This document shows positions 1 to 64,000 of a stretch of DNA of 64,000 nucleotides, piece after piece (the stretch's first letter is position 1; every line of letters starts with the position of its first letter). The notes under the pieces are model-generated. The model ran no database searches, was not told the origin of the DNA, and worked only from the letters and a program-made list of their open reading frames with translations. The position numbers were made by a program, and so were the translations under genes. Where the stretch lies: assembly GCF_001941865.1 (NCBI RefSeq), contig NZ_CP016162.1, forward strand, positions 4,401,501 through 4,465,500, given 5' to 3'. This stretch comes from Pseudomonas alcaliphila JAB1. Its GTDB lineage: Bacteria; Pseudomonadota; Gammaproteobacteria; Pseudomonadales; Pseudomonadaceae.

Positions 1-655
1 CGTGGGGCAAGGCGCGGATCTGCGCCTCGCTGCTGGCCAGGCCATCGACCCAGCGCTGGCGCGGTGCGGGGAACATCTGCGCGAACGACTCCTGAAAACC
101 GGGGCGGATGCTGGCCTGGTAACGCAGCTCGGCCAACTCGTCGGTGACCAGGCTGCGGTCGTAGGCGAAGGTGTCCATCAGCCGGCGCATGGTGGCGAAG
201 GACGGCTCATAGCCCCACACATCATCCAGGCCCGGGGTGATCGGAAAGCTCACCCCGGCGCTGCCCATCAGCACCAGCCGGCGCACGCGCTCGGGGTGGC
301 GGATGGCCAGGGCCAGGGCCAGGCCGCCACCGAAGGAGTTACCGACCAGATCGGCCTGCTCGATGCCCAGGGCATCGAGCACGCCAAGCGCGTGTTCGAC
401 CCAGCGCTGTTGGTGGTACTGACCATCGGCCGGGCGTTCGCTGTAGCCGAAGCCCAGCATGTCCGGGGCGATCACCCGGCGACGCTTGGCCAGCTCGGGC
501 ATCACCAGGCGCCAGTTGGCCCAGGCGGTGACGCCGGGGCCGGAGCCGTGGATCATCATCAGCGGGAAGCCTTCGCCGCTGTCGTGCAGGTTGGTGCGAT
601 AGCCGGCGGCGAGGATTTCGCGGCCGATTTCCGGGCTGTTCTGGGGTGCGCTCAT
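1..655 (-). CDS. dmpD: 2-hydroxymuconic semialdehyde hydrolase (3' end outside window)
   Basis: Alpha/beta hydrolase that cleaves the ring-fission product of catechol meta-cleavage to 2-hydroxypent-2,4-dienoate and formate or a short acid. Translation from the ATG at 655 begins MSAPQNSPEIGREI. It shows the oxyanion-loop motif HGSGPG and the nucleophile elbow GNSFGG typical of the DmpD/XylF family. About 218 of the roughly 280 usual residues are present; the C-terminal part, with the catalytic His, lies beyond base 1. The start is 7 bp after the dmpC stop, so it is co-transcribed in the phenol operon. The rest of the lower pathway (dmpEFGHI) would be expected further left and cannot be seen. 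Confidence 0.93.
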   Translation of the reverse strand, partial: MSAPQNSPEIGREILAAGYRTNLHDSGEGFPLMMIHGSGPGVTAWANWRLVMPELAKRRRVIAPDMLGFGYSERPADGQYHQQRWVEHALGVLDALGIEQADLVGNSFGGGLALALAIRHPERVRRLVLMGSAGVSFPITPGLDDVWGYEPSFATMRRLMDTFAYDRSLVTDELAELRYQASIRPGFQESFAQMFPAPRQRWVDGLASSEAQIRALPH

Positions 656-662
656 CACGGCC

Positions 663-2123
663 TCACAACTTCACACAGATGTTTTTCAGTTCGGTGTAGA
701 ACTCCAGCGAGTGCACACCCCCTTCCCGACCGATCCCGGATTGCTTGCTGCCGCCGAAGGCGGTGCGCAGATCGCGCAGGAACCAACTGTTGACCCAGAC
801 GATGCCGGCCTCCAACTGCCCGGCGACGCGGTGCGCGCGCGAGGTGTTCTCGGTCCAGATGGTCGCCGCCAGGCCATAGGGTAGGCTATTGGCCAACTCG
901 ACGGCTTCTTCCTCGCGGTCGAACGGGCGGATATGGCAGCAGGGCCCGAAGATTTCCTCGGTGACCACCGCGGCACCGTCGGCCAAGCCGGTCCAGATGG
1001 TCGGTTGCACCCAGGCGCCGCCAGCCAGTTCGGCCGGCATCTCGGGCACGCCGCCGCCGGTGACCACTGTGGCGCCCTCATCAACCGCCTTCTGGTAATA
1101 GGAGAGGACCTTCTCGCGGTGCTGCAGGCTGATCAACGGGCCGAAGTTGGCCTGCGGGTCATCCGGCGTACCTATCACCAGGCTCTCGGCGCCGGCCTTG
1201 AGGCGGGCGACAAACTCATCGAAGATCGGCCGCTCGACATACAGGCGCTCGGTGCCCAGGCAGACCTGGCCGCCGTTGGCGAACACCGACCGCATGCTGC
1301 CTTCGATGGCCTTGTCCAGGTCGCAGTCGGCGAAGACGATGCCGGCGTTCTTGCCGCCCAGTTCGAAGGACACCGGCCGCACACCCTTGGCCGCCGCGCG
1401 CATGATCGCCTCGCCGGTGCGGGTTTCGCCGGTGAAGGTGATGGCGTTGACGTCCGGGTGCTCGGTGAGGAAGGCGCCGGCCGAATCCGGGCCGAAGCCA
1501 TGCACCACGTTGTACACCCCAGCCGGCACGCCGGCCGCCTGCATCACCTCGCCGAGCAGCGCGGTAGTCAGTGGGGTTTCCTCCGAGGGCTTGACCACCA
1601 CCGTGTTGCCGCAGGCCAGGGCCGGGCCGACCTTCCAGGTCATCAGCAGTAGCGGCAGGTTCCACGGGCTGATCACCCCGATCACCCCCTTGGGGCGGCG
1701 CACCGCGTAGTTGATCGCGCCACTACCATCCGGCGTGGCCATCTCGAAGGCTTCGGTGGCGACGTTCTTCAGTAGGTCGGCGAAGACCTTGAAGTTGGCC
1801 GCACCGCGCGGGATGTCGATATGGCTGGCGAGCGACTTGGGCTTGCCGGTATCCAGGCATTCGGCCTCGAGGAACTCGTCGAAACGTGCGGTGATGCCGT
1901 CGGCCACGCGGTGCAGGATCTCCGCCCGCTCGCTCACGCTCATCTTGCCCCAGGGGCCTTTCAGCGCGGCGCGTGCGGCCTGCACCGCTGCGTCGACTTC
2001 GGCGCGACCAGCTTCGTGAACACGGGCAATCACCTGGCCATTAGCGGGGTTGACGTCCTCGAAGGTGCGGCCGCTAGCCGAGCCGACGAAGGCGCCGTTA
2101 ATGAAGTGCTTGATCTCTTTCAT
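663..2123 (-). CDS. dmpC: 2-hydroxymuconic semialdehyde dehydrogenase
   Basis: NAD-dependent aldehyde dehydrogenase of 486 residues, the usual length for DmpC/XylG. It oxidises 2-hydroxymuconic semialdehyde to 4-oxalocrotonate, the dehydrogenative branch of meta-cleavage. Visible motifs are the glutamate segment FELGGKNAG and the catalytic cysteine segment GGQVCLGTERLYVE. It lies between dmpB (37 bp upstream) and dmpD (7 bp downstream) on the same strand. Having both C and D lets the pathway handle unsubstituted and methyl-substituted intermediates by either branch. Identity is secure from sequence and operon context. Confidence 0.96.
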   Translation of the reverse strand: MKEIKHFINGAFVGSASGRTFEDVNPANGQVIARVHEAGRAEVDAAVQAARAALKGPWGKMSVSERAEILHRVADGITARFDEFLEAECLDTGKPKSLASHIDIPRGAANFKVFADLLKNVATEAFEMATPDGSGAINYAVRRPKGVIGVISPWNLPLLLMTWKVGPALACGNTVVVKPSEETPLTTALLGEVMQAAGVPAGVYNVVHGFGPDSAGAFLTEHPDVNAITFTGETRTGEAIMRAAAKGVRPVSFELGGKNAGIVFADCDLDKAIEGSMRSVFANGGQVCLGTERLYVERPIFDEFVARLKAGAESLVIGTPDDPQANFGPLISLQHREKVLSYYQKAVDEGATVVTGGGVPEMPAELAGGAWVQPTIWTGLADGAAVVTEEIFGPCCHIRPFDREEEAVELANSLPYGLAATIWTENTSRAHRVAGQLEAGIVWVNSWFLRDLRTAFGGSKQSGIGREGGVHSLEFYTELKNICVKL

Positions 2124-2159
2124 CTATGCAATCTCTGCAAAAGGTCAGACAGGCTGGTT

Positions 2160-3083
2160 TCAGGTCAGCACGGTCAGGAAACGTTCGTTGAGCACCCGGT
2201 CGTGGTAAAAAATGGCCTTGCCCAGGTCCTTGGCCAGCCAGGTCACGGGCTTGTGATCCTGGTAGTTGTAATCGCCGCCACAGAACACCTCGTTGCGGTT
2301 GCCCGAAGGGTCGAAGAAGTAGATGGTCTTGCCGTGAGTCAGGCCGTGGCGGGTCGGGCCTATGTCGATGGAGGTATCGGTCATGGAGATCAGGTCGGCT
2401 GCGCGCAGCACGTCCTCCCAGGTTTCCAGGAAGAACGACACATGGTGGAACTTGCCCTTCTCCGGGCAATGGATGAAGGCCACGTCGTGCGCTTTGGTCG
2501 ACAGGCTGAGGAACTGCGCGACGCGGGTGCCGTCGTCGTCGATCACCTGCTCGGCCAGGTAGAAACCGAGCACCTCGGTGAACAGCTCATAGGTGGCTTG
2601 CAGCTCATCGCCATACATCAGGCAGTGGTCGAAACGCACCGCACGCATGCCTTTGAGGTTGCGCGGCCAGGCCTCCGGGTTGACCTCGGCCAAGCCCCAT
2701 TTGCCGGTGTACTCCTTGTCCGCATAGAGCTCGAAGAAGTGCCCGGACGGTGCCCGGAAGCGCACCCGTCGGCCACACCCCTTGAGTTCGCCGGCGGCGA
2801 TACTCTCGACCAGACAGCCATAGTTGAGCAGGTCCTCGGTGAGGCGGTTCAGGCAGTCCTCGTCGAGCACCTTGAAGCCCATGAAATCCATGCCCGGCTG
2901 ATCGGCCTCGCGCAGCACCACGGAGAATTTGTCGACCTCGGTCCAGGCCTTCAGGTAGACGCGCCCTTGCTCGTCGCGGTCCATTTCGATCAGACCGAGC
3001 AGGTCGCGGTAGTGGGCCAGGGCGCTCTCCAGGTTCAGTACGCGAAGCTGGACGTGACCGGGGCGCATTACGCCTTTTTTCAT
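2160..3083 (-). CDS. dmpB: Catechol 2,3-dioxygenase (extradiol)
   Basis: Iron(II)-dependent extradiol dioxygenase of 307 residues, the standard XylE/DmpB length, opening catechol to 2-hydroxymuconic semialdehyde. It has two vicinal-oxygen-chelate halves. Visible family segments include GHVQLRV near the N-terminus, [10 protein letters not shown] with the first C-terminal His ligand, HHVSFFLE with the second, and GNRNEVF with the Glu ligand. The chosen ATG at 3083 overlaps the dmpQ stop by four bases, a sign of translational coupling; the open frame continues upstream without a good start. An AACAACAA motif lies at 3105-3112, just upstream of the start, and could be a Crc/Hfq target. Confidence 0.97.
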
Positions 3084-3418
3084 GACGACACCTCTTGCTG
3101 GTTCTTGTTGTTGTGGTCGCCCGGGCCTTGGCGGCGCAGGCATTCGATGCTCAGGTCAGTCTGGGGAAACAGTTGGCATGCCAGTGCCAGGCCCTGCTTG
3201 GCCGCCTCCGGCGGCACATGGCTGCAACTCATCTTGTGGCACTGGTAGGTGCCGCTCAGCACGCGCACCTTGCACAGCCCGCAGCCGCCGCCGCGGCAAC
3301 CCACCGGCACGCAGCGCTTGCCCTGTTGCTCCATCGCCCTCAGCACCGACTGGCCGGGCAGGCAACGGAAGGTCTGGCCGCTGAGGGTTTCGCGAATCTC
3401 ATAACCGGCATGGTTCAT
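3080..3418 (-). CDS. dmpQ: Chloroplast-type [2Fe-2S] ferredoxin that reactivates catechol 2,3-dioxygenase
   Basis: 112-residue plant-type ferredoxin of the DmpQ/XylT group. The cluster ligands are seen as CRGGGCGLC (C-x4-C-x2-C) plus a later Cys in the ACQLF segment. In this family the protein reduces the oxidised active-site iron of the adjacent catechol 2,3-dioxygenase, protecting it from inactivation by substituted catechols. It sits 8 bp after dmpP and overlaps dmpB by 4 bp, which fits this partner role. Confidence 0.93.
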
Positions 3419-3426
3419 GGCTTACC

Positions 3427-4488
3427 TCAGATGCGCTTGAACAGGGCCGAACGGGTGCTCTCGCCGGCACCATCGGCGGCGGTGTAGAAGCGCTCCATAA
3501 AGATGTCGCGCTCGAACAAGCGACCTTGCATCAGGGTGGTGATGGCCGCGTCGATCATCGGCGGTGGGCCGCACAGGTAGGCTTTCTGCCCGCCGAAGCG
3601 GCCGTCGAAATGCGCCTTGGCGGCGTCGTGGACGAAGCCCTTGAAACCCTGCCATTCGGGATCGTCGTTGGCCTGGTTGAGTGCCGGCACGTAACTGAAG
3701 TTGGGGTGGCGCGCGGCCAGTTCCTCGAACAGTTCGCAGTTGTACAGCTCGGCGCGGTTGCGCGCGCCCTGGAACAGGGTGATCCGCCGCGTATCGCCGC
3801 GTTCAAGCAGATCGAGGATCATCGACTGCGGGCTCGATAAGCCCGAGCCGCCGGCGATGAAGATCAGGTCGCCGGCCTGCGAATCGCGCACGAAGAACTG
3901 CCCATAAGGCCCGGACAGCTCCACCGCGTCGCCGACTTTCAGTTGCTTGTGGATAAAGCCGGTGGCCGCACCGCCCTCGACCAGGCGCACGTGCAACTCG
4001 ACTTCGTCGTTCCGGCTCGGCGGGTTGGCCAGCGAGAAGGCGCGGGTGCCGTCGATGCCCGGCAATGCCAGGTTGACGTACTGCCCGGCCTGGAACGGCA
4101 TGGGCCGATCCAGCTTGATGTGCAGGCCCTTGATGGTCGGCGACAGGTCAACCAGGGCGCTGACCACCCCCCGGTAATCCTCCACCGGATGGCCGAGGAA
4201 GTCCGGGTCGGCATCGACGTCGGCTTCGATCACCAGGTCGGACAGCGGAATGGCGCAGCAGGCCAGCACCTTGCGCTCGTCGCGCTCGATGTCCATCAGG
4301 GCGAACGGCGAGGCTTCGCCGATATCCACTTCGCCCTCGACCACCTGCACCTTGCAGGTGGCGCAGGTGCCGTGGCCGCAGGCGAACGGCAGCCAGACGC
4401 CCTGGCGCAGAGCGGCCTGGAGGATGGTCTGGCCGTCCTCCACTTCGATCACTTCGCCGGTCGGTTCAATGGTGACGTTGTAACTCAT
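3427..4488 (-). CDS. dmpP: Phenol hydroxylase reductase component P5
   Basis: 353-residue electron-transfer component of the multicomponent phenol hydroxylase. An N-terminal [2Fe-2S] ferredoxin domain (about residues 1-95, motif CGHGTCATCKVQVVEG with a later Cys in LACC) is followed by FAD-binding (about 100-200, RAFSLANPP) and NAD-binding (about 205-353, GGSGLSSPQ and CGPPPMI) domains. It passes electrons from NADH to the di-iron oxygenase DmpLNO. The gene begins 10 bp after dmpO. Length and domain order match DmpP closely. Confidence 0.96.
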   Translation of the reverse strand: MSYNVTIEPTGEVIEVEDGQTILQAALRQGVWLPFACGHGTCATCKVQVVEGEVDIGEASPFALMDIERDERKVLACCAIPLSDLVIEADVDADPDFLGHPVEDYRGVVSALVDLSPTIKGLHIKLDRPMPFQAGQYVNLALPGIDGTRAFSLANPPSRNDEVELHVRLVEGGAATGFIHKQLKVGDAVELSGPYGQFFVRDSQAGDLIFIAGGSGLSSPQSMILDLLERGDTRRITLFQGARNRAELYNCELFEELAARHPNFSYVPALNQANDDPEWQGFKGFVHDAAKAHFDGRFGGQKAYLCGPPPMIDAAITTLMQGRLFERDIFMERFYTAADGAGESTRSALFKRI

Positions 4489-4498
4489 GACACACCTC

Positions 4499-4858
4499 TC
4501 AGCTGCACGAACCCTGGATGCCGTTCAGGCCCGGGGTGTTCAGACGCAGCATGCTTTTGTGGTCGATGCCGTTGGCTTCCAGGCTAGCGGCGTAGTCCGG
4601 GGTGAATGGCTGATCGTTCAGCTGCCAGAGCGCCTGGCTGAAATCGATCTTCGCGCTGTCCGGATGGGCGTGGATCGCGGGCTTGAGCACCTGCTCGAGG
4701 AACTCGGCAAAGGGCATGCCGGGGGCTACCAAGAACGCGAGCGCGGAGCAGTACATCAGGTGCTCTTCCCAGTAGAGGTAGAGCAGTTGCATGCCGTTGA
4801 AGTTGGCCTGCACATCCCGTGGCGTGGCAGTGTATTCGCCGATTGAGTTGACAGTCAT
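4499..4858 (-). CDS. dmpO: Phenol hydroxylase component P4 (gamma subunit of oxygenase)
   Basis: 119-residue small subunit of the phenol hydroxylase oxygenase (alpha-beta-gamma)2 assembly, characteristic of the DmpO/TomA4/PhhO family by length and by its place between N and P. It has no cofactor of its own. A 67-bp gap separates it from dmpN, and an AAGAACAA motif (plus-strand 4871-4878) lies just upstream of the start, overlapping the region expected for ribosome binding, so translational control by Crc/Hfq is possible. Confidence 0.93.
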   Translation of the reverse strand: MTVNSIGEYTATPRDVQANFNGMQLLYLYWEEHLMYCSALAFLVAPGMPFAEFLEQVLKPAIHAHPDSAKIDFSQALWQLNDQPFTPDYAASLEANGIDHKSMLRLNTPGLNGIQGSCS

Positions 4859-4925
4859 GATCGAACCCTCTTGTTCTTGGAATGGCTCAGGGGCGGTGCT
4901 TCACCCCTGAGCGGCTGGCGCTGCC

Positions 4926-6479
4926 TCAGGCGGCGTCCAGGTTCTTGTCCGCCGGGGCGGCAGTTGGTGGGGTCTGACCTTTCAGGGCCAGCCAGCGCTG
5001 GTGCTCGGGCGAGCCCAGGTACTCCAAATTGTCCACGCCGCTTTTGATGTGGTAGTACTTCTGCACCACCGTCTCGACATCCCCGCCTTCGCAGTTGCCC
5101 TGGTAGATCTGGTGCACCGGCAGCCAGGCCTGGATGTACTTCACCGGCTCGTTCTTGAAGATGTCGCAGCAGCCATCCGAGCAGAAGTGATAGCGCTCCC
5201 CCTCGTGCACCAGGCTGCGCAGGCTGAGCTTGGTCGGATCGTCCGGCTCGGTGAAAATCGCCGGTACCTGGCACACCTGGCAGAGGTGCGGCAGGGTGTC
5301 GTTGTAGAAGCGCTCACCCTTGGCCTGCTGCTCACGCCAGAACTCGAAGCGCGGGCGGTAGTATTTGTCGAAGGTGTCCGGGTATTTCTCCGACAGCCAG
5401 TTCAGTTCCTCGTCACCGGGTATCCAGGTATGGAAGTTGGTGGCCTTGCTGTATTGATAGAAGGCCCCCCACACCTGGTGGGTGATGTGCTCCTTGCCGA
5501 TGGTGGTCTGCTCGACGTATTTCGGCGGCCGGATGCCATAGCGCTCCAGATCCTTGAACAGCGCGCCACCGGCCTGCTCGAAGTAGACCCCCCAGGCCTC
5601 AGACCAGGACATCACTTTGTTCGGCAGCATGTAGTCCATCATCATGCCGATCAGGGTCAGCAGGCGGTAACCGCGCCAGAACCACTTATCGATCCAGCGC
5701 TGGATGATGGGCACGTTGTCTTCATGCTGTTCGAGCATGAACTTGATCACTTCCAGACCCAGGGTCATGTGCCGCGCCTCGTCCGACTGCGCGGAGAAAC
5801 CGAAGGTGACCGTGGCCATATCGCCGTTGTAGGCGGCACCGGACATGAAGGGTACGAACAACAGGTTGGTCAGCACGTACTCGAAGGAGAACGAGACGGC
5901 GGTGAGGAACTCGAACGGACCGGCGGTCCGCGCATCGTCCATAAAGGACTTGGGTACCGAGAGGAACCAGACCCGGTCGTACATGTGGGCGAAGTCATGC
6001 AAACCATCGAAGTGCTTGTTGTAATGGCTCATGGCGTGGACTTGCGTCTGCACATGGCGCAGCTCGTCGATCGCCTGCATCTGACAGGCGACCCGCGCAC
6101 CGGCGCCACTGAACTGCCGGCCAACCCGCGAGAAGCCCTGGAAGGCCTGGTATTCCAGCGGTGAAACGCCGGTGAGGAACAGCTTCAGGGCGTTGACGTA
6201 GCGCGCATCGGAAATGTTCTGATGACCATTGTTCTGGGCAAAGGCGTCGAAGATCGCGTAGAGCTTCTTCTCTTTCTCCGCCTGGTATTTCCAGTAGCTG
6301 TCCATGGTCAGGCGGAAGGGGTCTTCCCACTTGTCCCAGTCGGTGATCTTGATGCCCTCGAAGTGCTCCAGCGGGAACACGTCTTCTTTCTTCTGGTAGG
6401 TCGTTTCCCAGGCCAGATCGCGGGTCAGGTAGCGGTATTTGTCTTTCAGGTTGAGGCGTTTCTTGTTGTGGGTAGCCAT
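4926..6479 (-). CDS. dmpN: Phenol hydroxylase component P3, di-iron oxygenase alpha subunit
   Basis: 517-residue catalytic subunit of the bacterial multicomponent monooxygenase. The di-iron ligands are visible as Glu109 (PLEYQ), Glu139-x-x-His142 (DELRH), Glu200 and Glu234-x-x-His237 (SDEARH). It hydroxylates phenol and methylphenols to catechols using O2 and electrons from DmpP. A C-terminal Cys-rich stretch (residues about 400-445, CQVCQ and CSDGCCDIF) is the zinc-binding region typical of the family. I chose the ATG at 6479 (MATHNKKRLN), 11 bp after dmpM, instead of a start 24 bp further upstream, because the length then equals the family's. Confidence 0.97.
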   Translation of the reverse strand: MATHNKKRLNLKDKYRYLTRDLAWETTYQKKEDVFPLEHFEGIKITDWDKWEDPFRLTMDSYWKYQAEKEKKLYAIFDAFAQNNGHQNISDARYVNALKLFLTGVSPLEYQAFQGFSRVGRQFSGAGARVACQMQAIDELRHVQTQVHAMSHYNKHFDGLHDFAHMYDRVWFLSVPKSFMDDARTAGPFEFLTAVSFSFEYVLTNLLFVPFMSGAAYNGDMATVTFGFSAQSDEARHMTLGLEVIKFMLEQHEDNVPIIQRWIDKWFWRGYRLLTLIGMMMDYMLPNKVMSWSEAWGVYFEQAGGALFKDLERYGIRPPKYVEQTTIGKEHITHQVWGAFYQYSKATNFHTWIPGDEELNWLSEKYPDTFDKYYRPRFEFWREQQAKGERFYNDTLPHLCQVCQVPAIFTEPDDPTKLSLRSLVHEGERYHFCSDGCCDIFKNEPVKYIQAWLPVHQIYQGNCEGGDVETVVQKYYHIKSGVDNLEYLGSPEHQRWLALKGQTPPTAAPADKNLDAA

Positions 6480-6490
6480 GAGCTTGTCTC

Positions 6491-6763
6491 CTAGTTCTTC
6501 CACTCGAGGACGAAGCGGTCATCGTCCTCGTCGACGTTGCCGCCGATGGTGATTACGTCCACCAGCATTTCCTGGACGTCCCAGGCGCGGCCGAGGTTCT
6601 CTTCCACGGTTTCCCTGCGGATCTCCAGGCGCTTCTCGGCCTCGATACGGATCATCGCCGGGTGGTGCTGGACGACGGCGTGGGGGTTGTCCTGGATGAT
6701 CGCTTCCACCAGGTAACGCGCGTTGTCGTTATCCTGGAAGGCGATGTAGACGAGTGATGACAT
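6491..6763 (-). CDS. dmpM: Phenol hydroxylase component P2, regulatory/effector protein
   Basis: 90-residue cofactor-less effector protein (MSSLVYIAFQDNDNARYLVEAI). In the family it binds the oxygenase and couples electron delivery to O2 activation. Length, sequence and placement between dmpL (3 bp away) and dmpN (11 bp away) match DmpM. Essential for activity in related systems. Confidence 0.95.
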   Translation of the reverse strand: MSSLVYIAFQDNDNARYLVEAIIQDNPHAVVQHHPAMIRIEAEKRLEIRRETVEENLGRAWDVQEMLVDVITIGGNVDEDDDRFVLEWKN

Positions 6764-6766
6764 GCT

Positions 6767-7762
6767 TTATTCCTCGCGGCTTTTCAGGCCGATTTTCTGC
6801 AGGCGAGTAGCGAAGGCGCTGCGGACTTCATCCAGCGCGGCGATACCGGTGGCTTCCTCGGCCAGGGGCAACAATGCCTCGTAGGCACGCGGCTCCCAGA
6901 CCTCCAGCCAGGCCTGCACCTGCTCACGGTTAGCGTCATTTTCGGCAAGCACGGTCTTGAACATGGCGTCGACCCAGCGCGTGCTTTCGCCGTACCAGTC
7001 GCGCATGAACTCGGTGAGCATGGCCACATCGCTGCCACCGTTCTCTGTGAGCCATTGGTCGAAGCGCTGGTACATCAGCGGCTGCAGCAAGCCGTCGAGC
7101 ACCAGGTTCTGCGCCAGGCCCAACTCGAACCAGTCGCGGATCACGAAGCTGTCTTCGACGTAGCGACGCAGGCCCTGCCAGATCGGGTCGTCGAGCCAAT
7201 AGGCCTTGGCTTGATCCAACGCCTCGCCGGTGCCGCCATCGAGCAGCAGGCCGATGCGCGAGAGGTACTGGCCCATGCCCAGGCGGTCCATCGCCTGGTA
7301 GATGTGCATCTGGGTCACGGTGGCGGCGATGCTGTCGCCGGCGATGCTGCTGTTATTCATGTTGGCGCCCAGCTCGGCATGCCGCAGCGGCACCAAGCAG
7401 CGCAGCAGCTTGGCCTGCAACTCGGCCGGCAGACGGCTCAGCAGCTCACGCTTTTCGCAGAAGCCATAGGCGTGTTCGGTGGCTTCCTGCATCCGCGCGC
7501 GGGTCTGCACATAGGCGCCGTAGTAGAATTGGCGGGGGTCGGTGACCTTGTGCCAATCGGTCATGCGGATCGCCGTGCGGGTCGGATCGTGCAGCTCGTG
7601 CTGCGGGTCCCACAGCGGGCGATAGTGAAAGTTGGTGACCGCTTCGATGTCGTAGCTGGCTTCCTGATAACGGCTAGCCGGCTTGTCGCCGAAGCGCCGT
7701 TGCAGGTTGCCGTAGGTCTGGCGGATCGGATCCACCGTATTGGTCTTTATCTCTACGCTCAT
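6767..7762 (-). CDS. dmpL: Phenol hydroxylase component P1, oxygenase beta subunit
   Basis: 331-residue beta subunit of the oxygenase, structurally related to DmpN but lacking di-iron ligands. I chose the ATG at 7762 (MSVEIKTNTVDPIRQTYGN), because it gives the family length of 331. An in-frame extension to 7849 would overlap dmpK by 35 bases. An AACAACAA followed by GAGGG lies immediately upstream (plus-strand 7778-7785), combining the ribosome-binding region with a Crc/Hfq-type motif. Confidence 0.96.
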   Translation of the reverse strand: MSVEIKTNTVDPIRQTYGNLQRRFGDKPASRYQEASYDIEAVTNFHYRPLWDPQHELHDPTRTAIRMTDWHKVTDPRQFYYGAYVQTRARMQEATEHAYGFCEKRELLSRLPAELQAKLLRCLVPLRHAELGANMNNSSIAGDSIAATVTQMHIYQAMDRLGMGQYLSRIGLLLDGGTGEALDQAKAYWLDDPIWQGLRRYVEDSFVIRDWFELGLAQNLVLDGLLQPLMYQRFDQWLTENGGSDVAMLTEFMRDWYGESTRWVDAMFKTVLAENDANREQVQAWLEVWEPRAYEALLPLAEEATGIAALDEVRSAFATRLQKIGLKSREE

Positions 7763-7814
7763 ATCAACCGTACCCTCTTGTTGTTGGATGCCCATCTGCC
7801 TGTCGGCAGGGTTC

Positions 7815-8084
7815 TCAGCCCGGGTCTTTCGGCAAGCGGCGACCGACATCGCCGAAGCGCCACTTGACCATGTCGTCGTCCACCGCCTTGGCCATCGCTT
7901 CGTCCATTGCCACCACGCGGTTGTGCTGGCAAAACTTCACGAAGGCGTCTTGCGGCAGCACCAACTCGACGAACAACTCAGGGTGGCCAAGGGCAAAATC
8001 GAACTCGACGAACTTGGCTTCTGGTTCGCTGCGCACCCGGACAAACCGGGTCAGCTGATCGAAGGGAATCTCTGGGTCTTTCAT
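7815..8084 (-). CDS. dmpK: Phenol hydroxylase assembly protein P0
   Basis: 89-residue first gene of the phenol operon, of the DmpK family. In related systems P0 is not part of the active enzyme in vitro but is needed in vivo, probably for iron insertion into the oxygenase. It is about 30 nt downstream of the inferred transcription start of the sigma-54 promoter at 8125-8139. Spacing to dmpL is 52 bp. Confidence 0.94.
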   Translation of the reverse strand: MKDPEIPFDQLTRFVRVRSEPEAKFVEFDFALGHPELFVELVLPQDAFVKFCQHNRVVAMDEAMAKAVDDDMVKWRFGDVGRRLPKDPG

Positions 8085-8124
8085 CTCGGCCGGTTCCTGG
8101 CTGGTTGCTGGCCAAGGCGCTAAC

Positions 8125-8139
8125 GCAACGCCTGTGCCA
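8125..8139 (-). promoter_or_regulatory. Sigma-54 (-24/-12) promoter Po of the dmp operon
   Basis: Minus-strand TGGCACAGGCGTTGC matches the sigma-54 consensus TGGCAC-N5-TTGC exactly. The -12 GC lies near 8125-8126, so transcription should begin near 8113-8114, about 30 nt before the dmpK ATG. An identical 15-bp element lies at 20513-20527. Confidence 0.93.
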
Positions 8140-8182
8140 AGGCGCCAAAAAAGAAGATAAGTATCTGTATTTAAATGATTTT

Positions 8183-8195
8183 TAATTTATTGATC
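8183..8195 (-). promoter_or_regulatory. IHF-like site between UAS and Po
   Basis: Minus-strand GATCAATAAATTA agrees with the IHF consensus WATCAANNNNTTR except at the first base. It sits in the AT-rich stretch 8150-8195 between promoter and UAS, where IHF bends DNA in DmpR/XylR-type promoters. Confidence 0.65.
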
Positions 8196-8238
8196 GGCAC
8201 CTGCGAGACGCCGTGAAGGCAGGCGCCACACGGGCTTT

Positions 8239-8284
8239 TTGAGCATTTGCTCAATTGCTTCGCCGCACTTGAGCAAATGCTCAC
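8239..8284. promoter_or_regulatory. dmpR UAS: Two DmpR upstream activating sequences
   Basis: Two 16-bp near-palindromes exactly 30 bp apart: TTGAGCATTTGCTCAA at 8239-8254 and TTGAGCAAATGCTCAC at 8269-8284. They lie 100-160 bp upstream of the -12/-24 element. Sequence, number and spacing fit the UAS pair bound by DmpR/XylR-family activators. They also sit upstream of dmpR itself. Confidence 0.88.
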
Positions 8285-8501
8285 AGCCCCTGTGCAGGGC
8301 AACCGATGGCACACCCCAGAGACTCGCGCCTTTCATCATTTGGTTGACTTTCATCTGCCGAAAAAGGCGAATATGGTGAGTTGGCGTTGCGCCAACACGG
8401 CCGGAAAGGCCGCCTGGAGTGTTCGCTGAATACATCGACTGCCGTGTGCTTTCCAGGTGTTTCAGCGCCCCCTACAACAATAAATCAGGGGATTTGAGTT
8501 C

Positions 8502-10193
8502 ATGCCGATCCGCTATAAACCCGAGATGCAATACGCAGACTTCAAGGACCTCACCAGCCTCATCCACTTCCAGAGCACGGAAGGCAAGATCTGGCTGGGC
8601 GAGCAGCGCATGCTGCTGTTGCAGGTTTCCGCGATGGCCAATTTCCGCCGCGAGATGGTCAACACCCTGGGCATCGAGCGGGCCAAGGGATTCTTCCTGC
8701 GCATGGGTTACCAGTCCGGACTGAAGGACGCCGAACTGGCCTGGAAGCTGCGCCCGAATGCCAGCGAGTACGACATGTTCCTCGCCGGCCCGCAGCTGCA
8801 TTCGCTCAAGGGCCTGGTCAAGGCCCGCCCCACCGAGGTCGATATCGACAAGGAAAGCGGGCGCTTCTACGTCGAGGTGGAGTGGATCGACTCCTTCGAG
8901 GTGGAAATCTGCCAGACCGAGCTGGGGCTGATGCAAGACCCGGTGTGCTGGACTCTGCTCGGCTACGCCTGCGCCTATTCCTCGGCGTTCATGGGCCGGG
9001 AAATCATCTTCAAGGAAGTCGGCTGCCGCGGCTGCGGCGGCGACAAGTGCCGGATCATCGGCAAGCCGGCCGAAGAGTGGGACGACGTTGCCAGCTTCAA
9101 ACAGTATTTCAAGAGCGACCCCATCATCGAGGAACTCTACGAGTTGCAATCGCAACTGGTGTCGCTGCGTACCAACCTCGACAAACAGGAAGGCCAGTAC
9201 TACGGCATCGGCCAGACCCCGGCCTACCAGACCGTGCGCAAGATGATGGACAAGGCCGCACAGGGCAAAGTCTCGGTGCTGCTGCTCGGCGAGACCGGGG
9301 TCGGCAAGGAGGTCATCGCGCGCAGCGTGCACCTGCGCAGCAAACGCGCCGCCGAGCCCTTTGTCGCGGTGAACTGTGCGGCGATCCCGCCGGACCTGAT
9401 CGAGTCCGAATTGTTCGGCGTGGAAAAAGGCGCCTTCACCGGCGCCACCCAGTCACGCATGGGCCGCTTCGAGCGGGCCGACAAGGGCACCATCTTCCTT
9501 GACGAGGTGATCGAACTCAGCCCGCGCGCTCAGGCCAGTCTGCTGCGCGTGCTGCAAGAAGGCGAGCTGGAGCGAGTTGGCGACAACCGCACGCGCAAGA
9601 TCGACGTAAGGGTGATCGCCGCCACCCACGAGGACCTGGCCGAAGCGGTCAAGGCCGGGCGTTTTCGCGCCGACCTGTACTACCGGCTGAACGTCTTCCC
9701 GGTGGCGATCCCGGCGTTGCGCGAACGCCGCGAGGACATTCCGCTGCTGGCTGAGCACTTCCTGCAGCGCTTCCACGAAGAGTACGGCAAGAGAACCCTC
9801 GGCCTTTCGGACAAAGCCCTGGAGGCCTGCCTGCATTACAGCTGGCCGGGCAATATCCGCGAACTGGAAAACGTCATCGAGCGCGGCATCATCCTCACCG
9901 ACGCGAACGAAAGCATCAGCGTGCCGGCGCTGTTTCCACGGCCGCCGGAAGAGCCGCAGACCGACAGCGAGCGGGTGTCGTCGGACGGCGTGCTGATCCA
10001 GCCGGACAATGGCCAGGGCAGCTGGATCAGCCAGTTGTTGGGCAGCGGCCTGAGCCTCGACGAGATCGAGGAAAGCCTGATGCGCGAAGCCATGCACCAG
10101 GCCAAGCAGAACGTCTCCGGTGCTGCCCGCCTCCTGGGGCTGAGCCGCCCGGCTCTGGCCTACCGGCTGAAGAAGATCGGCATCGAGGACTGA
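8502..10193 (+). CDS. dmpR: Sigma-54-dependent phenol-responsive activator DmpR
   Basis: 563-residue enhancer-binding protein, the exact length of DmpR. Residues 1-210 form the aromatic-sensing V4R-type domain, with the Cys-rich zinc/effector segment CRGCGGDKC at 175-183. A linker is followed by the AAA+ domain: Walker A GETGVGKE at 263-270, the sigma-54-contacting GAFTGA loop near 320, and Walker B GTIFLDEV. A Fis-type helix-turn-helix (AARLLGLSRPALAYRLKK) ends the protein. It binds phenols and activates Po of the divergent dmp operon. The identical promoter at 20513 suggests a second target. AACAATAA in the leader suggests translational repression by Crc/Hfq under good carbon supply. Confidence 0.97.
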   Translation: MPIRYKPEMQYADFKDLTSLIHFQSTEGKIWLGEQRMLLLQVSAMANFRREMVNTLGIERAKGFFLRMGYQSGLKDAELAWKLRPNASEYDMFLAGPQLHSLKGLVKARPTEVDIDKESGRFYVEVEWIDSFEVEICQTELGLMQDPVCWTLLGYACAYSSAFMGREIIFKEVGCRGCGGDKCRIIGKPAEEWDDVASFKQYFKSDPIIEELYELQSQLVSLRTNLDKQEGQYYGIGQTPAYQTVRKMMDKAAQGKVSVLLLGETGVGKEVIARSVHLRSKRAAEPFVAVNCAAIPPDLIESELFGVEKGAFTGATQSRMGRFERADKGTIFLDEVIELSPRAQASLLRVLQEGELERVGDNRTRKIDVRVIAATHEDLAEAVKAGRFRADLYYRLNVFPVAIPALRERREDIPLLAEHFLQRFHEEYGKRTLGLSDKALEACLHYSWPGNIRELENVIERGIILTDANESISVPALFPRPPEEPQTDSERVSSDGVLIQPDNGQGSWISQLLGSGLSLDEIEESLMREAMHQAKQNVSGAARLLGLSRPALAYRLKKIGIED

Positions 10194-10580
10194 GTCGCCA
10201 TTTACCAGCGCCAATTCTGCTGAGGTTGCATTCGTACAATGACGAAACCTCAGCGCCTCGCTTAGGGAAACGCTGAAATAGCCGGGCGCAGGCGGGACAG
10301 CAGCTTTATCGCTGCACAGCGCTGGCGCTGGCCCGCTGGGGAATAATCCAGAACCTGCGTAGTACCTGGGCTCCTGCCTGCGCGGGAGTGACGGTAAATG
10401 GCCTTTGCAGAACTTCCTTAGTAATGCGTATGCCTCGTAGGCGTCTGCCCAAGTCACCTGGTGCGACTCAGGCAGGCGCCCATTGAGGCGGCTGGAGCAG
10501 ACTCGCCGCGGCCCGTGTGCCGCCGCGTAGCGCCCCGGCAAACAGCCAGTGCGAGCGCTAGAGTGCTTTCAGACAACGCC
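10194..10580. other. Intergenic region after dmpR
   Basis: 387 bp between the convergent dmpR and chemoreceptor genes, with no convincing coding frame. An inverted repeat CTGAGGTT/AACCTCAG (10220-10227 and 10246-10253, 18-nt loop) follows the dmpR stop and may act as a terminator, though no T-run follows. Around 10375 there is a CTGCGCGGGAGTGACG stretch resembling a dispersed Pseudomonas repeat. Confidence 0.4.
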
Positions 10581-12125
10581 TTAGCCGTTCAGCAAATGGC
10601 CAACCAAGGCCTGTTGGCGTTGAGCTTGAGTCTTTACCTGTTCGGCAAACTTCAGGGTGTTGCGTAGTTGTTCGCCACTGTGCAACGCCAGCTGATGAAT
10701 GGCATGCAGCTTGGAGTTAATCTCTTCCGCTGCCTGGCCTTGTTGGTCGCTGGCGCTGGAAATTTGCGTACTCAACTGGTGAATGCTGGCGGTGCTGTCG
10801 AGGATCCCCAGTAGCACTGTGGCGGCGCCATCAACCTCGCTAACGCTTGACTGCAGATGACTGCGGCCTTGCTCCATCGTCTGCACCACTTGGCTAGTGC
10901 CCTGACGCAGTACCTCGATCATGCCCTGTATCTCGTCGGTAGAACTCTGCGTACGGCGGGCCAACGAGCGCACCTCGTCGGCGACCACTGCGAAGCCGCG
11001 ACCGTTGTCGCCCGCCCGCGCTGCTTCGATGGCGGCGTTGAGCGCAAGCAAGTTGGTTTGTTCGGCAACACTGCGGATCACGTCGGAAATGCGCCCAATG
11101 ACCTGGCTGTGTTGAGCGAGGGCGGCTACCGCGCTCGCTGAGCTCTCCAGCGTGTCGCAAAGCCGGTTGATGCTCCATCTGGCCTGCTCCATGCGTTGAC
11201 GACCGTTATGGGTCAATGCTGCGGCTTGCTGGGCCAGGCTGGTTGCGTCGAAGGTGCTTTTGGCGACTTGCTGAGTGGTCGCCGCGAACTCCTCGACGGC
11301 CGCAGCGATTCCGGCCAGCTCCTGTTGCTGGTCGTGCGAGGCAGCACTGCTCGCGCCGACCAGACCAGTAGCCTGACCGGCGCCCTCGGCAACCTGGCGG
11401 CTGCTGTCGTGAATGCGTGCGAGCAAGGCGGCCAGCCTGAATTCCAGCAGGCGCATGGCCAGTTCTATCTGTCCGATCTGATCCACCCGGCCTGTGTAGA
11501 TCAACTGTTTGATTGGATGCTGCACCAGACTGCGGCTATTGCGCACGAGCGCAGCGAATGGCCGGGCTTGTCGATGCAGCAGCAACCAGCAGAGTATTGC
11601 CGAACCTAGCGTGGCGAGCCCGCCGAGCATGGGCTCCAGACTCATGGCTAGCGCAGCCAGAGGGGCGATTGACAGGCAAGCCCACAGGCTCTGGCGAGAC
11701 GCCTGACTCGGGTTCGGCCAGCGCAGACAGGCCGGCTGTCGACCTTGAGCGCGCACACGATAGGTTTCACTTGCGCGGGCAATCATCTGCGGGGTCGGCA
11801 ACTGGTAGATCGCCTGATACTCGAGTACCTCACCGTTTTCGAGGATCGGGCTGATGTAGACGTCGACCCAAAATCCCTGACCATCGGCTCGGCGGTTCTG
11901 CAGCATGCCCATCCACGACTGCCCTTTGTTCACTGTGCCCCACAGATCTTTGAACGGGCCGGCGTGCATCTCTGGGTGGCGCAGACAATTGACCGGCTGG
12001 CCGAGCAATTGCGCAGGGCGGTAGCCGGCAAGGCTGGCGAAGGCAGGGCTGACGTAGGTGATGAGGCCGCTGGCGTCGCACAGCAAGAGCAACTGTTCGG
12101 CGGGGTGAGCATGAGTGAGTGGCAT
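10581..12125 (-). CDS. PAS-domain methyl-accepting chemotaxis protein (Aer-like)
   Basis: 514-residue chemoreceptor. An N-terminal cytoplasmic PAS domain (about residues 8-115; [17 protein letters not shown]) is followed by a hydrophobic anchor of about two segments (about 145-190). A HAMP-like region and the signalling domain follow, with the hairpin tip [18 protein letters not shown]. The architecture is that of Aer/NahY-like energy or metabolism-dependent receptors with no periplasmic ligand domain. The ATG at 12125 has AAGGA 7 nt upstream and follows the first DUF1329 gene by 70 bp. It is probably the last gene of the sigma-54-driven operon, which would couple phenol degradation to taxis. 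The precise ligand or cofactor cannot be read from sequence. Confidence 0.88.
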
Positions 12126-12195
12126 ATTGCGCGTCCTTTTTAATGCACTGGCGATCCTGAGATGAGGAGGGATAAGAGCGCCTCGGTACGAGGGA

Positions 12196-13512
12196 TCAAT
12201 TCCCGGTTGCACGCAGGTGCTGCACGCTGAAAATCTCTGGCTTGCTCAGCTCGGAGTCGACCTGGCCCTTGAACTGCCCGGTGGTGCAGTGCATGGCCTG
12301 CATGTCGATCATCGAGAAGCTGTCGTCCAGCGCGACTCCGCTGCCCATGTTGATCGGCAGGTGATGGTCCGGGTGCGCCTTGCCGATGGTGAAGGTCTTC
12401 CACGGCTCGCCCTTGCGGTCGTAGGAGACGGTGCGCGACACGGCGAAGGTCTGTGCATCCACATAATGGACGCGCTTGGACAGCGGGTGGCGGGCGAACG
12501 TATTGAGCGGCGTTGCCTGCAACTGATAGACCTTGCGCAGTTGCCAGGTGATGCGCGGGAAGCAGTTGCCTTTGCCGTCGAAGGCCACCATGCGGTAGCC
12601 CTCGCTGTCGGTGCTGCCCGCGTCGAGGGCCAGGTCGTTGTGGTTGTAGAAGGGCATCAACATGAAGCGGGTACCCTGATAGCTCCAGCGCATGTCGGCG
12701 ATGCGCCCGTTGTACCCCTCGAAATCCTCGATCATCAGATCGGAGCCCAGGAAAGCGTCGGTCATCTGCCCGGTGGCCAGGCGTCTGACGCGGCGTTGAA
12801 AGCCCAGATAGAGCCAGGAGTTGTCGCGCTTCAGATCGTTGTTAAAACGATGAATCAGCAGTTGGGTGTTGCGCAGATCTTGCGGCGAGTCGATGTTGAG
12901 GTAGATCGCCCGGAACTTGATCGACGGGTTGGGGGTAATGGCCGGTAGCGGTGGCTGGTTGACCCGATTGGTGAAGTTGAGGAAGTTCATGGTCATGTGG
13001 ATGGTGCGCTCCACCTCGGCCGTGTCCATGTTGCGGTACTTCCAGATGAACGGGGAGATGATCGCGCTGTCGCCCCAGTTGTAGCCGTACTTGACGTTCC
13101 AGGCGAGTTTCTCCCCGGCGCGCGGATCGGCGGCATCCGGCTCCGCGGGAAAGGGCCGGCCGGCAATGGTGCCGCTGATCTCACCGGGGTTGGCACCTAG
13201 TTTGGCGCTGTGCAGGTGTTTGCGGGTGGCCTCGAGGTAGTGGGGGTGCAGGTCGAACGAGGTGGTCGGCGCGACCTCGATGCGAGTCCAGCCCTGGCGG
13301 ATAAAGCCGAGCATGGCGGGGTCGAGCAATTCCTTGAAGCGCTCGACGTTGTCGGAATCGATGAGCATGCCGGTGTTCAGACCGTCGGCCTCGGGTATTG
13401 CCGCGCGGTAAGGGTAGAAGGCCTTGTCGATGAGGTCGTCATCGGCCAGGGCGGACAGCGGGTGCAGGCTGAGGTAGAGCAAGGCACAAAACAGTCTGTT
13501 GTTATTATTCAT
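12196..13512 (-). CDS. DUF1329 periplasmic protein, copy A
   Basis: 438-residue DUF1329 family protein with an N-terminal signal peptide ([17 protein letters not shown], cleavage near ALADDD). DUF1329 proteins are thought to share a LolA/LolB-like lipid-binding fold, but no function is established to my knowledge. Conserved blocks include [54 protein letters not shown] and [16 protein letters not shown]. It is a close paralogue of the next gene upstream. ATG at 13512 was chosen over an extension to 13566 because the signal peptide then starts the protein. Codons 2-4 carry AATAATAA, a Crc/Hfq-type motif. Confidence 0.88.
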
Positions 13513-13668
13513 GGCTGAACCTTTGCTGGTGGGATCCCGCTCGACAGGTTCCTGGCCTGCGGGCACGGCTTCTCACAGCGCCGCCCATGCGGACGGCGGC
13601 TGTTTGCTGGGCTGCTGGTTGGGAGAAAGGCCCGGCCGCGTCTAACCGGCCGGACCGAGTGGCGCTGC

Positions 13669-14997
13669 TTAGTTACCGGTGGCGCGCATGTGCTGCACGC
13701 TGAACATCTCCGGCTTGCTCATCTCCGGATCGACCTGGCCCTTGAACTGCCCAGTGGTGCAGTGCATGGCCTGGATGTCGATCATCGAGAAGCTGTCGTC
13801 GATCGACACGCCGGAGCCCTTGTTCTTCGGCAGGTGGTGATCCGGATGGGCCTGGCCGATGGTGAAGGTCTTCCACATGCTGCCCTTGCGGTCATACGAC
13901 ACGGTGCGCGGCACGGTGAAGGTCTGCGCATCCATGTAGTGCACGCGCTTGGACAGTGGGTGGCTGCCGTCCACCGGCACCGATTCCACCTCGTAGACCT
14001 TGCGCAGCTGCCAGGTGATGTTGGGGAAACAGCCGCCCTGACCGCCGAACGCCACCACCTGGTAACCGTCGCTGTCCTTGTGCGTTTCGCTGTCCAGCGT
14101 CAGGTCGTTGTGGTTGTAGAACGGCATCAGCATGAAGCGGGTGCCCTTGTAGCTCCACTGCATGTCGGAAATGCGCCCGTTGTAGCCCTCGAAGTCCTCG
14201 ATCATCAAGTCGGAGCCGAGGAAGGCATCGGTCACCTGGCCGGTGGCCAGGCGCCGCACACGACGCTGGAAGCCCAGGTACAGCCAGGAGTTGTCACGCT
14301 TGAGGTCGTCTTCGGCGCGGTGGATCAACAGCTGGGTGTTGCGTACGTCATACGGCTCCAGCACCTTGACGTAGATGCCGCGGAACAGCTGCGACGGGTT
14401 GGGGGTGATCGCCGGCGTGGGCTCTTGGTTGACCCGGCGGGTGAAGTTGAGGAAGTGGAAGTCGAACTTGATGGTGCGCTCCAGCTTGCCCGTGTTCATG
14501 TCACGGAACTTCCAGTAGAACGGCGAGACGGCGGCGCTGTCGCCCCAGTTGTAGCCGTACTTGTAGTTCCAGGCGAGCTTCTCGCCGGCGCGTGAGTCGC
14601 TGGCGTCCGGCTCCTGAGGGAACGGCCTGCCGGCCACGGCGCCACTGATCTCGCCGGGCTTGGCGCCGAGTTTGACCGTGTCCATGTGCTGGCGGGTAGC
14701 CTCGACATAGTTGGGGTGCAGGTCGAAGGAGGTGGTGTCGCCGACCTTCAGCTCCGCCCAGCCTTTCTCGATAAAGCCGTAGAAGGCCGGGTCGAGAATC
14801 TCCTTGAACTGGGCGACGTTGCCCTTGTTGATGGTCATGCCGGCGCTCAGACCAGCGAAGCTCGGCTTGTCGTTCTGGTAGGGGTAGAAGGACTGCTGGA
14901 TCACCGCCTCGTCGGCGGCATAGACGCCGCTGGTCGCGCCCAGCGTCAACAGGGCCAGTGCCAGAGCGCGGCTCTGCCGGGATTTCTTGTAATTCAT
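13669..14997 (-). CDS. DUF1329 periplasmic protein, copy B
   Basis: 442-residue DUF1329 protein with a clear signal peptide (ALALALLTLGATSGVYA, then ADEAV). It shares nearly all conserved blocks with copy A, including [37 protein letters not shown] and the C-terminal QHMRATGN. The gene starts 19 bp after the DUF1302 gene and is followed by a 156-bp gap with GC-rich inverted repeats before copy A, which may set different expression levels. The envelope location and neighbours suggest handling of a lipid or hydrophobic molecule in the periplasm; that is inference. Confidence 0.88.
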   Translation of the reverse strand: MNYKKSRQSRALALALLTLGATSGVYAADEAVIQQSFYPYQNDKPSFAGLSAGMTINKGNVAQFKEILDPAFYGFIEKGWAELKVGDTTSFDLHPNYVEATRQHMDTVKLGAKPGEISGAVAGRPFPQEPDASDSRAGEKLAWNYKYGYNWGDSAAVSPFYWKFRDMNTGKLERTIKFDFHFLNFTRRVNQEPTPAITPNPSQLFRGIYVKVLEPYDVRNTQLLIHRAEDDLKRDNSWLYLGFQRRVRRLATGQVTDAFLGSDLMIEDFEGYNGRISDMQWSYKGTRFMLMPFYNHNDLTLDSETHKDSDGYQVVAFGGQGGCFPNITWQLRKVYEVESVPVDGSHPLSKRVHYMDAQTFTVPRTVSYDRKGSMWKTFTIGQAHPDHHLPKNKGSGVSIDDSFSMIDIQAMHCTTGQFKGQVDPEMSKPEMFSVQHMRATGN

Positions 14998-15016
14998 GGC
15001 TGTTCCTCGTGATTGA

Positions 15017-16915
15017 TCAGAAGCTGTAACGCAGGGTCAGTTGCAGTTCGTCTTCCTTCTGCGCCATGCCGATGGGGCCGGCGCGGAAGCGGCCTAGCGG
15101 CTCGTAGCCGCTCAGACCGGCGGTTACGCCCTCCGGCAGGCCATAGCCGGTGAAGGGGTCCCAGGGGTTGCAGCTGCGGCAATCGTCGAACTCGCGAGCG
15201 CCTCGACCGACCTTGAGGTTGGCGCCGGCGACGATCTTCAAGTTGTCGCTGAACAGGTATTCCACGCTCGGCGCGATGGCCGTGGCCTGGGCCTTGAAGT
15301 CATGCGCGACGATTATTTGCGGGCTGAGGCGGTCGTTCATCCACCAGCCTTTCACCAGCAGGGTGCCGATCCAGTTCTGCTCCCAGTCCGGCATGCCGGC
15401 CTTGCCCAGTGGGCGATCCTCAAGCTGGTGCTCGTGGATGTGCTGGCCGAACAGCTGGCCGGAGAAGAGGAAGGCGCGGCCCGGGTTGAGGAAGGGGATG
15501 AAGATGTTCTTGTCCGCACCGATCACGTAACGGGTGACGTCGGACTCGGAGAACAGCCGTGATTGCAGGGTGTTGGCAAACTCCTCGCCCTCGGTGTGCG
15601 CGACTTCGACGCGGAACACCGTGTCGATCGCTTGCGAGTAGTAGTCCATCGAACCGCCGATCAGGTTGACCCGCGGGAAATGGATATCGAAGGCGATCAG
15701 GCCCGGCCATACCGCGGTTTCACCGGTGAAGGCGTTCTGCGCCGGGATGCCGCCACGCAGCGAGGGCAGTTGCGAGCGGTAGGTCAGGGCGTTCAGCGAG
15801 AAGCCGAAATCGCCATAGACGCCTTCCAGCTTGATGCCGAACTGGCTGTTGGACAGGCTCCAGGACGGCATGTGCGCCTTGCGGATACCGATCTGGCCGG
15901 GGCCGAAGTCGGTGGCGATGTTGCCGCCGGCGAAGTTGGCCACGGTGCCGCCGTTTTCCCACAGGTTGTTCATGCCGCGGAAGAAGCAGCCAGCGTCGAG
16001 GATCGAGTTGGGCTGGCCGCACTGCCCGAGGTTGTGCGGACGGAACTTGTCGAAGTTCCACACGAACGACAGGTTGAGGTCGTCGAACACCTCGCCAGCG
16101 CCCATGCGCCAGTCGGCCTTGGCGATCCACATGGGAATGCGGATGTCTTCCAGCTCGTCGTAGATGTTGTTGCGCGAGAAGTCGACCGGGTTGATCACGT
16201 CGAGCACGCGGAACAGGTCGGTGCGGCCCCAGATCACCTGCTGCTTGCCCAGGCGCCAGCTCAGGATATCGCCGTTGGGCAGATCGTTGTCGAAGTCGAC
16301 GTAGAGCTCGCGGATGAAGTCCAGGCGTTCGTTGAACTCGGGGAAACGCAGGTCGTTGCTGCTGTAGTCCAGATAGTCGTCGATGCAGCCGCGGCTGTCC
16401 TTGTCGCAGGGCCGTACCGGCACGCCGAAGGCCACGCCGCCACGGGTTTTGTGCAGGTTTTCGCCGAGCACGATCATCCCCTCGTTGGGGTTGCGCGCGT
16501 CGTTGAAGCCGAAGAAGGTGCCTGGCGGACGGATGCCACCGCCGTGCGGCACGGTCGAGCCCGCGCCGGCGATGTTGTTCTCCAGGTTGACTGCGCCGCC
16601 GGCGCCACTGCCGTACTCGCTGCTGTTGAGGTCGTAGACCCCGTCGTAGGTAGCGCGGAATGTGCCGTGGAAGGCCACGTTGTTGAAGTTCAGCTGGCCC
16701 AGGGTGCCGAATTTCTTGTCCGCGTTGACCTGCACGGTGTTGCGGAATTTCGACAATCCGGCGCTATCGCGAACGAAGGTGGCATTCTCGTAGAAACCGG
16801 TGAACTGCATTTCTTCCTCGGCCATGACCGAAGTCAGTGGCGTCAGAGCAAGGCTTGAGCCGCCCAGCAGGGCCAGACTCCAGTGTCGCAGGCCCATTTT
16901 TGTTTTTGTCGGCAT
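15017..16915 (-). CDS. DUF1302 outer-membrane protein
   Basis: 632-residue DUF1302 protein. It has a signal peptide (LALLGGSSLALTPLTSVMA, cleavage before EEEMQF) and a body rich in aromatic-ended beta strands. The C-terminus LTLRYSF ends in Phe with alternating hydrophobics, the signature recognised by the BAM machinery, so an outer-membrane beta-barrel is likely. DUF1302 genes commonly neighbour DUF1329 genes. It lies 41 bp after the MMPL gene and 19 bp before DUF1329 copy B. Substrate unknown; a channel or receptor for hydrophobic compounds is a reasonable guess. Confidence 0.87.
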   Translation of the reverse strand: MPTKTKMGLRHWSLALLGGSSLALTPLTSVMAEEEMQFTGFYENATFVRDSAGLSKFRNTVQVNADKKFGTLGQLNFNNVAFHGTFRATYDGVYDLNSSEYGSGAGGAVNLENNIAGAGSTVPHGGGIRPPGTFFGFNDARNPNEGMIVLGENLHKTRGGVAFGVPVRPCDKDSRGCIDDYLDYSSNDLRFPEFNERLDFIRELYVDFDNDLPNGDILSWRLGKQQVIWGRTDLFRVLDVINPVDFSRNNIYDELEDIRIPMWIAKADWRMGAGEVFDDLNLSFVWNFDKFRPHNLGQCGQPNSILDAGCFFRGMNNLWENGGTVANFAGGNIATDFGPGQIGIRKAHMPSWSLSNSQFGIKLEGVYGDFGFSLNALTYRSQLPSLRGGIPAQNAFTGETAVWPGLIAFDIHFPRVNLIGGSMDYYSQAIDTVFRVEVAHTEGEEFANTLQSRLFSESDVTRYVIGADKNIFIPFLNPGRAFLFSGQLFGQHIHEHQLEDRPLGKAGMPDWEQNWIGTLLVKGWWMNDRLSPQIIVAHDFKAQATAIAPSVEYLFSDNLKIVAGANLKVGRGAREFDDCRSCNPWDPFTGYGLPEGVTAGLSGYEPLGRFRAGPIGMAQKEDELQLTLRYSF

Positions 16916-16956
16916 GACAGGTCCTCGTGCGGTTTAAGTGTGGGAAGACATCCGGT

Positions 16957-19425
16957 TCAGGCCGGATGGCGTTCCTCTTGCGGCAGCCCGCCGGTCGCCA
17001 CGCAGGGCGCGACTGGCAGGGGTTCGGCTGAGGCGGGCACGGCAGCGTCGGTGTGCAGAATGCCGTCTGCGTCGGCATAGGCCCCGGTGATGAACTTCGG
17101 CTTGAACACCAGCACCCAGGCGGGTACCAGCAACATGGCGGCGATGGCGTTGATGACGATCATCACGCACAGCAGCAGGGCGGCATCGGACTGGAAACGC
17201 AGGTCCGAGAGGACCACCCACATGATGATCCCGGCCATCAGGGTCAGTGCGGTGAAGCTGATGGCGATGCCGGTGGTGGCGATGGCCTGGCGCACCGCGT
17301 CGGTGAGACGGCCAAACTTGACCATTTCCTCGCGGATGCGATCCATCATGTAGATCGAGTAGTCGATGCCCACGCCAATGCCGACGGCGATCACCGGCAC
17401 CGTGTTGATGTCGATACCCATGCCGGCCAGGCCCATATAGGCGTAGGTCAGCGCGCTGGCGAAGGCCATCGCCAGGAGCATCATCAAGCCGGCATGCCAG
17501 GAGGTGTAGAACAGCATGACGAAGACGAAGATCAGCAGGAACACCAGCGGCAGCACCACTAGGTTGGTCTCGAATGCCGACTCGTTCATCGCCGCGGCCA
17601 CGCCGAGGGTACCGCCAGCCAGGCGGATGCTCAGCCCCGGCACTGCATCGCCGTGCTGCTCGATCCACTGCTTGGCCATGTGCATGGCGCGGCGGATGGT
17701 CTCGCCCTGACGATCCTTGTAATAGAACACCAGGTTGGCGACGCGGTCGTCGGTGTCGGTGAACTCGTTGAGCGCGCCGGGGATCGGGCTGGAGGCCATG
17801 TAGGTGAACATTAGCCCGCCGATGTAATTGGTGTCGTGGGGAATCTGCAGCCAGCGCGGATCGTCGTTGTGCATCAGCCGGTTGACCTGGGTGATCAGGT
17901 CCGGCAAACCCTTGCTGCCACCGACCGAGGGGTCGCTGAGCATGTGGTTTTGCAGCGCTTGCAGGGCGCGCAGCACCTCGGGTTTCTTGATTCCGCCTTT
18001 CTCGGCATGCTCGGCGACGATGTACAGCTCTTCCGAGCCGGGGAAGCGCTGGTTGATCTCCTTGGACGAGACGTTGTAATCGTGTTCCGGGTAGAGGATC
18101 GGCGAACCGGGCTCGGAGTCGCCGATGCGCACCTGGGAGGAGGCCCACAGGCTGGCGAGGATGGCCAGCCCGGCCAGGCCCAGTGCCTTGCGCGCGGCGG
18201 TCGGGTTGGCCACCGTCCGCGCACAGATCGCGCCGATGTGGCGCAGAGCGTTCTCGCGCATCTCCGGGTTCTGCGGCTTGGGCAGGATCGACAGCAGCAG
18301 CGGCACGCCGATCAGCACGCTGAAGATCACCGTGGTCGCCCACAGCGAGGCATAGATGCCCAGCTTGGTGTTCAGGGCGATCGAGCCGATGGCGATCAGC
18401 AGCAGGCCGATGGCATCCGAGACGATGCCCAGGGTGCCGGGGCGGAACAGGCTGTCGAAGGTGGCGCGCGCGGCCAGCGGGCCGTCGCCGAGCAGTTTGA
18501 CCTCGGCGTAATAACGCTCGACCAGCTGCACGCCGTGGCTCATGGCGCGGGCGGCGATCAGGAAAGGAATCACCAGGCCCAGCGGGTCGAGGTTGTAGCC
18601 CAGCAGGCTGATGATACCGAGGCCCCAGACGGTCGAGATCAGCACCCCGCCGAGTGGGATCAGCACGCCATAGGCCTTGCGGAAATGAATCACCAGCAGC
18701 GCCACCATGATCAGCACGGTGCAGATGAATATCTGCAAAATCTGGCTCATGTACGTGTAGGCCCAGCCCACTAGCACCGGCTGGCCGGTGGCGTAGAGGG
18801 TGACCCCGTCGATCTTCTCGGCGTCGCGCAGCGCCTGGATCTGCGCGAAGGTCTTGGCGTAGTCGAGCTGGCCTTCGATCAGTTGCGCCTTGACCAACGC
18901 CACTTGCAGGTCCGGCGAAACCAACGGACCATAGACCCGCGGGTTAGCCACCACGTCGGCTTTCATCGCCGCCAACTGCGCGGCGGAGAGCTGGCCGAAT
19001 TCGGGTTGGTAGTAAGGCTCGGAGTTGATGCTGCCAACCTCGTTCAGCCAGACCTTGCGCGAGTTGCGGTGGGTCAGGCTGCTGACCAGGTTGTGGTTGA
19101 CTCCGGGTAGGCTGTCCACCGCCTGGGTGACCCGATCGATCAAGGCCAAGCGCTCGTTGCTGAACAGGTCGCCTTTGTCGAAGGCCACGCCGATGATCAG
19201 CACGTTGGCGCCGCCGAAGCTGTCCTTGATGCTGTTGTGCAGCTGGATGTACGGGTGATCCTGCGGCAGCAGGTCGGAAAAGTCGGTGTAGACCTTCAGC
19301 CCGGGAATGCGCAGGGCGAATAACAGGGTCAGCACCGCGATGATCGCCAATACGGTGCGCGGGTGGTCGAACAACCAGACCTTGGCCTGAGCCAGCTTAT
19401 GGCTAAACGGATGCAGTATGGGCAT
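16957..19425 (-). CDS. RND/MMPL-family inner-membrane transporter
   Basis: 822-residue RND superfamily protein with the duplicated layout: TM1 (about residues 20-40), large periplasmic loop, TM2-6, then TM7, second loop and TM8-12. The second half keeps the proton-relay type motif GIGVGIDYSIYMMDRI. The equivalent first-half segment reads AARAMSHGVQLVERYY without the Asp, so only one half carries an obvious acidic relay. Relatives (MMPL/HpnN type) move lipids or hydrophobic molecules without a MacA-like adaptor. It starts 11 bp after the YCF48-like gene. Direction and substrate cannot be told from sequence. Confidence 0.9.
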   Translation of the reverse strand: MPILHPFSHKLAQAKVWLFDHPRTVLAIIAVLTLLFALRIPGLKVYTDFSDLLPQDHPYIQLHNSIKDSFGGANVLIIGVAFDKGDLFSNERLALIDRVTQAVDSLPGVNHNLVSSLTHRNSRKVWLNEVGSINSEPYYQPEFGQLSAAQLAAMKADVVANPRVYGPLVSPDLQVALVKAQLIEGQLDYAKTFAQIQALRDAEKIDGVTLYATGQPVLVGWAYTYMSQILQIFICTVLIMVALLVIHFRKAYGVLIPLGGVLISTVWGLGIISLLGYNLDPLGLVIPFLIAARAMSHGVQLVERYYAEVKLLGDGPLAARATFDSLFRPGTLGIVSDAIGLLLIAIGSIALNTKLGIYASLWATTVIFSVLIGVPLLLSILPKPQNPEMRENALRHIGAICARTVANPTAARKALGLAGLAILASLWASSQVRIGDSEPGSPILYPEHDYNVSSKEINQRFPGSEELYIVAEHAEKGGIKKPEVLRALQALQNHMLSDPSVGGSKGLPDLITQVNRLMHNDDPRWLQIPHDTNYIGGLMFTYMASSPIPGALNEFTDTDDRVANLVFYYKDRQGETIRRAMHMAKQWIEQHGDAVPGLSIRLAGGTLGVAAAMNESAFETNLVVLPLVFLLIFVFVMLFYTSWHAGLMMLLAMAFASALTYAYMGLAGMGIDINTVPVIAVGIGVGIDYSIYMMDRIREEMVKFGRLTDAVRQAIATTGIAISFTALTLMAGIIMWVVLSDLRFQSDAALLLCVMIVINAIAAMLLVPAWVLVFKPKFITGAYADADGILHTDAAVPASAEPLPVAPCVATGGLPQEERHPA

Positions 19426-19436
19426 GGTGACGGGTC

Positions 19437-20459
19437 TCAGTCGGTCGTGGTCGCAACGGCGGGCGTAGCGCTGGGCGCAGTGTCGAGGGTCAGCAGCAGG
19501 CCGCGGCCGCCGGCAACGATCAGGCGTTGTGCGCTATCCGCGGTGATGGCGCGCAAGTAGACCGGCGCATCGGGCGTCGGCAGCGTTTGCCACTGTTCAC
19601 CGGCCAGTTGCAGCACGCTGCTGTGGTCGCCGACGGCGAACAGGCCGTTGTCGCTCGCTAGAAAGCCGAAGATCGGTGCGCTGCTCGGCGTGCTCTGGCG
19701 TTGCCAGCTCTGCCCGGCATCCGTGGTGTGGTAGATGAAGCCGTTGAGGCCACCGACCCAGCCCTCCTCGGGGCTGCGGAAGTAGCTGGCGTGCGGGTAG
19801 AACTCGTCCGGCAGGGTGCCGGCCAGCTGCCAGTTGGCGCCGCCGTCCTGGCTGGCGAAGAGCATGCCAAACTCAGCCACGGCCACCGCATGGTCGCGGT
19901 CGATGAACTGCAGGTTGGTCAGCATGGCGTCTTCGTCGAGGCTGGTCTCCTGCCAGTTGGCCCCCAGGTCAGTGCTGCCGAGCAACGTGCTTAGGCCGCC
20001 GGCGACCCACCAGGCTCCGCTTGGCGAACAGGCCGCCGTTAGCATCTGCTCTTGGGTCGGCAACTGGATCTCGCGCCAGCTCTTGCCCTGATCGTGGCTA
20101 TGCCACAGATAGTTGTCGAAACTGAGCGCGATGAAGCTGCCGTCGGCGCAGGCATCCAGATCAATCAGGCTGCGACCATTTGCGATGATCTGACGCGACC
20201 AGTTCTTGCCCTGATCGAGACTGCTCAACAGCACGCCATTGTTACCGGCCAGCAGAGTGACGCCTGGTGTACTGGCCATGGCCTGGTAAAAATCGGTGCG
20301 CTGAACGGCCTTGGAGCTGCTGGCCTCTACGCCGGAGAGATTTAGCTGCGCTTCGCAGCCAACCAAGAAAGCAGGTAGGAGTATTGCGCTAAGCAAACAG
20401 GGTGCACGGCGGTAGGCACTCAACGGCCAACGGCCATCGAGAGAGTTTCGCGTTTTCAT
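19437..20459 (-). CDS. YCF48-like beta-propeller lipoprotein
   Basis: 340-residue protein with an N-terminal signal ending in a lipobox (LPAFLVGC, Cys about 35) and at least five Asp-box-like repeats (SLDQGKNWSRQ, SHDQGKSWRE, STDLGANWQE, SQDGGANWQL, TTDAGQSWQR). The fold should be a YCF48/BNR beta-propeller anchored to a membrane in the periplasm. YCF48-like proteins frequently accompany MMPL pumps and may act as an assembly or substrate-binding partner. The ATG at 20459 is preceded by GGTGAG; a GTG one codon earlier is possible. It is the first gene after the sigma-54 promoter, with a leader of about 40 nt carrying AACAACAA (20479-20486). Confidence 0.87.
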   Translation of the reverse strand: MKTRNSLDGRWPLSAYRRAPCLLSAILLPAFLVGCEAQLNLSGVEASSSKAVQRTDFYQAMASTPGVTLLAGNNGVLLSSLDQGKNWSRQIIANGRSLIDLDACADGSFIALSFDNYLWHSHDQGKSWREIQLPTQEQMLTAACSPSGAWWVAGGLSTLLGSTDLGANWQETSLDEDAMLTNLQFIDRDHAVAVAEFGMLFASQDGGANWQLAGTLPDEFYPHASYFRSPEEGWVGGLNGFIYHTTDAGQSWQRQSTPSSAPIFGFLASDNGLFAVGDHSSVLQLAGEQWQTLPTPDAPVYLRAITADSAQRLIVAGGRGLLLTLDTAPSATPAVATTTD

Positions 20460-20512
20460 CACGTCTCACCACTTGTGATTGTTGTTGTCTTGAAGCGGTT
20501 GATGACGCTAGA

Positions 20513-20527
20513 GCAACGCCTGTGCCA
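20513..20527 (-). promoter_or_regulatory. Second sigma-54 (-24/-12) promoter, identical to dmp Po
   Basis: Minus-strand TGGCACAGGCGTTGC is identical over all 15 bp, spacer included, to the dmp promoter at 8125-8139. Similarity continues downstream (CGCTA two bases beyond the element in both, plus-strand orientation). The predicted start is near 20501-20502, upstream of the YCF48-like gene. Confidence 0.92.
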
Positions 20528-20556
20528 GCAGTTAACCTGCGGCTTTAATCAAGATA

Positions 20557-20569
20557 TAAATCGTTGATA
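20557..20569 (-). promoter_or_regulatory. IHF consensus site
   Basis: Minus-strand TATCAACGATTTA matches WATCAANNNNTTR at every specified position. It lies in an AT-rich stretch (20541-20585) between the second sigma-54 promoter and the UAS-like palindromes, as in the dmp control region. Confidence 0.75.
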
Positions 20570-20638
20570 TATATTGATTTTTATTGCCTCACCGATACTC
20601 CACCGAAGGGCTCGCACCTCAGTTCGTAGGCGGTAGAG

Positions 20639-20684
20639 TTGAGCAAATAATCAAACCGATGAAAGGGTTGTCCATTTGGTGAAG
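20639..20684. promoter_or_regulatory. dmpR UAS: DmpR-type UAS pair of the envelope operon
   Basis: TTGAGCAAATAATCAA at 20639-20654 matches the dmp distal UAS at 13 of 16 positions, and TTGTCCATTTGGTGAA at 20669-20684 matches the dmp proximal UAS at 12 of 16. Their starts are 30 bp apart, exactly as at dmp, and they lie about 12 bp (one helical turn) further from the promoter than the dmp pair. Confidence 0.72.
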
Positions 20685-20716
20685 TACAGACGCAAGGATC
20701 CGCCAGCGAATGGATT

Positions 20717-21107
20717 TTGAAGGGCGCCAGGTCAGCCATGGCATGCGCTCAAAGGCCAGCACTGCTTCCGACGGACACGGCTGGGATCCTGAACAGCCAT
20801 TCGATTCAAAAAACCTCAGCCCTACATAACCGCAATGACATCACCACCAAGCAGGTTCGCCCCCTGTCATTGCCGTGCCCTCGCTGTCACTCCCCCAAAG
20901 TCGCTCCCTTCCATCACGCCATGAAAGTCGGCGCGGCCATCGGCACCGGGGGCAGTGTTGCGCGTGGCGTCAGCGCGGCCCTTGCAGGTGGTCAGGCTGG
21001 CGTCGCCGGCCCTGTCTAAAGCAGGCGCCATTTTCGGCGGCGTGGGTGGCTGTGCGCTGGGTGAGTCGCTCGACCGTCACGTCCTGGACCCTCGCCCCAG
21101 CGCCTAG
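20717..21107 (+). pseudogene. Frameshifted small zinc-ribbon/glycine-zipper protein
   Basis: The first frame from the ATG at 20717 encodes a single CPRC pair (LPCPRCHSPKVAPFHH), then a glycine-rich segment (VGAAIGTGGSVARGVSAALAGGQAGVAGP), and stops at 21017-21019. The +1 frame continues the same kind of sequence, KAGAIFGGVGGCALGESLDRH, to a stop at 21105-21107. The join suggests one small protein of about 100 residues with a Cys pair and a glycine-zipper membrane segment, broken by a one-base insertion near 21017, unless +1 frameshifting occurs at the stop. The true start is unsure. It lies in an 858-bp gap otherwise holding only the control sites listed. Confidence 0.45.
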
Positions 21108-21246
21108 CCGGTAATCGCCCAGTTTTGCCGCCCGCCCTTGCTCCCCCTCATCTGGCTGAAAGCCACGTCATTGCTGGCCTGTAGCGCTTGCTACCGACCT
21201 TTCCCCGGCAGCCGTTGGCCAGCGCAAGCAATCCGCTCGATTGACC

Positions 21247-21264
21247 GTATTAACTAGTTAGTAC
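21247..21264. promoter_or_regulatory. TetR-type palindrome upstream of dehydroquinase gene
   Basis: GTATTAACTAGTTAGTAC is an 18-bp palindrome with one mismatched pair. The core AACTAGTT resembles AACCGGTT (25506-25513) and AACTGGTT (29796-29803) upstream of quiC and tct. Likely operator of the nearby TetR regulator (22685-23356). Confidence 0.6.
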
Positions 21265-21317
21265 ATTTTCCCGGAACGACTTGTCGCCCGTTGCCACAAC
21301 AACAAGAGATCGCCCCT

Positions 21318-21758
21318 ATGTCCCCCTGCATCCTGGTGCTCAACGGCCCCAACCTGAACCTGCTCGGAACCCGCGAACCGGCCACTTATGGCCATGAAAC
21401 CCTCGCCGACATTTCCCGGCTTTGCGCCGATACCGCCGCCGAACACGGCTTGAAGATCGAGTTTCGCCAGACCAACCATGAGGGCGAACTGCTCGACTGG
21501 ATTCATGCCGCGCGCGGGCGCTGCGCCGGCATCCTGATCAATCCGGCAGCCTGGACCCATACCTCGGTGGCCATCCGCGACGCCCTGGTGGCCAGCGAAC
21601 TGCCGGTAATCGAGGTGCATCTGTCCAACGTGCACAAGCGTGAGCCGTTCCGTCATCACTCCTTCGTCTCGCCGATCGCCGTCGGTGTCATTTGTGGGCT
21701 CGGCAGTCAGGGTTACCGACTGGGCCTGCAGTACTTCGCTCAATCGCTCAAGGGTTAA
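21318..21758 (+). CDS. aroQ: 3-dehydroquinate dehydratase, type II
   Basis: 146-residue type II dehydroquinase converting 3-dehydroquinate to 3-dehydroshikimate. The motif [17 protein letters not shown] near the N-terminus supplies the catalytic Arg and Tyr; later segments are [17 protein letters not shown] and [17 protein letters not shown] with the catalytic His. The ATG at 21318 follows AACAACAAGAGA. It is paired with a dehydrogenase gene 4 bp downstream and sits beside quiC, so a catabolic role (quiB-like) in quinate breakdown is more likely than chorismate biosynthesis. Confidence 0.93.
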
Positions 21759-21762
21759 GACC

Positions 21763-22614
21763 ATGTCCTCGGTTACCAGCGGCATTCTCGCCGGCCTCAT
21801 TGGCAAAGGCATTCAGGCCTCCCGCACGCCCGCCATGCACGAACGCGAAGGCGATGCGCAGGGGCTGCGCTACCTCTACCGTCTGATCGACCTCGACCAG
21901 CTGGGCCTCGACCTCGATGCGCTGCCGAGCCTGCTCGATGCGGCGCAGCACATGGGCTTTACCGGTCTCAACATCACCTTCCCGGCCAAGCAGGCGATCA
22001 TCCCGCTGCTCGACGAGCTGTCGAGCGAGGCGCGTGGCATTGGCGCGGTGAACACCGTGGTACTCAAGGACGGCAAACGTGTCGGCCACAACACCGACTG
22101 CCTGGGCTTCGCCGAGGGTTTGCGTCGCGGCCTGCCCAACGTGGCTCGCCGTCGCGTGGTGCAGATGGGGGCAGGCGGCGCAGGCGCAGCCGTGGCCCAT
22201 GCCCTGCTCGCCGAAGGCGTCGAACGCCTGTGCATTTTCGAAGTGGAGCCTGGCCGCGCCCAGGCCCTGGCGGACAACCTTAACGCTCACTTTGGCGCCG
22301 AGCGCGCCATCGCCGGTGAAGACCTGGCAGGTGAAGTCGCCGCTGCCGACGGCCTGGTCAACACCACACCGGTGGGCATGGCCAAGCTGCCGGGTACTCC
22401 GCTGCCGGTGGAGCTGCTGCATGCCGGGCTGTGGGTCGCCGAGATCATCTACTTCCCACTGGAAACCGAACTGCTCCGCCACGCCCGCGCCCTCGGCTGC
22501 AGCACCCTGGACGGCGGCACCATGGCGGTATTCCAGGCGGTCAAGGCGTTCGAGCTGTTCAGCGGCCGCCCGGCCGATGCCGAACGCATGCAGGCGCACT
22601 TCGCCAGTTTCTGA
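21763..22614 (+). CDS. aroE: Shikimate/quinate 5-dehydrogenase family protein
   Basis: 283-residue AroE/YdiB-type NAD(P)-dependent dehydrogenase. The N-terminal substrate domain shows SRTPAMH (in place of the usual SxSP...H) and NITFPAKQ with the catalytic Lys; the nucleotide domain shows MGAGGAGAAVAHAL, and NTTPVGM follows. It interconverts shikimate (or quinate) and the 3-dehydro acid. The gene begins 4 bp after aroQ, so the two are co-transcribed. With QuiC nearby it likely feeds shikimate/quinate into protocatechuate. Cofactor preference cannot be fixed by eye. Confidence 0.9.
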   Translation: MSSVTSGILAGLIGKGIQASRTPAMHEREGDAQGLRYLYRLIDLDQLGLDLDALPSLLDAAQHMGFTGLNITFPAKQAIIPLLDELSSEARGIGAVNTVVLKDGKRVGHNTDCLGFAEGLRRGLPNVARRRVVQMGAGGAGAAVAHALLAEGVERLCIFEVEPGRAQALADNLNAHFGAERAIAGEDLAGEVAAADGLVNTTPVGMAKLPGTPLPVELLHAGLWVAEIIYFPLETELLRHARALGCSTLDGGTMAVFQAVKAFELFSGRPADAERMQAHFASF

Positions 22615-22627
22615 GCGCACTCATGCA

Positions 22628-22667
22628 AAAAGGGCCCTGGCAGCGACAACGCCGCCAGGGCCCTTTT
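22628..22667. terminator. Bidirectional rho-independent terminator
   Basis: Perfect 14-bp stem AAAAGGGCCCTGGC/GCCAGGGCCCTTTT with a 12-nt loop, flanked by A and T runs, between the convergent aroE and TetR genes. Confidence 0.9.
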
Positions 22668-22684
22668 CATCTCCGCACCGATCT

Positions 22685-23356
22685 TCAGCCCTGGATATAA
22701 CGCAGCACGGCCTCGCAGATCATCGCCTTGTGCCGCTGCTTGACCTGCTCGTCGGGCAGATCGATCTGGAAGATCTCGCCAAAGGTGTGGCGGTTCGAGA
22801 CGCGATAAAAGCAGAACGAGCTGATCAGCAGGTGTACATCGAGCACATCGATACCGGGGCGGAACACGCCCTCCTCCTCACCGCGGCGCAGGGTCTTGCC
22901 GAGGGTATCGAGCACCACGTTGCTCATCTGGCGAATGGCAGGCGATTGCTTGACGAACTCGCCGTAGTGGATGTTCTCGATGCTGACGATGCGCACGAAG
23001 TCGACGTTGCGGTCATGGTGATCGAAGGTGAACTCCACCAGCCGCCGGATCGCCAGCACGGGCGGCAAGGATGCCAGGTCAAGGCGACTCTCGGTGCCGC
23101 GAATGTCGCCGTAGAGCTTGACCAGCACTTCGAGGTAGAGCTGCTCCTTGCTGCCGAAGTAGTAGTAGATCATCCGCTTGGACGTGGCGGTGCGCTCGGC
23201 GATGGCGTCCACCCGTGCCCCGGACAAACCCTGCTGGACGAACTCGGTGATGGCGGCCTGGAGGATGCTCTCGCGAGTTTTCTCCGGGTTGTTCTTACGT
23301 ACCTTGCGCACCACCTCGAGAGGTTGAGTGGCCAGGTTGGCAACGGCTTCGGTCAT
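22685..23356 (-). CDS. TetR-family regulator
   Basis: 223-residue TetR regulator. A Lys/Arg-rich N-terminal tail precedes the HTH (SARVDAIAERTATSKRMIYYYFGSKEQLYLEVL in pieces, about residues 45-80), followed by a ligand domain. The ATG at 23356 is used because it starts a normal TetR N-terminus. It follows quiC by 86 bp on the same strand. The neighbourhood (quiC, aroQ, aroE) suggests it senses a quinate/shikimate pathway compound. Candidate operators are the AACYRGTT palindromes at 21252, 25506 and 29796. No such site precedes its own gene, so autoregulation would be indirect. Confidence 0.85.
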   Translation of the reverse strand: MTEAVANLATQPLEVVRKVRKNNPEKTRESILQAAITEFVQQGLSGARVDAIAERTATSKRMIYYYFGSKEQLYLEVLVKLYGDIRGTESRLDLASLPPVLAIRRLVEFTFDHHDRNVDFVRIVSIENIHYGEFVKQSPAIRQMSNVVLDTLGKTLRRGEEEGVFRPGIDVLDVHLLISSFCFYRVSNRHTFGEIFQIDLPDEQVKQRHKAMICEAVLRYIQG

Positions 23357-23442
23357 ACGGCAATGGTCTTTTTTATAGGTCTTGGTGGGGCGGATTATGG
23401 CAGGCCGCAGCGGCAACCGGACAGGCTGCCGCCTGAACCCAC

Positions 23443-25350
23443 TTATAACCGCGGACGCTTCAATCCGCCGCTGCGTGACTTGGCCATGGCAGCCAGGCGT
23501 ACCGCGACGTTAGCCGCGCCATAGCCGACATAGCCGCCCTTGCGCTGAATGATCTCGAAGAAGAAGCGCTCCTCGAACGGCTCGGTGTAGACGTGGAACA
23601 ACTCGCCGCCCTGGGCATCACGGTCATAGAGCACGTTGTAGTAAGCCAGCTCGCTGAGGAACTCGTCGTCGAAATCGAAGCGCGCGGCCAGATCGTCGTA
23701 GTAGTTCAGCGGAATTTCCAGCAGCGGCACCCCTGCCTCTTTGGCCCGCGCCACTTCGGCGAATATGTCTTCGCAGGAAAACGCGATGTGGTGCACGCCG
23801 GAGCCCTGATAGCTGGACAGCGCATGGGCAATGGCGGTGTTGCGGTTCTCCGAGATGTTCAGCGGCAAGCGGATCGAACTGCAACGGCTGCGAATCGCCC
23901 GGCTTTTCACCAGACCGTAAGGATCGGGCAGGACCACTTCGTCATCGGCCTCGAAGTCGAGCAGACTCTTGTAGAACAGCACCCAACTGTCCAGCGAGTC
24001 GGCCGGCAATGCCAAGGCCATGTGGTCGATGCGCTGCAGACCACCGCTGGCCTCGACCGTCTGATTGAGGCTGAAGTCGGTGTCATAGATGGTCTGCCCT
24101 GCTCCCGCCTGCTCCACCAGGTAGATCAGGCTGCCATCAGGGGCGCGCACTGCGGGCACTTCCCGCTCATTGGGGCCGACCAGGCCGCGATAGGGCTGGC
24201 CGCGATAGTCGCAGGCACGCTGCAACGCAGCGGCACCATCCTTCACCCGCAGTGCCGTGGCACACAGAGACGGGCCATGGGACTCGAAGAAGTTATGCGC
24301 GAAAGAATAGGGTTCGGCATTGAGCACGATGTTGATATCGCCCTGACGCAGCAGGCTGACGTCCTTGGAGCGATGCTGGCCGGCACGAGCGAAGCCCAGT
24401 CGCTCCAGCCAACCGGCCAGGCGCGCGCCGACGGCCTCATTGACGGCGAACTCGAGAAATTCGACGCCATCGTAGCGGTGGGCCGCAGGCGGGGTGAAGA
24501 GCACGCCCGGCTCGATCTGATGCCCCTCTTTCTCGAGACGCTTGTGGGTCTTTTCCTCGAGATAGAGCAGTGAGCGCAGGCCGTCGGCGGCGTTCTGACG
24601 CGGTGGCGCGGCGCGGAATCCATCGTTGAAGATTTCCAGCGACAGCGGACCGCGGTAGCCGGTGCGCAGGATCGGCGCGAGGAAACCGGCCAGATCGAAT
24701 TCGCCCTGCCCCGGGAAGCAGCGGAAATGCCGGCTCCATTCCAGCACATCCATGGCCAGGATCGGCGCATCGGCCATCTGCACGAAGAAGATCTTGTCGC
24801 CGGGGATATCGGCGATGGCAGCAGGGTCGCCCTTGAGCGACAGGGTATGGAAACTGTCGAGGATCACCCCGACGGCAGGATGGTCGGCCTGGCGCACCAG
24901 GTTCCACACCTGCTGATAGGTGTTGACGTGGCGCCCCCAGGCCAGGGCCTCGTAACCGATACGCAGGCCGCGTGCGCCGGCACGCTCGCCGAGCAGGCGC
25001 AGGTCGTCGATAAGGATTTCATCATCGCCCAGCGAGTCGGCAGCGACGTTGCTGCACACCAGCACCAGATCGGTGCCCAGCTCCTGCATCAGGTCGAACT
25101 TGCGCTCGGCACGGTCGATGTTGCGCTGCAGGCGGTCGCGGCGACAGCCTTCGAAGTCGCGAAATGGCTGAAACAGGGTAATGGCCAGGCCGAGGTCGGC
25201 ACAGCGCTTGCGGATTTCAGTGGGGCTGCCGTCGTAGTAGAGCAGGTCGTTCTCGAAGATTTCCACACCGTCGAAGCCGGCGGCGGCAATGGCTTCGAGC
25301 TTCTCGGGCAGGGTACCGCTGAGGGAAACGGTGGCAATTGAACGCTGCAT
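23443..25350 (-). CDS. quiC: 3-Dehydroshikimate dehydratase fused to HPPD-like domain
   Basis: 635-residue two-domain protein. The N-terminal TIM-barrel (about 1-280) converts 3-dehydroshikimate to protocatechuate; the four metal ligands of QuiC1-type enzymes are seen as Glu134 (YEALAWG), Asp165 (ILDSFH), Gln191 (FVQMAD) and Glu239 (SLEIF). The C-terminal half (about 290-635) is a vicinal-oxygen-chelate, 4-hydroxyphenylpyruvate dioxygenase-like module keeping a His/His/Glu set (RIDHMAL, VHHIAFS, FFFEIIQRKGGYVGYG). Such fusions are known in Pseudomonas; the role of the second domain is unclear. The ATG at 25350 begins MQRSIATVSLSG. The promoter region 25351-25541 holds two operator-like elements. 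Confidence 0.95.
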   Translation of the reverse strand: MQRSIATVSLSGTLPEKLEAIAAAGFDGVEIFENDLLYYDGSPTEIRKRCADLGLAITLFQPFRDFEGCRRDRLQRNIDRAERKFDLMQELGTDLVLVCSNVAADSLGDDEILIDDLRLLGERAGARGLRIGYEALAWGRHVNTYQQVWNLVRQADHPAVGVILDSFHTLSLKGDPAAIADIPGDKIFFVQMADAPILAMDVLEWSRHFRCFPGQGEFDLAGFLAPILRTGYRGPLSLEIFNDGFRAAPPRQNAADGLRSLLYLEEKTHKRLEKEGHQIEPGVLFTPPAAHRYDGVEFLEFAVNEAVGARLAGWLERLGFARAGQHRSKDVSLLRQGDINIVLNAEPYSFAHNFFESHGPSLCATALRVKDGAAALQRACDYRGQPYRGLVGPNEREVPAVRAPDGSLIYLVEQAGAGQTIYDTDFSLNQTVEASGGLQRIDHMALALPADSLDSWVLFYKSLLDFEADDEVVLPDPYGLVKSRAIRSRCSSIRLPLNISENRNTAIAHALSSYQGSGVHHIAFSCEDIFAEVARAKEAGVPLLEIPLNYYDDLAARFDFDDEFLSELAYYNVLYDRDAQGGELFHVYTEPFEERFFFEIIQRKGGYVGYGAANVAVRLAAMAKSRSGGLKRPRL

Positions 25351-25500
25351 AGACGGCTCCGGGCTGAGGCGGCGCCGTGGCGGGCAAAGTGAGGGAGGCG
25401 AGACGCGCTCATGAGCCCTCACTCGGCCGGTTGGTCGGCGCTCATGGATTGTTCGTAGCCTGGATTATTGGCAGGGTCGGGGAGATCAGCAATTCAAAAT

Positions 25501-25536
25501 GAACGAACCGGTTAGTTTTCCGTTCGATAATCGAAC
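25501..25536. promoter_or_regulatory. Composite operator upstream of quiC
   Basis: A TetR-like palindrome (ACGAACCGGTTAGT, 25503-25516) is followed after 5 bp by GTTCGATAATCGAAC (25522-25536), which differs at one base from the PcaR box GTTCGATAATCGCAC. A closely similar arrangement occurs at 29793-29825 before the tct transporter genes. Both regulators could control quiC. Confidence 0.65.
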
Positions 25537-25541
25537 ATCGA

Positions 25542-26426
25542 TCATTTCCGGGACAGTTTCCGGCTCTGCCAGGCAGCCGCCAAACCACTGAGGCAGATGA
25601 TGAGGATGCCGATCATCGCCGTGGCATCCGGCTTGTGCTGGAACACCAGCAGCCCCAGCAGCCCGGCGAAGACGATCTGCACGTAGCCGAACGGCGCCAG
25701 CAAAGCAGGCGCGGCATGGCGGAAAGCGTGGGTCAGCAGCAGGTGCGCGGCCATGCCACAGCCGCCCAGCGCCAGCATCATCACACCGTGTGTGAGGCTC
25801 GGTACATGCCAGAAGAACGGCACCAGCAGACTCATCACCAGCGTGTTGACCAGGCCGGCGAAGAAGTTGCTGGTGGTCGCGCTGTCCACTTCACTGAGGC
25901 GCCGGGTGAGGATCTGATAGCAGCTGAAACACAGCGCTGCGCTCAGCGGTAACAGCACCGCCGGAGTGAACAGGCTGCCGCCCGGATGCACGATGATCAG
26001 CACCCCGACGAAGCCGATGATCACCGCCACCCATTGCCCGACGCTGACGCGTTCACCGAGCAAGGGCACCGAGAGCGCCGTGACCAGCAGCGGCGCCAGA
26101 AAGATCACCGAGGTTGCCTCGGCCAGCGGGATGAACATCAGCCCCGTGGTGAACAACAGGCTCACGCCCAGCAGGCACAGCGCCCGCAGCACCTGCAGGC
26201 CAGGCCGCTTGGTACGCAGCACGCGCAAACCGGATTGCGGCAGGAAGATGCCGGCCATCAACAGGGTGTGCACCAGGTAGCGCGCCCAGACGATGAGGAT
26301 GATCGGATAGAAGCCCGACAGGTATTTGGACATGGCATCGTGACTGGCGAACAGGAAGGTCGCCAGCACCATCAGGCCGATCCCCTTGAGCGGGTGATTG
26401 GCGCCGGACAATGGAGTGAGACTCAT
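25542..26426 (-). CDS. DMT-superfamily (EamA) permease
   Basis: 294-residue inner-membrane protein with about ten hydrophobic segments and two EamA repeats (GIGLMVLATFLFASHDAMSKYL; SVGQWVAVIIGFVGVLIIVHPG in pieces). The ATG at 26426 gives the usual family start; a TTG start 15 codons earlier is possible. It is 105 bp downstream of the isomerase-like gene and upstream of quiC, so it may move quinate, shikimate or a related cyclic acid across the membrane. That substrate is inferred only from its neighbours. Confidence 0.83.
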   Translation of the reverse strand: MSLTPLSGANHPLKGIGLMVLATFLFASHDAMSKYLSGFYPIILIVWARYLVHTLLMAGIFLPQSGLRVLRTKRPGLQVLRALCLLGVSLLFTTGLMFIPLAEATSVIFLAPLLVTALSVPLLGERVSVGQWVAVIIGFVGVLIIVHPGGSLFTPAVLLPLSAALCFSCYQILTRRLSEVDSATTSNFFAGLVNTLVMSLLVPFFWHVPSLTHGVMMLALGGCGMAAHLLLTHAFRHAAPALLAPFGYVQIVFAGLLGLLVFQHKPDATAMIGILIICLSGLAAAWQSRKLSRK

Positions 26427-26531
26427 GAAATACCCGGAAAGCGGACTCGCCGCAAAAAGATAGCAAGGCAACTAACTATACAGACCACCACGGCCCAGCG
26501 CCTACATCCACTGCGGCAAGCACTGGCTGCA

Positions 26532-27350
26532 TCACGACTGACGGTCGAGCAACTCCCGGGTCTTCTCCAGCGCCATGCGGGCTCGCTGCAATGCGCTGAC
26601 ACCCTGCTCCATCAGCTGCCGGGTCGGAATTTCCAGGCTCAGCGGGATGTTCGTCGGCAGGGTTCGCAGCAAGCCGAGCAGATCGCAGTCGCCATCACCA
26701 GGAAAGCGCCGTTCGTTGCGCGCCTGCCGCAGGATCTCGTCCATGTCATCTGGGCGAGGCCCGGCCACATCGCACAACTGAGCGTAGCGCAGGCGCTCGG
26801 CGGGTACTGCCGCCAGATCTTGCAGGCGCGAAGCCGAGCGATCGAAGTGGAAGGCATCGACCAGCACGCAGCCGTTGGGGCGCCCCGCCGCGGCGACGAT
26901 ACGCGCCGCCTGGGTTAGGTCGCGAGCGTCGGTCCAGGGCATGAATTCCAGGTGCGGGTGCAGGCCGTACTGCTCGGACAGATCACAGAGCGCGGCGAAG
27001 TTGTCGGTCAGTCGCGCTTCATCTGGATCATTGCCGGCCACCAGCAATTCGCTGGCACCACACTCGGCGCCTACAGCGAGGATGGCCTCGAAGTCGCTGA
27101 CGCGGGTTTGCGCCTTCAGGCGCAGAATTTCCACGTCGAGGACCTGGATGCCGGTATCGCGCAAACGCTGCAGGGTCTGCGCACGCAGGGCGGCATCGGC
27201 CACCATTGGGAAGTGATGTTCTTCCGGCGTGGCCGGCACCAGGCGCAGGCCAACATGACTGTAGCCGGCACGCGCCGCCACCTCGACCATTTCCGGCGGC
27301 GACAGCTCGAGCACGGTCAGGGCGGCCAGGGAAAGAATACGTTCGCTCAT
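26532..27350 (-). CDS. Sugar-phosphate isomerase/epimerase-like TIM-barrel protein
   Basis: 272-residue xylose-isomerase-like TIM barrel of the AP-endonuclease family 2 group (inosose dehydratase/IolE relatives). Metal-ligand-like residues occur in HLEFMPW, LVDAFHFDRSA, QLCDVAG and SLEIPTRQ, the same pattern as the dehydratase domain of QuiC. It starts 13 bp after the Gfo/Idh gene. A dehydratase or isomerase acting on a cyclic polyol or dehydroshikimate-like compound is plausible; specific substrate unknown. Confidence 0.8.
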   Translation of the reverse strand: MSERILSLAALTVLELSPPEMVEVAARAGYSHVGLRLVPATPEEHHFPMVADAALRAQTLQRLRDTGIQVLDVEILRLKAQTRVSDFEAILAVGAECGASELLVAGNDPDEARLTDNFAALCDLSEQYGLHPHLEFMPWTDARDLTQAARIVAAAGRPNGCVLVDAFHFDRSASRLQDLAAVPAERLRYAQLCDVAGPRPDDMDEILRQARNERRFPGDGDCDLLGLLRTLPTNIPLSLEIPTRQLMEQGVSALQRARMALEKTRELLDRQS

Positions 27351-27363
27351 GATGATTCTCTGC

Positions 27364-28413
27364 TCAGAGGGTTTCGGGGACGCAGGCCTGGCCACTTTCC
27401 GCCGCCAGACGGATGGCCTCGATCAGCGCCAGGGTGCGACCGGCATCGGCAGCGCTGACCAGCGGCTGAACCAGGCCACGGGCGACCTGGACGAAATGCT
27501 GCAACTGGCGGTACAGCGCCTCGCTTGCGTCGAAGTGCTCCTGCACCTGCTGCAGCGGCTGGTGCCAGCCAGCGCCCGCCTCGCTGTAATGCCAGCGCTT
27601 GAGCTGCGGAATGCTCAGGGCACCTCGGGTGCCGGCGAGCAGGTAACAGGGCTGATCGGCCTGATGCGGGTAGACCGGGTTCTCGCCGGAATCCAGCTCC
27701 CAGCTCCAGGGCGCAGCGACCGCATCGGAACCGGTCAGGCTGCCCAACGCGCCACCTTCGAACTGCAGCAGCACCGCCGCGCTGTCCTCGTTGGCGAAAC
27801 CGCGTACGCCATTGCTGGTGATGGCTTGCACCTGACGCACTTCACCACACAGATGGCGCAGCAGATCGAGGTCATGAATCAGATTGGTCAGCAGCATCCC
27901 GGCACCGGCTTCGCGGCGCCAGGCGATGTCGTAGTAACTATCGGGTTTCTGCACCTGCCACAGCGCAGTCACCGTGGTCAGTCGGCCCAGAGCGCCCTCT
28001 TCGATCAACTCGCGGGCACGTGCGATCAGCGGATTGTGCCGGCGATGATGCCCCACCAGCACCGGCACGCCACTGCGTTCGCTGGCCGCAACCAGCTCGC
28101 GAACCTCGTCCAGGTGGACGCCCACCGGTTTTTCCAGCAGCACCGGCACACCCGCTGCAATGCAGTCGAGCGCGGTACTGACATGCAGCGCATTGGGGTT
28201 GGCAACGATCACTGCTTCAGGCCGCACCTGCTCCAGCATCTGCTGGTGATCGGCGAAAAAAGGCACGCCGCATTGCGCCGCAAACTCGGCGGCCTGAGGG
28301 CCGGGATCGGCGATGGCACAGAGTTGCGCTTCGGCCAGATTCTGCAGGTGCTGGTGGTGCTGACGGCCCATGACGCCGGCGCCGATCAGGGCAATACGCA
28401 AGGGGGAAGTCAC
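27364..28413 (-). CDS. Gfo/Idh/MocA-family oxidoreductase
   Basis: 349-residue NAD(P)-dependent dehydrogenase with an N-terminal Rossmann motif (RIALIGAGVMGRQHHQHL) and the family EKP motif (LLEKPVGVHLDEV). Members oxidise inositols, sugars and other cyclitols. The GTG start at 28413 is supported by AGAGGA 7 nt upstream. It leads a minus-strand run with the TIM-barrel and DMT genes ahead of quiC. Seventy bases upstream, GGAACTAAGTTCTAA (28482-28496) matches a site upstream of the flavoprotein gene at 42399, hinting that both act in one alicyclic-compound pathway. Confidence 0.85.
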   Translation of the reverse strand: MTSPLRIALIGAGVMGRQHHQHLQNLAEAQLCAIADPGPQAAEFAAQCGVPFFADHQQMLEQVRPEAVIVANPNALHVSTALDCIAAGVPVLLEKPVGVHLDEVRELVAASERSGVPVLVGHHRRHNPLIARARELIEEGALGRLTTVTALWQVQKPDSYYDIAWRREAGAGMLLTNLIHDLDLLRHLCGEVRQVQAITSNGVRGFANEDSAAVLLQFEGGALGSLTGSDAVAAPWSWELDSGENPVYPHQADQPCYLLAGTRGALSIPQLKRWHYSEAGAGWHQPLQQVQEHFDASEALYRQLQHFVQVARGLVQPLVSAADAGRTLALIEAIRLAAESGQACVPETL

Positions 28414-28481
28414 GCGATGATCCTCTTGTTGTCGTTCTCACGCGGGTGCACCGCATACATCAGGCGCAGACCTTTTAATAT

Positions 28482-28496
28482 TTAGAACTTAGTTCC
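28482..28496 (-). promoter_or_regulatory. Candidate operator upstream of Gfo/Idh gene
   Basis: Minus-strand GGAACTAAGTTCTAA contains the palindrome GAACTAAGTTC and matches 13 of 15 bases of the site at 42359-42373. AT-rich sequence follows in both cases. Confidence 0.55.
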
Positions 28497-28648
28497 AAAA
28501 ATTGCGCAAGACGAAAATGCAGGGAATGTCCCAGGCTTCGCTGCATACCCAGAAGTCGATACGGGATTCGTAGGGCGCGCCATGAGAGCAATCGGATTTG
28601 GGATCAGGCCCGCGGATTACCTGCAGGCGCGGCGGTGCCGCGAAGGGT

Positions 28649-28925
28649 GCTGATTCGCGGCTGAAGCCGCTCCTACGCGGGCTGGGCGTGTCGCTTGCTA
28701 CCCGCTCAGGCGAACAGTTCGGAGGCAGGGCTGGCGGCGAACAACTCGTCGGCAGTTTCGTAGGGTGCGCCGCGCGCACCGGCAGCGGAATCGGATTGGA
28801 CAGACCGTAGGAGCGGCTTCAGCCGCGATGGACGCTGATGCGCGGCTGAAGCCGCTCCTACGCGGGCTGGGCGTGTCGCTTGCTACCTGCTCAGGCGAAC
28901 AGCTCGGAGGCAGGGCTGGCGGCGG
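28649..28925. repeat. REPIN and duplicated 3' end of the IclR gene
   Basis: A segment of about 92 bp at 28649-28740 is repeated with a few changes at 28834-28925 (offset 185 bp). The repeat includes the last 35 bases of the IclR gene and its stop region. The units are joined through REP elements; GTAGGAGCGGCTTCAGCCGCG (28807-28828) and its inverted copy to 28861 form a REPIN hairpin. The whole 28414-28890 gap has no gene, only these repeats and the operator at 28482. Confidence 0.8.
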
Positions 28926-29667
28926 ACAGTTCGGCGGCGGCGGCCAGCAGCTCAGGCGCCAGTTGCTCGATACGCGTCAGCGGCAGACGAGCACTGGGCC
29001 CGGCAATGCTGAGCACGCCGAGCACCCGTCCTTCGACAGGGTGACGCACCACGGCGGCCAGCGCAGCGGTACCCAGCGACGAACTTTCCATCACCCAGGC
29101 ATATCCCTGCTGACGCGCCAGGGCCAGGCGCTGCAGCAGTTCCTGTTCGTTGCGCGGGGCGTTGGGACCGAAGTCGGCAGGGTCGGCGATACCCTGCCGC
29201 GCCACCAACGCCAACGCGTCTGCATCGCTCATGCTGGCCAGCCAGGCATGCCCGGAGGCGGTGTAGAACAGCGGTGCATCACGCCCCATGTCCGGGTCGT
29301 AACGCAGGCCGGAACGAGCCCCCTGGCTCTTGGCGATCCAGGTCTGGCGCTCGCCCTCGATCACGCCCAGGCGCACCAGCTCGCCGCTGGTTTCAGCCAG
29401 GGCATCGAGAATCGGCTGCACCACGTCGGCGCCGCTATTGGCCAGGTAGCGAAAGCCCAGCGCCACCAGTTTGGTCGACAGCCGATAGCGACTGGTGAGC
29501 GCATCCTGGCGCACATAGCCCAGGCGCATCAGCTCGGCGAGCATGCGATGCGTGGCGCTCTTGGGAATATCCAGCTCATCAGCCAGGGCCTGCATCTGCA
29601 CGCCACGGGCATCACGAGTGAGGCTTTCGAGAAGGCTGAGCGCGCGTTCGATCTGACTGCCGGCCAT
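28891..29667 (-). CDS. IclR-family regulator
   Basis: 258-residue IclR regulator. The N-terminal winged helix (about 1-70; MQALADELDIPKSATHRMLAEL) is followed by the effector domain (about 80-250, with YTASGHAWLAS). It faces the tctBAC genes divergently and precedes the Gfo/Idh operon on its own strand, so it is placed to control both. Candidate targets are the GTTCGGTTATCGAAC box at 29811 and the GGAACYAAGTTCYAA elements at 28482 and 42359. The effector is unknown. The 3' end is partly duplicated downstream. Confidence 0.87.
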   Translation of the reverse strand: MAGSQIERALSLLESLTRDARGVQMQALADELDIPKSATHRMLAELMRLGYVRQDALTSRYRLSTKLVALGFRYLANSGADVVQPILDALAETSGELVRLGVIEGERQTWIAKSQGARSGLRYDPDMGRDAPLFYTASGHAWLASMSDADALALVARQGIADPADFGPNAPRNEQELLQRLALARQQGYAWVMESSSLGTAALAAVVRHPVEGRVLGVLSIAGPSARLPLTRIEQLAPELLAAAAELSAASPASELFA

Positions 29668-29790
29668 GAGAATGTCCTGAAAAATTTGCGCCGATTCTAA
29701 GAGACAAGCGCCCGGCGACGCGAGCCAGACGGGAGCCTACCTCTGGATGCTGGACCACGGACGCGCGATACTGCCGGCGCGACGCACAAT

Positions 29791-29844
29791 GTACTAACTG
29801 GTTCGTTCTTGTTCGGTTATCGAACAAAACCCCGTTTAGCGAAT
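29791..29844. promoter_or_regulatory. Composite operator upstream of tctBAC
   Basis: TetR-like palindrome ACTAACTGGTTCGT (29793-29806), then after 4 bp an IclR/PcaR-type box GTTCGGTTATCGAAC (29811-29825), then a degenerate second box CCCCGTTTAGCGAAT (29830-29844), 19 bp on from the first. The order matches the quiC region for the first two parts and the TRAP operon region for the last two. The remaining 29668-29965 region holds no gene. Confidence 0.6.
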
Positions 29845-29965
29845 TGAAATGGCCAGCCTGGTCGGCCCACTATTCCTACCACGCCTGAAACCGAAGTGAT
29901 CTTCTGCCTGGTGCATCACGCTTCGAACGTTTCAGCAGCCAATAAATATAAGAAGGTCAATTGTC

Positions 29966-30181
29966 ATGTCACAGCCTATGCACCTGCGTGCCCCGGCCGC
30001 CCCTGCCACAGCGAGGATCGCTCCTCGTCCGGCGCCCAGCTCGTTGCTCGACGACTGGTCATCCCTATCGACGCTAGCCATGCCTGCCCTCGCCCCTGCC
30101 TGTCATGACATGCACAGGAGCTCTCGGCCGCGCCTGATCAGCTCGCTGCTTGCCAGACTGCTGCCTGCGCGCAAAGCCTGA
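29966..30181 (+). CDS. Possible small leader protein
   Basis: 71-residue frame (MSQPMHLRAPAAPATARIAPRP...) preceded by AAGGTC at a suitable distance, 41 bp before tctB. It is rich in Ala, Pro, Arg and Leu and ends with a basic, hydrophobic tail (ISSLLARLLPARKA). No family is recognised. GC at third positions is lower than in its neighbours, so it may be a chance frame or a small regulatory/leader peptide. Confidence 0.33.
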   Translation: MSQPMHLRAPAAPATARIAPRPAPSSLLDDWSSLSTLAMPALAPACHDMHRSSRPRLISSLLARLLPARKA

Positions 30182-30222
30182 CTCAGCCCCTTACCCTCCC
30201 CCCATTCTGTCGGAGCGATAGC

Positions 30223-30693
30223 ATGAACAAGACAGACAAGATGCTGGTCGGCGAGCGCACCTTCTGCGCCCTGCTGCTGGTATTCAGCCTGGCGATCTTC
30301 TACCTGGCCTACCAGATTTCCGGTTTCTCCTCGGCCAACTCTCCGGGCGCCTTTCCCATCGGCGTGGCGCTGGTGATGATCCTGTCGGCGGCGAAGATTG
30401 CCTTGGAAATGATCGGCAAGGCCCGGCCCGACTGCAGTGGCTGGCTCGATGCTGCACAGCAGTTCCGCCTTCAGCACTTTCCCAAGCGCACGATGATCTT
30501 CGGCCTGTTGGCCGTGATCTATCTAGCCGCCATCCAGTGGGCCAGCTTCTACATCAGTACCTTCCTCTTCCTGGTACTGGCAATCGTCTACCTGCGCGGC
30601 GGCCGTGTGCTGAACGCGGTTTGCGTGGCCGTGGCCCTGCTGATCGTGATCTACCTGCTGTTCAGCCTGGCTTTCAGCGTTTACCTGCCATAA
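30223..30693 (+). CDS. tctB: Tripartite tricarboxylate transporter, small membrane subunit
   Basis: 156-residue TctB-type protein with four hydrophobic segments (CALLLVFSLAIFYLAYQI; FPIGVALVMILSAAKIAL; MIFGLLAVIYLAAIQWAS; CVAVALLIVIYLLFSLAF). It is the small integral membrane subunit of the sodium-coupled TTT system. It lies 13 bp before tctA. Substrate is not readable; the neighbouring aromatic and quinate genes suggest an aromatic or alicyclic carboxylate in place of citrate. Confidence 0.88.
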   Translation: MNKTDKMLVGERTFCALLLVFSLAIFYLAYQISGFSSANSPGAFPIGVALVMILSAAKIALEMIGKARPDCSGWLDAAQQFRLQHFPKRTMIFGLLAVIYLAAIQWASFYISTFLFLVLAIVYLRGGRVLNAVCVAVALLIVIYLLFSLAFSVYLP

Positions 30694-30706
30694 CGAGGCA
30701 CCCGAG

Positions 30707-32221
30707 ATGAGCGATACCTTTTCCTACCTGCTGATGGCCTGGACCGATCCGCAGCTGCTGATGCTGACGGCATTAGGCACCTTTGCCGGCATCTACATCG
30801 GCGCCATTCCAGGGCTGTCGGTGACCATGGCAGTGTCCATCCTGGTGTCCTTCACCTTCTCCTGGGACGTCAATGACGCCCTGGCGCTGATCGTCGGCAT
30901 CTTCATCGGTGGCGTGTATGGCGGCTCGCGTAGCGCCATTCTGTTGAACATTCCCGGCGGCCCATCGTCGGTCGCCACCTCGTTCGATGGTTACCCGCTG
31001 GCCCAGCAGGGCGAAGCCGGTCGCGCCATCGGCCTGAGCACCGTGATGTCGGTGGTGGGCGGCCTGGTGGGCACCATCGTCCTGGCCAGCGCCGCGCCGG
31101 TGATCGGAGACCTGGCCCTGAAGTTCGCCCCGCGCGACTACTTCCTGGTCGCCGCCATTGGCCTGCTGCTGGTCGGCAGCCTGGCCGAAGGCTCGCTGGC
31201 CAAAGGCATCTTCGCCGCGGCACTGGGTGCGATCATAGGCCTGGTGGGCATGGACCCGGTCACCGCCGAAGGTCGCTTCACCCTCGGCCAGGTCGAGTTG
31301 ATGGGCGGCATCCACTACGTCGTGCTGATGATCGGCCTGTTCGGCGTCGCCGAAGTCTTCTACCAGTTGCACAACCTGGATGCGCCGGTGAAGCGCCAGG
31401 TCGTCGACAAAATCATTCCGTCCTTTGCCATGGTGCTGAAGTTCCTGCCGCTGTCGATCCGCACCTCGATCATCGGCGTGGTCGTGGGTGTACTGCCGGG
31501 CGTCGGTGGCGACATCGCCGCGCTGATGGCCTATGACCATGCCAAGCGCACCGTGAAGAACCCGAGCAAACCCTTCGGCAAGGGCGCTTATGAAGGCCTG
31601 GTCGCACCGGAAACCGCCAACAGCGCGGCCGTCGGCGGCGCCTACGTGCCCATGCTGACCTTGGGCATGCCGGGCGACGCGGTCACGGCGGTGATCATCG
31701 GTGCACTGGTGATCCACGGCCTCAACCCCGGCCCGATGCTGATGGTGGAGAACCCGCACATCTTCTACTTCACCGTTGGCAACCTGCTGCTGGCCAACAT
31801 CTTCCTGCTGATCTTCGGCCTGATGGGCATCAAGCTGTTCGCCAAGTTCGTCGAGATGCCCAAGGCCGTGCTGATTCCGCTGATCCTGGTGCTCTGCGTG
31901 GTCGGCACCTACTCGATCAACAGCAGCATGACCGAGGTGTACTGGATGCTCGGTTTCGGCGTGCTCGGCTATCTGCTGAAGATCTTCGGCTTCCAGATGG
32001 GCCCGATCATCCTCGGCGCCATTCTCGGCCCGCTGATGGATACCTCGTACCGCCAGGCCATGTCCTCGGCCGGTGACAACCCGCTGGAGCTGCTGCAGGG
32101 TCTGGTCACCAGCCCGCTGTCGCTGATCCTGACCAGCGCGGTAGTGCTGATCCTGCTGGGCAACACCCCGCTGCTGAAGAAACTCAAGAGCAAGCTCAGC
32201 CCCGCTTCGGCGCGCGGCTGA
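30707..32221 (+). CDS. tctA: Tripartite tricarboxylate transporter, large membrane subunit
   Basis: 504-residue TctA protein with about twelve transmembrane segments. Family-typical motifs are GAIPGLSVTMAVSILVSFTF in the first re-entrant region and GVLPGVGGDIAALMAYDHAK with LTLGMPGDAVTAVIIGAL in the second half. It forms the translocation channel with TctB and receives substrate from the periplasmic TctC. It is co-transcribed with tctB and tctC. Confidence 0.94.
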   Translation: MSDTFSYLLMAWTDPQLLMLTALGTFAGIYIGAIPGLSVTMAVSILVSFTFSWDVNDALALIVGIFIGGVYGGSRSAILLNIPGGPSSVATSFDGYPLAQQGEAGRAIGLSTVMSVVGGLVGTIVLASAAPVIGDLALKFAPRDYFLVAAIGLLLVGSLAEGSLAKGIFAAALGAIIGLVGMDPVTAEGRFTLGQVELMGGIHYVVLMIGLFGVAEVFYQLHNLDAPVKRQVVDKIIPSFAMVLKFLPLSIRTSIIGVVVGVLPGVGGDIAALMAYDHAKRTVKNPSKPFGKGAYEGLVAPETANSAAVGGAYVPMLTLGMPGDAVTAVIIGALVIHGLNPGPMLMVENPHIFYFTVGNLLLANIFLLIFGLMGIKLFAKFVEMPKAVLIPLILVLCVVGTYSINSSMTEVYWMLGFGVLGYLLKIFGFQMGPIILGAILGPLMDTSYRQAMSSAGDNPLELLQGLVTSPLSLILTSAVVLILLGNTPLLKKLKSKLSPASARG

Positions 32222-32288
32222 TACCCAGGTTCCAAGGCGTGCCCCGGCCGACAGGGGCTCACAACAACAACCGATGGAGAGTCTCCAC

Positions 32289-33290
32289 ATGTTCAAATCG
32301 CTACTGACTGGCGCCGCTCTCGGACTCAGCGCCCTCACCATGGCTCTGCCAGCCCACGCCGAATACCCCGAGCGCAGCATCCAGGCGGTCATTCCCTGGG
32401 GCGCAGGCGGCGCCACCGACAACGTCATGCGCAGCCTGACTCCGTACGTGGAGAAAGAGCTGGGCGGCAAGTTCATCCTCAACAACCGCCCGGGTGGCAC
32501 CGCCGTGATCGGCAGCACCCACGTCATGCAGCAGCGTCCGAACGGCTACACCGTCCTGCTCGGCGCCGAGAACCCGCAGCTCTATAAAGTGCTGAAACTC
32601 GCCGACTTCGATTACGCCGACTTCTACCCGGTCAACATCATCGGCCAGAACGTGGTGGTGATCGCCGCCAACGCCGACGCGCCGTTCAACAACATGGCCG
32701 AACTGATGGCCGCCGCCAAAGCCAACCCGGACACCCTGCGCATGGGCTCCACCGGCGCCGGCGGCCTGCCGAGCACCGTCAGCGCGATGATCAACGCGGT
32801 GGACGAGCTGAAAGTGCGTGAAGTGACCTTCGGTGGCGACGGCCCCGGCATCACGGCACTGATGGGCAAGCACATCGATTTCATGCCGCTGAGCCTGGCC
32901 GCCGCCCGTGAGCTGGTACGCAGCGGCAAGCTCAAGGCCCTGGCCGTGTTCGCCACCGAGGAAACCCCGGAGCTGCCGGGCGTGGAGCCGATCACCAAGT
33001 CCCTGCCGGCCATCGCCGAGTACCTGCCGTGGGGCCCGTTCTGGGGCGCCTTCGTGCACAAGGACACCCCGGACGACGTCAAGCAGAAGCTGGTCGATGC
33101 CTACGCCAAGGCCGTTGCCAACCCCGACTTCCAGGGCTTCCTGAAGAACTTCGGCGCGCAGAGCCTGAACCTCAACGGCGCCGAAGCCGAAGAGTTCCTC
33201 AAGCGCTGGCAGTCGGTCACCACCTGGTCGATGTACAAGGCCAAGGCCATCGAGGTTGCCCCGGACTCGGTTGGCATCGCCAAGCCCTGA
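32289..33290 (+). CDS. tctC: Tripartite tricarboxylate transporter, periplasmic binding protein
   Basis: 333-residue BugT/TctC-type solute receptor with a signal peptide (LLTGAALGLSALTMALPAHA, mature start EYPERS). Typical Bug-family features are IPWGAGGATDNVMRSL and NRPGGTAVIGSTHV near the N-terminus. ATG 32289 was chosen over 32274 because GGAGAG lies 7 nt upstream. AACAACAA at 32263-32270 marks a possible Crc/Hfq site. Ligand unknown, likely an organic acid. Confidence 0.92.
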   Translation: MFKSLLTGAALGLSALTMALPAHAEYPERSIQAVIPWGAGGATDNVMRSLTPYVEKELGGKFILNNRPGGTAVIGSTHVMQQRPNGYTVLLGAENPQLYKVLKLADFDYADFYPVNIIGQNVVVIAANADAPFNNMAELMAAAKANPDTLRMGSTGAGGLPSTVSAMINAVDELKVREVTFGGDGPGITALMGKHIDFMPLSLAAARELVRSGKLKALAVFATEETPELPGVEPITKSLPAIAEYLPWGPFWGAFVHKDTPDDVKQKLVDAYAKAVANPDFQGFLKNFGAQSLNLNGAEAEEFLKRWQSVTTWSMYKAKAIEVAPDSVGIAKP

Positions 33291-33330
33291 GCCCTTCCCC
33301 AGCGGGTGCCTTCGGCGCCTGCCTCTCTTT

Positions 33331-33360
33331 CGCCTGTATCGCTGCTCAGCGATGCAGGCG
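33331..33360. terminator. Hairpin between tctC and pobR
   Basis: CGCCTGTATCGCTG/CAGCGATGCAGGCG forms a long stem with a short loop, overlapping the last codons of the AraC gene. No strong T-run follows, so termination is likely but not certain. Confidence 0.5.
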
Positions 33361-34215
33361 AAACGCCTTGGGCGAAAGCCCGCTGCCACGCTTGAAGAAA
33401 CGGGAAAAATAGCCCGGCTCGGAAAACCCCAGACTGTCTGACACCTGGCTCACCGTCATGGTGGTGTACACCAGACAGCGCTTGGCCTCGAGCAGCAGAC
33501 GCTGATTGATCAGCTGCAATGCGGATTGCCCGGCCAGCCGCCGGCACAGCGCATTGAGGTGAGCGGCACTGATCCCCAGGCGCGAGGCGTAGTGTTCGAT
33601 CGGTAGATGCTCGCGAAAGTGCACTTCGAGCAAATGCACGAAGGCCTGCACATGCTCGCGCCCTCGGCCATCGGCAGGCTCCTGCGCCTCGCTTCGCGCC
33701 AGTTGCCGACGCGCGATGGCAACCAGCAGGACACTGATCAGCGATTGCAGCATCAGCTCCCGCGCCGGCTCCAGACGGCCGTACTCCTGGCTGATCGATT
33801 CGAACAAGGCATCCAGATAACGGCGCTGCTCGCCAACCTCATAGCACATGGGACTCTGCAAGCATTGCTGGCCCAGCGGCGCGGCCAGTTGCTCCACCAG
33901 CGGCCGCGCCAGGCTCAGCACATAGCCCTGAACATCACGCGAGAAACGAAAGCCGTGCACGCACAGCGCCGGCACGACCTGCAGCGAAGCACTGCGCACC
34001 AGGCGCACTTGCCCCTCCACCTCCAGCTCCGCTTCACCCGCCTGCACATAGAGCAACTGCAGCAGGTCAGCGTGACGGTGCGGTTTGATTTCCCAACCGT
34101 GCAGCTGGCTGCGCTCGGGAATCGATTCGCAATGGATAAGGTCGGGGGTCGGCCATTCGGTCGTCTCACCGTACAGCTTGAATACCGGCACCAGGGAGGC
34201 TTTCGAAGCAGTCAT
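33346..34215 (-). CDS. pobR: AraC-family activator of pobA
   Basis: 289-residue AraC/XylS-type regulator with an N-terminal cupin-like sensing domain (HRHADLLQLLYVQAGEAEL) and a C-terminal double helix-turn-helix (YASRLGISAAHLNALCRRLAG; VSDSLGFSEPGYFSRFFKRG). It resembles the AraC-type PobR/PobC of Pseudomonas, which turns on 4-hydroxybenzoate hydroxylase in the presence of 4-hydroxybenzoate. It is divergent from pobA with 135 bp between start codons. Acinetobacter PobR belongs to another family (IclR). Confidence 0.88.
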   Translation of the reverse strand: MTASKASLVPVFKLYGETTEWPTPDLIHCESIPERSQLHGWEIKPHRHADLLQLLYVQAGEAELEVEGQVRLVRSASLQVVPALCVHGFRFSRDVQGYVLSLARPLVEQLAAPLGQQCLQSPMCYEVGEQRRYLDALFESISQEYGRLEPARELMLQSLISVLLVAIARRQLARSEAQEPADGRGREHVQAFVHLLEVHFREHLPIEHYASRLGISAAHLNALCRRLAGQSALQLINQRLLLEAKRCLVYTTMTVSQVSDSLGFSEPGYFSRFFKRGSGLSPKAFRLHR

Positions 34216-34233
34216 GAGCGGGCTCTTAAAATC

Positions 34234-34261
34234 ATCGAAAAGTCCAAGAATCCTTTTCGAT
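34234..34261. promoter_or_regulatory. Inverted repeat in the pobR-pobA control region
   Basis: ATCGAAAAG (34234-34242) and CTTTTCGAT (34253-34261) form perfect 9-bp arms with a 10-bp spacer, close to the pobR start and about 90-115 bp before pobA. Candidate PobR binding site. Confidence 0.5.
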
Positions 34262-34314
34262 ATTGCCTTCTAACCGAGCATGTATCCACAAAAAATACAG
34301 ACCTGAGCCTGTGA

Positions 34315-35541
<1,227 letters not shown>

Positions 35542-35553
35542 TGATCGATATTC

Positions 35554-35582
35554 GCCCGGGGCCTTCTATGGAGGCTCCGGGC
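35554..35582 (+). terminator. Hairpin after pobA
   Basis: GCCCGGGGCCT and AGGCTCCGGGC form a GC-rich stem (one mismatch) 12 bp after the pobA stop. No T-run, so it may be a weak or rho-assisted terminator. Confidence 0.45.
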
Positions 35583-35593
35583 ACACGCAATTC

Positions 35594-35627
35594 GTTCGTT
35601 TATCGCACACTAAGTCGTTAATCGAAT
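35594..35627. promoter_or_regulatory. Paired PcaR-type boxes upstream of the TRAP operon
   Basis: GTTCGTTTATCGCAC at 35594-35608 matches the PcaR consensus GTTCGATAATCGCAC at 13 of 15 bases. AGTCGTTAATCGAAT at 35613-35627, 19 bp on, matches at 10 of 15. The 19-bp pitch equals that at pcaI and pcaR. Confidence 0.6.
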
Positions 35628-35747
35628 TGAATAGCCCCTCGCTAACTCGCACCATGCGAGCAGCGAATCCTAGCGGCGGCAGTATTGCAGCCGAATTTGG
35701 CTGTACCTGAGTCGCCTACTAACAATTAATAAGAAAGGACATTTGCG

Positions 35748-36800
35748 ATGCACAAGCTTTCCAAGGCTTTGCTGACGCTGCTTGCCACCAGCGTCATGAC
35801 CTGGGCCAACGCCGACGAGGCCGAGGTCACCCTCAAGGTTCACCACTTCCTGCCGGCGCACTCGGTGACCCAGGCCGACTTTCTCAAGCCCTGGGCAGAG
35901 AAGATCACCGCCGAATCCAATGGTCGGATCCAGTTTCAGTTCTACCCTTCCATGCAGTTGGGCGGCACCCCGCCGCAACTGATCGACCAGGCGCGTGACG
36001 GCGTCGCCGACATCGTCTGGACCCTGCCTGGCTACACCAGCGGCCGCTTCCCGCTGGCATCGGCATTCGAGATGCCGTTCATGAGCCGCTCTTCGGAAGC
36101 CAGCAGCCAGGCCATGTGGGATTTCCTCCAAGCCCACGGGCAGAAGGAGTTCGCCGACGTGCATCTGCTCGCGACGCACCTGACCGATGGCGCGCTGCTG
36201 CACACAGTGAAGAAACCGGTGCGTAGTCTGGCCGACTTCCGCGGCCTGAAACTGCGCTCGGCCAACCGCATCTCCACCAAGCTGATCTCCATGCTCGGTG
36301 CCACCCCGGTGGCCATGCCGGTACCGCAGGTGCCGGAAGCGCTGTCCAAGGGTGTGGTCGACGGCGCCGTGCTGCCCTGGGACGTGGTCCCTGCACTGAA
36401 GCTGCAGGAACTGGTCAAGTACCACACCGAAATGGCGCCGGGTCAGCCAGCGTTGATGCACACCGCGCTGGTACTGGCGATGAACCCGGCCAAGTACGCC
36501 AGCCTGCCCGATGACCTGCGCAAGATCATCGACGCCAACAGCGGCCGTGAGCTCTCACGCCAGGCCGGCCATATCTGGGATACCAACGTGATCGAGACCG
36601 GGCACAAGCTGGCGCAATCGCGTGGCAACGAGATCTATGTACTGCCCACCGAAGAACAGGCCAAGTGGATGGCCATCGGCCGCAAGCTGGACAACGACTG
36701 GATCAAGGAAGTCGAGAGCAAGGGCAACGACAACGGTGCTGCGCTGCTGCAAGAAGTGCGCGACCTGATCGAAAGCTACAACGCCAAGCTGCCGCACTGA
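35748..36800 (+). CDS. dctP: TRAP transporter substrate-binding protein (DctP)
   Basis: 350-residue periplasmic TRAP receptor with a signal peptide (LSKALLTLLATSVMTWANA). The conserved Arg that clamps the substrate carboxylate is in GLKLRSANRIS. It delivers an organic acid to the DctQM membrane proteins. Placement directly after pobA with PcaR-type boxes upstream suggests an aromatic or cyclic carboxylate, possibly 4-hydroxybenzoate or protocatechuate. AATAAGAA overlapping the AAAGGA ribosome-binding site (35728-35735) is another Crc-type motif. Confidence 0.9.
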   Translation: MHKLSKALLTLLATSVMTWANADEAEVTLKVHHFLPAHSVTQADFLKPWAEKITAESNGRIQFQFYPSMQLGGTPPQLIDQARDGVADIVWTLPGYTSGRFPLASAFEMPFMSRSSEASSQAMWDFLQAHGQKEFADVHLLATHLTDGALLHTVKKPVRSLADFRGLKLRSANRISTKLISMLGATPVAMPVPQVPEALSKGVVDGAVLPWDVVPALKLQELVKYHTEMAPGQPALMHTALVLAMNPAKYASLPDDLRKIIDANSGRELSRQAGHIWDTNVIETGHKLAQSRGNEIYVLPTEEQAKWMAIGRKLDNDWIKEVESKGNDNGAALLQEVRDLIESYNAKLPH

Positions 36801-36822
36801 TCGTTAACCCTCGTTGTGTTGG

Positions 36823-36841
36823 CCGGCACCTGCGGTGCCGG
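36823..36841 (+). repeat. Hairpin between dctP and dctQ
   Basis: Perfect 8-bp stem CCGGCACC/GGTGCCGG with a 3-nt loop in the 58-bp gap. A hairpin here can stabilise the dctP message and make the binding protein more abundant than the membrane subunits. Confidence 0.6.
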
Positions 36842-36858
36842 TCTTGCGGAGTTCTCTC

Positions 36859-37389
36859 ATGATCGAAAACCCTGCCTTGCCCGGGCAGCCTCAGCACATG
36901 CGCCCGTTCGGCCAGTTGCTCGATGTCCTGGCACGCTGGCTGGCACTGGCTGGTGGCCTGGTGCTGGTCGCCATCACCCTGCTGTCGGCCTACAGCATCA
37001 CCATGCGCAGCCTGTTCGACGCGCCACTGCTCGGTGACGTCGAGCTGGTGCAGATGGGCTGCGGCATTGCCGTGGTGAGTTTCCTGCCGTTGTGCCAGCT
37101 GCGTCGTAGCAACGTCATCGTCGATGCCTTCACCTTGCGCGCCTCGGCCTCCACCCGGCGCTATCTCGACACGCTCGGCTGCCTGCTGATGGCCGCCTGT
37201 GCAGCGCTGCTGGCCTGGCGCTCGGTAATCGGCACGCTGGACACTTACCGCAACGGTGAAGAGTCGATCATCATGGGCATTCCGATGTGGTGGTCGATGA
37301 CGCCGTTCGCGCCGTCTTTCGCCCTGCTGGCCGTCGTTTCCCTGTACACCGCCTGGCTCGACCAGCGTGGTGAGGGAGGCCAGCAATGA
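36859..37389 (+). CDS. dctQ: TRAP transporter small membrane subunit (DctQ)
   Basis: 176-residue four-helix membrane protein of the DctQ family (LVLVAITLLSAYSITMRSL; VQMGCGIAVVSFLPLCQL). ATG 36859 (MIENPALPG) was chosen; an upstream start at 36814 would cover the dctP-dctQ hairpin. It overlaps dctM by 4 bp (ATGA), indicating translational coupling. Confidence 0.88.
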   Translation: MIENPALPGQPQHMRPFGQLLDVLARWLALAGGLVLVAITLLSAYSITMRSLFDAPLLGDVELVQMGCGIAVVSFLPLCQLRRSNVIVDAFTLRASASTRRYLDTLGCLLMAACAALLAWRSVIGTLDTYRNGEESIIMGIPMWWSMTPFAPSFALLAVVSLYTAWLDQRGEGGQQ

Positions 37390-38708
37390 GCAGCGTCGTA
37401 TTGGGCGGACTCTTCCTCGCCTTCCTCCTGGTTCTGCTGGCCATCCGTATTCCGATCGCCATCGCCATGCTGCTGACCGGTATTGGCGGCTACGTCTCGA
37501 TCAGCGGCTGGGACCCCTTGCTCAACTACCTGAAGACGGTGGCCTACGCCCGCTACACCGTGTACGACCTGTCGGTGATCCCGCTGTTTCTGCTGATGGG
37601 GCAGTTCGCCTCGCGTGGCGGCCTGGCTACCGGCCTGTTCCGTGCCGCAGCCGCCATGGTCGGGCACTGGCGCGGTGGCCTGGCGATCTCCGCCATCGGC
37701 TCCTGCGCAGCCTTCGGCGCGGTCTGTGGCTCATCGGTGGCGACCGCTGCGACCATGGGTCAGGTGGCCCTGCCGGAGCTGCGTCGCTACAAGTACTCCA
37801 ACTCGCTGGCAGTCGGTTGCCTGGCAGCCGGCGGCACCCTGGGCATTCTCATCCCGCCCTCGGTGGTGCTGGTGATCTACGCCATCCTCGCCCAGCAGAA
37901 CATCTCCACGCTGTTCATGGCCGCCTTCGTGCCGGGCATTCTCGCCGTCATCGGCTACATGATCGCCATCGCCATCTATGTGCGCCTGTTCCCGGACTCC
38001 GGGCCAGCGCAGGAGCGCTCGAGCTGGAAACAGCGACTGCAGGCGCAGCAGGGTGTGTGGCCGGTACTGCTGATTTTCCTGGTGGTGCTCGGGGGTATCT
38101 ATGGCGGCTGGTTCACCCCTACCGAGGCCGCAGCCATCGGCACCGTGGGCACGGGTTTCTTCGCCTTCACCCTGGGTAAGATGCGTCTGGCCGAACTCAA
38201 GGAGGTGCTGCTGGGCACCGGCGTGACCACGGCCATGATCTTCATGATCCTGCTCGGCGCCGATGTGATGAACGCCTTCCTGGCCATCTCGCAATTGCCC
38301 AACTTCATCGCCGAAACCATCAGCGGCGCAGGTCTGCCGCCGTTCCTGGTGCTGGCCGGGATCCTCGTCCTGTACCTGATCCTCGGCTGCGTGATGGACA
38401 CCATGTCGATGATCCTGCTGACCATCCCGATCTTCTTCCCGGTGATCATGGGGCTGGACTTCTATGGTCTGGACCAGACCGAGAAGGCCATCTGGTTCGG
38501 CATTCTGGCCTTGATGGTGGTGGAGATCGGCATGGTCACCCCGCCACTGGGCATGAACGTGTACGTGATTGCCGGCATGGCACGCGATATCCCCATGAGT
38601 GAAGCCTTCAGAGGCATCGTGCCGTTCCTGATCTCGGACATCGTGCGCGTGGTCATCCTCGTGCTCTTCCCATCGATCACCCTGTGCCTGGTGCGCTGGC
38701 TGACCTGA
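37386..38708 (+). CDS. dctM: TRAP transporter large membrane subunit (DctM)
   Basis: 440-residue DctM-family permease with about twelve transmembrane helices, including family signatures GSSVATAATMGQVALPEL and GGTLGILIPPSVVLVIYAIL, and near the C-terminus GMVTPPLGMNVYVIAGMA. With DctQ it drives ion-coupled uptake of the acid bound by DctP. Confidence 0.94.
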   Translation: MSSVVLGGLFLAFLLVLLAIRIPIAIAMLLTGIGGYVSISGWDPLLNYLKTVAYARYTVYDLSVIPLFLLMGQFASRGGLATGLFRAAAAMVGHWRGGLAISAIGSCAAFGAVCGSSVATAATMGQVALPELRRYKYSNSLAVGCLAAGGTLGILIPPSVVLVIYAILAQQNISTLFMAAFVPGILAVIGYMIAIAIYVRLFPDSGPAQERSSWKQRLQAQQGVWPVLLIFLVVLGGIYGGWFTPTEAAAIGTVGTGFFAFTLGKMRLAELKEVLLGTGVTTAMIFMILLGADVMNAFLAISQLPNFIAETISGAGLPPFLVLAGILVLYLILGCVMDTMSMILLTIPIFFPVIMGLDFYGLDQTEKAIWFGILALMVVEIGMVTPPLGMNVYVIAGMARDIPMSEAFRGIVPFLISDIVRVVILVLFPSITLCLVRWLT

Positions 38709-38833
38709 GGACTCGCGATGCATTCAGACGAACACCGCTGAACCCCGAATAACTGCCACCACTCTCCCCGATGTAGAAGCGTATCTGCCACTGCGGAGGG
38801 GAGCTTTCAACCTTGAAAAAGGAAACGATAACA

Positions 38834-40108
38834 ATGAAAAAAGCTCTGTACCTCGCTCCCAGCGCCATCGCCGTTGCCGTCATGGCCTCCAGCCTCTCGG
38901 TCGGCGTTCAGGCCGCCGGTTTCGTCGAGGACGCCAAGGTCACCCTCGGCCTGCGCAACTATTACTTCAACCGCAATTACCTGAACGGCACCGACCCCGT
39001 GATCCGTGGCGAGCGCCAGGGCCAGGCCGAAGGCTGGACGCAGAACTTCATTCTCGATGCGCGCTCCGGTTTCACCGAAGGCACCGTCGGCTTTGGCCTC
39101 GATGTGCTCGGTCTGTACAGCATCAAGCTGGACGGCAACCGCGGCGCCGCCAACACCCAACTGATGCCGATCCACGACGACGGCCAGGCCGCCGACCAGT
39201 TCGGCCGCACCGCCGTAGCTGCCAAGGCCAAGCTGTCCAAGACCGAACTGAAGGTCGGTGAGTGGTTCGCCGTGCTGCCGATCCTGCGTGCCGACGACGG
39301 TCGCTCGCTGCCGCAAACCTTCCAGGGTGCGCAGCTGACTTCCAACGAGATCGACGGTCTGACCCTGTACGGCGGCCAGTTCTGGAAGAACAGCCAGCGC
39401 AACGATGCCAGCCGTGAAGACATGTCGTTCGGTGGCGTGAAGGGCGACGACTTCAACTTCGGCGGCGGTGAGTACCGCTTCAACGGCAACAACACCATGG
39501 TCGGCGTCTGGCATGCGCGCCTGGAAGACGTCTACCAGCAGAGCTACGTGCAGTTGACCCACAGCCAAGCGGTCGGTGACTGGGTACTCGGCGCCAATCT
39601 CGGCTACGTCACCGGCAAGGAAGAAGGCGCGGCCAAGGCCGGCAACCTGGACAACAAGGTCTATCAGGGCGCGCTCACTGCCAAGACCGGCAACAACAGC
39701 TTCATGGTTGCCTACCAAAAGCTCAGCGGTGATACCAAGTTCATGCGCATCGACGGCGCCAGCGGCGGCACTCTGGTCAACGACGGCTTCACCAACAGCT
39801 ATGACAACCCGGAAGAGCGTTCCTGGCAGGTTCGCCATGACTACAACTTCGCCGGCCTCGGCATTCCCGGCCTGACCCTGATGAACCGCTACGTCAGCGG
39901 TAGCAACATCGACGTCTACACCAATGGCGTGAAAACCCGCGAGAACGCCGAGGAATGGGGCCGCGAATCCGAGCTGGCCTACACCATCCAGGAAGGCACG
40001 CTGAAGAACCTGAGCATCCGCTGGCGTAACTCCGATGTGCGCCGTGACGTGGGCCAGGATCTGCACGAGAACCGCCTGATCATCAACTACCCGCTGTCGA
40101 TTCTGTAA
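38834..40108 (+). CDS. OprD-family outer-membrane porin
   Basis: 424-residue OprD-type substrate-specific channel. The signal peptide is MKKALYLAPSAIAVAVMASSLSVGVQA, with mature N-terminus AGFVEDAKVTLGLRNYYFNRNY, typical of the family; basic-ladder Arg residues are spread through the barrel. The ATG at 38834 follows AAGGAAACGATAACA; a TTG start seven codons earlier is less likely. It probably admits the same acid as the TRAP transporter 125 bp upstream (PhaK/VanP/OpdK-like role). Followed by a strong terminator. Confidence 0.92.
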   Translation: MKKALYLAPSAIAVAVMASSLSVGVQAAGFVEDAKVTLGLRNYYFNRNYLNGTDPVIRGERQGQAEGWTQNFILDARSGFTEGTVGFGLDVLGLYSIKLDGNRGAANTQLMPIHDDGQAADQFGRTAVAAKAKLSKTELKVGEWFAVLPILRADDGRSLPQTFQGAQLTSNEIDGLTLYGGQFWKNSQRNDASREDMSFGGVKGDDFNFGGGEYRFNGNNTMVGVWHARLEDVYQQSYVQLTHSQAVGDWVLGANLGYVTGKEEGAAKAGNLDNKVYQGALTAKTGNNSFMVAYQKLSGDTKFMRIDGASGGTLVNDGFTNSYDNPEERSWQVRHDYNFAGLGIPGLTLMNRYVSGSNIDVYTNGVKTRENAEEWGRESELAYTIQEGTLKNLSIRWRNSDVRRDVGQDLHENRLIINYPLSIL

Positions 40109-40158
40109 GCATCACGCGACATCGCTGCACAAGTGACTCCTAGTGTTACGGCACGTTC

Positions 40159-40186
40159 AGCCCGTCCTCGTGACGGGCTTTTTTTT
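40159..40186 (+). terminator. Rho-independent terminator after the OprD gene
   Basis: AGCCCGTC and GACGGGCT form an 8-bp stem with a 5-nt loop, followed by eight or more T residues. Confidence 0.92.
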
Positions 40187-40216
40187 GATGTGCAACTGTT
40201 TGAGGAAGTACCCCCC

Positions 40217-42151
40217 ATGCGCTGGATTATCGAACGTAGCGCCGACCTCAAGGTCGGGCACAAACTCCTGCTGGGCTTCTCACTGGTCATGCTGCTGACT
40301 CTGGCAGTCGCCCTGGGTGGCTGGCGCACCGCCAGCGAGATTCTCGGGCATGCCGCTCAGTCGCTGCAGGTGGCAGACCTCAAGCAACAGATCCTGCAAC
40401 TGCGCTTGCAGGAGAAGGATTACCTGCTGGCGCCGCTGACTGGCCATGAAGCAGCCATCACCGAGCAACATGCGCGCATCGCCGCACAGCTGGCTGACTT
40501 GCCCACCGACGCCGAGCAACCACAGCTGTTGCTGCACGGTAACGACGCCTATCTGCAGCAATTCACCCAACTGCGCGCGACGCAATCTCAGGCAAGCACG
40601 GCGCAGACCGGAATGGCGATACGCGCCGACGAAGCGCTGATCCAGTTCGAGATGGTCACCCAGGACCTGTTCAACCTGATTCGCGATCAATTGTTCGATG
40701 GCGAAACGGGCACGCAGAGCAGCGTCGACCAGGCCGAAGCGGCCGCACGCCTGAGCCACACCCTGCTGCAACTGCGCCTGGCGGAAAGCCAGTTCATCCG
40801 CAGCGCTGACAGCGCCGATGCCGATCTCTGGCAAACACGCTTCGCCAGCATGACCGAAGCGGCGCAGCAACTGCGCGCACAACTCGCGGCCCTGCAGCAG
40901 GCCTCCCTGGACGAAGCACTGCGCTCGCTCGACAGCTATCGCGAATCCTTCGAGCACTATCGCCACAGCCGCGAGGCCGAGCAGCTCAGTCGCAGCCAAT
41001 TGGCCGATCTGGCGCAAGGCATGCTGCAGCACGGCAGCGATCTGCAGCAGCACCAGCAACTCACCATGCAAGCGGGCAACCGCACCTCCCTGCAAACCCT
41101 TGCCCTGCTCACCACTGCAGCGCTGCTACTGGCTCTGCTCGCCAGCTGGCTGATTCGCCGCCTGATCGTCGGGCCGCTGCAACACTGCCTGTTGCTGGCC
41201 CAGCAGGTCGCGGCCGGCAATCTCAGTGGCAGTCGAATCGCCGTGCGCCGTGATGAGGTCGGCCAGCTTCTGGGCGCACTGCAGACCATGCGCGACCACC
41301 TGCGCGAATTAATCGAGCAGATCGGTGGTAGCGCGACACAGATTGCCGCCGCAGCAGAGCAACTTTCGGCAGTCAGCGAACAGACCCGCGCGGGTGTGCG
41401 CGAGCAGAGCGAAGAGTCCAGCCAGACGGCCTGCGCCATGCAACAGATGGTCACCAGCGTGCAGCAGGTGGCCGGTGATGCCGAGCAGGCATCGCAGGCC
41501 GCGCAACAGGCGGAATTGCAGGCCCGTGATGGCGACCGCCAGGTGCACCAGGTCGTCGAGCAGATCGAGCGCCTGGCCAGCGAGGTGGCGCATACCGGGC
41601 AGACCGTTGGCCTGGTGCAAGGCGAGAGCCAACGCATCGGCAGTGTGCTGGATGTGATCAAGGCAGTCGCCGAGCAGACCAATCTGCTCGCGCTCAACGC
41701 AGCCATCGAGGCCGCACGCGCCGGTGAACAAGGCCGCGGTTTCGCGGTTGTCGCCGATGAAGTGCGCGCGCTGGCGCGCCGTACTCAGGACTCCACCCGC
41801 GAGATCGAGGCGCTGATCACCAGCCTGCAGAGCCGCGTACAGACCGCCGTCGCCCAGACCCAGGCCAGCCAGACGCTGAGCCAGGACGCGATGGCCAGCG
41901 TCAAGCTGGCCGGGCAGAGCCTGACGCGCATCAATCAGGCGGTCGCTCTGATCGAGCAGATGAACCAGCAGATCGCCAGCGCCGCCGAACAGCAGAGTGC
42001 GGTGGCCCTGGAGATCAACCGCAGCCTGGACAACGTACGCGGCATCGGCGAGCAAAGCGCCAGCGCCACCGAGCAGACCGCGCTATCGAGCGCCGAGCTG
42101 GCCAGGCTGGGCGGTGAATTGCAGCTGCGCATCGGCCGCTTTCGGACCTGA
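40217..42151 (+). CDS. Methyl-accepting chemotaxis protein with HBM-type sensor
   Basis: 644-residue transmembrane chemoreceptor. TM1 is at about 17-37 ([20 protein letters not shown]). A long periplasmic helical domain of about 250 residues follows, the size of helical bimodular (HBM) sensors, then TM2 at about 290-312 ([19 protein letters not shown]), HAMP, and the signalling domain with tip [18 protein letters not shown]. Related receptors in P. putida sense TCA-cycle acids or C6-ring carboxylates (McpS, McpQ, PcaY). Position between an OprD porin and an alicyclic-acid-like dehydrogenase suggests sensing of a cyclic or aromatic acid. The ATG at 40217 has GAGGAAG upstream. Confidence 0.88.
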
Positions 42152-42186
42152 GGCCAAGGAACCGGCCCTGGTCATCCCGGCCATAG

Positions 42187-42212
42187 GGTGGACAACGCGC
42201 AGCTTGTCCACC
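42187..42212. terminator. Hairpin after HBM chemoreceptor
   Basis: GGTGGACAA/TTGTCCACC, 9-bp perfect stem with an 8-nt loop, inside a GTAGGGTGG-type dispersed repeat. It may end the chemoreceptor transcript. Confidence 0.4.
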
Positions 42213-42358
42213 GTCGCCGCTCATGAGCAAGGCGCAATCGCTACCCTTTCCCGGATGGCATCCGCACTACCCCGACAATAATTGACCGCTAACCGCACGA
42301 CTTCCCGGGCGAATCATCCGACAGTGCTTGGCGCCTCGGCAGGCACCACATAAAATCC

Positions 42359-42373
42359 GGAACCAAGTTCCAA
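42359..42373 (+). promoter_or_regulatory. Candidate operator upstream of flavoprotein gene
   Basis: GGAACCAAGTTCCAA contains the palindrome GGAAC-N3-GTTCC, 26 bp before the start codon. It matches the element before the Gfo/Idh gene (28482-28496) at 13 of 15 positions and is oriented towards the gene in both cases. Confidence 0.55.
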
Positions 42374-42398
42374 TAAATAACAAATGCGGAGATCTGCC

Positions 42399-44093
42399 AT
42401 GGCCAACGCTCCACTCGACTGCGACCTGCTGGTGGTCGGCTCCGGCGCGGCCGGACTGGCGGCTGCCGTCAGCGCCGCGCACCTGGGCAAACGGGTGATC
42501 CTGGTGGAGAAGGACGCCGTGCTGGGCGGCGCGACCGCCTGGTCCGGCGGCTGGCTGTGGGCGCCGCGCAACCCGCTGGCCCGGCGCGCCGGTATCGTCG
42601 AGGACATCGAGCAGCCGCGCACTTACCTGCGCAACGAGCTGGGCGAGCATTATCGCTCCGAGCTGGTGGACGCCTTTCTGCTGCACTGCCCCGATATGGT
42701 GGCGTTTTTCGAGCAGCACACTGCCCTGCAGTTCGTCGACGGCAACGGTATCCCCGACATGCACGGCGATACGCCCGGCGCTGCCAGCGGCGGTCATCAG
42801 GTCATCGCCGCGCCCTACGATGGCCGCGAAGTGCTCGACCTGCTGCCACGTCTGCGCAAGACCATGCGCGAAACGTCCTTCATGGGCATGCCAATCATGG
42901 CCGGTGCCGATCTCGCCGCCTTCCTCAACATGACGCGTTCGCCCAGGGCTCTGCTGCACGTGATCCGCCGTTTCACCACCCACCTCTATCACCTGGCCCG
43001 CTACGGACGTGCCATGCACCTGGTCAACGGTGTGGCGCTGGTCGCCCGCCTGGCGCGCTCGGCGCAGGACCTGGGCGTGCAGATGATGGTGTCCACGCCC
43101 GCGCAGCGCCTGATCATCGAAGACGGCAACGTATGCGGTGCCGTGGTGCAGCACGCCGGTGTGGAAATGACTATCCGCGCCAAAGCGGTGGTGCTGGCTG
43201 CCGGCGGTTTTCCCAATGATCCCGAGCGGCGTAAGGCAATGTTCCCGCGCGATGCCAGCGGCCATGACAACCTCGCCCTGCCGCCGACCAGTTGCTCCGG
43301 CGACGGCCTGCGCCTGGGCGAGTCAGCCGGCGGACGCGTGGCCGACGACCTGCGCTCGCCAGTAGCCTGGGCGCCGGTATCGAAGGTGCCCTACGCCGAC
43401 GGCAGCGTCGGCCATTTCCCGCACATCATCGACCGCGGCAAGCCAGGCATCATCGGCGTGCTGCAAAACGGCAAGCGCTTCGTCAACGAGGCAGGCGGTT
43501 ACTACGACTATGTCGACGCCATGCTCAAGGCCATTCCCGAGGATCGGCAAGCCTGCTCCTGGCTGATCTGCGACCACCGCTTTCAGCGCCGCTACGGCCT
43601 CGGCTTCGCTCGCCCGGCGCCAGTACCGCTGTGGCCACATATCCGCAACGGCTACCTCAAGCGCGGCCACAGCCTTGAAGCACTGGCGCAGGCCTGCGGC
43701 ATCGACCCGATCGGGCTCGTTACCACCGTCGACGAGTTCAACCAGCATGCGCGCCGTGGCGAAGACCCACTGTTCGGCCGTGGCAGCACCGCGTTCAACC
43801 GTCGCAGCGGCGATGCCCAGCACAGCGGTCCGAACCCCTGCGTGGCGCCCATCGAGCATGGCCCCTTCTATGCCGTGAAAGTACAACCGGGCTGCTTCGG
43901 CACCTTCGCCGGGCTACGCACCGATGGCCATGCGCGCGTACTTGATGGTGCCGGCCAGCCTATCTCCGGCCTGTATGCCGCCGGTACGGACATGGCCAGC
44001 CCCATGGGCGGGCACTACCCCTCGGGTGGCATCAACATTGGTCCGGCGCTGACCTTTGGCTATATCGCCGGACGCCACGCGGCCACGGTCTGA
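42399..44093 (+). CDS. FAD-dependent dehydrogenase (KstD / fumarate-reductase flavoprotein family)
   Basis: 564-residue FAD_binding_2 flavoprotein. It has the N-terminal dinucleotide motif VVGSGAAGLAAAVSAAHLGKRVILVEK, GGATAWSGGWLW, VVLAAGGFPND and the C-terminal GGHYPSGGINIGPALTFGYIAG, typical of 3-ketosteroid delta1-dehydrogenase and related desaturases. A steroid role is unlikely in this context. The family includes enzymes that desaturate or aromatise cyclohexanone-type carboxylates, and the neighbours (pobA, TRAP, OprD) would fit an enzyme producing 4-hydroxybenzoate or a similar acid; this is inference. The start at 42399 has GGAG 7 nt upstream. AATAACAA lies at 42376-42383. Confidence 0.85.
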   Translation: MANAPLDCDLLVVGSGAAGLAAAVSAAHLGKRVILVEKDAVLGGATAWSGGWLWAPRNPLARRAGIVEDIEQPRTYLRNELGEHYRSELVDAFLLHCPDMVAFFEQHTALQFVDGNGIPDMHGDTPGAASGGHQVIAAPYDGREVLDLLPRLRKTMRETSFMGMPIMAGADLAAFLNMTRSPRALLHVIRRFTTHLYHLARYGRAMHLVNGVALVARLARSAQDLGVQMMVSTPAQRLIIEDGNVCGAVVQHAGVEMTIRAKAVVLAAGGFPNDPERRKAMFPRDASGHDNLALPPTSCSGDGLRLGESAGGRVADDLRSPVAWAPVSKVPYADGSVGHFPHIIDRGKPGIIGVLQNGKRFVNEAGGYYDYVDAMLKAIPEDRQACSWLICDHRFQRRYGLGFARPAPVPLWPHIRNGYLKRGHSLEALAQACGIDPIGLVTTVDEFNQHARRGEDPLFGRGSTAFNRRSGDAQHSGPNPCVAPIEHGPFYAVKVQPGCFGTFAGLRTDGHARVLDGAGQPISGLYAAGTDMASPMGGHYPSGGINIGPALTFGYIAGRHAATV

Positions 44094-44120
44094 TATCGGC
44101 CGGCCATGGATGGCAGGCAT

Positions 44121-44157
44121 AAAAAAGCGCCGCCCGGATGCGTGGTCCGGGCAGCGC
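44121..44157 (-). terminator. Rho-independent terminator of the pca operon
   Basis: Minus-strand AGCGCTGCCCGGA and TCCGGGCGGCGCT (one bulge) followed by TTTTTT, between the convergent flavoprotein gene and pcaC, 17 bp after the pcaC stop. Confidence 0.9.
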
Positions 44158-44174
44158 TGTATCGCTCGTACGAA

Positions 44175-44570
44175 TCAGTCTTCCAGCGATTCCACGCCCA
44201 ATTCGTCCCAGACTTCCTCGGCCAGGTGGAAGGTGGCATTGGCCGCCGGGATGCCGCAGTAGATCGCGCTCTGCATGAGCACTTCCTTGATCTCGTCGCG
44301 GGTCACGCCGTTGTTCTTCGCCGCGCGCAGGTGCAGTTTCAGTTCGCCCTCGCGGTTCATGCCAATCAGCATGGCGATGGTGATCAGGCTGCGGGTGTGG
44401 CGCGGCAGGCCGGGGCGAGTCCAGATATCGCCCCAGGCGTGACGGGTGATCATCTCCTGGAACTCACTGTTGAACGGCGTGAGCTTGTCCAGGCTGCGGT
44501 CGACATGGGCGTCGCCGAGCACCGCGCGGCGCACCTGCATGCCGGCTTCGTAGCGTTGTTTTTCGTCCAT
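44175..44570 (-). CDS. pcaC: 4-Carboxymuconolactone decarboxylase
   Basis: 131-residue CMD/AhpD-fold enzyme that decarboxylates gamma-carboxymuconolactone to beta-ketoadipate enol-lactone. It shows the conserved TRPGLPRHTRSL segment, the HLRAAKNNGVTRDEIKEVL helix and AIYCGIPAANATF. Last gene of the minus-strand pca group, separated from pcaD by a 98-bp gap holding a REPIN. Confidence 0.95.
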   Translation of the reverse strand: MDEKQRYEAGMQVRRAVLGDAHVDRSLDKLTPFNSEFQEMITRHAWGDIWTRPGLPRHTRSLITIAMLIGMNREGELKLHLRAAKNNGVTRDEIKEVLMQSAIYCGIPAANATFHLAEEVWDELGVESLED

Positions 44571-44595
44571 TTTCTGCTCCGTGGAAAAATGCTCT

Positions 44596-44656
44596 TGTAG
44601 GAGCGAGCTTGCTCGCGAAGCTCTCGCGCTGTTCGCGAGCAGAGCTCGCTCCTACA
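44596..44656. repeat. REPIN between pcaD and pcaC
   Basis: Two inverted REP units, TTGTAGGAGCGAGCTTGCTC and a counterpart ending GAGCTCGCTCCTACAG, fill the gap. Such repeats can stabilise or split polycistronic messages. Confidence 0.85.
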
Positions 44657-44668
44657 GAAAAGCGGCGA

Positions 44669-45457
44669 TCAGCTGGTTAAGAAATCCAGCAGCGCCTGGG
44701 TAAAGGCCACGCCGGCCTCGACGTTGGATAGGTGCGCGGCGTGGAACTCCAACAGCTTCGCACCCTCGATCCGCTGCTGCATGAAGCGGCCGTGCTCGAC
44801 GGTGGTCACCGGATCGAGGCTGCCGCAGACGATCAGCGTTGGCGACTGGATATTGGCAATCTGCTCGCGAAAATCGGCATCGCGCACCGCTGCACAGTTG
44901 GCGGCGTAACCTTCGGGCGAAGTCTGCGCCAGCATGCCGACGATGGGCTCGACCTGCTGCGGCTGCGCCGCGGCGAAACCGGCGGTGAACCAGCGCGAGA
45001 TCGAGGCGTCGCGCAGGTCACGCATGACCTGCACGCCGCCGGCCAGCACGGTTTCAATACGCGGGTTCCACACCTCCGGCGCGCCAATCTTGGCGGCGGT
45101 GTTGCACAGCACCAGGCGCGCGATGCGCTCCGGCGCGTTGAGCGCCAGCCACTGGCCGATCAGCCCGCCCATGGACAGCCCACAGAAATGCGCCTTGGCG
45201 ATATCCAGGGCATCGAGCAGTGCCAGCACGTCGCGACCCAGTTGCTCGATGCTGTAGGGCCCCTCAGTCACCAGCGACTGGCCATGGCCGCGGGTGTCGT
45301 AGCGCAACACCTGGAAATGGCGGGTCAGCGCCGGCATCTGCACGTCCCACATGTGCAGGTCGGTGCCGAGGGAGTTGGACAGCACCAGCACCGGCGCGCC
45401 GGCCGGGCCTTCGAGCTGGTAGTTGAGATCGCCATCGGCGAGACGTACGGCAGGCAT
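44669..45457 (-). CDS. pcaD: 3-Oxoadipate enol-lactonase
   Basis: 262-residue alpha/beta hydrolase hydrolysing beta-ketoadipate enol-lactone to beta-ketoadipate, where the catechol and protocatechuate branches meet. The nucleophile elbow is FCGLSMGGLIGQWLA; the C-terminal catalytic His is in HAAHLSNVEAG. It begins 9 bp after pcaB. Also needed for the lactone made by CatC further right. Confidence 0.95.
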   Translation of the reverse strand: MPAVRLADGDLNYQLEGPAGAPVLVLSNSLGTDLHMWDVQMPALTRHFQVLRYDTRGHGQSLVTEGPYSIEQLGRDVLALLDALDIAKAHFCGLSMGGLIGQWLALNAPERIARLVLCNTAAKIGAPEVWNPRIETVLAGGVQVMRDLRDASISRWFTAGFAAAQPQQVEPIVGMLAQTSPEGYAANCAAVRDADFREQIANIQSPTLIVCGSLDPVTTVEHGRFMQQRIEGAKLLEFHAAHLSNVEAGVAFTQALLDFLTS

Positions 45458-45466
45458 GGATAACTC

Positions 45467-46819
45467 CTAACGCGAAAATTGCGTGTGTTCGGCGACGGCC
45501 CGCTGCACCCAGCGGCGGGCCTGTCCCAGGTAATGGGCCGGATCGAGTAGACGCTCCAGCTCGGTAGCGGACAGCTCTGCGCTGACCTCGGCATTGGCGC
45601 CGAGTACCGCACGCAGGTGCACGCCCTGCTGCACCGCCTGGCGGCAGCACTGCTCGACCAGATGATGGGCGGCGTCGCGGCCGATGCGCTGGGCCAGGGC
45701 GATGCTCACCGCCTCGGCCAGCACCAGGCCCTGGGTCAGTTCGAGGTTCGCACGCATGCGTGCGGCATCCACCTCCAGCCCCGGCACCGCCAGCAGCGCC
45801 TGCTGCAGCGCGCCGGAGACCAGGCAGCACAGCTCCGGCAGGGTTTCCCACTCGGCGTGCCACAGGCCCAGGCTGCGCTCGTGCTCCTGCGGCATGGCGG
45901 CGAACATCGTCGCCACCAGGCCCGGCGCGCGGGTGGCGGCGCCGATCAGCACGGCGGCGCCGACCGGGTTGCGCTTGTGCGGCATGGTCGACGAGCCGCC
46001 CTTGCCTGGCGCCGCCGGCTCGAAGACTTCGCCGGCCTCGGTCTGCATCAGCAAGCTGAGGTCGCGGCCGAGCTTGCCCAGGCTGCCGGCGATCAGCCCG
46101 AGCAGGCTGGCGAACTCCACCAGGCGGTCGCGCTGGGTGTGCCAGGGCTGCTCGGGCAGGTGCAGCTGCAATTCATCGGCCAGCACCTCGGCCACCGGCC
46201 AGGCCTGCTCGCCGAGCGCCGCCAGGCTGCCCGAGGCGCCGCCGAACTGCAGGCACAGCAGGCGCGGCTTGAGTTCGTTCAGGCGCTGGCGATGGCGGGT
46301 GATGGCGCCCAGCACGCCGGCCAGCTTCATGCCCAGGGTCACCGGAGTGGCCTGCTGCAGCCAGGTGCGTCCGGCCAGCGGGGTGTCGGCATGGCGTTCG
46401 GCCTGCGCCGCCAGGGCATCGCCCAGGGCGGCGAGGTCGCCTTCGATCAGCTCGATGGCGGCGCGCAGTTGCAGCACCAGGCCGCTGTCCATGGCGTCCT
46501 GGCTGGTGGCGCCGAGGTGTACGTAGCGCTCGGCCTCCGGGCTGGCGGCGGCGATGCGCTTGCCGAGGGCCTTGACCAGCGGGATGGCGGAATTACCCGC
46601 CGTGGCGATGGCCTGGGCCAGGGCGGCGAAATCGTAGAGCTCGGCCCGGCAGGCGGCAGCGATGGGCGCCACCGCCTCAGGCGGGATCAGCCCCACACGC
46701 GCCTCGGCCCGCGCCAGCGCGGCCTCGAAGTCGAGCATGCCCTGCACCCGGCCGGCGTCGCAGAAGATCGCGCGCATGGCCGGGGCGGTGAAGTAGGCAT
46801 CGAAGAGTTGGTTGCTCAC
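45467..46819 (-). CDS. pcaB: 3-Carboxy-cis,cis-muconate cycloisomerase
   Basis: 450-residue member of the fumarase/aspartase superfamily, with the signature GSSTMPHKRNPVGAA. It lactonises beta-carboxymuconate, the product of protocatechuate 3,4-dioxygenase, to gamma-carboxymuconolactone. The dioxygenase genes pcaGH are not present in the window. It follows pcaF after a 281-bp gap filled with repeats, which may make pcaBDC a separate unit. Confidence 0.95.
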   Translation of the reverse strand: MSNQLFDAYFTAPAMRAIFCDAGRVQGMLDFEAALARAEARVGLIPPEAVAPIAAACRAELYDFAALAQAIATAGNSAIPLVKALGKRIAAASPEAERYVHLGATSQDAMDSGLVLQLRAAIELIEGDLAALGDALAAQAERHADTPLAGRTWLQQATPVTLGMKLAGVLGAITRHRQRLNELKPRLLCLQFGGASGSLAALGEQAWPVAEVLADELQLHLPEQPWHTQRDRLVEFASLLGLIAGSLGKLGRDLSLLMQTEAGEVFEPAAPGKGGSSTMPHKRNPVGAAVLIGAATRAPGLVATMFAAMPQEHERSLGLWHAEWETLPELCCLVSGALQQALLAVPGLEVDAARMRANLELTQGLVLAEAVSIALAQRIGRDAAHHLVEQCCRQAVQQGVHLRAVLGANAEVSAELSATELERLLDPAHYLGQARRWVQRAVAEHTQFSR

Positions 46820-46891
46820 GAGCGAAACGCTCCTGGAAAAATGTACGGCTAGTGTGGCATCAACCGGCGGCGCCGCGCACGGAGGGGCGTC

Positions 46892-47091
46892 TGTGGGAGG
46901 GGCTTTAGCCGCGACGGCTTAAAGGCGTCGCCGCTGAAGCGCCTCCCACAAGGTTCACACCAGCCCGATGACCGGGCGTAGGGTGGGCCGGGCGGCGATC
47001 CGTTTTAGCCCACCGGGGGCGTCATGGTGGACTGAAGCGAATCACCATCCCTTCACGCACTATGGACATGGTGGGCTAAAGCCCACCCTAC
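46892..47091. repeat. REPIN and GTAGGGTGGGC inverted repeats between pcaF and pcaB
   Basis: First a REP pair (GTGGGAGGGGCTTTAGCCGC to its inverted copy, 46892-46950), then a repeat bounded by GTAGGGTGGGC (46978-46988) and GCCCACCCTAC (47081-47091). No gene is seen in the 46820-47100 gap. Confidence 0.75.
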
Positions 47092-47100
47092 AGATGTCAT

Positions 47101-48306
47101 TCACACCCGCTCGATGACCAGCGCCAGGCCCTGCCCCACGCCCACGCACATGGTCGCCAGACCAAGCTTGCCGCCGGTCTTCTCCAGGTGGTGAACGGCG
47201 GTGAGCACCAGGCGATTGCCGCTCATGCCCAGCGGGTGGCCGAGGGCGATGGCGCCGCCATTCGGGTTGACCTTGGCGCTATCGTCCGGCAGGCCGAGGT
47301 CGCGGGTGACGGCCAGGCCCTGGGCGGCGAAGGCTTCATTCAGCTCGATCACGTCGAACTGCTCGATGCTCAGGTTCAGTCGCGCCAGCAGCTTGCGCAC
47401 CGCCGGTACCGGGCCGACGCCCATGATGCGTGGCGCCACGCCGCCGCTGGCCATACCCAGCACCTTGGCGCGCGGCTTGAGGCCGTACTTCTGAACGGCT
47501 TCGGCAGAGGCCAGGATCATCGCCGAGGCGCCGTCATTGAGGCCCGAGGCGTTGCCGGCGGTGACGGTCTTGCCTTCGCCATTGACCGGCTTGAGCTTGG
47601 CCAGGCCTTCGGCGGTGGTGTCGGCACGCGGGTGCTCGTCACGGTCGACGACGATCTCGCCCTTCTTGGTCTTGATCACTACCGGGACGATTTCCTCGGC
47701 GTAGTAACCTCTCTCCTGAGCCGCCGCTGCACGCTGCTGGCTGCGCAGGCCGAAGGCATCCTGGTCGGCACGACTGATGCCGTAATCCTCGGCGACGTTG
47801 TCGCCAGTGACCGGCATCGGATCGACGCCGTACTGTTCTTTCATCAACGGGTTGACGAAGCGCCAGCCCAGGGTGGTGTCTTCCAGCTTCTGGCCACGGC
47901 CGAAGGCGCTGTCGGCCTTGCCCATCACGTAAGGCGCACGGGTCATGGACTCGACGCCAGCGGCGATGGCCAGCTCCATCTCGCCCGAGGCGATGGCGCG
48001 GAAGGCGGCACCGACCGCCTCCATGCCCGAGGCGCACAGGCGGTTAAGAGTCACGCCCGGCACCGTTTCCGGCAGACCGGCGAGCAGCAGCGCCATGCGC
48101 GCCACGTTGCGGTTGTCCTCGCCGGACTGGTTGGCGCAGCCCATGAACACTTCATCGACTGCCGACCAGTCGACCTGCGGGTTACGCTCGATGAGCGCCT
48201 TGAGCGGAATCGCCGCCAAGTCGTCGGCGCGCACCGCCGACAGCGCGCCATTGAGGCGACCAATCGGCGTGCGCACGGCGTCGCAGATGAATACGTCGCG
48301 GCTCAT
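47101..48306 (-). CDS. pcaF: 3-Oxoadipyl-CoA thiolase
   Basis: 401-residue thiolase cleaving beta-ketoadipyl-CoA to succinyl-CoA and acetyl-CoA, the last pathway step. The nucleophilic Cys is in [12 protein letters not shown] (about residue 90); NEAFAAQ and [14 protein letters not shown] carry the other catalytic residues, and CVGVGQG the acid-base Cys. Its ATG overlaps the pcaJ stop by 4 bp. Confidence 0.96.
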
Positions 48307-49085
48307 TCGTCACCCCCGGCCTGGCCGTGGGCGGCGGCGGTGCGCGCTTCCAGGGCGCGCAGCGCTTCCAACTCGGTGTCGTTCGGCGCCTCGGTCACGG
48401 CCAGATTGTCGGCAAAGCGGATGGCCCAGCCGGTATTCTCGATCACCTGCTCGCGGGTCACGCCCGGGTGCAGCGAGGTGACCACGAATTCGTTGCTGCC
48501 GGCTTCCGGCTCCATGATGCACAGGTCGGTGATGATGCCGACCGGGCCCTTGCCGGGCAGGCCGAGCTGCTGACGGTGGTCGCCGCCCTCGCCGAAGCCG
48601 ACCGAGGTGACAAAGGCCAGCTTGTCGACGAAGGTGCGGTGCGACTGCTTGAGGATGATCAGCACTTCCTTGGCGCTGCCGGCGATCTCCGGCGCGCCGC
48701 CGGCGCCGGGCAGGCGCACCTTCGGGTTGTGGTAGTCGCCGATCACCGTGGTGTTGATATTGCCGAACTTGTCGACCTGGGCCGCGCCGAGGAAGCCGAC
48801 GTCGATGCGCCCGCCCTGCAACCAGTAGCGGAAGATCTCACCGGTGGGTACCACGGTGTCGGCGGTTTCGGCCAGCTCGCCGTCACCGATCGACAGCGGC
48901 AGCACGCTGGGCTTGGCGCCGATGGGGCCGGATTCGTAGATCAGCACCACGTCCGGCGAGGAGGTCAGGCGCGCCAGGTTGGCGGCCTTGGACGGCAGGC
49001 CGATGCCGACGAAGCAGACCGCGCCGTTCTTCAGGCGGCGGGCGGCCGCCACGGTCATCATTTCATTAGTGCTGTAGTCGCTCAT
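48303..49085 (-). CDS. pcaJ: 3-Oxoadipate CoA-transferase subunit B
   Basis: 260-residue beta subunit of the succinyl-CoA:3-oxoadipate CoA transferase. The catalytic Glu lies in the segment [14 protein letters not shown]. The ATG at 49085 was chosen because GGAGG lies 7 nt upstream; a GTG one codon earlier is possible. The start overlaps the pcaI stop by one base. Confidence 0.94.
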
Positions 49086-49933
49086 CACTTGGCCTCCGCA
49101 ATCTTGGCTTGGAACTCGGCGAAATCGGCAGTGCCGCGGATATAGGTATCGATCCAGGCGGTAAAGGTTTCGCGGTCGCGGGCTATCGGGTCCCAGGCCT
49201 GGTAGAAGCGGTTATCGCGCTCGTAGTAGCCATGGGCGTAGGACGGGTGGGCGCCGCCGGGTACGTGGCAGACGGCGGTCAGCGCCCAGCTCGGCAGCAC
49301 GCAGGCGTTCATCGGCGCCTTGAGGTCGTCGACGATCTCCTCGACGGTGACGATGCAGCGCTTGGCCGCCAGGGCCGCCTCCTTCTGCACGCCGAGGATG
49401 CCCCACAGCAGCACGTTGCCCTTGCGGTCGGCCTTCTGCGCGTGGATCACGGTGACGTCCGGGCGCACCGCCGGGGTGGCGGCCAGTTTCTCGCCGGTGA
49501 AGGGGCAGTCGATGAACTTGATGTTCGGGTTGACCTTGGGCAGGTCCGAGCCGGCATAGGCGCGCAGCAGGGCGAACGGCAGGCCCGAGGCGCCGGCAAC
49601 GTAGGAGTTGGCCAGGTCGGCGTGGCTGTGCTCGTCGATTTCCAGGGCGTTCGGCCACTTCTTCTCGACCGCATCGCGCAGGCGGTGCAGCGAGCCGACG
49701 CCGGGGTTGCCACCCCAGGAGAAGGTCAGCTTGCGCGCGCAGCCGGCGCCGATCAGCAGGTCGTAGACCAGGTCCGGGGTCATGCGTACCAGGTGCAGGT
49801 CTTTCTTGCCCTGGCGGATCAGCTCGTGGGAGGCGGCAGTGGGGATCAAATGGGTGAAGCCTTCGAGGGCGACGCAGTCGCCGTCGTTGACGTGGCGCGA
49901 AATGGCTTCGCCCAGGGTGATGATGTCGGCCAT
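49085..49933 (-). CDS. pcaI: 3-Oxoadipate CoA-transferase subunit A
   Basis: 282-residue alpha subunit, with the family motif SWGGNPGVGSLHRLRDA. It heads the pcaIJFBDC group. Two PcaR-type boxes lie 83-116 bp upstream of the start codon, so the group is expected to be induced by beta-ketoadipate through PcaR, whose gene lies 13 kb away on the other side of the ben-cat genes. Confidence 0.95.
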   Translation of the reverse strand: MADIITLGEAISRHVNDGDCVALEGFTHLIPTAASHELIRQGKKDLHLVRMTPDLVYDLLIGAGCARKLTFSWGGNPGVGSLHRLRDAVEKKWPNALEIDEHSHADLANSYVAGASGLPFALLRAYAGSDLPKVNPNIKFIDCPFTGEKLAATPAVRPDVTVIHAQKADRKGNVLLWGILGVQKEAALAAKRCIVTVEEIVDDLKAPMNACVLPSWALTAVCHVPGGAHPSYAHGYYERDNRFYQAWDPIARDRETFTAWIDTYIRGTADFAEFQAKIAEAK

Positions 49934-50015
49934 CGTGTTGTTCTCGCTTGGGTTGCAGGTGCCACCGGGCAGGGTGACGGTGAGTTCAGATTAGGGCGCG
50001 CCATGCAGCGGAACA

Positions 50016-50049
50016 ATCCGATAATCGCCTTATGGTGCGATTATCGAAC
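50016..50049. promoter_or_regulatory. Paired PcaR boxes upstream of pcaI
   Basis: Minus-strand GTTCGATAATCGCAC at 50035-50049 is the exact PcaR consensus known from P. putida pcaI. A weaker box in the opposite orientation (plus-strand ATCCGATAATCGCCT, 50016-50030, 11 of 15 matches) lies 19 bp away. Confidence 0.88.
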
Positions 50050-50058
50050 CATTCCTGA

Positions 50059-50928
50059 TCAGGGGTCGTTCTCCAGCTGCGCGCGCATGCCCAGGGCCAG
50101 CGCCTGCTGCGCGGCCAGGCGTGCGACGATGCGCTGCACGATGGCCAGCCGTGCGCTGGCGCCCTCGCGCATCTCGGCCATGGCCTGCAGGGCGTCGGCC
50201 GATTGCCCGAGGCCGGCGCGGCTGTCCTCCTCGACCCGGCGCAGGCCGCTGCGCGCGCCTTCGGCGGCCTGCTGCAGGCTGCCGACGATCTGGCGGATCT
50301 GTTCGCTGGCGGCGTTGGCGCGTTGCGCCAGGTGGCGCACCTCGTCGGCCACCACGGCGAAACCGCGGCCCTGCTCGCCGGCGCGCGCCGCCTCGATGGC
50401 GGCATTGAGCGCCAGCAGGTTGGTCTGCTTGGCGATGTCCTGGATGCTGCCAACGATGCTGCCGATGCGCTCGGTCTGCTCGCCGAGGTCGTCGAACACC
50501 CGGGTCACCGGCGCCATATGCCCGGCCAGGCGCTCGATGGTGGCGGTGGCGGCGCGGATGCTCTCGGCGCTGCCCTGCACCTTGTCGCCGGCGCCGCGCG
50601 CCAGCTGATCGGCGTACTGCATGTCGTCGCGGCTGGCGGCGATGGCCTGTTCCAGCTCGGCCAGGCGCGCCAGCAGCGGCGTCAGATCGAGCCGTGGTTC
50701 CGGCAGCACGACAGGCAACGGCGGCGGTGCGAGCGCCGGTTCGGGCTCGGCCAGCGGCGCCATGCAGGGCTCCGGGCTGGCCGCCGGGGTGGGCCTGCGC
50801 CGCCAGGCGGCGCCGAGACCGGCGAGCAGCGCCAGGGCCGCCAGACCCTGGGCCAGCGGTTCGCCGGCCAGCGCCAGGAGCACGGCGGCGCAGCCGGCGG
50901 CGAGCAGGGCGAGTAGCGTTGCGATCAT
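50059..50928 (-). CDS. Short methyl-accepting chemotaxis-like protein without sensor domain
   Basis: 289-residue protein. Two close hydrophobic segments (about 1-42) form a membrane hairpin; a Pro/Ala-rich linker (about 45-80) leads into a chemoreceptor signalling domain with the tip [20 protein letters not shown]. There is no periplasmic or PAS domain, and the signalling helices are shorter than usual. It may modulate an array, or respond to a partner such as the adjacent porin or permease. It lies between the benF-like gene and pcaI on the same strand, and its stop is 10 bp from the PcaR box. Confidence 0.82.
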
Positions 50929-50980
50929 AAGGGTTCTCCGGCAGGTGCCAGGCGCCCTGGGCGGGCGCCTGGGGACGGGT

Positions 50981-52261
50981 TTAGAGGAGGTTCCAGGTGT
51001 AGCTGAGGATCAGCCGGTTCTCGTCGATATCGCTGCGGTAGTTGGAGCGCGCGGTGACGTTGCGCACGCGCACGCCGAGGCCCTTGAGCGCGCCGCTCTG
51101 CAGGGTGTAGCCGATGTCCAGGTCGCGCTCCCAATCCTTGCCCTCGTAGCGCGCACCGCCGCGGTTGGTGGCCTGGGCGTCGACGTTGTCGCCGCGGATA
51201 TAGCGCACCCCGGCCACCAGACCCGGCACGCCCATGGCGGCGAAGTCGTAGTCGTAACGCAGTTGCCAGGAGCGCTCGTCGGCGGAGGCGAACTCGAAGG
51301 TCGGCACCTCGTTGCCCAGCGGGCTGACGTTGGCAAATACGCGCGGGAAGGCGTCATCGCCGAACATCGCCTGGTAGCCGACATAGAAGGTGTGGCCGCC
51401 GTGCTTGGCCGACAGCAGGGCGAAGGCCGCCTGGTTGTCGATGTCGCCGAGCAGGCCCTGGCCGTCGTCGGCCGAGTCGTAGAAACCGAGGTTGGCGCCG
51501 AGGGTCCAGGCGCCCACCGGCTCGCTGTGCTTGAGGCCGAGGAAGCGCTGCTGGTAGATATCCTCCAGCTGCGCGTACCAGGCGCCGAGCGAGGTGCGCC
51601 CGGCGTTGAAGGCGTAGTCGCCGCCGGCGTAGTTGAAGGCGTCGCTGCTCGCCGCGCGCTGCGGCAGGTGGCCGAGCATGGCCAGCATCTGGTCGTCGCC
51701 GGCCTCGTTGCGCAGGCTGGTGGAGTTGAGATGCCCGGCCTGCAGGGTAAGCCCGGCCAGCTCGTTGGAAACCAGGCTCACGCCCTGGTAGCTGGGCGGC
51801 AGCAGGCGGATGTCCGAGTAGGTCAGCACCGGCAGGTTGGGCTGCAGCTCGCCGACTTTCAGCTCGGTCTTGGACAGGCGTAGCTTCGCCGCCAGGCCCA
51901 GGCGGCTGTAGTCGTCGGCGGCCTTGCCGCTCTCGCGGGTCGGCAACAGGCCGGTATTGACTCGATCCGGGCTGCTGTCGAGCTTGACGCCGAGCAGGCC
52001 GATGGCATCCACGCCGAAGCCCACCGGCCCCGGGGTGTAGCCGGATTTGACGTTGAGGATGAAACCCTGCGCCCACTCCTCGGCCTTGGACTGCCGGTTC
52101 GGCCCGACTATGTCGGAAAAGTCGCGGCTGAAGTAGTAGTTGCGCGCCGTGAGCGTGGCGCTGGCGTCGTCGATAAACCCGCCCTCGCCGGCCTGGCTCA
52201 GGCTCGGCAGGCAGGCGGCAATGGCGGTGGACAGCAGGCAAAGGCGTGGGCTGTGTTTCAT
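50981..52261 (-). CDS. benF: OprD-family porin, BenF-like
   Basis: 426-residue OprD-type channel with a signal peptide ([18 protein letters not shown]) and mature start [24 protein letters not shown]. Location downstream of benE and catA in the benzoate cluster matches BenF, a benzoate-selective outer-membrane channel. The ATG at 52261 was chosen for the signal peptide; AACAACAAGAG lies just upstream (52275-52282). Ligand inferred from context. Confidence 0.9.
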
Positions 52262-52346
52262 CGGTAGCGTGCTCTTGTTGTTATCGAGGTTGCAGAAACC
52301 CGCCCGGCAGCCCAGGGGTTGCCGGTTCGGGGGAATGGATTGGGGG

Positions 52347-53555
52347 TTATTCCCTGGCCGGCTCGCCGGCGGGACTGGCAATGGTGGCCGGCTTGCGCGC
52401 GCGCAGCAGCAGGTGCGCGGCGAGGCCGAACAGCAGGCCCCAGAAGGCCGCCGACAGGCCGAGGAAACTCACCCCGGAGGCCGTCACCAGGAAGGTGAAC
52501 AGTCCGGCGTCGCGCTCCGCCGGCTCGCTCAGGCTGCGCGCCAGCGCCTCGCTGAACGCGCCGTACAGCGCCAGCCCGGCCAGGGCGGCGATCAGCGCGG
52601 CGGGAAAGGCGGCGAACAGCGACACCAGGGTGGCGCCGGCAATGCCCAGCAGCAGGTAGGCCAGGCTGCCGACCACCGCGGCCACATAGCGCCGTTTGGG
52701 GTCTTCATGGGCCTCGCGGCCGGTACAGAGGCTGGCGGTGACTGCCGCCAGGTTCAGGCCGTGGCAGCCGAACGGCGCCAGCAGCGCGCCGCCGATGGCG
52801 CTGGCGCCGATCAGCGGGCTGGCCGGGGTTTGGTAACCGGCGCCACGCAGCACCGCCATGCCCGGCATGAATTGCCCGGTCAGCGCCACCAGCACCAGCG
52901 GCAGCGCCAGGTTGAGGGTGGCGGAGAGGCTGAACTCGGGGGCGATCCACTGCGGCGTGGCCAGCTGCAGCACCAGCGCCTCGCTGCGCAGCTGGCCGCC
53001 GAGCAGGGTCAGCGCCGCGCCCACGAGCAATACGCCGGCCACCGCATAGCGCGGCGCCATGCGCCTTAGCAGCAGGTAGGTGACGAACATGCTGGCGATC
53101 AGCAGCGGCTGCTCGGGCAGCGCCTTGAACACCTCGATGCCGAAGGCGAACAGGATGCCGGCCTGCAAACCGGCGGCGATGGAGCCGGGCAGTTTGGCGA
53201 TCAGCCGGTCGAAGCTGCCGCTGAGGGCGATCAGCAACAGGATCAGGTTGGCCACCAGGTAGGCGCCGATCGCCTGATTCAGACCCAGTTCGGGCAGGGC
53301 GCCGACCAGCAGCGCGCTGCCGGGGATCGACCAGGCGATCACCACCGGCGTGCGGTAGCGCAGGCTGAGCAGCAGGCCCAGCGCGCCACTGCCGATGGAA
53401 ATCGCCCAGACCCAGGACGACAGCAGCGCCTGCGACAGGCCGGCGCTTTCCGCGGCATGGAAGATCAGCACCAGCGGCCCGGCGTAGGAGATGGTGGTGG
53501 CGAGCAGCCCGGCCACCAGGGCGGGCAGGCTGAAGTCTTTGAGCAGGGCTTTCAT
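52347..53555 (-). CDS. benE: Benzoate membrane transport protein BenE
   Basis: 402-residue BenE-family permease with about twelve transmembrane segments. It is a proton-linked benzoate importer, second to BenK in this cluster. The start at 53555 is preceded by GAGGG; AACAACAA at 53598-53605 lies further up. It follows catA and precedes the benF-like porin on the same strand. Confidence 0.93.
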
Positions 53556-53676
53556 GGTCCCTCGCAAGGTCAGGCTGGCGCTTCTTGGGAAACGCTCTTG
53601 TTGTTTACGCCCGGGGGCCGTGCCGGCACGGCCCTGGGTGCCGCCCTCACCCGCGAGCGGGCGAGGGCTCGGGGGC

Positions 53677-54618
53677 TCAGACGCCCTGCAGTGCGCGCGG
53701 CCGTGCGTTGCGGCGTTCGGCCTTGGCCTGCGGGGCCTTCTGCAGTTGGAAGTCGAACGTCAGCTCGGCGAAGCGCGGGCCCTGGATGCCGCGATCACGA
53801 GCGGCGGCCTCGTCCTCGACGAACTGGATATCGCCGACCAGACCCTCGCGGGTGGCGTAGGCAAAGTCGTCCCACAGGTACTGGTCGCCGGCCAGGTTGA
53901 TCTGGGTGGTCAGGTGGCGATGGCCCGGCGCGGAAATGAAGAAGTGGATATGCGCCGGACGCTGGCCGTGGCGGCCGAGCAGATCGAGGCATTCCTGGGT
54001 CGGACCCTGCGGGTCGCAGCCGTAGCCGCTGGGCACGATGCTGCGTGCGCGGTAGCGGCCCTCGGCGTCGGTGACGATGCGCCGGCGCAGGTTGTAGTCG
54101 CTCTGGCTCTGGTCGAAGTAGGAGTAGTTGCCCTTGGTGTTGGCGTGCCACAGGTCAACCACGGCACCGGCCACCGGTTTGCCCTGGGTGTCACGCACCA
54201 CGCCTTCGAGGAACATCACCGTGGCCACGCCGTCTTCCGTGCCGTCATCCATCCGCACCTGGCCCTCGGCCAGCGGTGCGCCGGCCACGTACAGCGGGCC
54301 TTCGATGGTGCGCGGGGTGCCGCCGCTGAGGCCGGCCTCGGCGTCCTTGGCGTCCTGCAGCAGGTCGAGGAAGTGTTCCAGGCCCAGGCCCGGCACCAGC
54401 AGGCCGAACTCGCTGCGCGCGCCGAGGCGGTTGAGGTAGTCCACCGCCTGCCAGAATTCGTCGTCGGTCACTTGCAGGTCTTCGATGATCTTCGCCGCGT
54501 CGCCGACGATGCGCAGCATCAGCTGCTTGAGGCGCGGGCTGCCCTGCTCGTTGTTGAGGCCGCAGGCCTCGCGGAACAGGTTCTGCACGTCTTGGGTGTG
54601 GGAGATTTTCACGGTCAT
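53677..54618 (-). CDS. catA: Catechol 1,2-dioxygenase
   Basis: 313-residue intradiol dioxygenase, opening catechol to cis,cis-muconate with non-haem Fe(III). Iron ligands are the Tyr of NYSYFD, the Tyr of PSGYGCDP, and the two His of RPAHIHFF. The N-terminal helical dimer domain is intact. It competes with DmpB for catechol in the same cell. AACAACAA at 54633-54640 precedes the start. Confidence 0.97.
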   Translation of the reverse strand: MTVKISHTQDVQNLFREACGLNNEQGSPRLKQLMLRIVGDAAKIIEDLQVTDDEFWQAVDYLNRLGARSEFGLLVPGLGLEHFLDLLQDAKDAEAGLSGGTPRTIEGPLYVAGAPLAEGQVRMDDGTEDGVATVMFLEGVVRDTQGKPVAGAVVDLWHANTKGNYSYFDQSQSDYNLRRRIVTDAEGRYRARSIVPSGYGCDPQGPTQECLDLLGRHGQRPAHIHFFISAPGHRHLTTQINLAGDQYLWDDFAYATREGLVGDIQFVEDEAAARDRGIQGPRFAELTFDFQLQKAPQAKAERRNARPRALQGV

Positions 54619-54648
54619 GGTGGCGTACCTCGTTGTTGTTCTGGGAAA

Positions 54649-54939
54649 TCAGCGGTCGTCGGCATGGATCGACGAGGGATGCCGGCACAGCGGCGTGACC
54701 TCGATGTCCATGTAGGGGAACAGCGGCAGTTGCAGCAGGGTGTCGTGCAGCGCCTCGACGCTGGCCACGTCGAATACGCTGTAGTTGGCGTAGTGCCCGG
54801 CGATGCGCCACAGGTGGCGCCAGGTGCCCTCGCGCATCAGGCGCTGGGCCAGCTCCTTCTCCTCGGCCTTGATCTGCGCGGCGCGTGCCGGGTCCATGTC
54901 GGCCGGCAGCCTTACGGTCATCTTCACGTGGAACAGCAT
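54649..54939 (-). CDS. catC: Muconolactone delta-isomerase
   Basis: 96-residue CatC protein (MLFHVKMTVRLPADMD), isomerising muconolactone to beta-ketoadipate enol-lactone. Full family length. Sits between catB (16 bp) and catA (30 bp). Confidence 0.97.
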   Translation of the reverse strand: MLFHVKMTVRLPADMDPARAAQIKAEEKELAQRLMREGTWRHLWRIAGHYANYSVFDVASVEALHDTLLQLPLFPYMDIEVTPLCRHPSSIHADDR

Positions 54940-54955
54940 GGGGATTTCCTCCGTT

Positions 54956-56077
54956 TCACTTGCGGGCGAAGAACGCCAGGCGCTCTTCGTCCAGGGTCAG
55001 GCCGAGGCCGGGGGTACGCGGCACCTGCAGGGCAAAATCGCGGTACAGCGGCGCCTCGCTGACGATTTCCTCGGTCAGCAGCAACGGGCCGAACAGCTCG
55101 GTGCCCCAGGTCAGCTGCTTGAGGGTGACGAAGGCGTGGGCCGAGGCCAGGGTGCCGATGGCGCCTTCGAGCATGGTGCCGCCGTACAGGGCGATACCGG
55201 CCGCTTCGGCGATGGCCGCGGTGCGTAGCACGGCGCGCGGGCCGCCGTTCTTGGCGATCTTCAGGGCGAACACCGAGGCGGCGCCGTCGGCGGCCAGGCT
55301 GAAGGCGTCCTCGACGCTCTCGATGGATTCGTCGGCCATGATCGGTGCCGGGCTGCGCTGGTTGAGGCGCACCTGGCCGGCACGATTGATGCGCGCGATC
55401 GGCTGCTCGATCAGGTCGATGCCGTTGTCGCCCAGCACCCGGCAGGCGCGGATGGCCTGGGACTCGTCCCAGCCCTGATTGACATCGACGCGCACGCTGG
55501 CGCAGTCGCCGAGCGCCTGCTTGATGGCGATGACGTGGTTGAGGTCGCGCTGCAGTTCGCCGGCGCCGATCTTCAGCTTGAAGATGCGGTGGCGGCGAAT
55601 GGCGAGCATCTGCTGCGCCTCGTCGATATCGCGGGCGGTGTCGCCCGAGGCCAAGGTCCAGGCCACCTCCAGGCTGTCGCGCACGCGGCCGCCGAGCAGC
55701 TCGCTGACCGCCAGGCCCAGGCGCTTGCCCTGGGCGTCGAGCAGCGCGCTCTCGATGCCCGACTTGGCGAAGGTGTTGCCCTTGGCCAGCTTGTCCAGGC
55801 GCTGCATGCAGGCGTTGACGTTGGCCGCGTCCTGACCGCGCAGCGCCGGCGCCAGGTGGCTGTCGATGTTCTGCTTGATGCTCTCCGGGCTCTCGTTGCC
55901 GTAGGCCAGGCCACCGATGGTGGTGGCTTCGCCGATGCCTTCGACGCCGTCGCTGCAGCGCAGGCGGATGATCACCAGCGTCTGGTTCTGCATGGTGTGC
56001 ATGGCCAGCTTGTGCGGGCGGATGGTCGGCAGGTCGACGATGGTCGCCGTCAGGCTTTCGATCAGGACGTGGCTCAT
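54956..56077 (-). CDS. catB: Muconate cycloisomerase
   Basis: 373-residue enolase-superfamily enzyme that lactonises cis,cis-muconate to muconolactone. Catalytic Lys is in FKLKIGAG; metal ligands are Asp in RVDVNQGWDE, Glu in LIEQPI and Asp in ADESIE; the opposite Lys is in ALKIAKNGG. It begins 35 bp after benK, with no catR gene beside it, unlike the usual Pseudomonas catR-catBCA layout. Confidence 0.97.
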   Translation of the reverse strand: MSHVLIESLTATIVDLPTIRPHKLAMHTMQNQTLVIIRLRCSDGVEGIGEATTIGGLAYGNESPESIKQNIDSHLAPALRGQDAANVNACMQRLDKLAKGNTFAKSGIESALLDAQGKRLGLAVSELLGGRVRDSLEVAWTLASGDTARDIDEAQQMLAIRRHRIFKLKIGAGELQRDLNHVIAIKQALGDCASVRVDVNQGWDESQAIRACRVLGDNGIDLIEQPIARINRAGQVRLNQRSPAPIMADESIESVEDAFSLAADGAASVFALKIAKNGGPRAVLRTAAIAEAAGIALYGGTMLEGAIGTLASAHAFVTLKQLTWGTELFGPLLLTEEIVSEAPLYRDFALQVPRTPGLGLTLDEERLAFFARK

Positions 56078-56112
56078 TTCACTTTTCCAGGTTCAGGGTA
56101 AGGGCTAAAGAC

Positions 56113-57453
56113 TTAAGCCTTGGCCGCCGCCAGCGCCGCGGACGCCGCCTGGCGCCGTTGGCCGCTGAGGGTGAACACCGCCATGGCCAGGGCGGCGATG
56201 GCGCCGGGCACGGCGAAGGCGATGAAGTTCAGTTGCAGCGGCAGGTTGATCGCCATCAGCGCACCACCGAGCAGCGGCCCGACGATGGCGCCGTTGCGGC
56301 CGATGCCCGAGGCCCAGCCGAGGCCGGTGGAGCGGATCGACAGGCCGTAGAACTGCGCGGCGCCGGCGTACAGCAGGATCTGCGTGCCGATGGTGGTGGC
56401 GCCGGCGATGAAGATCAGGCCGTAGAGCACCGGCGTCGGGCTGTTGAAGCCGAGCAGGCTGATCGAGGCGGCGGCGGCGACGAAGAAGGCCACCATCACC
56501 TTGCCCAGGTTGAAGCGGTCGCCCAGCCAGCCGCCGAGAATCGCCCCGGCCATGCCGCCGAAGTTCAGCGCCAGCAAAAACGACAGGCTCGACCCCAGGC
56601 TGTAGCCGGCGCTGGCCATCAGCTTGGGCAGCCAGGAACTCAGCGCGTAGACCATCAGCAGGCAGCAGAAGAACGCCAGCCACAGGCACAGGGTGCGCAG
56701 CGCGCGGCCGTCGCGGAACAGCTCGAAGACGCCGACGCCCTGGCCCTTGCCATCGCTCATCTGCAACTGGTCGGCGGCGTCGAGAGCCAGGCCCGGCTCG
56801 ACCTTGGCCAGCACCGCGCGGGCCTGCTCATGGCGACCCTGGCGCACCAGGAAACCCACCGACTCCGGCAGCTTCCACAGGATCAGCGGCAACAGCAGCA
56901 GCGGCACGGCGGCAGCGAAGAACATCGACTCCCAGCCAAAGCGCGGCAGCATGTAGATGCCCACGCCGGCGGCGAGCATGCCGCCCAGCGAGTAGCCGCT
57001 GAACATCACCGCCACCAAGGTGCTGCGCAGGCGCTTGGGCGCGTACTCGTTCATCAGCGCCACGGCGTTGGGCATCAGCCCGCCACAGCCCAAGCCTGCG
57101 ATAAAGCGGAAGATGCCGAACTCGGTCGGGTTGCTGGCGAAGCCATTGAGGATGGTCGCCGTGGAGAACAGCACGAAGCAGATGGCGATGCCCTTCTTGC
57201 GCCCGATCCGGTCGGCCAGGGTGCCGAAGCCGAGGGCGCCGAACATCATGCCGAACAGCGCATAGCTGCCCAGGGCGCCGGCTTCCAACGGGGTCAGGCC
57301 CCACTCCTGCATGATCGACGGCAGCACCACGCCGAAGATGAACAGGTCGTAGCCGTCGAAGATCAGCAGCAGCGCGCAGAGCGCCATGACCATCCAGTGG
57401 AAGCGGGAAAAGCGTGCGTTGTCGATAACGGGGTGAACGTCTATCTGTCGCAT
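56113..57453 (-). CDS. benK: Benzoate MFS transporter BenK
   Basis: 446-residue major facilitator of the aromatic acid:H+ symporter family, twelve transmembrane helices. The TM1 motif LIFDGYDLFIFGVVLPSI carries the substrate-critical Asp pair, and the loop 2-3 motif GTLADRIGRKKG is present. It lies between benD and catB. TTGTTTTT on the plus strand (57471-57478) gives an AANAANAA motif in the leader. Confidence 0.95.
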   Translation of the reverse strand: MRQIDVHPVIDNARFSRFHWMVMALCALLLIFDGYDLFIFGVVLPSIMQEWGLTPLEAGALGSYALFGMMFGALGFGTLADRIGRKKGIAICFVLFSTATILNGFASNPTEFGIFRFIAGLGCGGLMPNAVALMNEYAPKRLRSTLVAVMFSGYSLGGMLAAGVGIYMLPRFGWESMFFAAAVPLLLLPLILWKLPESVGFLVRQGRHEQARAVLAKVEPGLALDAADQLQMSDGKGQGVGVFELFRDGRALRTLCLWLAFFCCLLMVYALSSWLPKLMASAGYSLGSSLSFLLALNFGGMAGAILGGWLGDRFNLGKVMVAFFVAAAASISLLGFNSPTPVLYGLIFIAGATTIGTQILLYAGAAQFYGLSIRSTGLGWASGIGRNGAIVGPLLGGALMAINLPLQLNFIAFAVPGAIAALAMAVFTLSGQRRQAASAALAAAKA

Positions 57454-57503
57454 GGCATCGGTTCTCGGTTTTGTTTTTGTTGTGAACGGTTCGGTTGCTT
57501 TGC

Positions 57504-57560
57504 GTAGGAGCCGGCTTGCTGGCGATGCTGTTGATGGATCGCCCGCAAGCGGGCTCCTAC
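57504..57560. repeat. REPIN between benD and benK
   Basis: GTAGGAGCCGGCTTGCTGGC and its inverted partner ending GCGGGCTCCTAC occupy most of the 117-bp gap. Confidence 0.83.
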
Positions 57561-57570
57561 AGGAGTCGTG

Positions 57571-58335
57571 CTAGCCCAGATCCCCTCCGCCCACCGGCAA
57601 GGTCACGCCGGTGATGTAGGAGGCCTCGTCGGAGGCGAGGAAGAGGATCGCGCCGACCTGCTCGTCGATGCTGCCGTAGCGTTTCATCAGGCTGCTCTCG
57701 ACGGTCTGATCGACGATCTGCTGGTACCAGGCCTGCTCCTGTTCGCTCGGCTCGGCGGCGTTGCGCGGGATGCGCCGCGGCGGCGCCTCGGTGCCGCCGG
57801 GGGCGGTGGCGTTGACGCGGATACCGCGCTCGGCGGTCTCGAACGCCAGGCAGGCGGTCAGTGCGTTGACGCCGCCCTTGGCCGCACCGTAGGGCACGCG
57901 GTTGACCCCGCGGGTGGCGATGGAGGAGACGTTGACGATGGCGCCGCTGCCCTGCGCCAGCATCTGCGGCAGCGCGGCATGGCAGCACCACAGCGTGGGG
58001 AACAGCGAGCGACGCACCTCGGCCTCGATCTGCGCCGTTGCGTAGTGCTCGAAGGGCTTGGCCCAGATGGTGCCGCCGACGTTGTTGATCAGGACGTCGA
58101 GGCGGCCGAAGCGCTCGACCGCCGCGCGCATCACGCCCTGGCAGTCGCCGGCCTGCTCCAGGTCGGCAGTCAGGCACAGCACGCCTTCATGCTCGGCCAG
58201 CTCGAACACCAGCTCGGAGCGGTCCACCGCCACCACCTGCGCACCCTCCTCCAGCAGCCGCTCGGCGACGCGGCGGCCGATGCCCTGGGCGGCGCCGGTG
58301 ACCACGGCGACTTTGTCTTGGAAACGCTTGTTCAT
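57571..58335 (-). CDS. benD: cis-1,2-Dihydroxy-benzoate (benzoate diol) dehydrogenase
   Basis: 254-residue short-chain dehydrogenase oxidising and decarboxylating benzoate cis-diol to catechol with NAD+. Nucleotide motif GAAQGIGRR; catalytic Ser in VNVSSIAT; Tyr-x3-Lys in YGAAK. Follows benC after a 210-bp gap of repeats. Confidence 0.95.
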   Translation of the reverse strand: MNKRFQDKVAVVTGAAQGIGRRVAERLLEEGAQVVAVDRSELVFELAEHEGVLCLTADLEQAGDCQGVMRAAVERFGRLDVLINNVGGTIWAKPFEHYATAQIEAEVRRSLFPTLWCCHAALPQMLAQGSGAIVNVSSIATRGVNRVPYGAAKGGVNALTACLAFETAERGIRVNATAPGGTEAPPRRIPRNAAEPSEQEQAWYQQIVDQTVESSLMKRYGSIDEQVGAILFLASDEASYITGVTLPVGGGDLG

Positions 58336-58362
58336 CTGTCGACCTCAATCAAATGGTGCGAC

Positions 58363-58524
58363 CGTAGCCCGGATGCAATCCGGGGCTGGTTCGTGGACTT
58401 ACCCCGGATTTCATCCGGGCTACGACTCTCGATCTGATCGCCAAACTCGTAGGAGCGGCTTTAGCCGCGAAGCTCTTGCACACTGGTTCGCGGCTAAAGC
58501 GGTACGCCGCCCGGCCGCTCCTAC
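58363..58524. repeat. Two repeat hairpins between benC and benD
   Basis: An inverted repeat of the type CGTAGCCCGGATGCAATCCG (58363-58424) and a REPIN (CGTAGGAGCGGCTTTAGCCG to CCGCTCCTAC, 58449-58524) lie side by side. They may reduce read-through from benABC into benD. Confidence 0.83.
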
Positions 58525-58545
58525 AAGAGCTCCGCGCTGCGTGCC

Positions 58546-59556
58546 TCAGGCGCTGGCGGCAAACTTCTCGTAATAGAAATTGACCGGGGCGATGCCCTGC
58601 TCGCGGATATAGGCGCTGACCGCCTCGACCATCGGCGGCGGGCCGCACAGGTAGATGTCCACCTCGCCGTCGTTGAGGTGCTTGGGTTCGATGTGCTGGG
58701 TGACGTAGCCCTTGTGCGGGTAGATGCTCTCCGGGCTGGCCACGCAGGCGCTGAAGCTGAAGCCGGGGATGCGCGCGGCGAAGGCTTCCAGCTTGTCCAG
58801 CTCGACCAGGTCATGGTCGTGGGTCACGCCGTAGATCAGGTGCAGCGGGTGCGCGCAGCCTTCGGCGGCGATCTTCTCCAGCATCGCAGTAAAGGGCGCC
58901 AGGCCGGTGCCGCCGGCCAGCAGCAGCAACGGCCGCTTGATCTCGCGCAGGTAGAAGCTGCCCAGCGGGCCAGCCAGGCTGATGCTGTCGCCGGCCTTGG
59001 CCAGGTTGCTCAGGAAGCTGCTCATCAGCCCGCCCGGCACATTGCGGATCAGAAAGCTGACCTCGCCGTCCTTCTGCAGGCTGCTGAAGGAGTAGGCGCG
59101 GCTCTGCTCGCTGCCCGGCACCCGGAGGTTGACGTATTGCCCCGGCAGGAAGGCCAGCTGGCTCAGCGCCTCGCCCTTGACCGACAGGGCGATGGTGCTG
59201 TCGGAGAGCTTGCGCACCGCGCTGATGGCTGCCTCGAAGCTGGCCTGCTGGGTCTTGCACAGCTGCGAGGAGGCCGGCACGCGGATCACACAGTCGCTCT
59301 CGGCGCGCATCTGGCAGGTCAGCACATAGCCCTGCTCGGCTTCGGCCTCGCTCAGGGCGTCCTCGATATATTCCTCGCCGAGGTCGTACTGGCCGGCTTC
59401 GGCGAAGCACTTGCAGGCGCCGCAGGCGCCGTCGCGGCAGTCCAGCGGGATATTGATGCCCTGGCGGTAGGCGGCATCGGCCACCGTTTCACCCAGGTTG
59501 GCGTCGATAAAGCGGGTGACCCCGTCTTCGAAATTCAGTGCGATCTTGTGGCTCAT
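58546..59556 (-). CDS. benC: Benzoate 1,2-dioxygenase reductase
   Basis: 336-residue reductase with N-terminal [2Fe-2S] ferredoxin (CRDGACGACKCF plus LTCQM), central FAD domain (RAYSFSS) and NAD domain (GGTGLAPFTAML; CGPPPMVEAV). It transfers electrons from NADH to the BenAB oxygenase. Domain order is the same as in DmpP. Confidence 0.96.
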   Translation of the reverse strand: MSHKIALNFEDGVTRFIDANLGETVADAAYRQGINIPLDCRDGACGACKCFAEAGQYDLGEEYIEDALSEAEAEQGYVLTCQMRAESDCVIRVPASSQLCKTQQASFEAAISAVRKLSDSTIALSVKGEALSQLAFLPGQYVNLRVPGSEQSRAYSFSSLQKDGEVSFLIRNVPGGLMSSFLSNLAKAGDSISLAGPLGSFYLREIKRPLLLLAGGTGLAPFTAMLEKIAAEGCAHPLHLIYGVTHDHDLVELDKLEAFAARIPGFSFSACVASPESIYPHKGYVTQHIEPKHLNDGEVDIYLCGPPPMVEAVSAYIREQGIAPVNFYYEKFAASA

Positions 59557-59638
59557 GGCGCACCTCGCTATGCGGTTGGCGGCGTGCAGAAGCCCGCGAC
59601 GGGAGCCGAGGGCTCCCGCCGGCAGCGCTGCAGCGGAT

Positions 59639-60127
59639 TCAGATGTGGTAGACGTCGATGATCTGGCGCACGTAATCGTTCTTCAGCACCACCTTCTTGG
59701 CCTTGATCAGCGGGTTCTCGCCGCGGGTATCCAAGGTGTAGAAACTGCTGCCGTAGAAGTGATCGACGGTCTTGTAGCGAAAGCTCAGGGTGTGCCAGTT
59801 GAAGCGCACCTTGGTCAGGCCCTCGCCCTGCTCGACGATCTCGATGTTGTTGATGTTGTGCGAGGTGCGGGTGTCCGGAATGGTGGCGCTGGAGCGCTCG
59901 GTGCGGATGCGGAACACCCGGTCTTCCAGGCCGCTGCGGTTGCCGTACCAGATCAGCGAGATCTCGGTCTGCGGGTTTTCCACCAACTGGTCGGCATCGT
60001 CCCAGGCCGGCATCCAGAACTCGGCGTCCGGGGCGTACAGCTCCAGCCACTGATCCCACTGCTTGTCGTCCAGGTAGCGCGCCTCGCGGTAGAGAAAGTC
60101 GCGCACGGCGTCATAGGAAAGGCTCAT
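59639..60127 (-). CDS. benB: Benzoate 1,2-dioxygenase small (beta) subunit
   Basis: 162-residue ring-hydroxylating dioxygenase beta subunit (SYDAVRDFLYREARYLDDKQWDQWLELYAPD in parts). Structural partner of BenA, encoded immediately after it with no gap. Confidence 0.96.
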   Translation of the reverse strand: MSLSYDAVRDFLYREARYLDDKQWDQWLELYAPDAEFWMPAWDDADQLVENPQTEISLIWYGNRSGLEDRVFRIRTERSSATIPDTRTSHNINNIEIVEQGEGLTKVRFNWHTLSFRYKTVDHFYGSSFYTLDTRGENPLIKAKKVVLKNDYVRQIIDVYHI

Positions 60128-61495
60128 TTACGCACCCTCCACGTGGATCAGTTGGTCCTGTTCTTTCTTCACGGCCTGGATCATCTGCTGCTGCCAGTAG
60201 TGGTGCTGCAGCACGAACAGGCCCTCGTCCTCGGTGCGCGCACCGGACAGCAGCGGCTGCAGGTCGATCTCCCGGGCCGAGTCGTCGGCGCCGTCGATCC
60301 AGTGCTTGGCGCCGCGGGACATGTCGTTCCACTGCATGGCGCGGCCGGCGAAGCCCTGCTGGCAGGCGCGGAACTCTTCCAGGTCATCGGGGGTGGCCAT
60401 GCCCGAGACGTTGAAGAAGTCCTCGTACTGACGGATACGCCGGGCACGGGCCTCTGCACTCTCGCCCTTGGGCGCGATGCAGTAGATGGTCACTTCGGTC
60501 TTGTCCACCGACAGCGGCCGGGCGATGCGCAGCTGCGAGCCGAACTGGTCCATCAGGTACAGGTTGGGGTACAGGCAGAGGTTGCGCGAGTGGCCGATCA
60601 TCCAGTCGGCGCGGGCTTCGCCGAACTCGGCGGCGAGGCGCTCGCGGTCGGCGAACAGCGGGCGATCCTCGGGGTTGTCCCAGCGGGTCCAGAGCAGCAG
60701 GTGGCCGTTCTCGAAGGAGTAGAAACCGCCGCCCTTCTTGCCCCAGCCGCCGGCGCTCATGGCGCGGATGTCGTCGCCGGCCTCTTTCAGCTTGCGCTGC
60801 TGCTGGGTGGCGGCGTAGTTCCAGTGCACGGCGGTGACGTGGTAGCCGTCGGCGCCGTTTTCCGCCTGCAGTTTCCAGTTGCCCTCGTAGACATAGGTGC
60901 TGGAGCCGCGCAGCACTTCCAGGCCTTCGCTGGACTGGTCGCAGATCATGTCGATGATCTTCTTCGACTCGCCGAGGAAGTCCTCTAGCGGCGCCACGTC
61001 CTCACGCAGGCTGCCGAACAGGAAGCCGCGGTAGGACTCGAAACGGGCGACCTTCTTCAGGTCGTGCGAGCCGTCGCAGTTGAAGCTGTCCGGGTAGCCG
61101 GCTTCCTTGGGGTCCTTGACCTTGAGCAGCTTGCCGCTGTTGTTGAAGGTCCAGCCGTGGAACGGGCAGGTGTAGCTGGCCTTGTTGCCGCTCTTGAAGC
61201 GGCACAGCATGGCGCCGCGGTGGCTGCAGGCGTTGATAAAGGCGTTGAGCTCACCGTCCTTGTTGCGCGCGATGAAGATCGGCTGGCGCCCCATGTGGGT
61301 GGTGTAGTAGTCGTTGACGTTGGGGATCTGGCTCTCGTGAGCCAGGTACAGCCAGTTGCCCTCGAAGATGTGCTGCATCTCCAGGTCGAACAGGCGCGGG
61401 TCGGTGAACATCTCGCGCTTGCAGCGGAAAATGCCCTTGTCCTTGTCTTCTTCAAGCAGGCTATTGAGGTAGTCGAGTCCCAGGTTCATGGCCAT
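60128..61495 (-). CDS. benA: Benzoate 1,2-dioxygenase large (alpha) subunit
   Basis: 455-residue Rieske oxygenase subunit that dihydroxylates benzoate at C1-C2. Rieske ligands are in CSHRGAMLC and [10 protein letters not shown]; the mononuclear iron site His pair is in [14 protein letters not shown]. First gene of the ben operon. Overlapping AATAACAA and AACAATAA motifs (plus-strand 61503-61513) lie just upstream of the start, consistent with Crc/Hfq control known for ben genes. Confidence 0.97.
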
Positions 61496-61525
61496 GGCTC
61501 CGTTGTTATTGTTTCAACGGTTCCA

Positions 61526-61589
61526 AGGCTATGCCGCTCGATTGTTCGACAATATCCAGTTAGTGCAGGACCTTTATCCGTTTTCTGCA
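61526..61589 (-). promoter_or_regulatory. benA promoter with two BenR/XylS-type sites
   Basis: Two direct repeats fit TGCA-N6-GGNTA perfectly on the minus strand: TGCAGAAAACGGATA (plus 61575-61589) and TGCACTAACTGGATA (plus 61553-61567), 22 bp apart. A possible -10, TAGCCT (61526-61531), lies about 21 bp downstream of the proximal site. Confidence 0.88.
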
Positions 61590-61783
61590 GAGTGCGACCA
61601 AGGTCGTAGAAGCCGCGTCAGCCGTGGCCTCGGCAGAAGTTCGGAAGGTGGAAAACGTAGGGTGGAAAGCCGCGAAGCGTTTTCCACCTGTAGCCAACCG
61701 GAAGAGATACGGCGCGTGTTTTATCGGTGGACAAGCTACCCGCTCGTAGGGTGTGCCGTGGGCACCGAAAACACGCGGAGCGA

Positions 61784-62740
61784 TCAGGACTCGCGGCGAC
61801 GCAGGGTATCGGAGGGCAGCTCGCCGAAGGCGCTCTTGTAGCTCTCGGAGAAACGGCCGAGATGAAGGAAGCCGTAATCCAGCGCCACCTCGGTGATATT
61901 GCGCACCTTGGCCGACGGGTCGCTGAGGCAGGCGTGCACCCGCTCCAGCTTGCGCTGGCGGATGTAGTGCTTGGGCGTGGTGCCCAAGTGCTTGTCGAAC
62001 AGCCCGTAGAGCGAGCGCGGGCTGATATGGGCGAGTTGGGCCAGCTGCTCGAGGCTGATGTCCTGCTTGAGGTTGTCGTCGATGAACTGCACCAGGCGCT
62101 CGAACGACGGGTTGCTCTCGGCCAGCTCCGCGCGGCTGACGTTGTTGCCGAGCAGGCCGAGCAGCTTGCTGGCGATGATCCGCGTGTAATGCTCCTGCAC
62201 CGAGGGCAGCGACTGCTCGCTCTCGGCCTCGTCGCAGACCAGGCCGAGCAGGTTGGTGAAGCCTTCGAGCTGCTGCAATTGGTGGCGCGAGGCGAAGCGC
62301 ACGCCGTTGGCCGGACGCTGCCAGTGGTTGTCGCTGCAGGCGCGCTCGATCAGTTGGCTCGGCAGCTTGACGATGAACTTCTCGCAGTCATCGGAGTAGG
62401 TCAGGTCGACCGGATCGTCGGGGTTGATCAGCAGCAGTTCGCCGGGGGTGAAGTAGTGCTCCTGGCTGTGGCCGCGCCACAGGCAGTGACCCTGCAACAA
62501 CACCTGCAGATGGTAGATGGTCTCCAGCGCCGGCGAGGTGACGCGCACGCTGCCACCGTAGCTGATGCGACACAGGTCGAGGCTGGCGAAACTGCGATGG
62601 CTGAGGCTGGCGGCCGGACGGCCACTGCTGGGCAGGCGAATGCAATGCGAGCCGACATGCTGGTTGACGTAGTCGGATACCGCATAGGGGTCGGCATTGG
62701 CGAACAGCCGACTCTTCTCGTTCAGCAGACGACAGTCCAT
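61784..62740 (-). CDS. benR: AraC/XylS-family activator BenR
   Basis: 318-residue XylS-type activator that responds to benzoate. The N-terminal effector domain is followed by two helix-turn-helices (LEQLAQLAHISPRSLYGLFDKH; ITEVALDYGFLHLGRFSESYKSAFGELPS in parts). It lies 288 bp upstream of benA on the same strand. AACAATAA (62755-62762) upstream of its ATG is a Crc/Hfq-type site, as reported for P. putida benR. Confidence 0.94.
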   Translation of the reverse strand: MDCRLLNEKSRLFANADPYAVSDYVNQHVGSHCIRLPSSGRPAASLSHRSFASLDLCRISYGGSVRVTSPALETIYHLQVLLQGHCLWRGHSQEHYFTPGELLLINPDDPVDLTYSDDCEKFIVKLPSQLIERACSDNHWQRPANGVRFASRHQLQQLEGFTNLLGLVCDEAESEQSLPSVQEHYTRIIASKLLGLLGNNVSRAELAESNPSFERLVQFIDDNLKQDISLEQLAQLAHISPRSLYGLFDKHLGTTPKHYIRQRKLERVHACLSDPSAKVRNITEVALDYGFLHLGRFSESYKSAFGELPSDTLRRRES

Positions 62741-63085
62741 AACTCACGGCGCTCTTATTGTTATCGGACGGCGAGTACTGACGGGCCAAGGCTGCCCTCC
62801 TCGCTCGAACCATAGATACAGGCAAATGGCCCGCACCTGATCACAAACCGATCAACGGTTGACCAGAGCAGGTTAGCGTTTCGGCGAGCTTAGGCAATCG
62901 GAACTTGGGCGAATATCGCCGCGGGCGATTACCGCCCGCTTTCGTGAACTGACGCAATAGGCCAGCGACACCCGCAGTCTTCGTAGAAGCCAGGCCCCGA
63001 GGCGAAGCCTTGTCGTTCTGCGTTGTCTGCTCGATCGCTTTCGCCGCGGGGCGCGGCTCCTACGAACAAGCATCGAGGCGGCTGC
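62741..63085. other. benR-pcaR intergenic region
   Basis: 345 bp without a gene. It holds the benR leader with its AACAATAA motif, and a degenerate REPIN-like inverted repeat (GTAGAAGCCAGGCCCCG at 62983 to GGCTCCTAC ending 63063). The benR promoter is not clearly visible. Confidence 0.55.
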
Positions 63086-63931
63086 TCAGGCCGGCCGAAA
63101 CAGCTGGCTGCTGAGCTCGCGACTGGCGCTGAGCATCAGCGGCAGGTAGCGCTTTTCCAGCTCGCTGACCGGCACACGACCGGCGTGGGTGCTGACGTTC
63201 ATCGCCGCCAGCACGTGGCCGGCCGAGTCGTATACCGGCACCGCCAGCGAGCGCAGGCCCTGCTCCAGCTCCTGGTCGACGATGCACCAGCCCTGGTGGC
63301 GCACGCGCTGCAGGCACTCCCACAGCGCCTCGGGGGTGTGCAGGGTGCGACTGGTCTTGGGCTGCAGCTCGGCGTGGGCCAGGTAGTCCTGCAACTGGTC
63401 GTCGTCCAGCGCGGCCAGCAGGATGCGCCCCATCGATGTGCAGTAGGCCGGCAGGCGGCTGCCGACGCTGAGATCCACCGAGATCAGCCGCTGCGGAATC
63501 GCCGAGCGGGCGATGTAGAGCACCTGCTCGCCTTCCAGCGTGGCCAGGTTGCAGGCCTCGTGCAGTTGCTCGCTCAAGCGGTCGAGATAGGGCTGGGCGG
63601 ACACCGCCAGCGGCGTCGACGACAGGTAAGCGTGGCCCAGGGTCAGCACCTTGGGCAGCAGCGAATAGGTACGCCCGTCGGTGGTGACGTAGCCCAGCTT
63701 CATCAGCGAGTACAGACAACGGCGCACCGCGGCACGGGGGATCTCGGTGCGGTGGCTGATCTGCGCGATGGTCAGGTGGCGCTTGCGCTCCTGAAAGGCG
63801 TTGATCACCGCCAGGCCGCGAGCCAGGGAGGTCATGAAATTGGGATCGCCGGCAAATTCCTCGATGCGCTTGGCTGGCGACACGTAGGGCGGCGGCGCCA
63901 GACTGGACAGGGGCGGACGGGTATCGCTCAT
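63086..63931 (-). CDS. pcaR: IclR-family regulator PcaR
   Basis: 281-residue IclR regulator that in Pseudomonas activates pca genes in response to beta-ketoadipate. Features: SPAKRIEEFAGDPNFMTSLARGLAVI ahead of a winged helix (IAQISHRTEIPRAAVRRCLYSL), then GRTYSLLPKVLTLGHAYLSS and an effector domain with LPAYCTSMGRILLA. It closely follows P. putida PcaR. Here it lies beside benR, away from pcaIJFBDC. Two boxes upstream of its ATG suggest autoregulation. Confidence 0.94.
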   Translation of the reverse strand: MSDTRPPLSSLAPPPYVSPAKRIEEFAGDPNFMTSLARGLAVINAFQERKRHLTIAQISHRTEIPRAAVRRCLYSLMKLGYVTTDGRTYSLLPKVLTLGHAYLSSTPLAVSAQPYLDRLSEQLHEACNLATLEGEQVLYIARSAIPQRLISVDLSVGSRLPAYCTSMGRILLAALDDDQLQDYLAHAELQPKTSRTLHTPEALWECLQRVRHQGWCIVDQELEQGLRSLAVPVYDSAGHVLAAMNVSTHAGRVPVSELEKRYLPLMLSASRELSSQLFRPA

Positions 63932-63958
63932 GGAACCTCCGGGGCGGTCGACGGTGCC

Positions 63959-63992
63959 AGGCGATTATCGAACTGTCGTGCGGTAATCGCAA
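63959..63992. promoter_or_regulatory. Paired PcaR boxes upstream of pcaR
   Basis: AGGCGATTATCGAAC (63959-63973; its reverse complement matches the PcaR consensus at 13 of 15) and GTGCGGTAATCGCAA (63978-63992), 19 bp apart. Same pitch as the pcaI pair; likely autoregulatory. Confidence 0.75.
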
Positions 63993-64000
63993 ATAGTGCC

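Follow-up and report, generated by a model that had tools for sequence, protein, structure and literature searches.

DmpR is a well studied σ54 activator and a common biosensor part, which the literature consulted here views through its catabolic promoter. The locus described here raises the question of whether this regulator also commands an operon of putative envelope proteins, which lies near dmpR in the window (the whole 64-kb stretch of Pseudomonas alcaliphila JAB1 DNA that we analysed; Table 1). The product of dmpR is the one XylR_N-type activator encoded in the genome and differs little, in an alignment of 465 residues (1006 bits), from CapR/DmpR of PDB 6iy8, which comes from P. putida KCTC 1452 (PMC7264223). 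Our analysis indicates that positions 20513–20683 are very probably a DmpR-dependent σ54 promoter region and the YCF48–RND–DUF1302–DUF1329–DUF1329(–MCP) operon behind them a second DmpR target beside dmpKLMNOP.

Table 1. Coordinates of the regulator, the reference promoter, the control region and the envelope operon in the window
Feature	Position	Strand	Basis
dmpK −24/−12 element, reference promoter	8125..8139	−	letter match to 20513–20527
dmp UAS, proximal, reference	8239..8254	.	mismatch scan and matrix
dmp UAS, distal, reference	8269..8284	.	mismatch scan and matrix
dmpR, phenol-responsive σ54 activator (XylR_N, V4R, AAA+, HTH_8)	8502..10193	+	domain search; alignment to PDB 6iy8
PAS + MCP-signal chemoreceptor, operon end	10581..12212	−	PF08447, PF00015
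DUF1329/LolA-like protein, copy 2	12196..13566	−	PF07044, PF17131
DUF1329/LolA-like periplasmic protein, AmeB-like, copy 1	13669..14997	−	PF07044, PF17131
DUF1302 protein, AmeA-like, putative outer-membrane barrel by analogy with systems described in PMC6394551 and PMC10866462	15017..16915	−	PF06980
MMPL/RND inner-membrane transporter, HAE3-like, AmeD-like	16957..19425	−	PF03176
YCF48/BNR-repeat putative lipoprotein (LVGC lipobox), AmeC-like, first gene	19437..20459	−	PF14870
σ54 −24/−12 element TGGCACAGGCGTTGC	20513..20527	−	identical to dmpK element
IHF-type site TATCAACGATTTA, between UAS and promoter	20557..20569	−	perfect consensus match
UAS1, proximal DmpR-type palindrome	20639..20654	.	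with UAS2, window's second-best pair by dmpK-side matrix
UAS2, distal DmpR-type palindrome TTGTCCATTTGGTGAA	20668..20683	.	earlier 20669–20684 shifted by one base

Control region and genes of the envelope operon

We take window positions 8125–8284 to be the counterpart of Po, the promoter of dmpKLMNOP in Pseudomonas sp. CF600. The sequence-only reading had proposed that the −24/−12 element of the operon is identical to that of dmpK, and indeed the minus-strand letters agree at 15/15 positions; the window contains no other perfect match to TGGCACN5TTGC, and the operon front carries the σ54 element of DmpR/XylR-dependent promoters. Across the 5.34-Mb genome TGGCAYN5TTGC has 39 matches, against 13 for the pattern read backwards as a control, and the spacer AGGCG occurs at the two sites of the window only. 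The genome-wide search for further DmpR targets, which covered sites with exact TGGCAYN5TTGC, found a DmpR-type UAS pair at none of the other 37 (best summed UAS mismatch, 9).

DmpR/XylR-type promoters are described as having paired palindromic UAS about three helical turns apart, 100–200 bp upstream (PMC6449761, PMC7264223), and such a pair precedes the operon. The likeness of the proximal palindrome to the dmp UAS had been put at 13/16, correctly, and is 14/16 in the other orientation. For the distal palindrome the 12/16 match stands, at 20668–20683, and the coordinates 20669–20684 do not, that register giving only 3–5/16; because the palindrome lies at 20668–20683, the pitch is 29 bp, and not the 30 bp of the dmp pair as had been supposed. 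The gap from UAS1 to the promoter is 111 bp against 99 at dmpK, a difference of 1.14 helical turns, which bears out the earlier estimate of about one turn further out. Both palindromes are self-complementary at 10/16 positions, and the dmp pair is stronger (14 and 12). Ranked by summed mismatch, the best UAS-type pairs in the window are those of dmpK (1) and of the operon front (3), followed by one with 7. Between the UAS and the promoter lies the IHF-type site, a perfect minus-strand match to WATCAANNNNTTR as had been claimed; shuffling the dinucleotides of the 111-bp spacer produced a perfect match in 32 of 5,000 cases.

The operon front thus has in common with the dmpK promoter its −24/−12 letters, paired UAS about three turns apart, an IHF-type site and the candidate regulator, and differs from it in its longer gap, shorter pitch and weaker palindromes, and in leading to envelope proteins instead of enzymes. 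We considered and rejected a recent duplication of the block that holds the dmpK promoter, as no likeness outside the motifs was evident in an alignment judged by eye. At L093, L100 and L101, which are loci of DUF1302 paralogues in this genome, there is no UAS pair (best 8–9 mismatches), and one of them has a σ54-like site. In L093 a perfect σ54-like element (G000:C1:3395851–3395865) lies about 200 bp upstream of the DUF1302 gene, without a DmpR-type UAS pair, and a different σ54 activator may control this paralogue.

The downstream genes had been said to have no enzyme role in phenol breakdown, and the domain searches agree: the frames are open over their full length and no Pfam domain of such an enzyme was found in any. 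DUF1302, DUF1329, COG4447/YCF48 and MMPL/RND proteins are encoded in one cassette, and by this content the predicted envelope transport module is an AmeABCD-like RND system. The YCF48 gene has an alternative GTG start at 20462, and the Gly-Cys of its lipobox is nearly invariant among 26 aligned sequences. The top NCBIfam match of the RND transporter, TIGR00921, scores 120.6 bits, below the curated HAE3 cut-off of 351.9. The first four genes are spaced by 11, 41 and 19 bp, and 102 bp separate the two DUF1329 frames; in two relatives, L013 and L014, the second copy of the DUF1329 tandem (12196–14997 in the window) is about 70% identical to the first copy of the window. The chemoreceptor, for which an internal ATG near 12125 is the likelier start, is the weaker part of the proposed co-induction, as its co-transcription is suggested by gene order alone; an MCP gene stands behind the operon in 20 of 53 relatives' loci, some of which stop too early to tell.

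Conservation and geometry of the module

To follow the control region in relatives, GTDB species genomes were scanned with an alignment of the 26 YCF48 sequences, yielding 54 loci, of which 53 were used (L065 was dropped as no true relative). In 50/53 the YCF48 gene is preceded by an exact TGGCAYN5TTGC; L061 has it with one mismatch, and L038 and L062 lack it. We defined a module as TGGCAYN5TTGC with two UAS of at most four mismatches each, a gap of 94–115 and a pitch of 28–32. It precedes the operon in 46/53 loci, against 0/1060 shuffled regions, and elsewhere in those loci (2.06 Mb, both strands counted) it occurs 14 times, always as a dmpK promoter, which leads us to reject chance similarity. 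Comparison of the intergenic region among operon carriers therefore finds the palindromes kept in most, and not lost in all. The module is missing in L038, where the contig ends; in L047, L048, L051, L054 and L055, which keep the σ54 element with weak or displaced UAS; and in L062, which has neither. When 17 more genomes of the order are included and gaps of 94–123 are allowed, the module is present in 55/70 loci, and the 15 failures include L112 (genome G649), which has DmpR in the genome and no module. Pseudomonas, Stutzerimonas, Halopseudomonas and Marinobacter share the predicted target, and in Alteromonadaceae its sites are weaker.

Since part of the UAS consensus came from prior knowledge and the limits were chosen once the element matches had been inspected, we added a second, less circular test, in which a matrix was built from the dmpK-side UAS pairs of 43 loci (44 examined; pairs picked with the consensus). 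The dmpK region aside, this matrix ranks the YCF48-side pair first in the locus in 48/53 cases (misses: L038, L054, L055, L060 and L062). In the window it gives 47.4 bits to the dmpK pair, 33.1 to the operon pair and 4.2 to the next, which overlaps a dmp UAS, the next independent match scoring 1.6.

A footprint from 33 representatives with under 75% similarity across the module has mean information contents of 1.9 bits for the promoter letters, 1.39 for UAS1 and 1.19 for UAS2, values that are inflated at the selected positions because of the prior consensus and the limits set afterwards. UAS positions left free in the consensus carry 0.5–1.8 bits, and two of its chosen letters, the G and the C that adjoin the outer ends, are weak (0.1–0.6). 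The flanks are close to random: 0.25 bits between the UAS, 0.16 after UAS1, 0.11 before UAS2, and 0.25 just before and 0.45 after the promoter.

UAS gaps fall into the classes 96–100, 108–112 and 118–122, with nothing between them within the searched range, that is, in steps of roughly one helical turn; a sharp periodicity of the gaps was not demonstrated (Rayleigh R 0.74 at 10.5 and 11, 0.71 at 10 and 11.5). An IHF-like site with at most one mismatch occurs in 38/46 loci, against about 6.4 expected from shuffles. Strict conservation of the perfect consensus was rejected, with 7/46 perfect and 31/46 at one mismatch. For the 19/33 representatives with such a match in operon orientation, which are related sequences and not independent, the site lies 41–42 bp from the promoter in 6/6 with a gap of 106–113 and 30–31 bp in 8/12 with a gap of at most 100; it mostly moves with the first two gap classes, and the single representative with a gap above 116 departs from this trend, its site lying at 30.

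Gene order and linkage to dmpR

In the usual order (46/53 loci) dmpR is encoded on the strand opposite to the dmp genes and is followed on its own strand by the operon. This collinear downstream position of the operon is seen in 47/53; in 46/53 the operon begins within 1 kb of the dmpR end, the gap being larger in L021. The window departs from this order, and so does L013 (P. chengduensis), where operon and dmpR likewise converge; L012, L038, L057 and L062 are loci without DmpR, and L058 has a distant one only. Aligned with the window, the HGW-Gammaproteobacteria-13 bin (L014) runs forward over 544–10186 and inverted over 10580–20528. Given this alignment and the prevailing collinear order, the arrangement in the window is most simply read as an inversion of the operon relative to dmpR, in which the control region would have moved along. 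No 12-mer is common to 10151–10620 and 20451–21300 that could represent inverted repeats behind the event. A convergent arrangement also occurs in genome G592 (L127), whose proteins are much less closely related; in G434 and G495 (L126 and L128) the operon lies beyond the dmp genes.

These orientations bear on whether read-through from dmpR, or an ordinary σ70 promoter, might mainly express the operon, the σ54 elements being relics. The short same-strand distance in 46/53 loci would suit read-through, and a single weak σ70-like match (9/12, at 20674–20647) can be found. Where the operon faces dmpR, however, as in the window, L013 and G592 (L106, L127), read-through from dmpR is impossible, and the module is kept nonetheless. 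One σ70-like match in 10100–21300 compares with 2.2 expected by chance, and the conservation of the σ54 and UAS sites amid nearly random spacers is unlike that of relics. We therefore give this alternative scarcely any credence.

Operon and regulator also travel together. With thresholds of E ≤ 1e-60 for the YCF48 gene and E ≤ 1e-180 for DmpR, 7 of 398 genomes of the genus have the former, 31 the latter and 7 both (Fisher 8.8e-9); among 390 genomes of the order the numbers are 21, 32 and 20 (Fisher 2.8e-24), neither value being corrected for kinship. DmpR occurs without the operon in 24 of the 31 genus genomes. G652 carries the operon with no DmpR match at E ≤ 1e-180 and has no module either; similarly, L062, a metagenome bin, has matches only to the ATPase/C-terminal part of DmpR, and the module is absent too.

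Control of the operon's σ54 promoter by a different enhancer-binding protein, with palindromes that resemble DmpR sites only as members of a family, is in our view very unlikely. Palindromes of several σ54 activators do look alike, and further activators exist, as the genomes of L012 and L013, the two nearest relatives searched, yield 14 and 17 DmpR matches at E ≤ 1e-60 (DmpR included); G649, with DmpR and no module, also fits such a view. It sits poorly, however, with DmpR being the sole XylR_N-type activator of the genome, with the first rank that the dmpK-side matrix gives the operon pair in most loci, with the presence of DmpR in 20/21 operon carriers of the order and with an operon start so often within 1 kb of dmpR.

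The P. veronii T1 conjugative plasmid carries dmpKLMNOP, dmpR and then the YCF48 gene. L016 and L067 (P. veronii T1 plasmid) lack about 211 internal bases of the MMPL gene (window 18456–18666), so the RND gene looks broken there, and L016 keeps the control region. In the dmpR–YCF48 interval of L016 (also L014 and L015) the distal UAS lies, as judged by eye, inside a longer inverted repeat, which in L016 closely follows the stop codon of dmpR and might double there as the dmpR terminator. In genome G241 (L125), positions 4646–6301, which separate dmpR from the operon, encode on the opposite strand another DmpR-like regulator with 54% identity. G287 (L122, 9899–13804) has a DmpR 87% identical, followed by unrelated genes, with no envelope operon in the following 10 kb; an insertion-sequence-like pair behind its dmpR (assigned by eye) may have removed the operon.

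Predicted function and precedents

Because the control regions match and dozens of related bacteria retain the pairing, phenol probably switches on the catabolic genes and the envelope operon together. Phenol-bound DmpR would bind the paired UAS at 20639–20683, IHF would bend the A+T-rich spacer at 20557–20569, and DmpR would contact RNA polymerase–σ54 at 20513–20527, with transcription starting near 20501. The sequences themselves show the sites, how they are conserved and spaced, and their link to DmpR; we infer binding, looping and phenol induction at the operon from established DmpR/XylR biology. The products would form an AmeABCD-like trans-envelope route, made of an inner-membrane RND pump, a lipoprotein propeller, LolA-like periplasmic carriers and an outer-membrane barrel, which may handle phenol or hydrophobic intermediates, most likely for efflux or tolerance.

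That control of such operons by DmpR relatives is possible in principle is already known. In Burkholderia sp. 383, AphR is predicted to control the same four-gene set (Suvorova and Gelfand 2019, PMC6449761), and AphT is given the same predicted role in Dechloromonas, Methylibium and Azoarcus, as is AphS in Dechloromonas; the set was proposed to counter solvent stress and toxic aromatics (PMC6449761). These systems share with ours a XylR/DmpR-group regulator of phenol catabolism over a COG4447/COG1033/PF07044/DUF1302 operon, which in Azoarcus includes an MCP, but they belong to Betaproteobacteria, with the AphR case described in one genome (PMC6449761), whereas here the operon stands beside dmpR in dozens of gammaproteobacterial species and has a site-level footprint. 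In Aromatoleum aromaticum EbN1, a deletion mutant, transcripts and the proteome show that EtpR is required for expression of a catabolic and an ‘efflux’ cluster (PMC4630880). EtpR is likewise a DmpR-type σ54 regulator encoded between the two clusters that need it; it serves an anaerobic p-ethylphenol pathway (PMC4630880), and the likeness noted here concerns the arrangement of the regulator. As in an EtpR/AphR-type regulon, the regulator gene of the window is linked to both clusters and sites of its own type are found at both. Given the AphR and EtpR precedents, we regard the operon as a widely conserved gammaproteobacterial case of a known principle. In the open-licence PMC literature searched we found no DmpR-controlled YCF48/RND/DUF1302 operon in Gammaproteobacteria and no paper mentioning both DmpR and YCF48, nor did it yield a description of the breadth of the DmpR case or of its site-level footprint.

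We infer transport, and its direction, from homologues. AmeABCD of Castellaniella defragrans, described as an efflux system for apolar monoterpenes, has the same four components: an outer-membrane DUF1302 protein, a periplasmic DUF1329 protein, a COG4447/YCF48-type protein and an RND pump, which in Castellaniella is of the HAE3 family (PMC6394551). It lies in a monoterpene island, the available text describes no DmpR-type control (PMC6394551), and the window operon differs in having the YCF48-like gene first and DUF1329 doubled. Cells deleted for ameABCD tolerated monoterpenes less well and, when treated with CCCP, accumulated more Nile Red, as expected of an export defect (PMC6394551). Phenol transport by AmeABCD-like systems was not found in the available text of the literature cited here.

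A reading that we consider possible, if the less probable one, keeps the proposed regulation and makes the module one of uptake, or of lipid or hydrophobe trafficking, for growth on the substrate. Growth of P. putida on Tween 20 depends on PP_0765 (DUF1302) and PP_0766 (DUF1329), and likewise on a periplasmic protein and on a transporter of the multidrug-efflux type; a role in substrate transport was proposed (PMC10866462). Furthermore, PMC13101534 recounts that Delftia cannot grow fully on phenanthrene without a DUF1329 gene, and interprets a YCF48/MMPL/DUF1329 cluster of a benzene-degrading culture as transporting benzene across the cell membrane. The export phenotype of the ameABCD deletion points the other way. 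Phenol, moreover, is small and generally held to cross membranes unaided, which also counts against uptake. On the evidence from homologues we somewhat favour efflux and tolerance over uptake or trafficking.

A broader and, in our judgement, unlikely proposition is that in many Gammaproteobacteria the DmpR regulon had two parts from the outset, phenol hydroxylase and a dedicated trans-envelope conduit (partly with a chemoreceptor) under twin promoters, the conduit being as necessary on phenol as the enzymes. If so, DmpR would be a sensor that remodels cell envelope and behaviour beyond its part as a catabolic switch, and the single-promoter picture would stem from strains that lost the second half. 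A second target would in any case tie the phenol response to the poorly understood envelope RND/DUF1302/DUF1329 systems and offer an inducible, single-regulator handle on their cargo, with relevance to the phenol tolerance of biodegrading strains and to off-target effects of DmpR in biosensor hosts.

Related neighbourhoods have been described: a Zoogloea phenol cluster includes DUF1302 and DUF1329 genes (PMC7012976), and the neighbouring genes named in P. veronii SM-20 include an RND exporter and a BNR protein besides the regulator of a phenol hydroxylase, with no claim in the available text that this regulator controls the other two (PMC11052242). In the window itself, positions 21291–40100 read, with translations judged by eye, as a cluster for quinate/shikimate and hydroxybenzoate utilisation, containing type II dehydroquinase-like, shikimate dehydrogenase-like, pobA-like and tripartite transporter genes.
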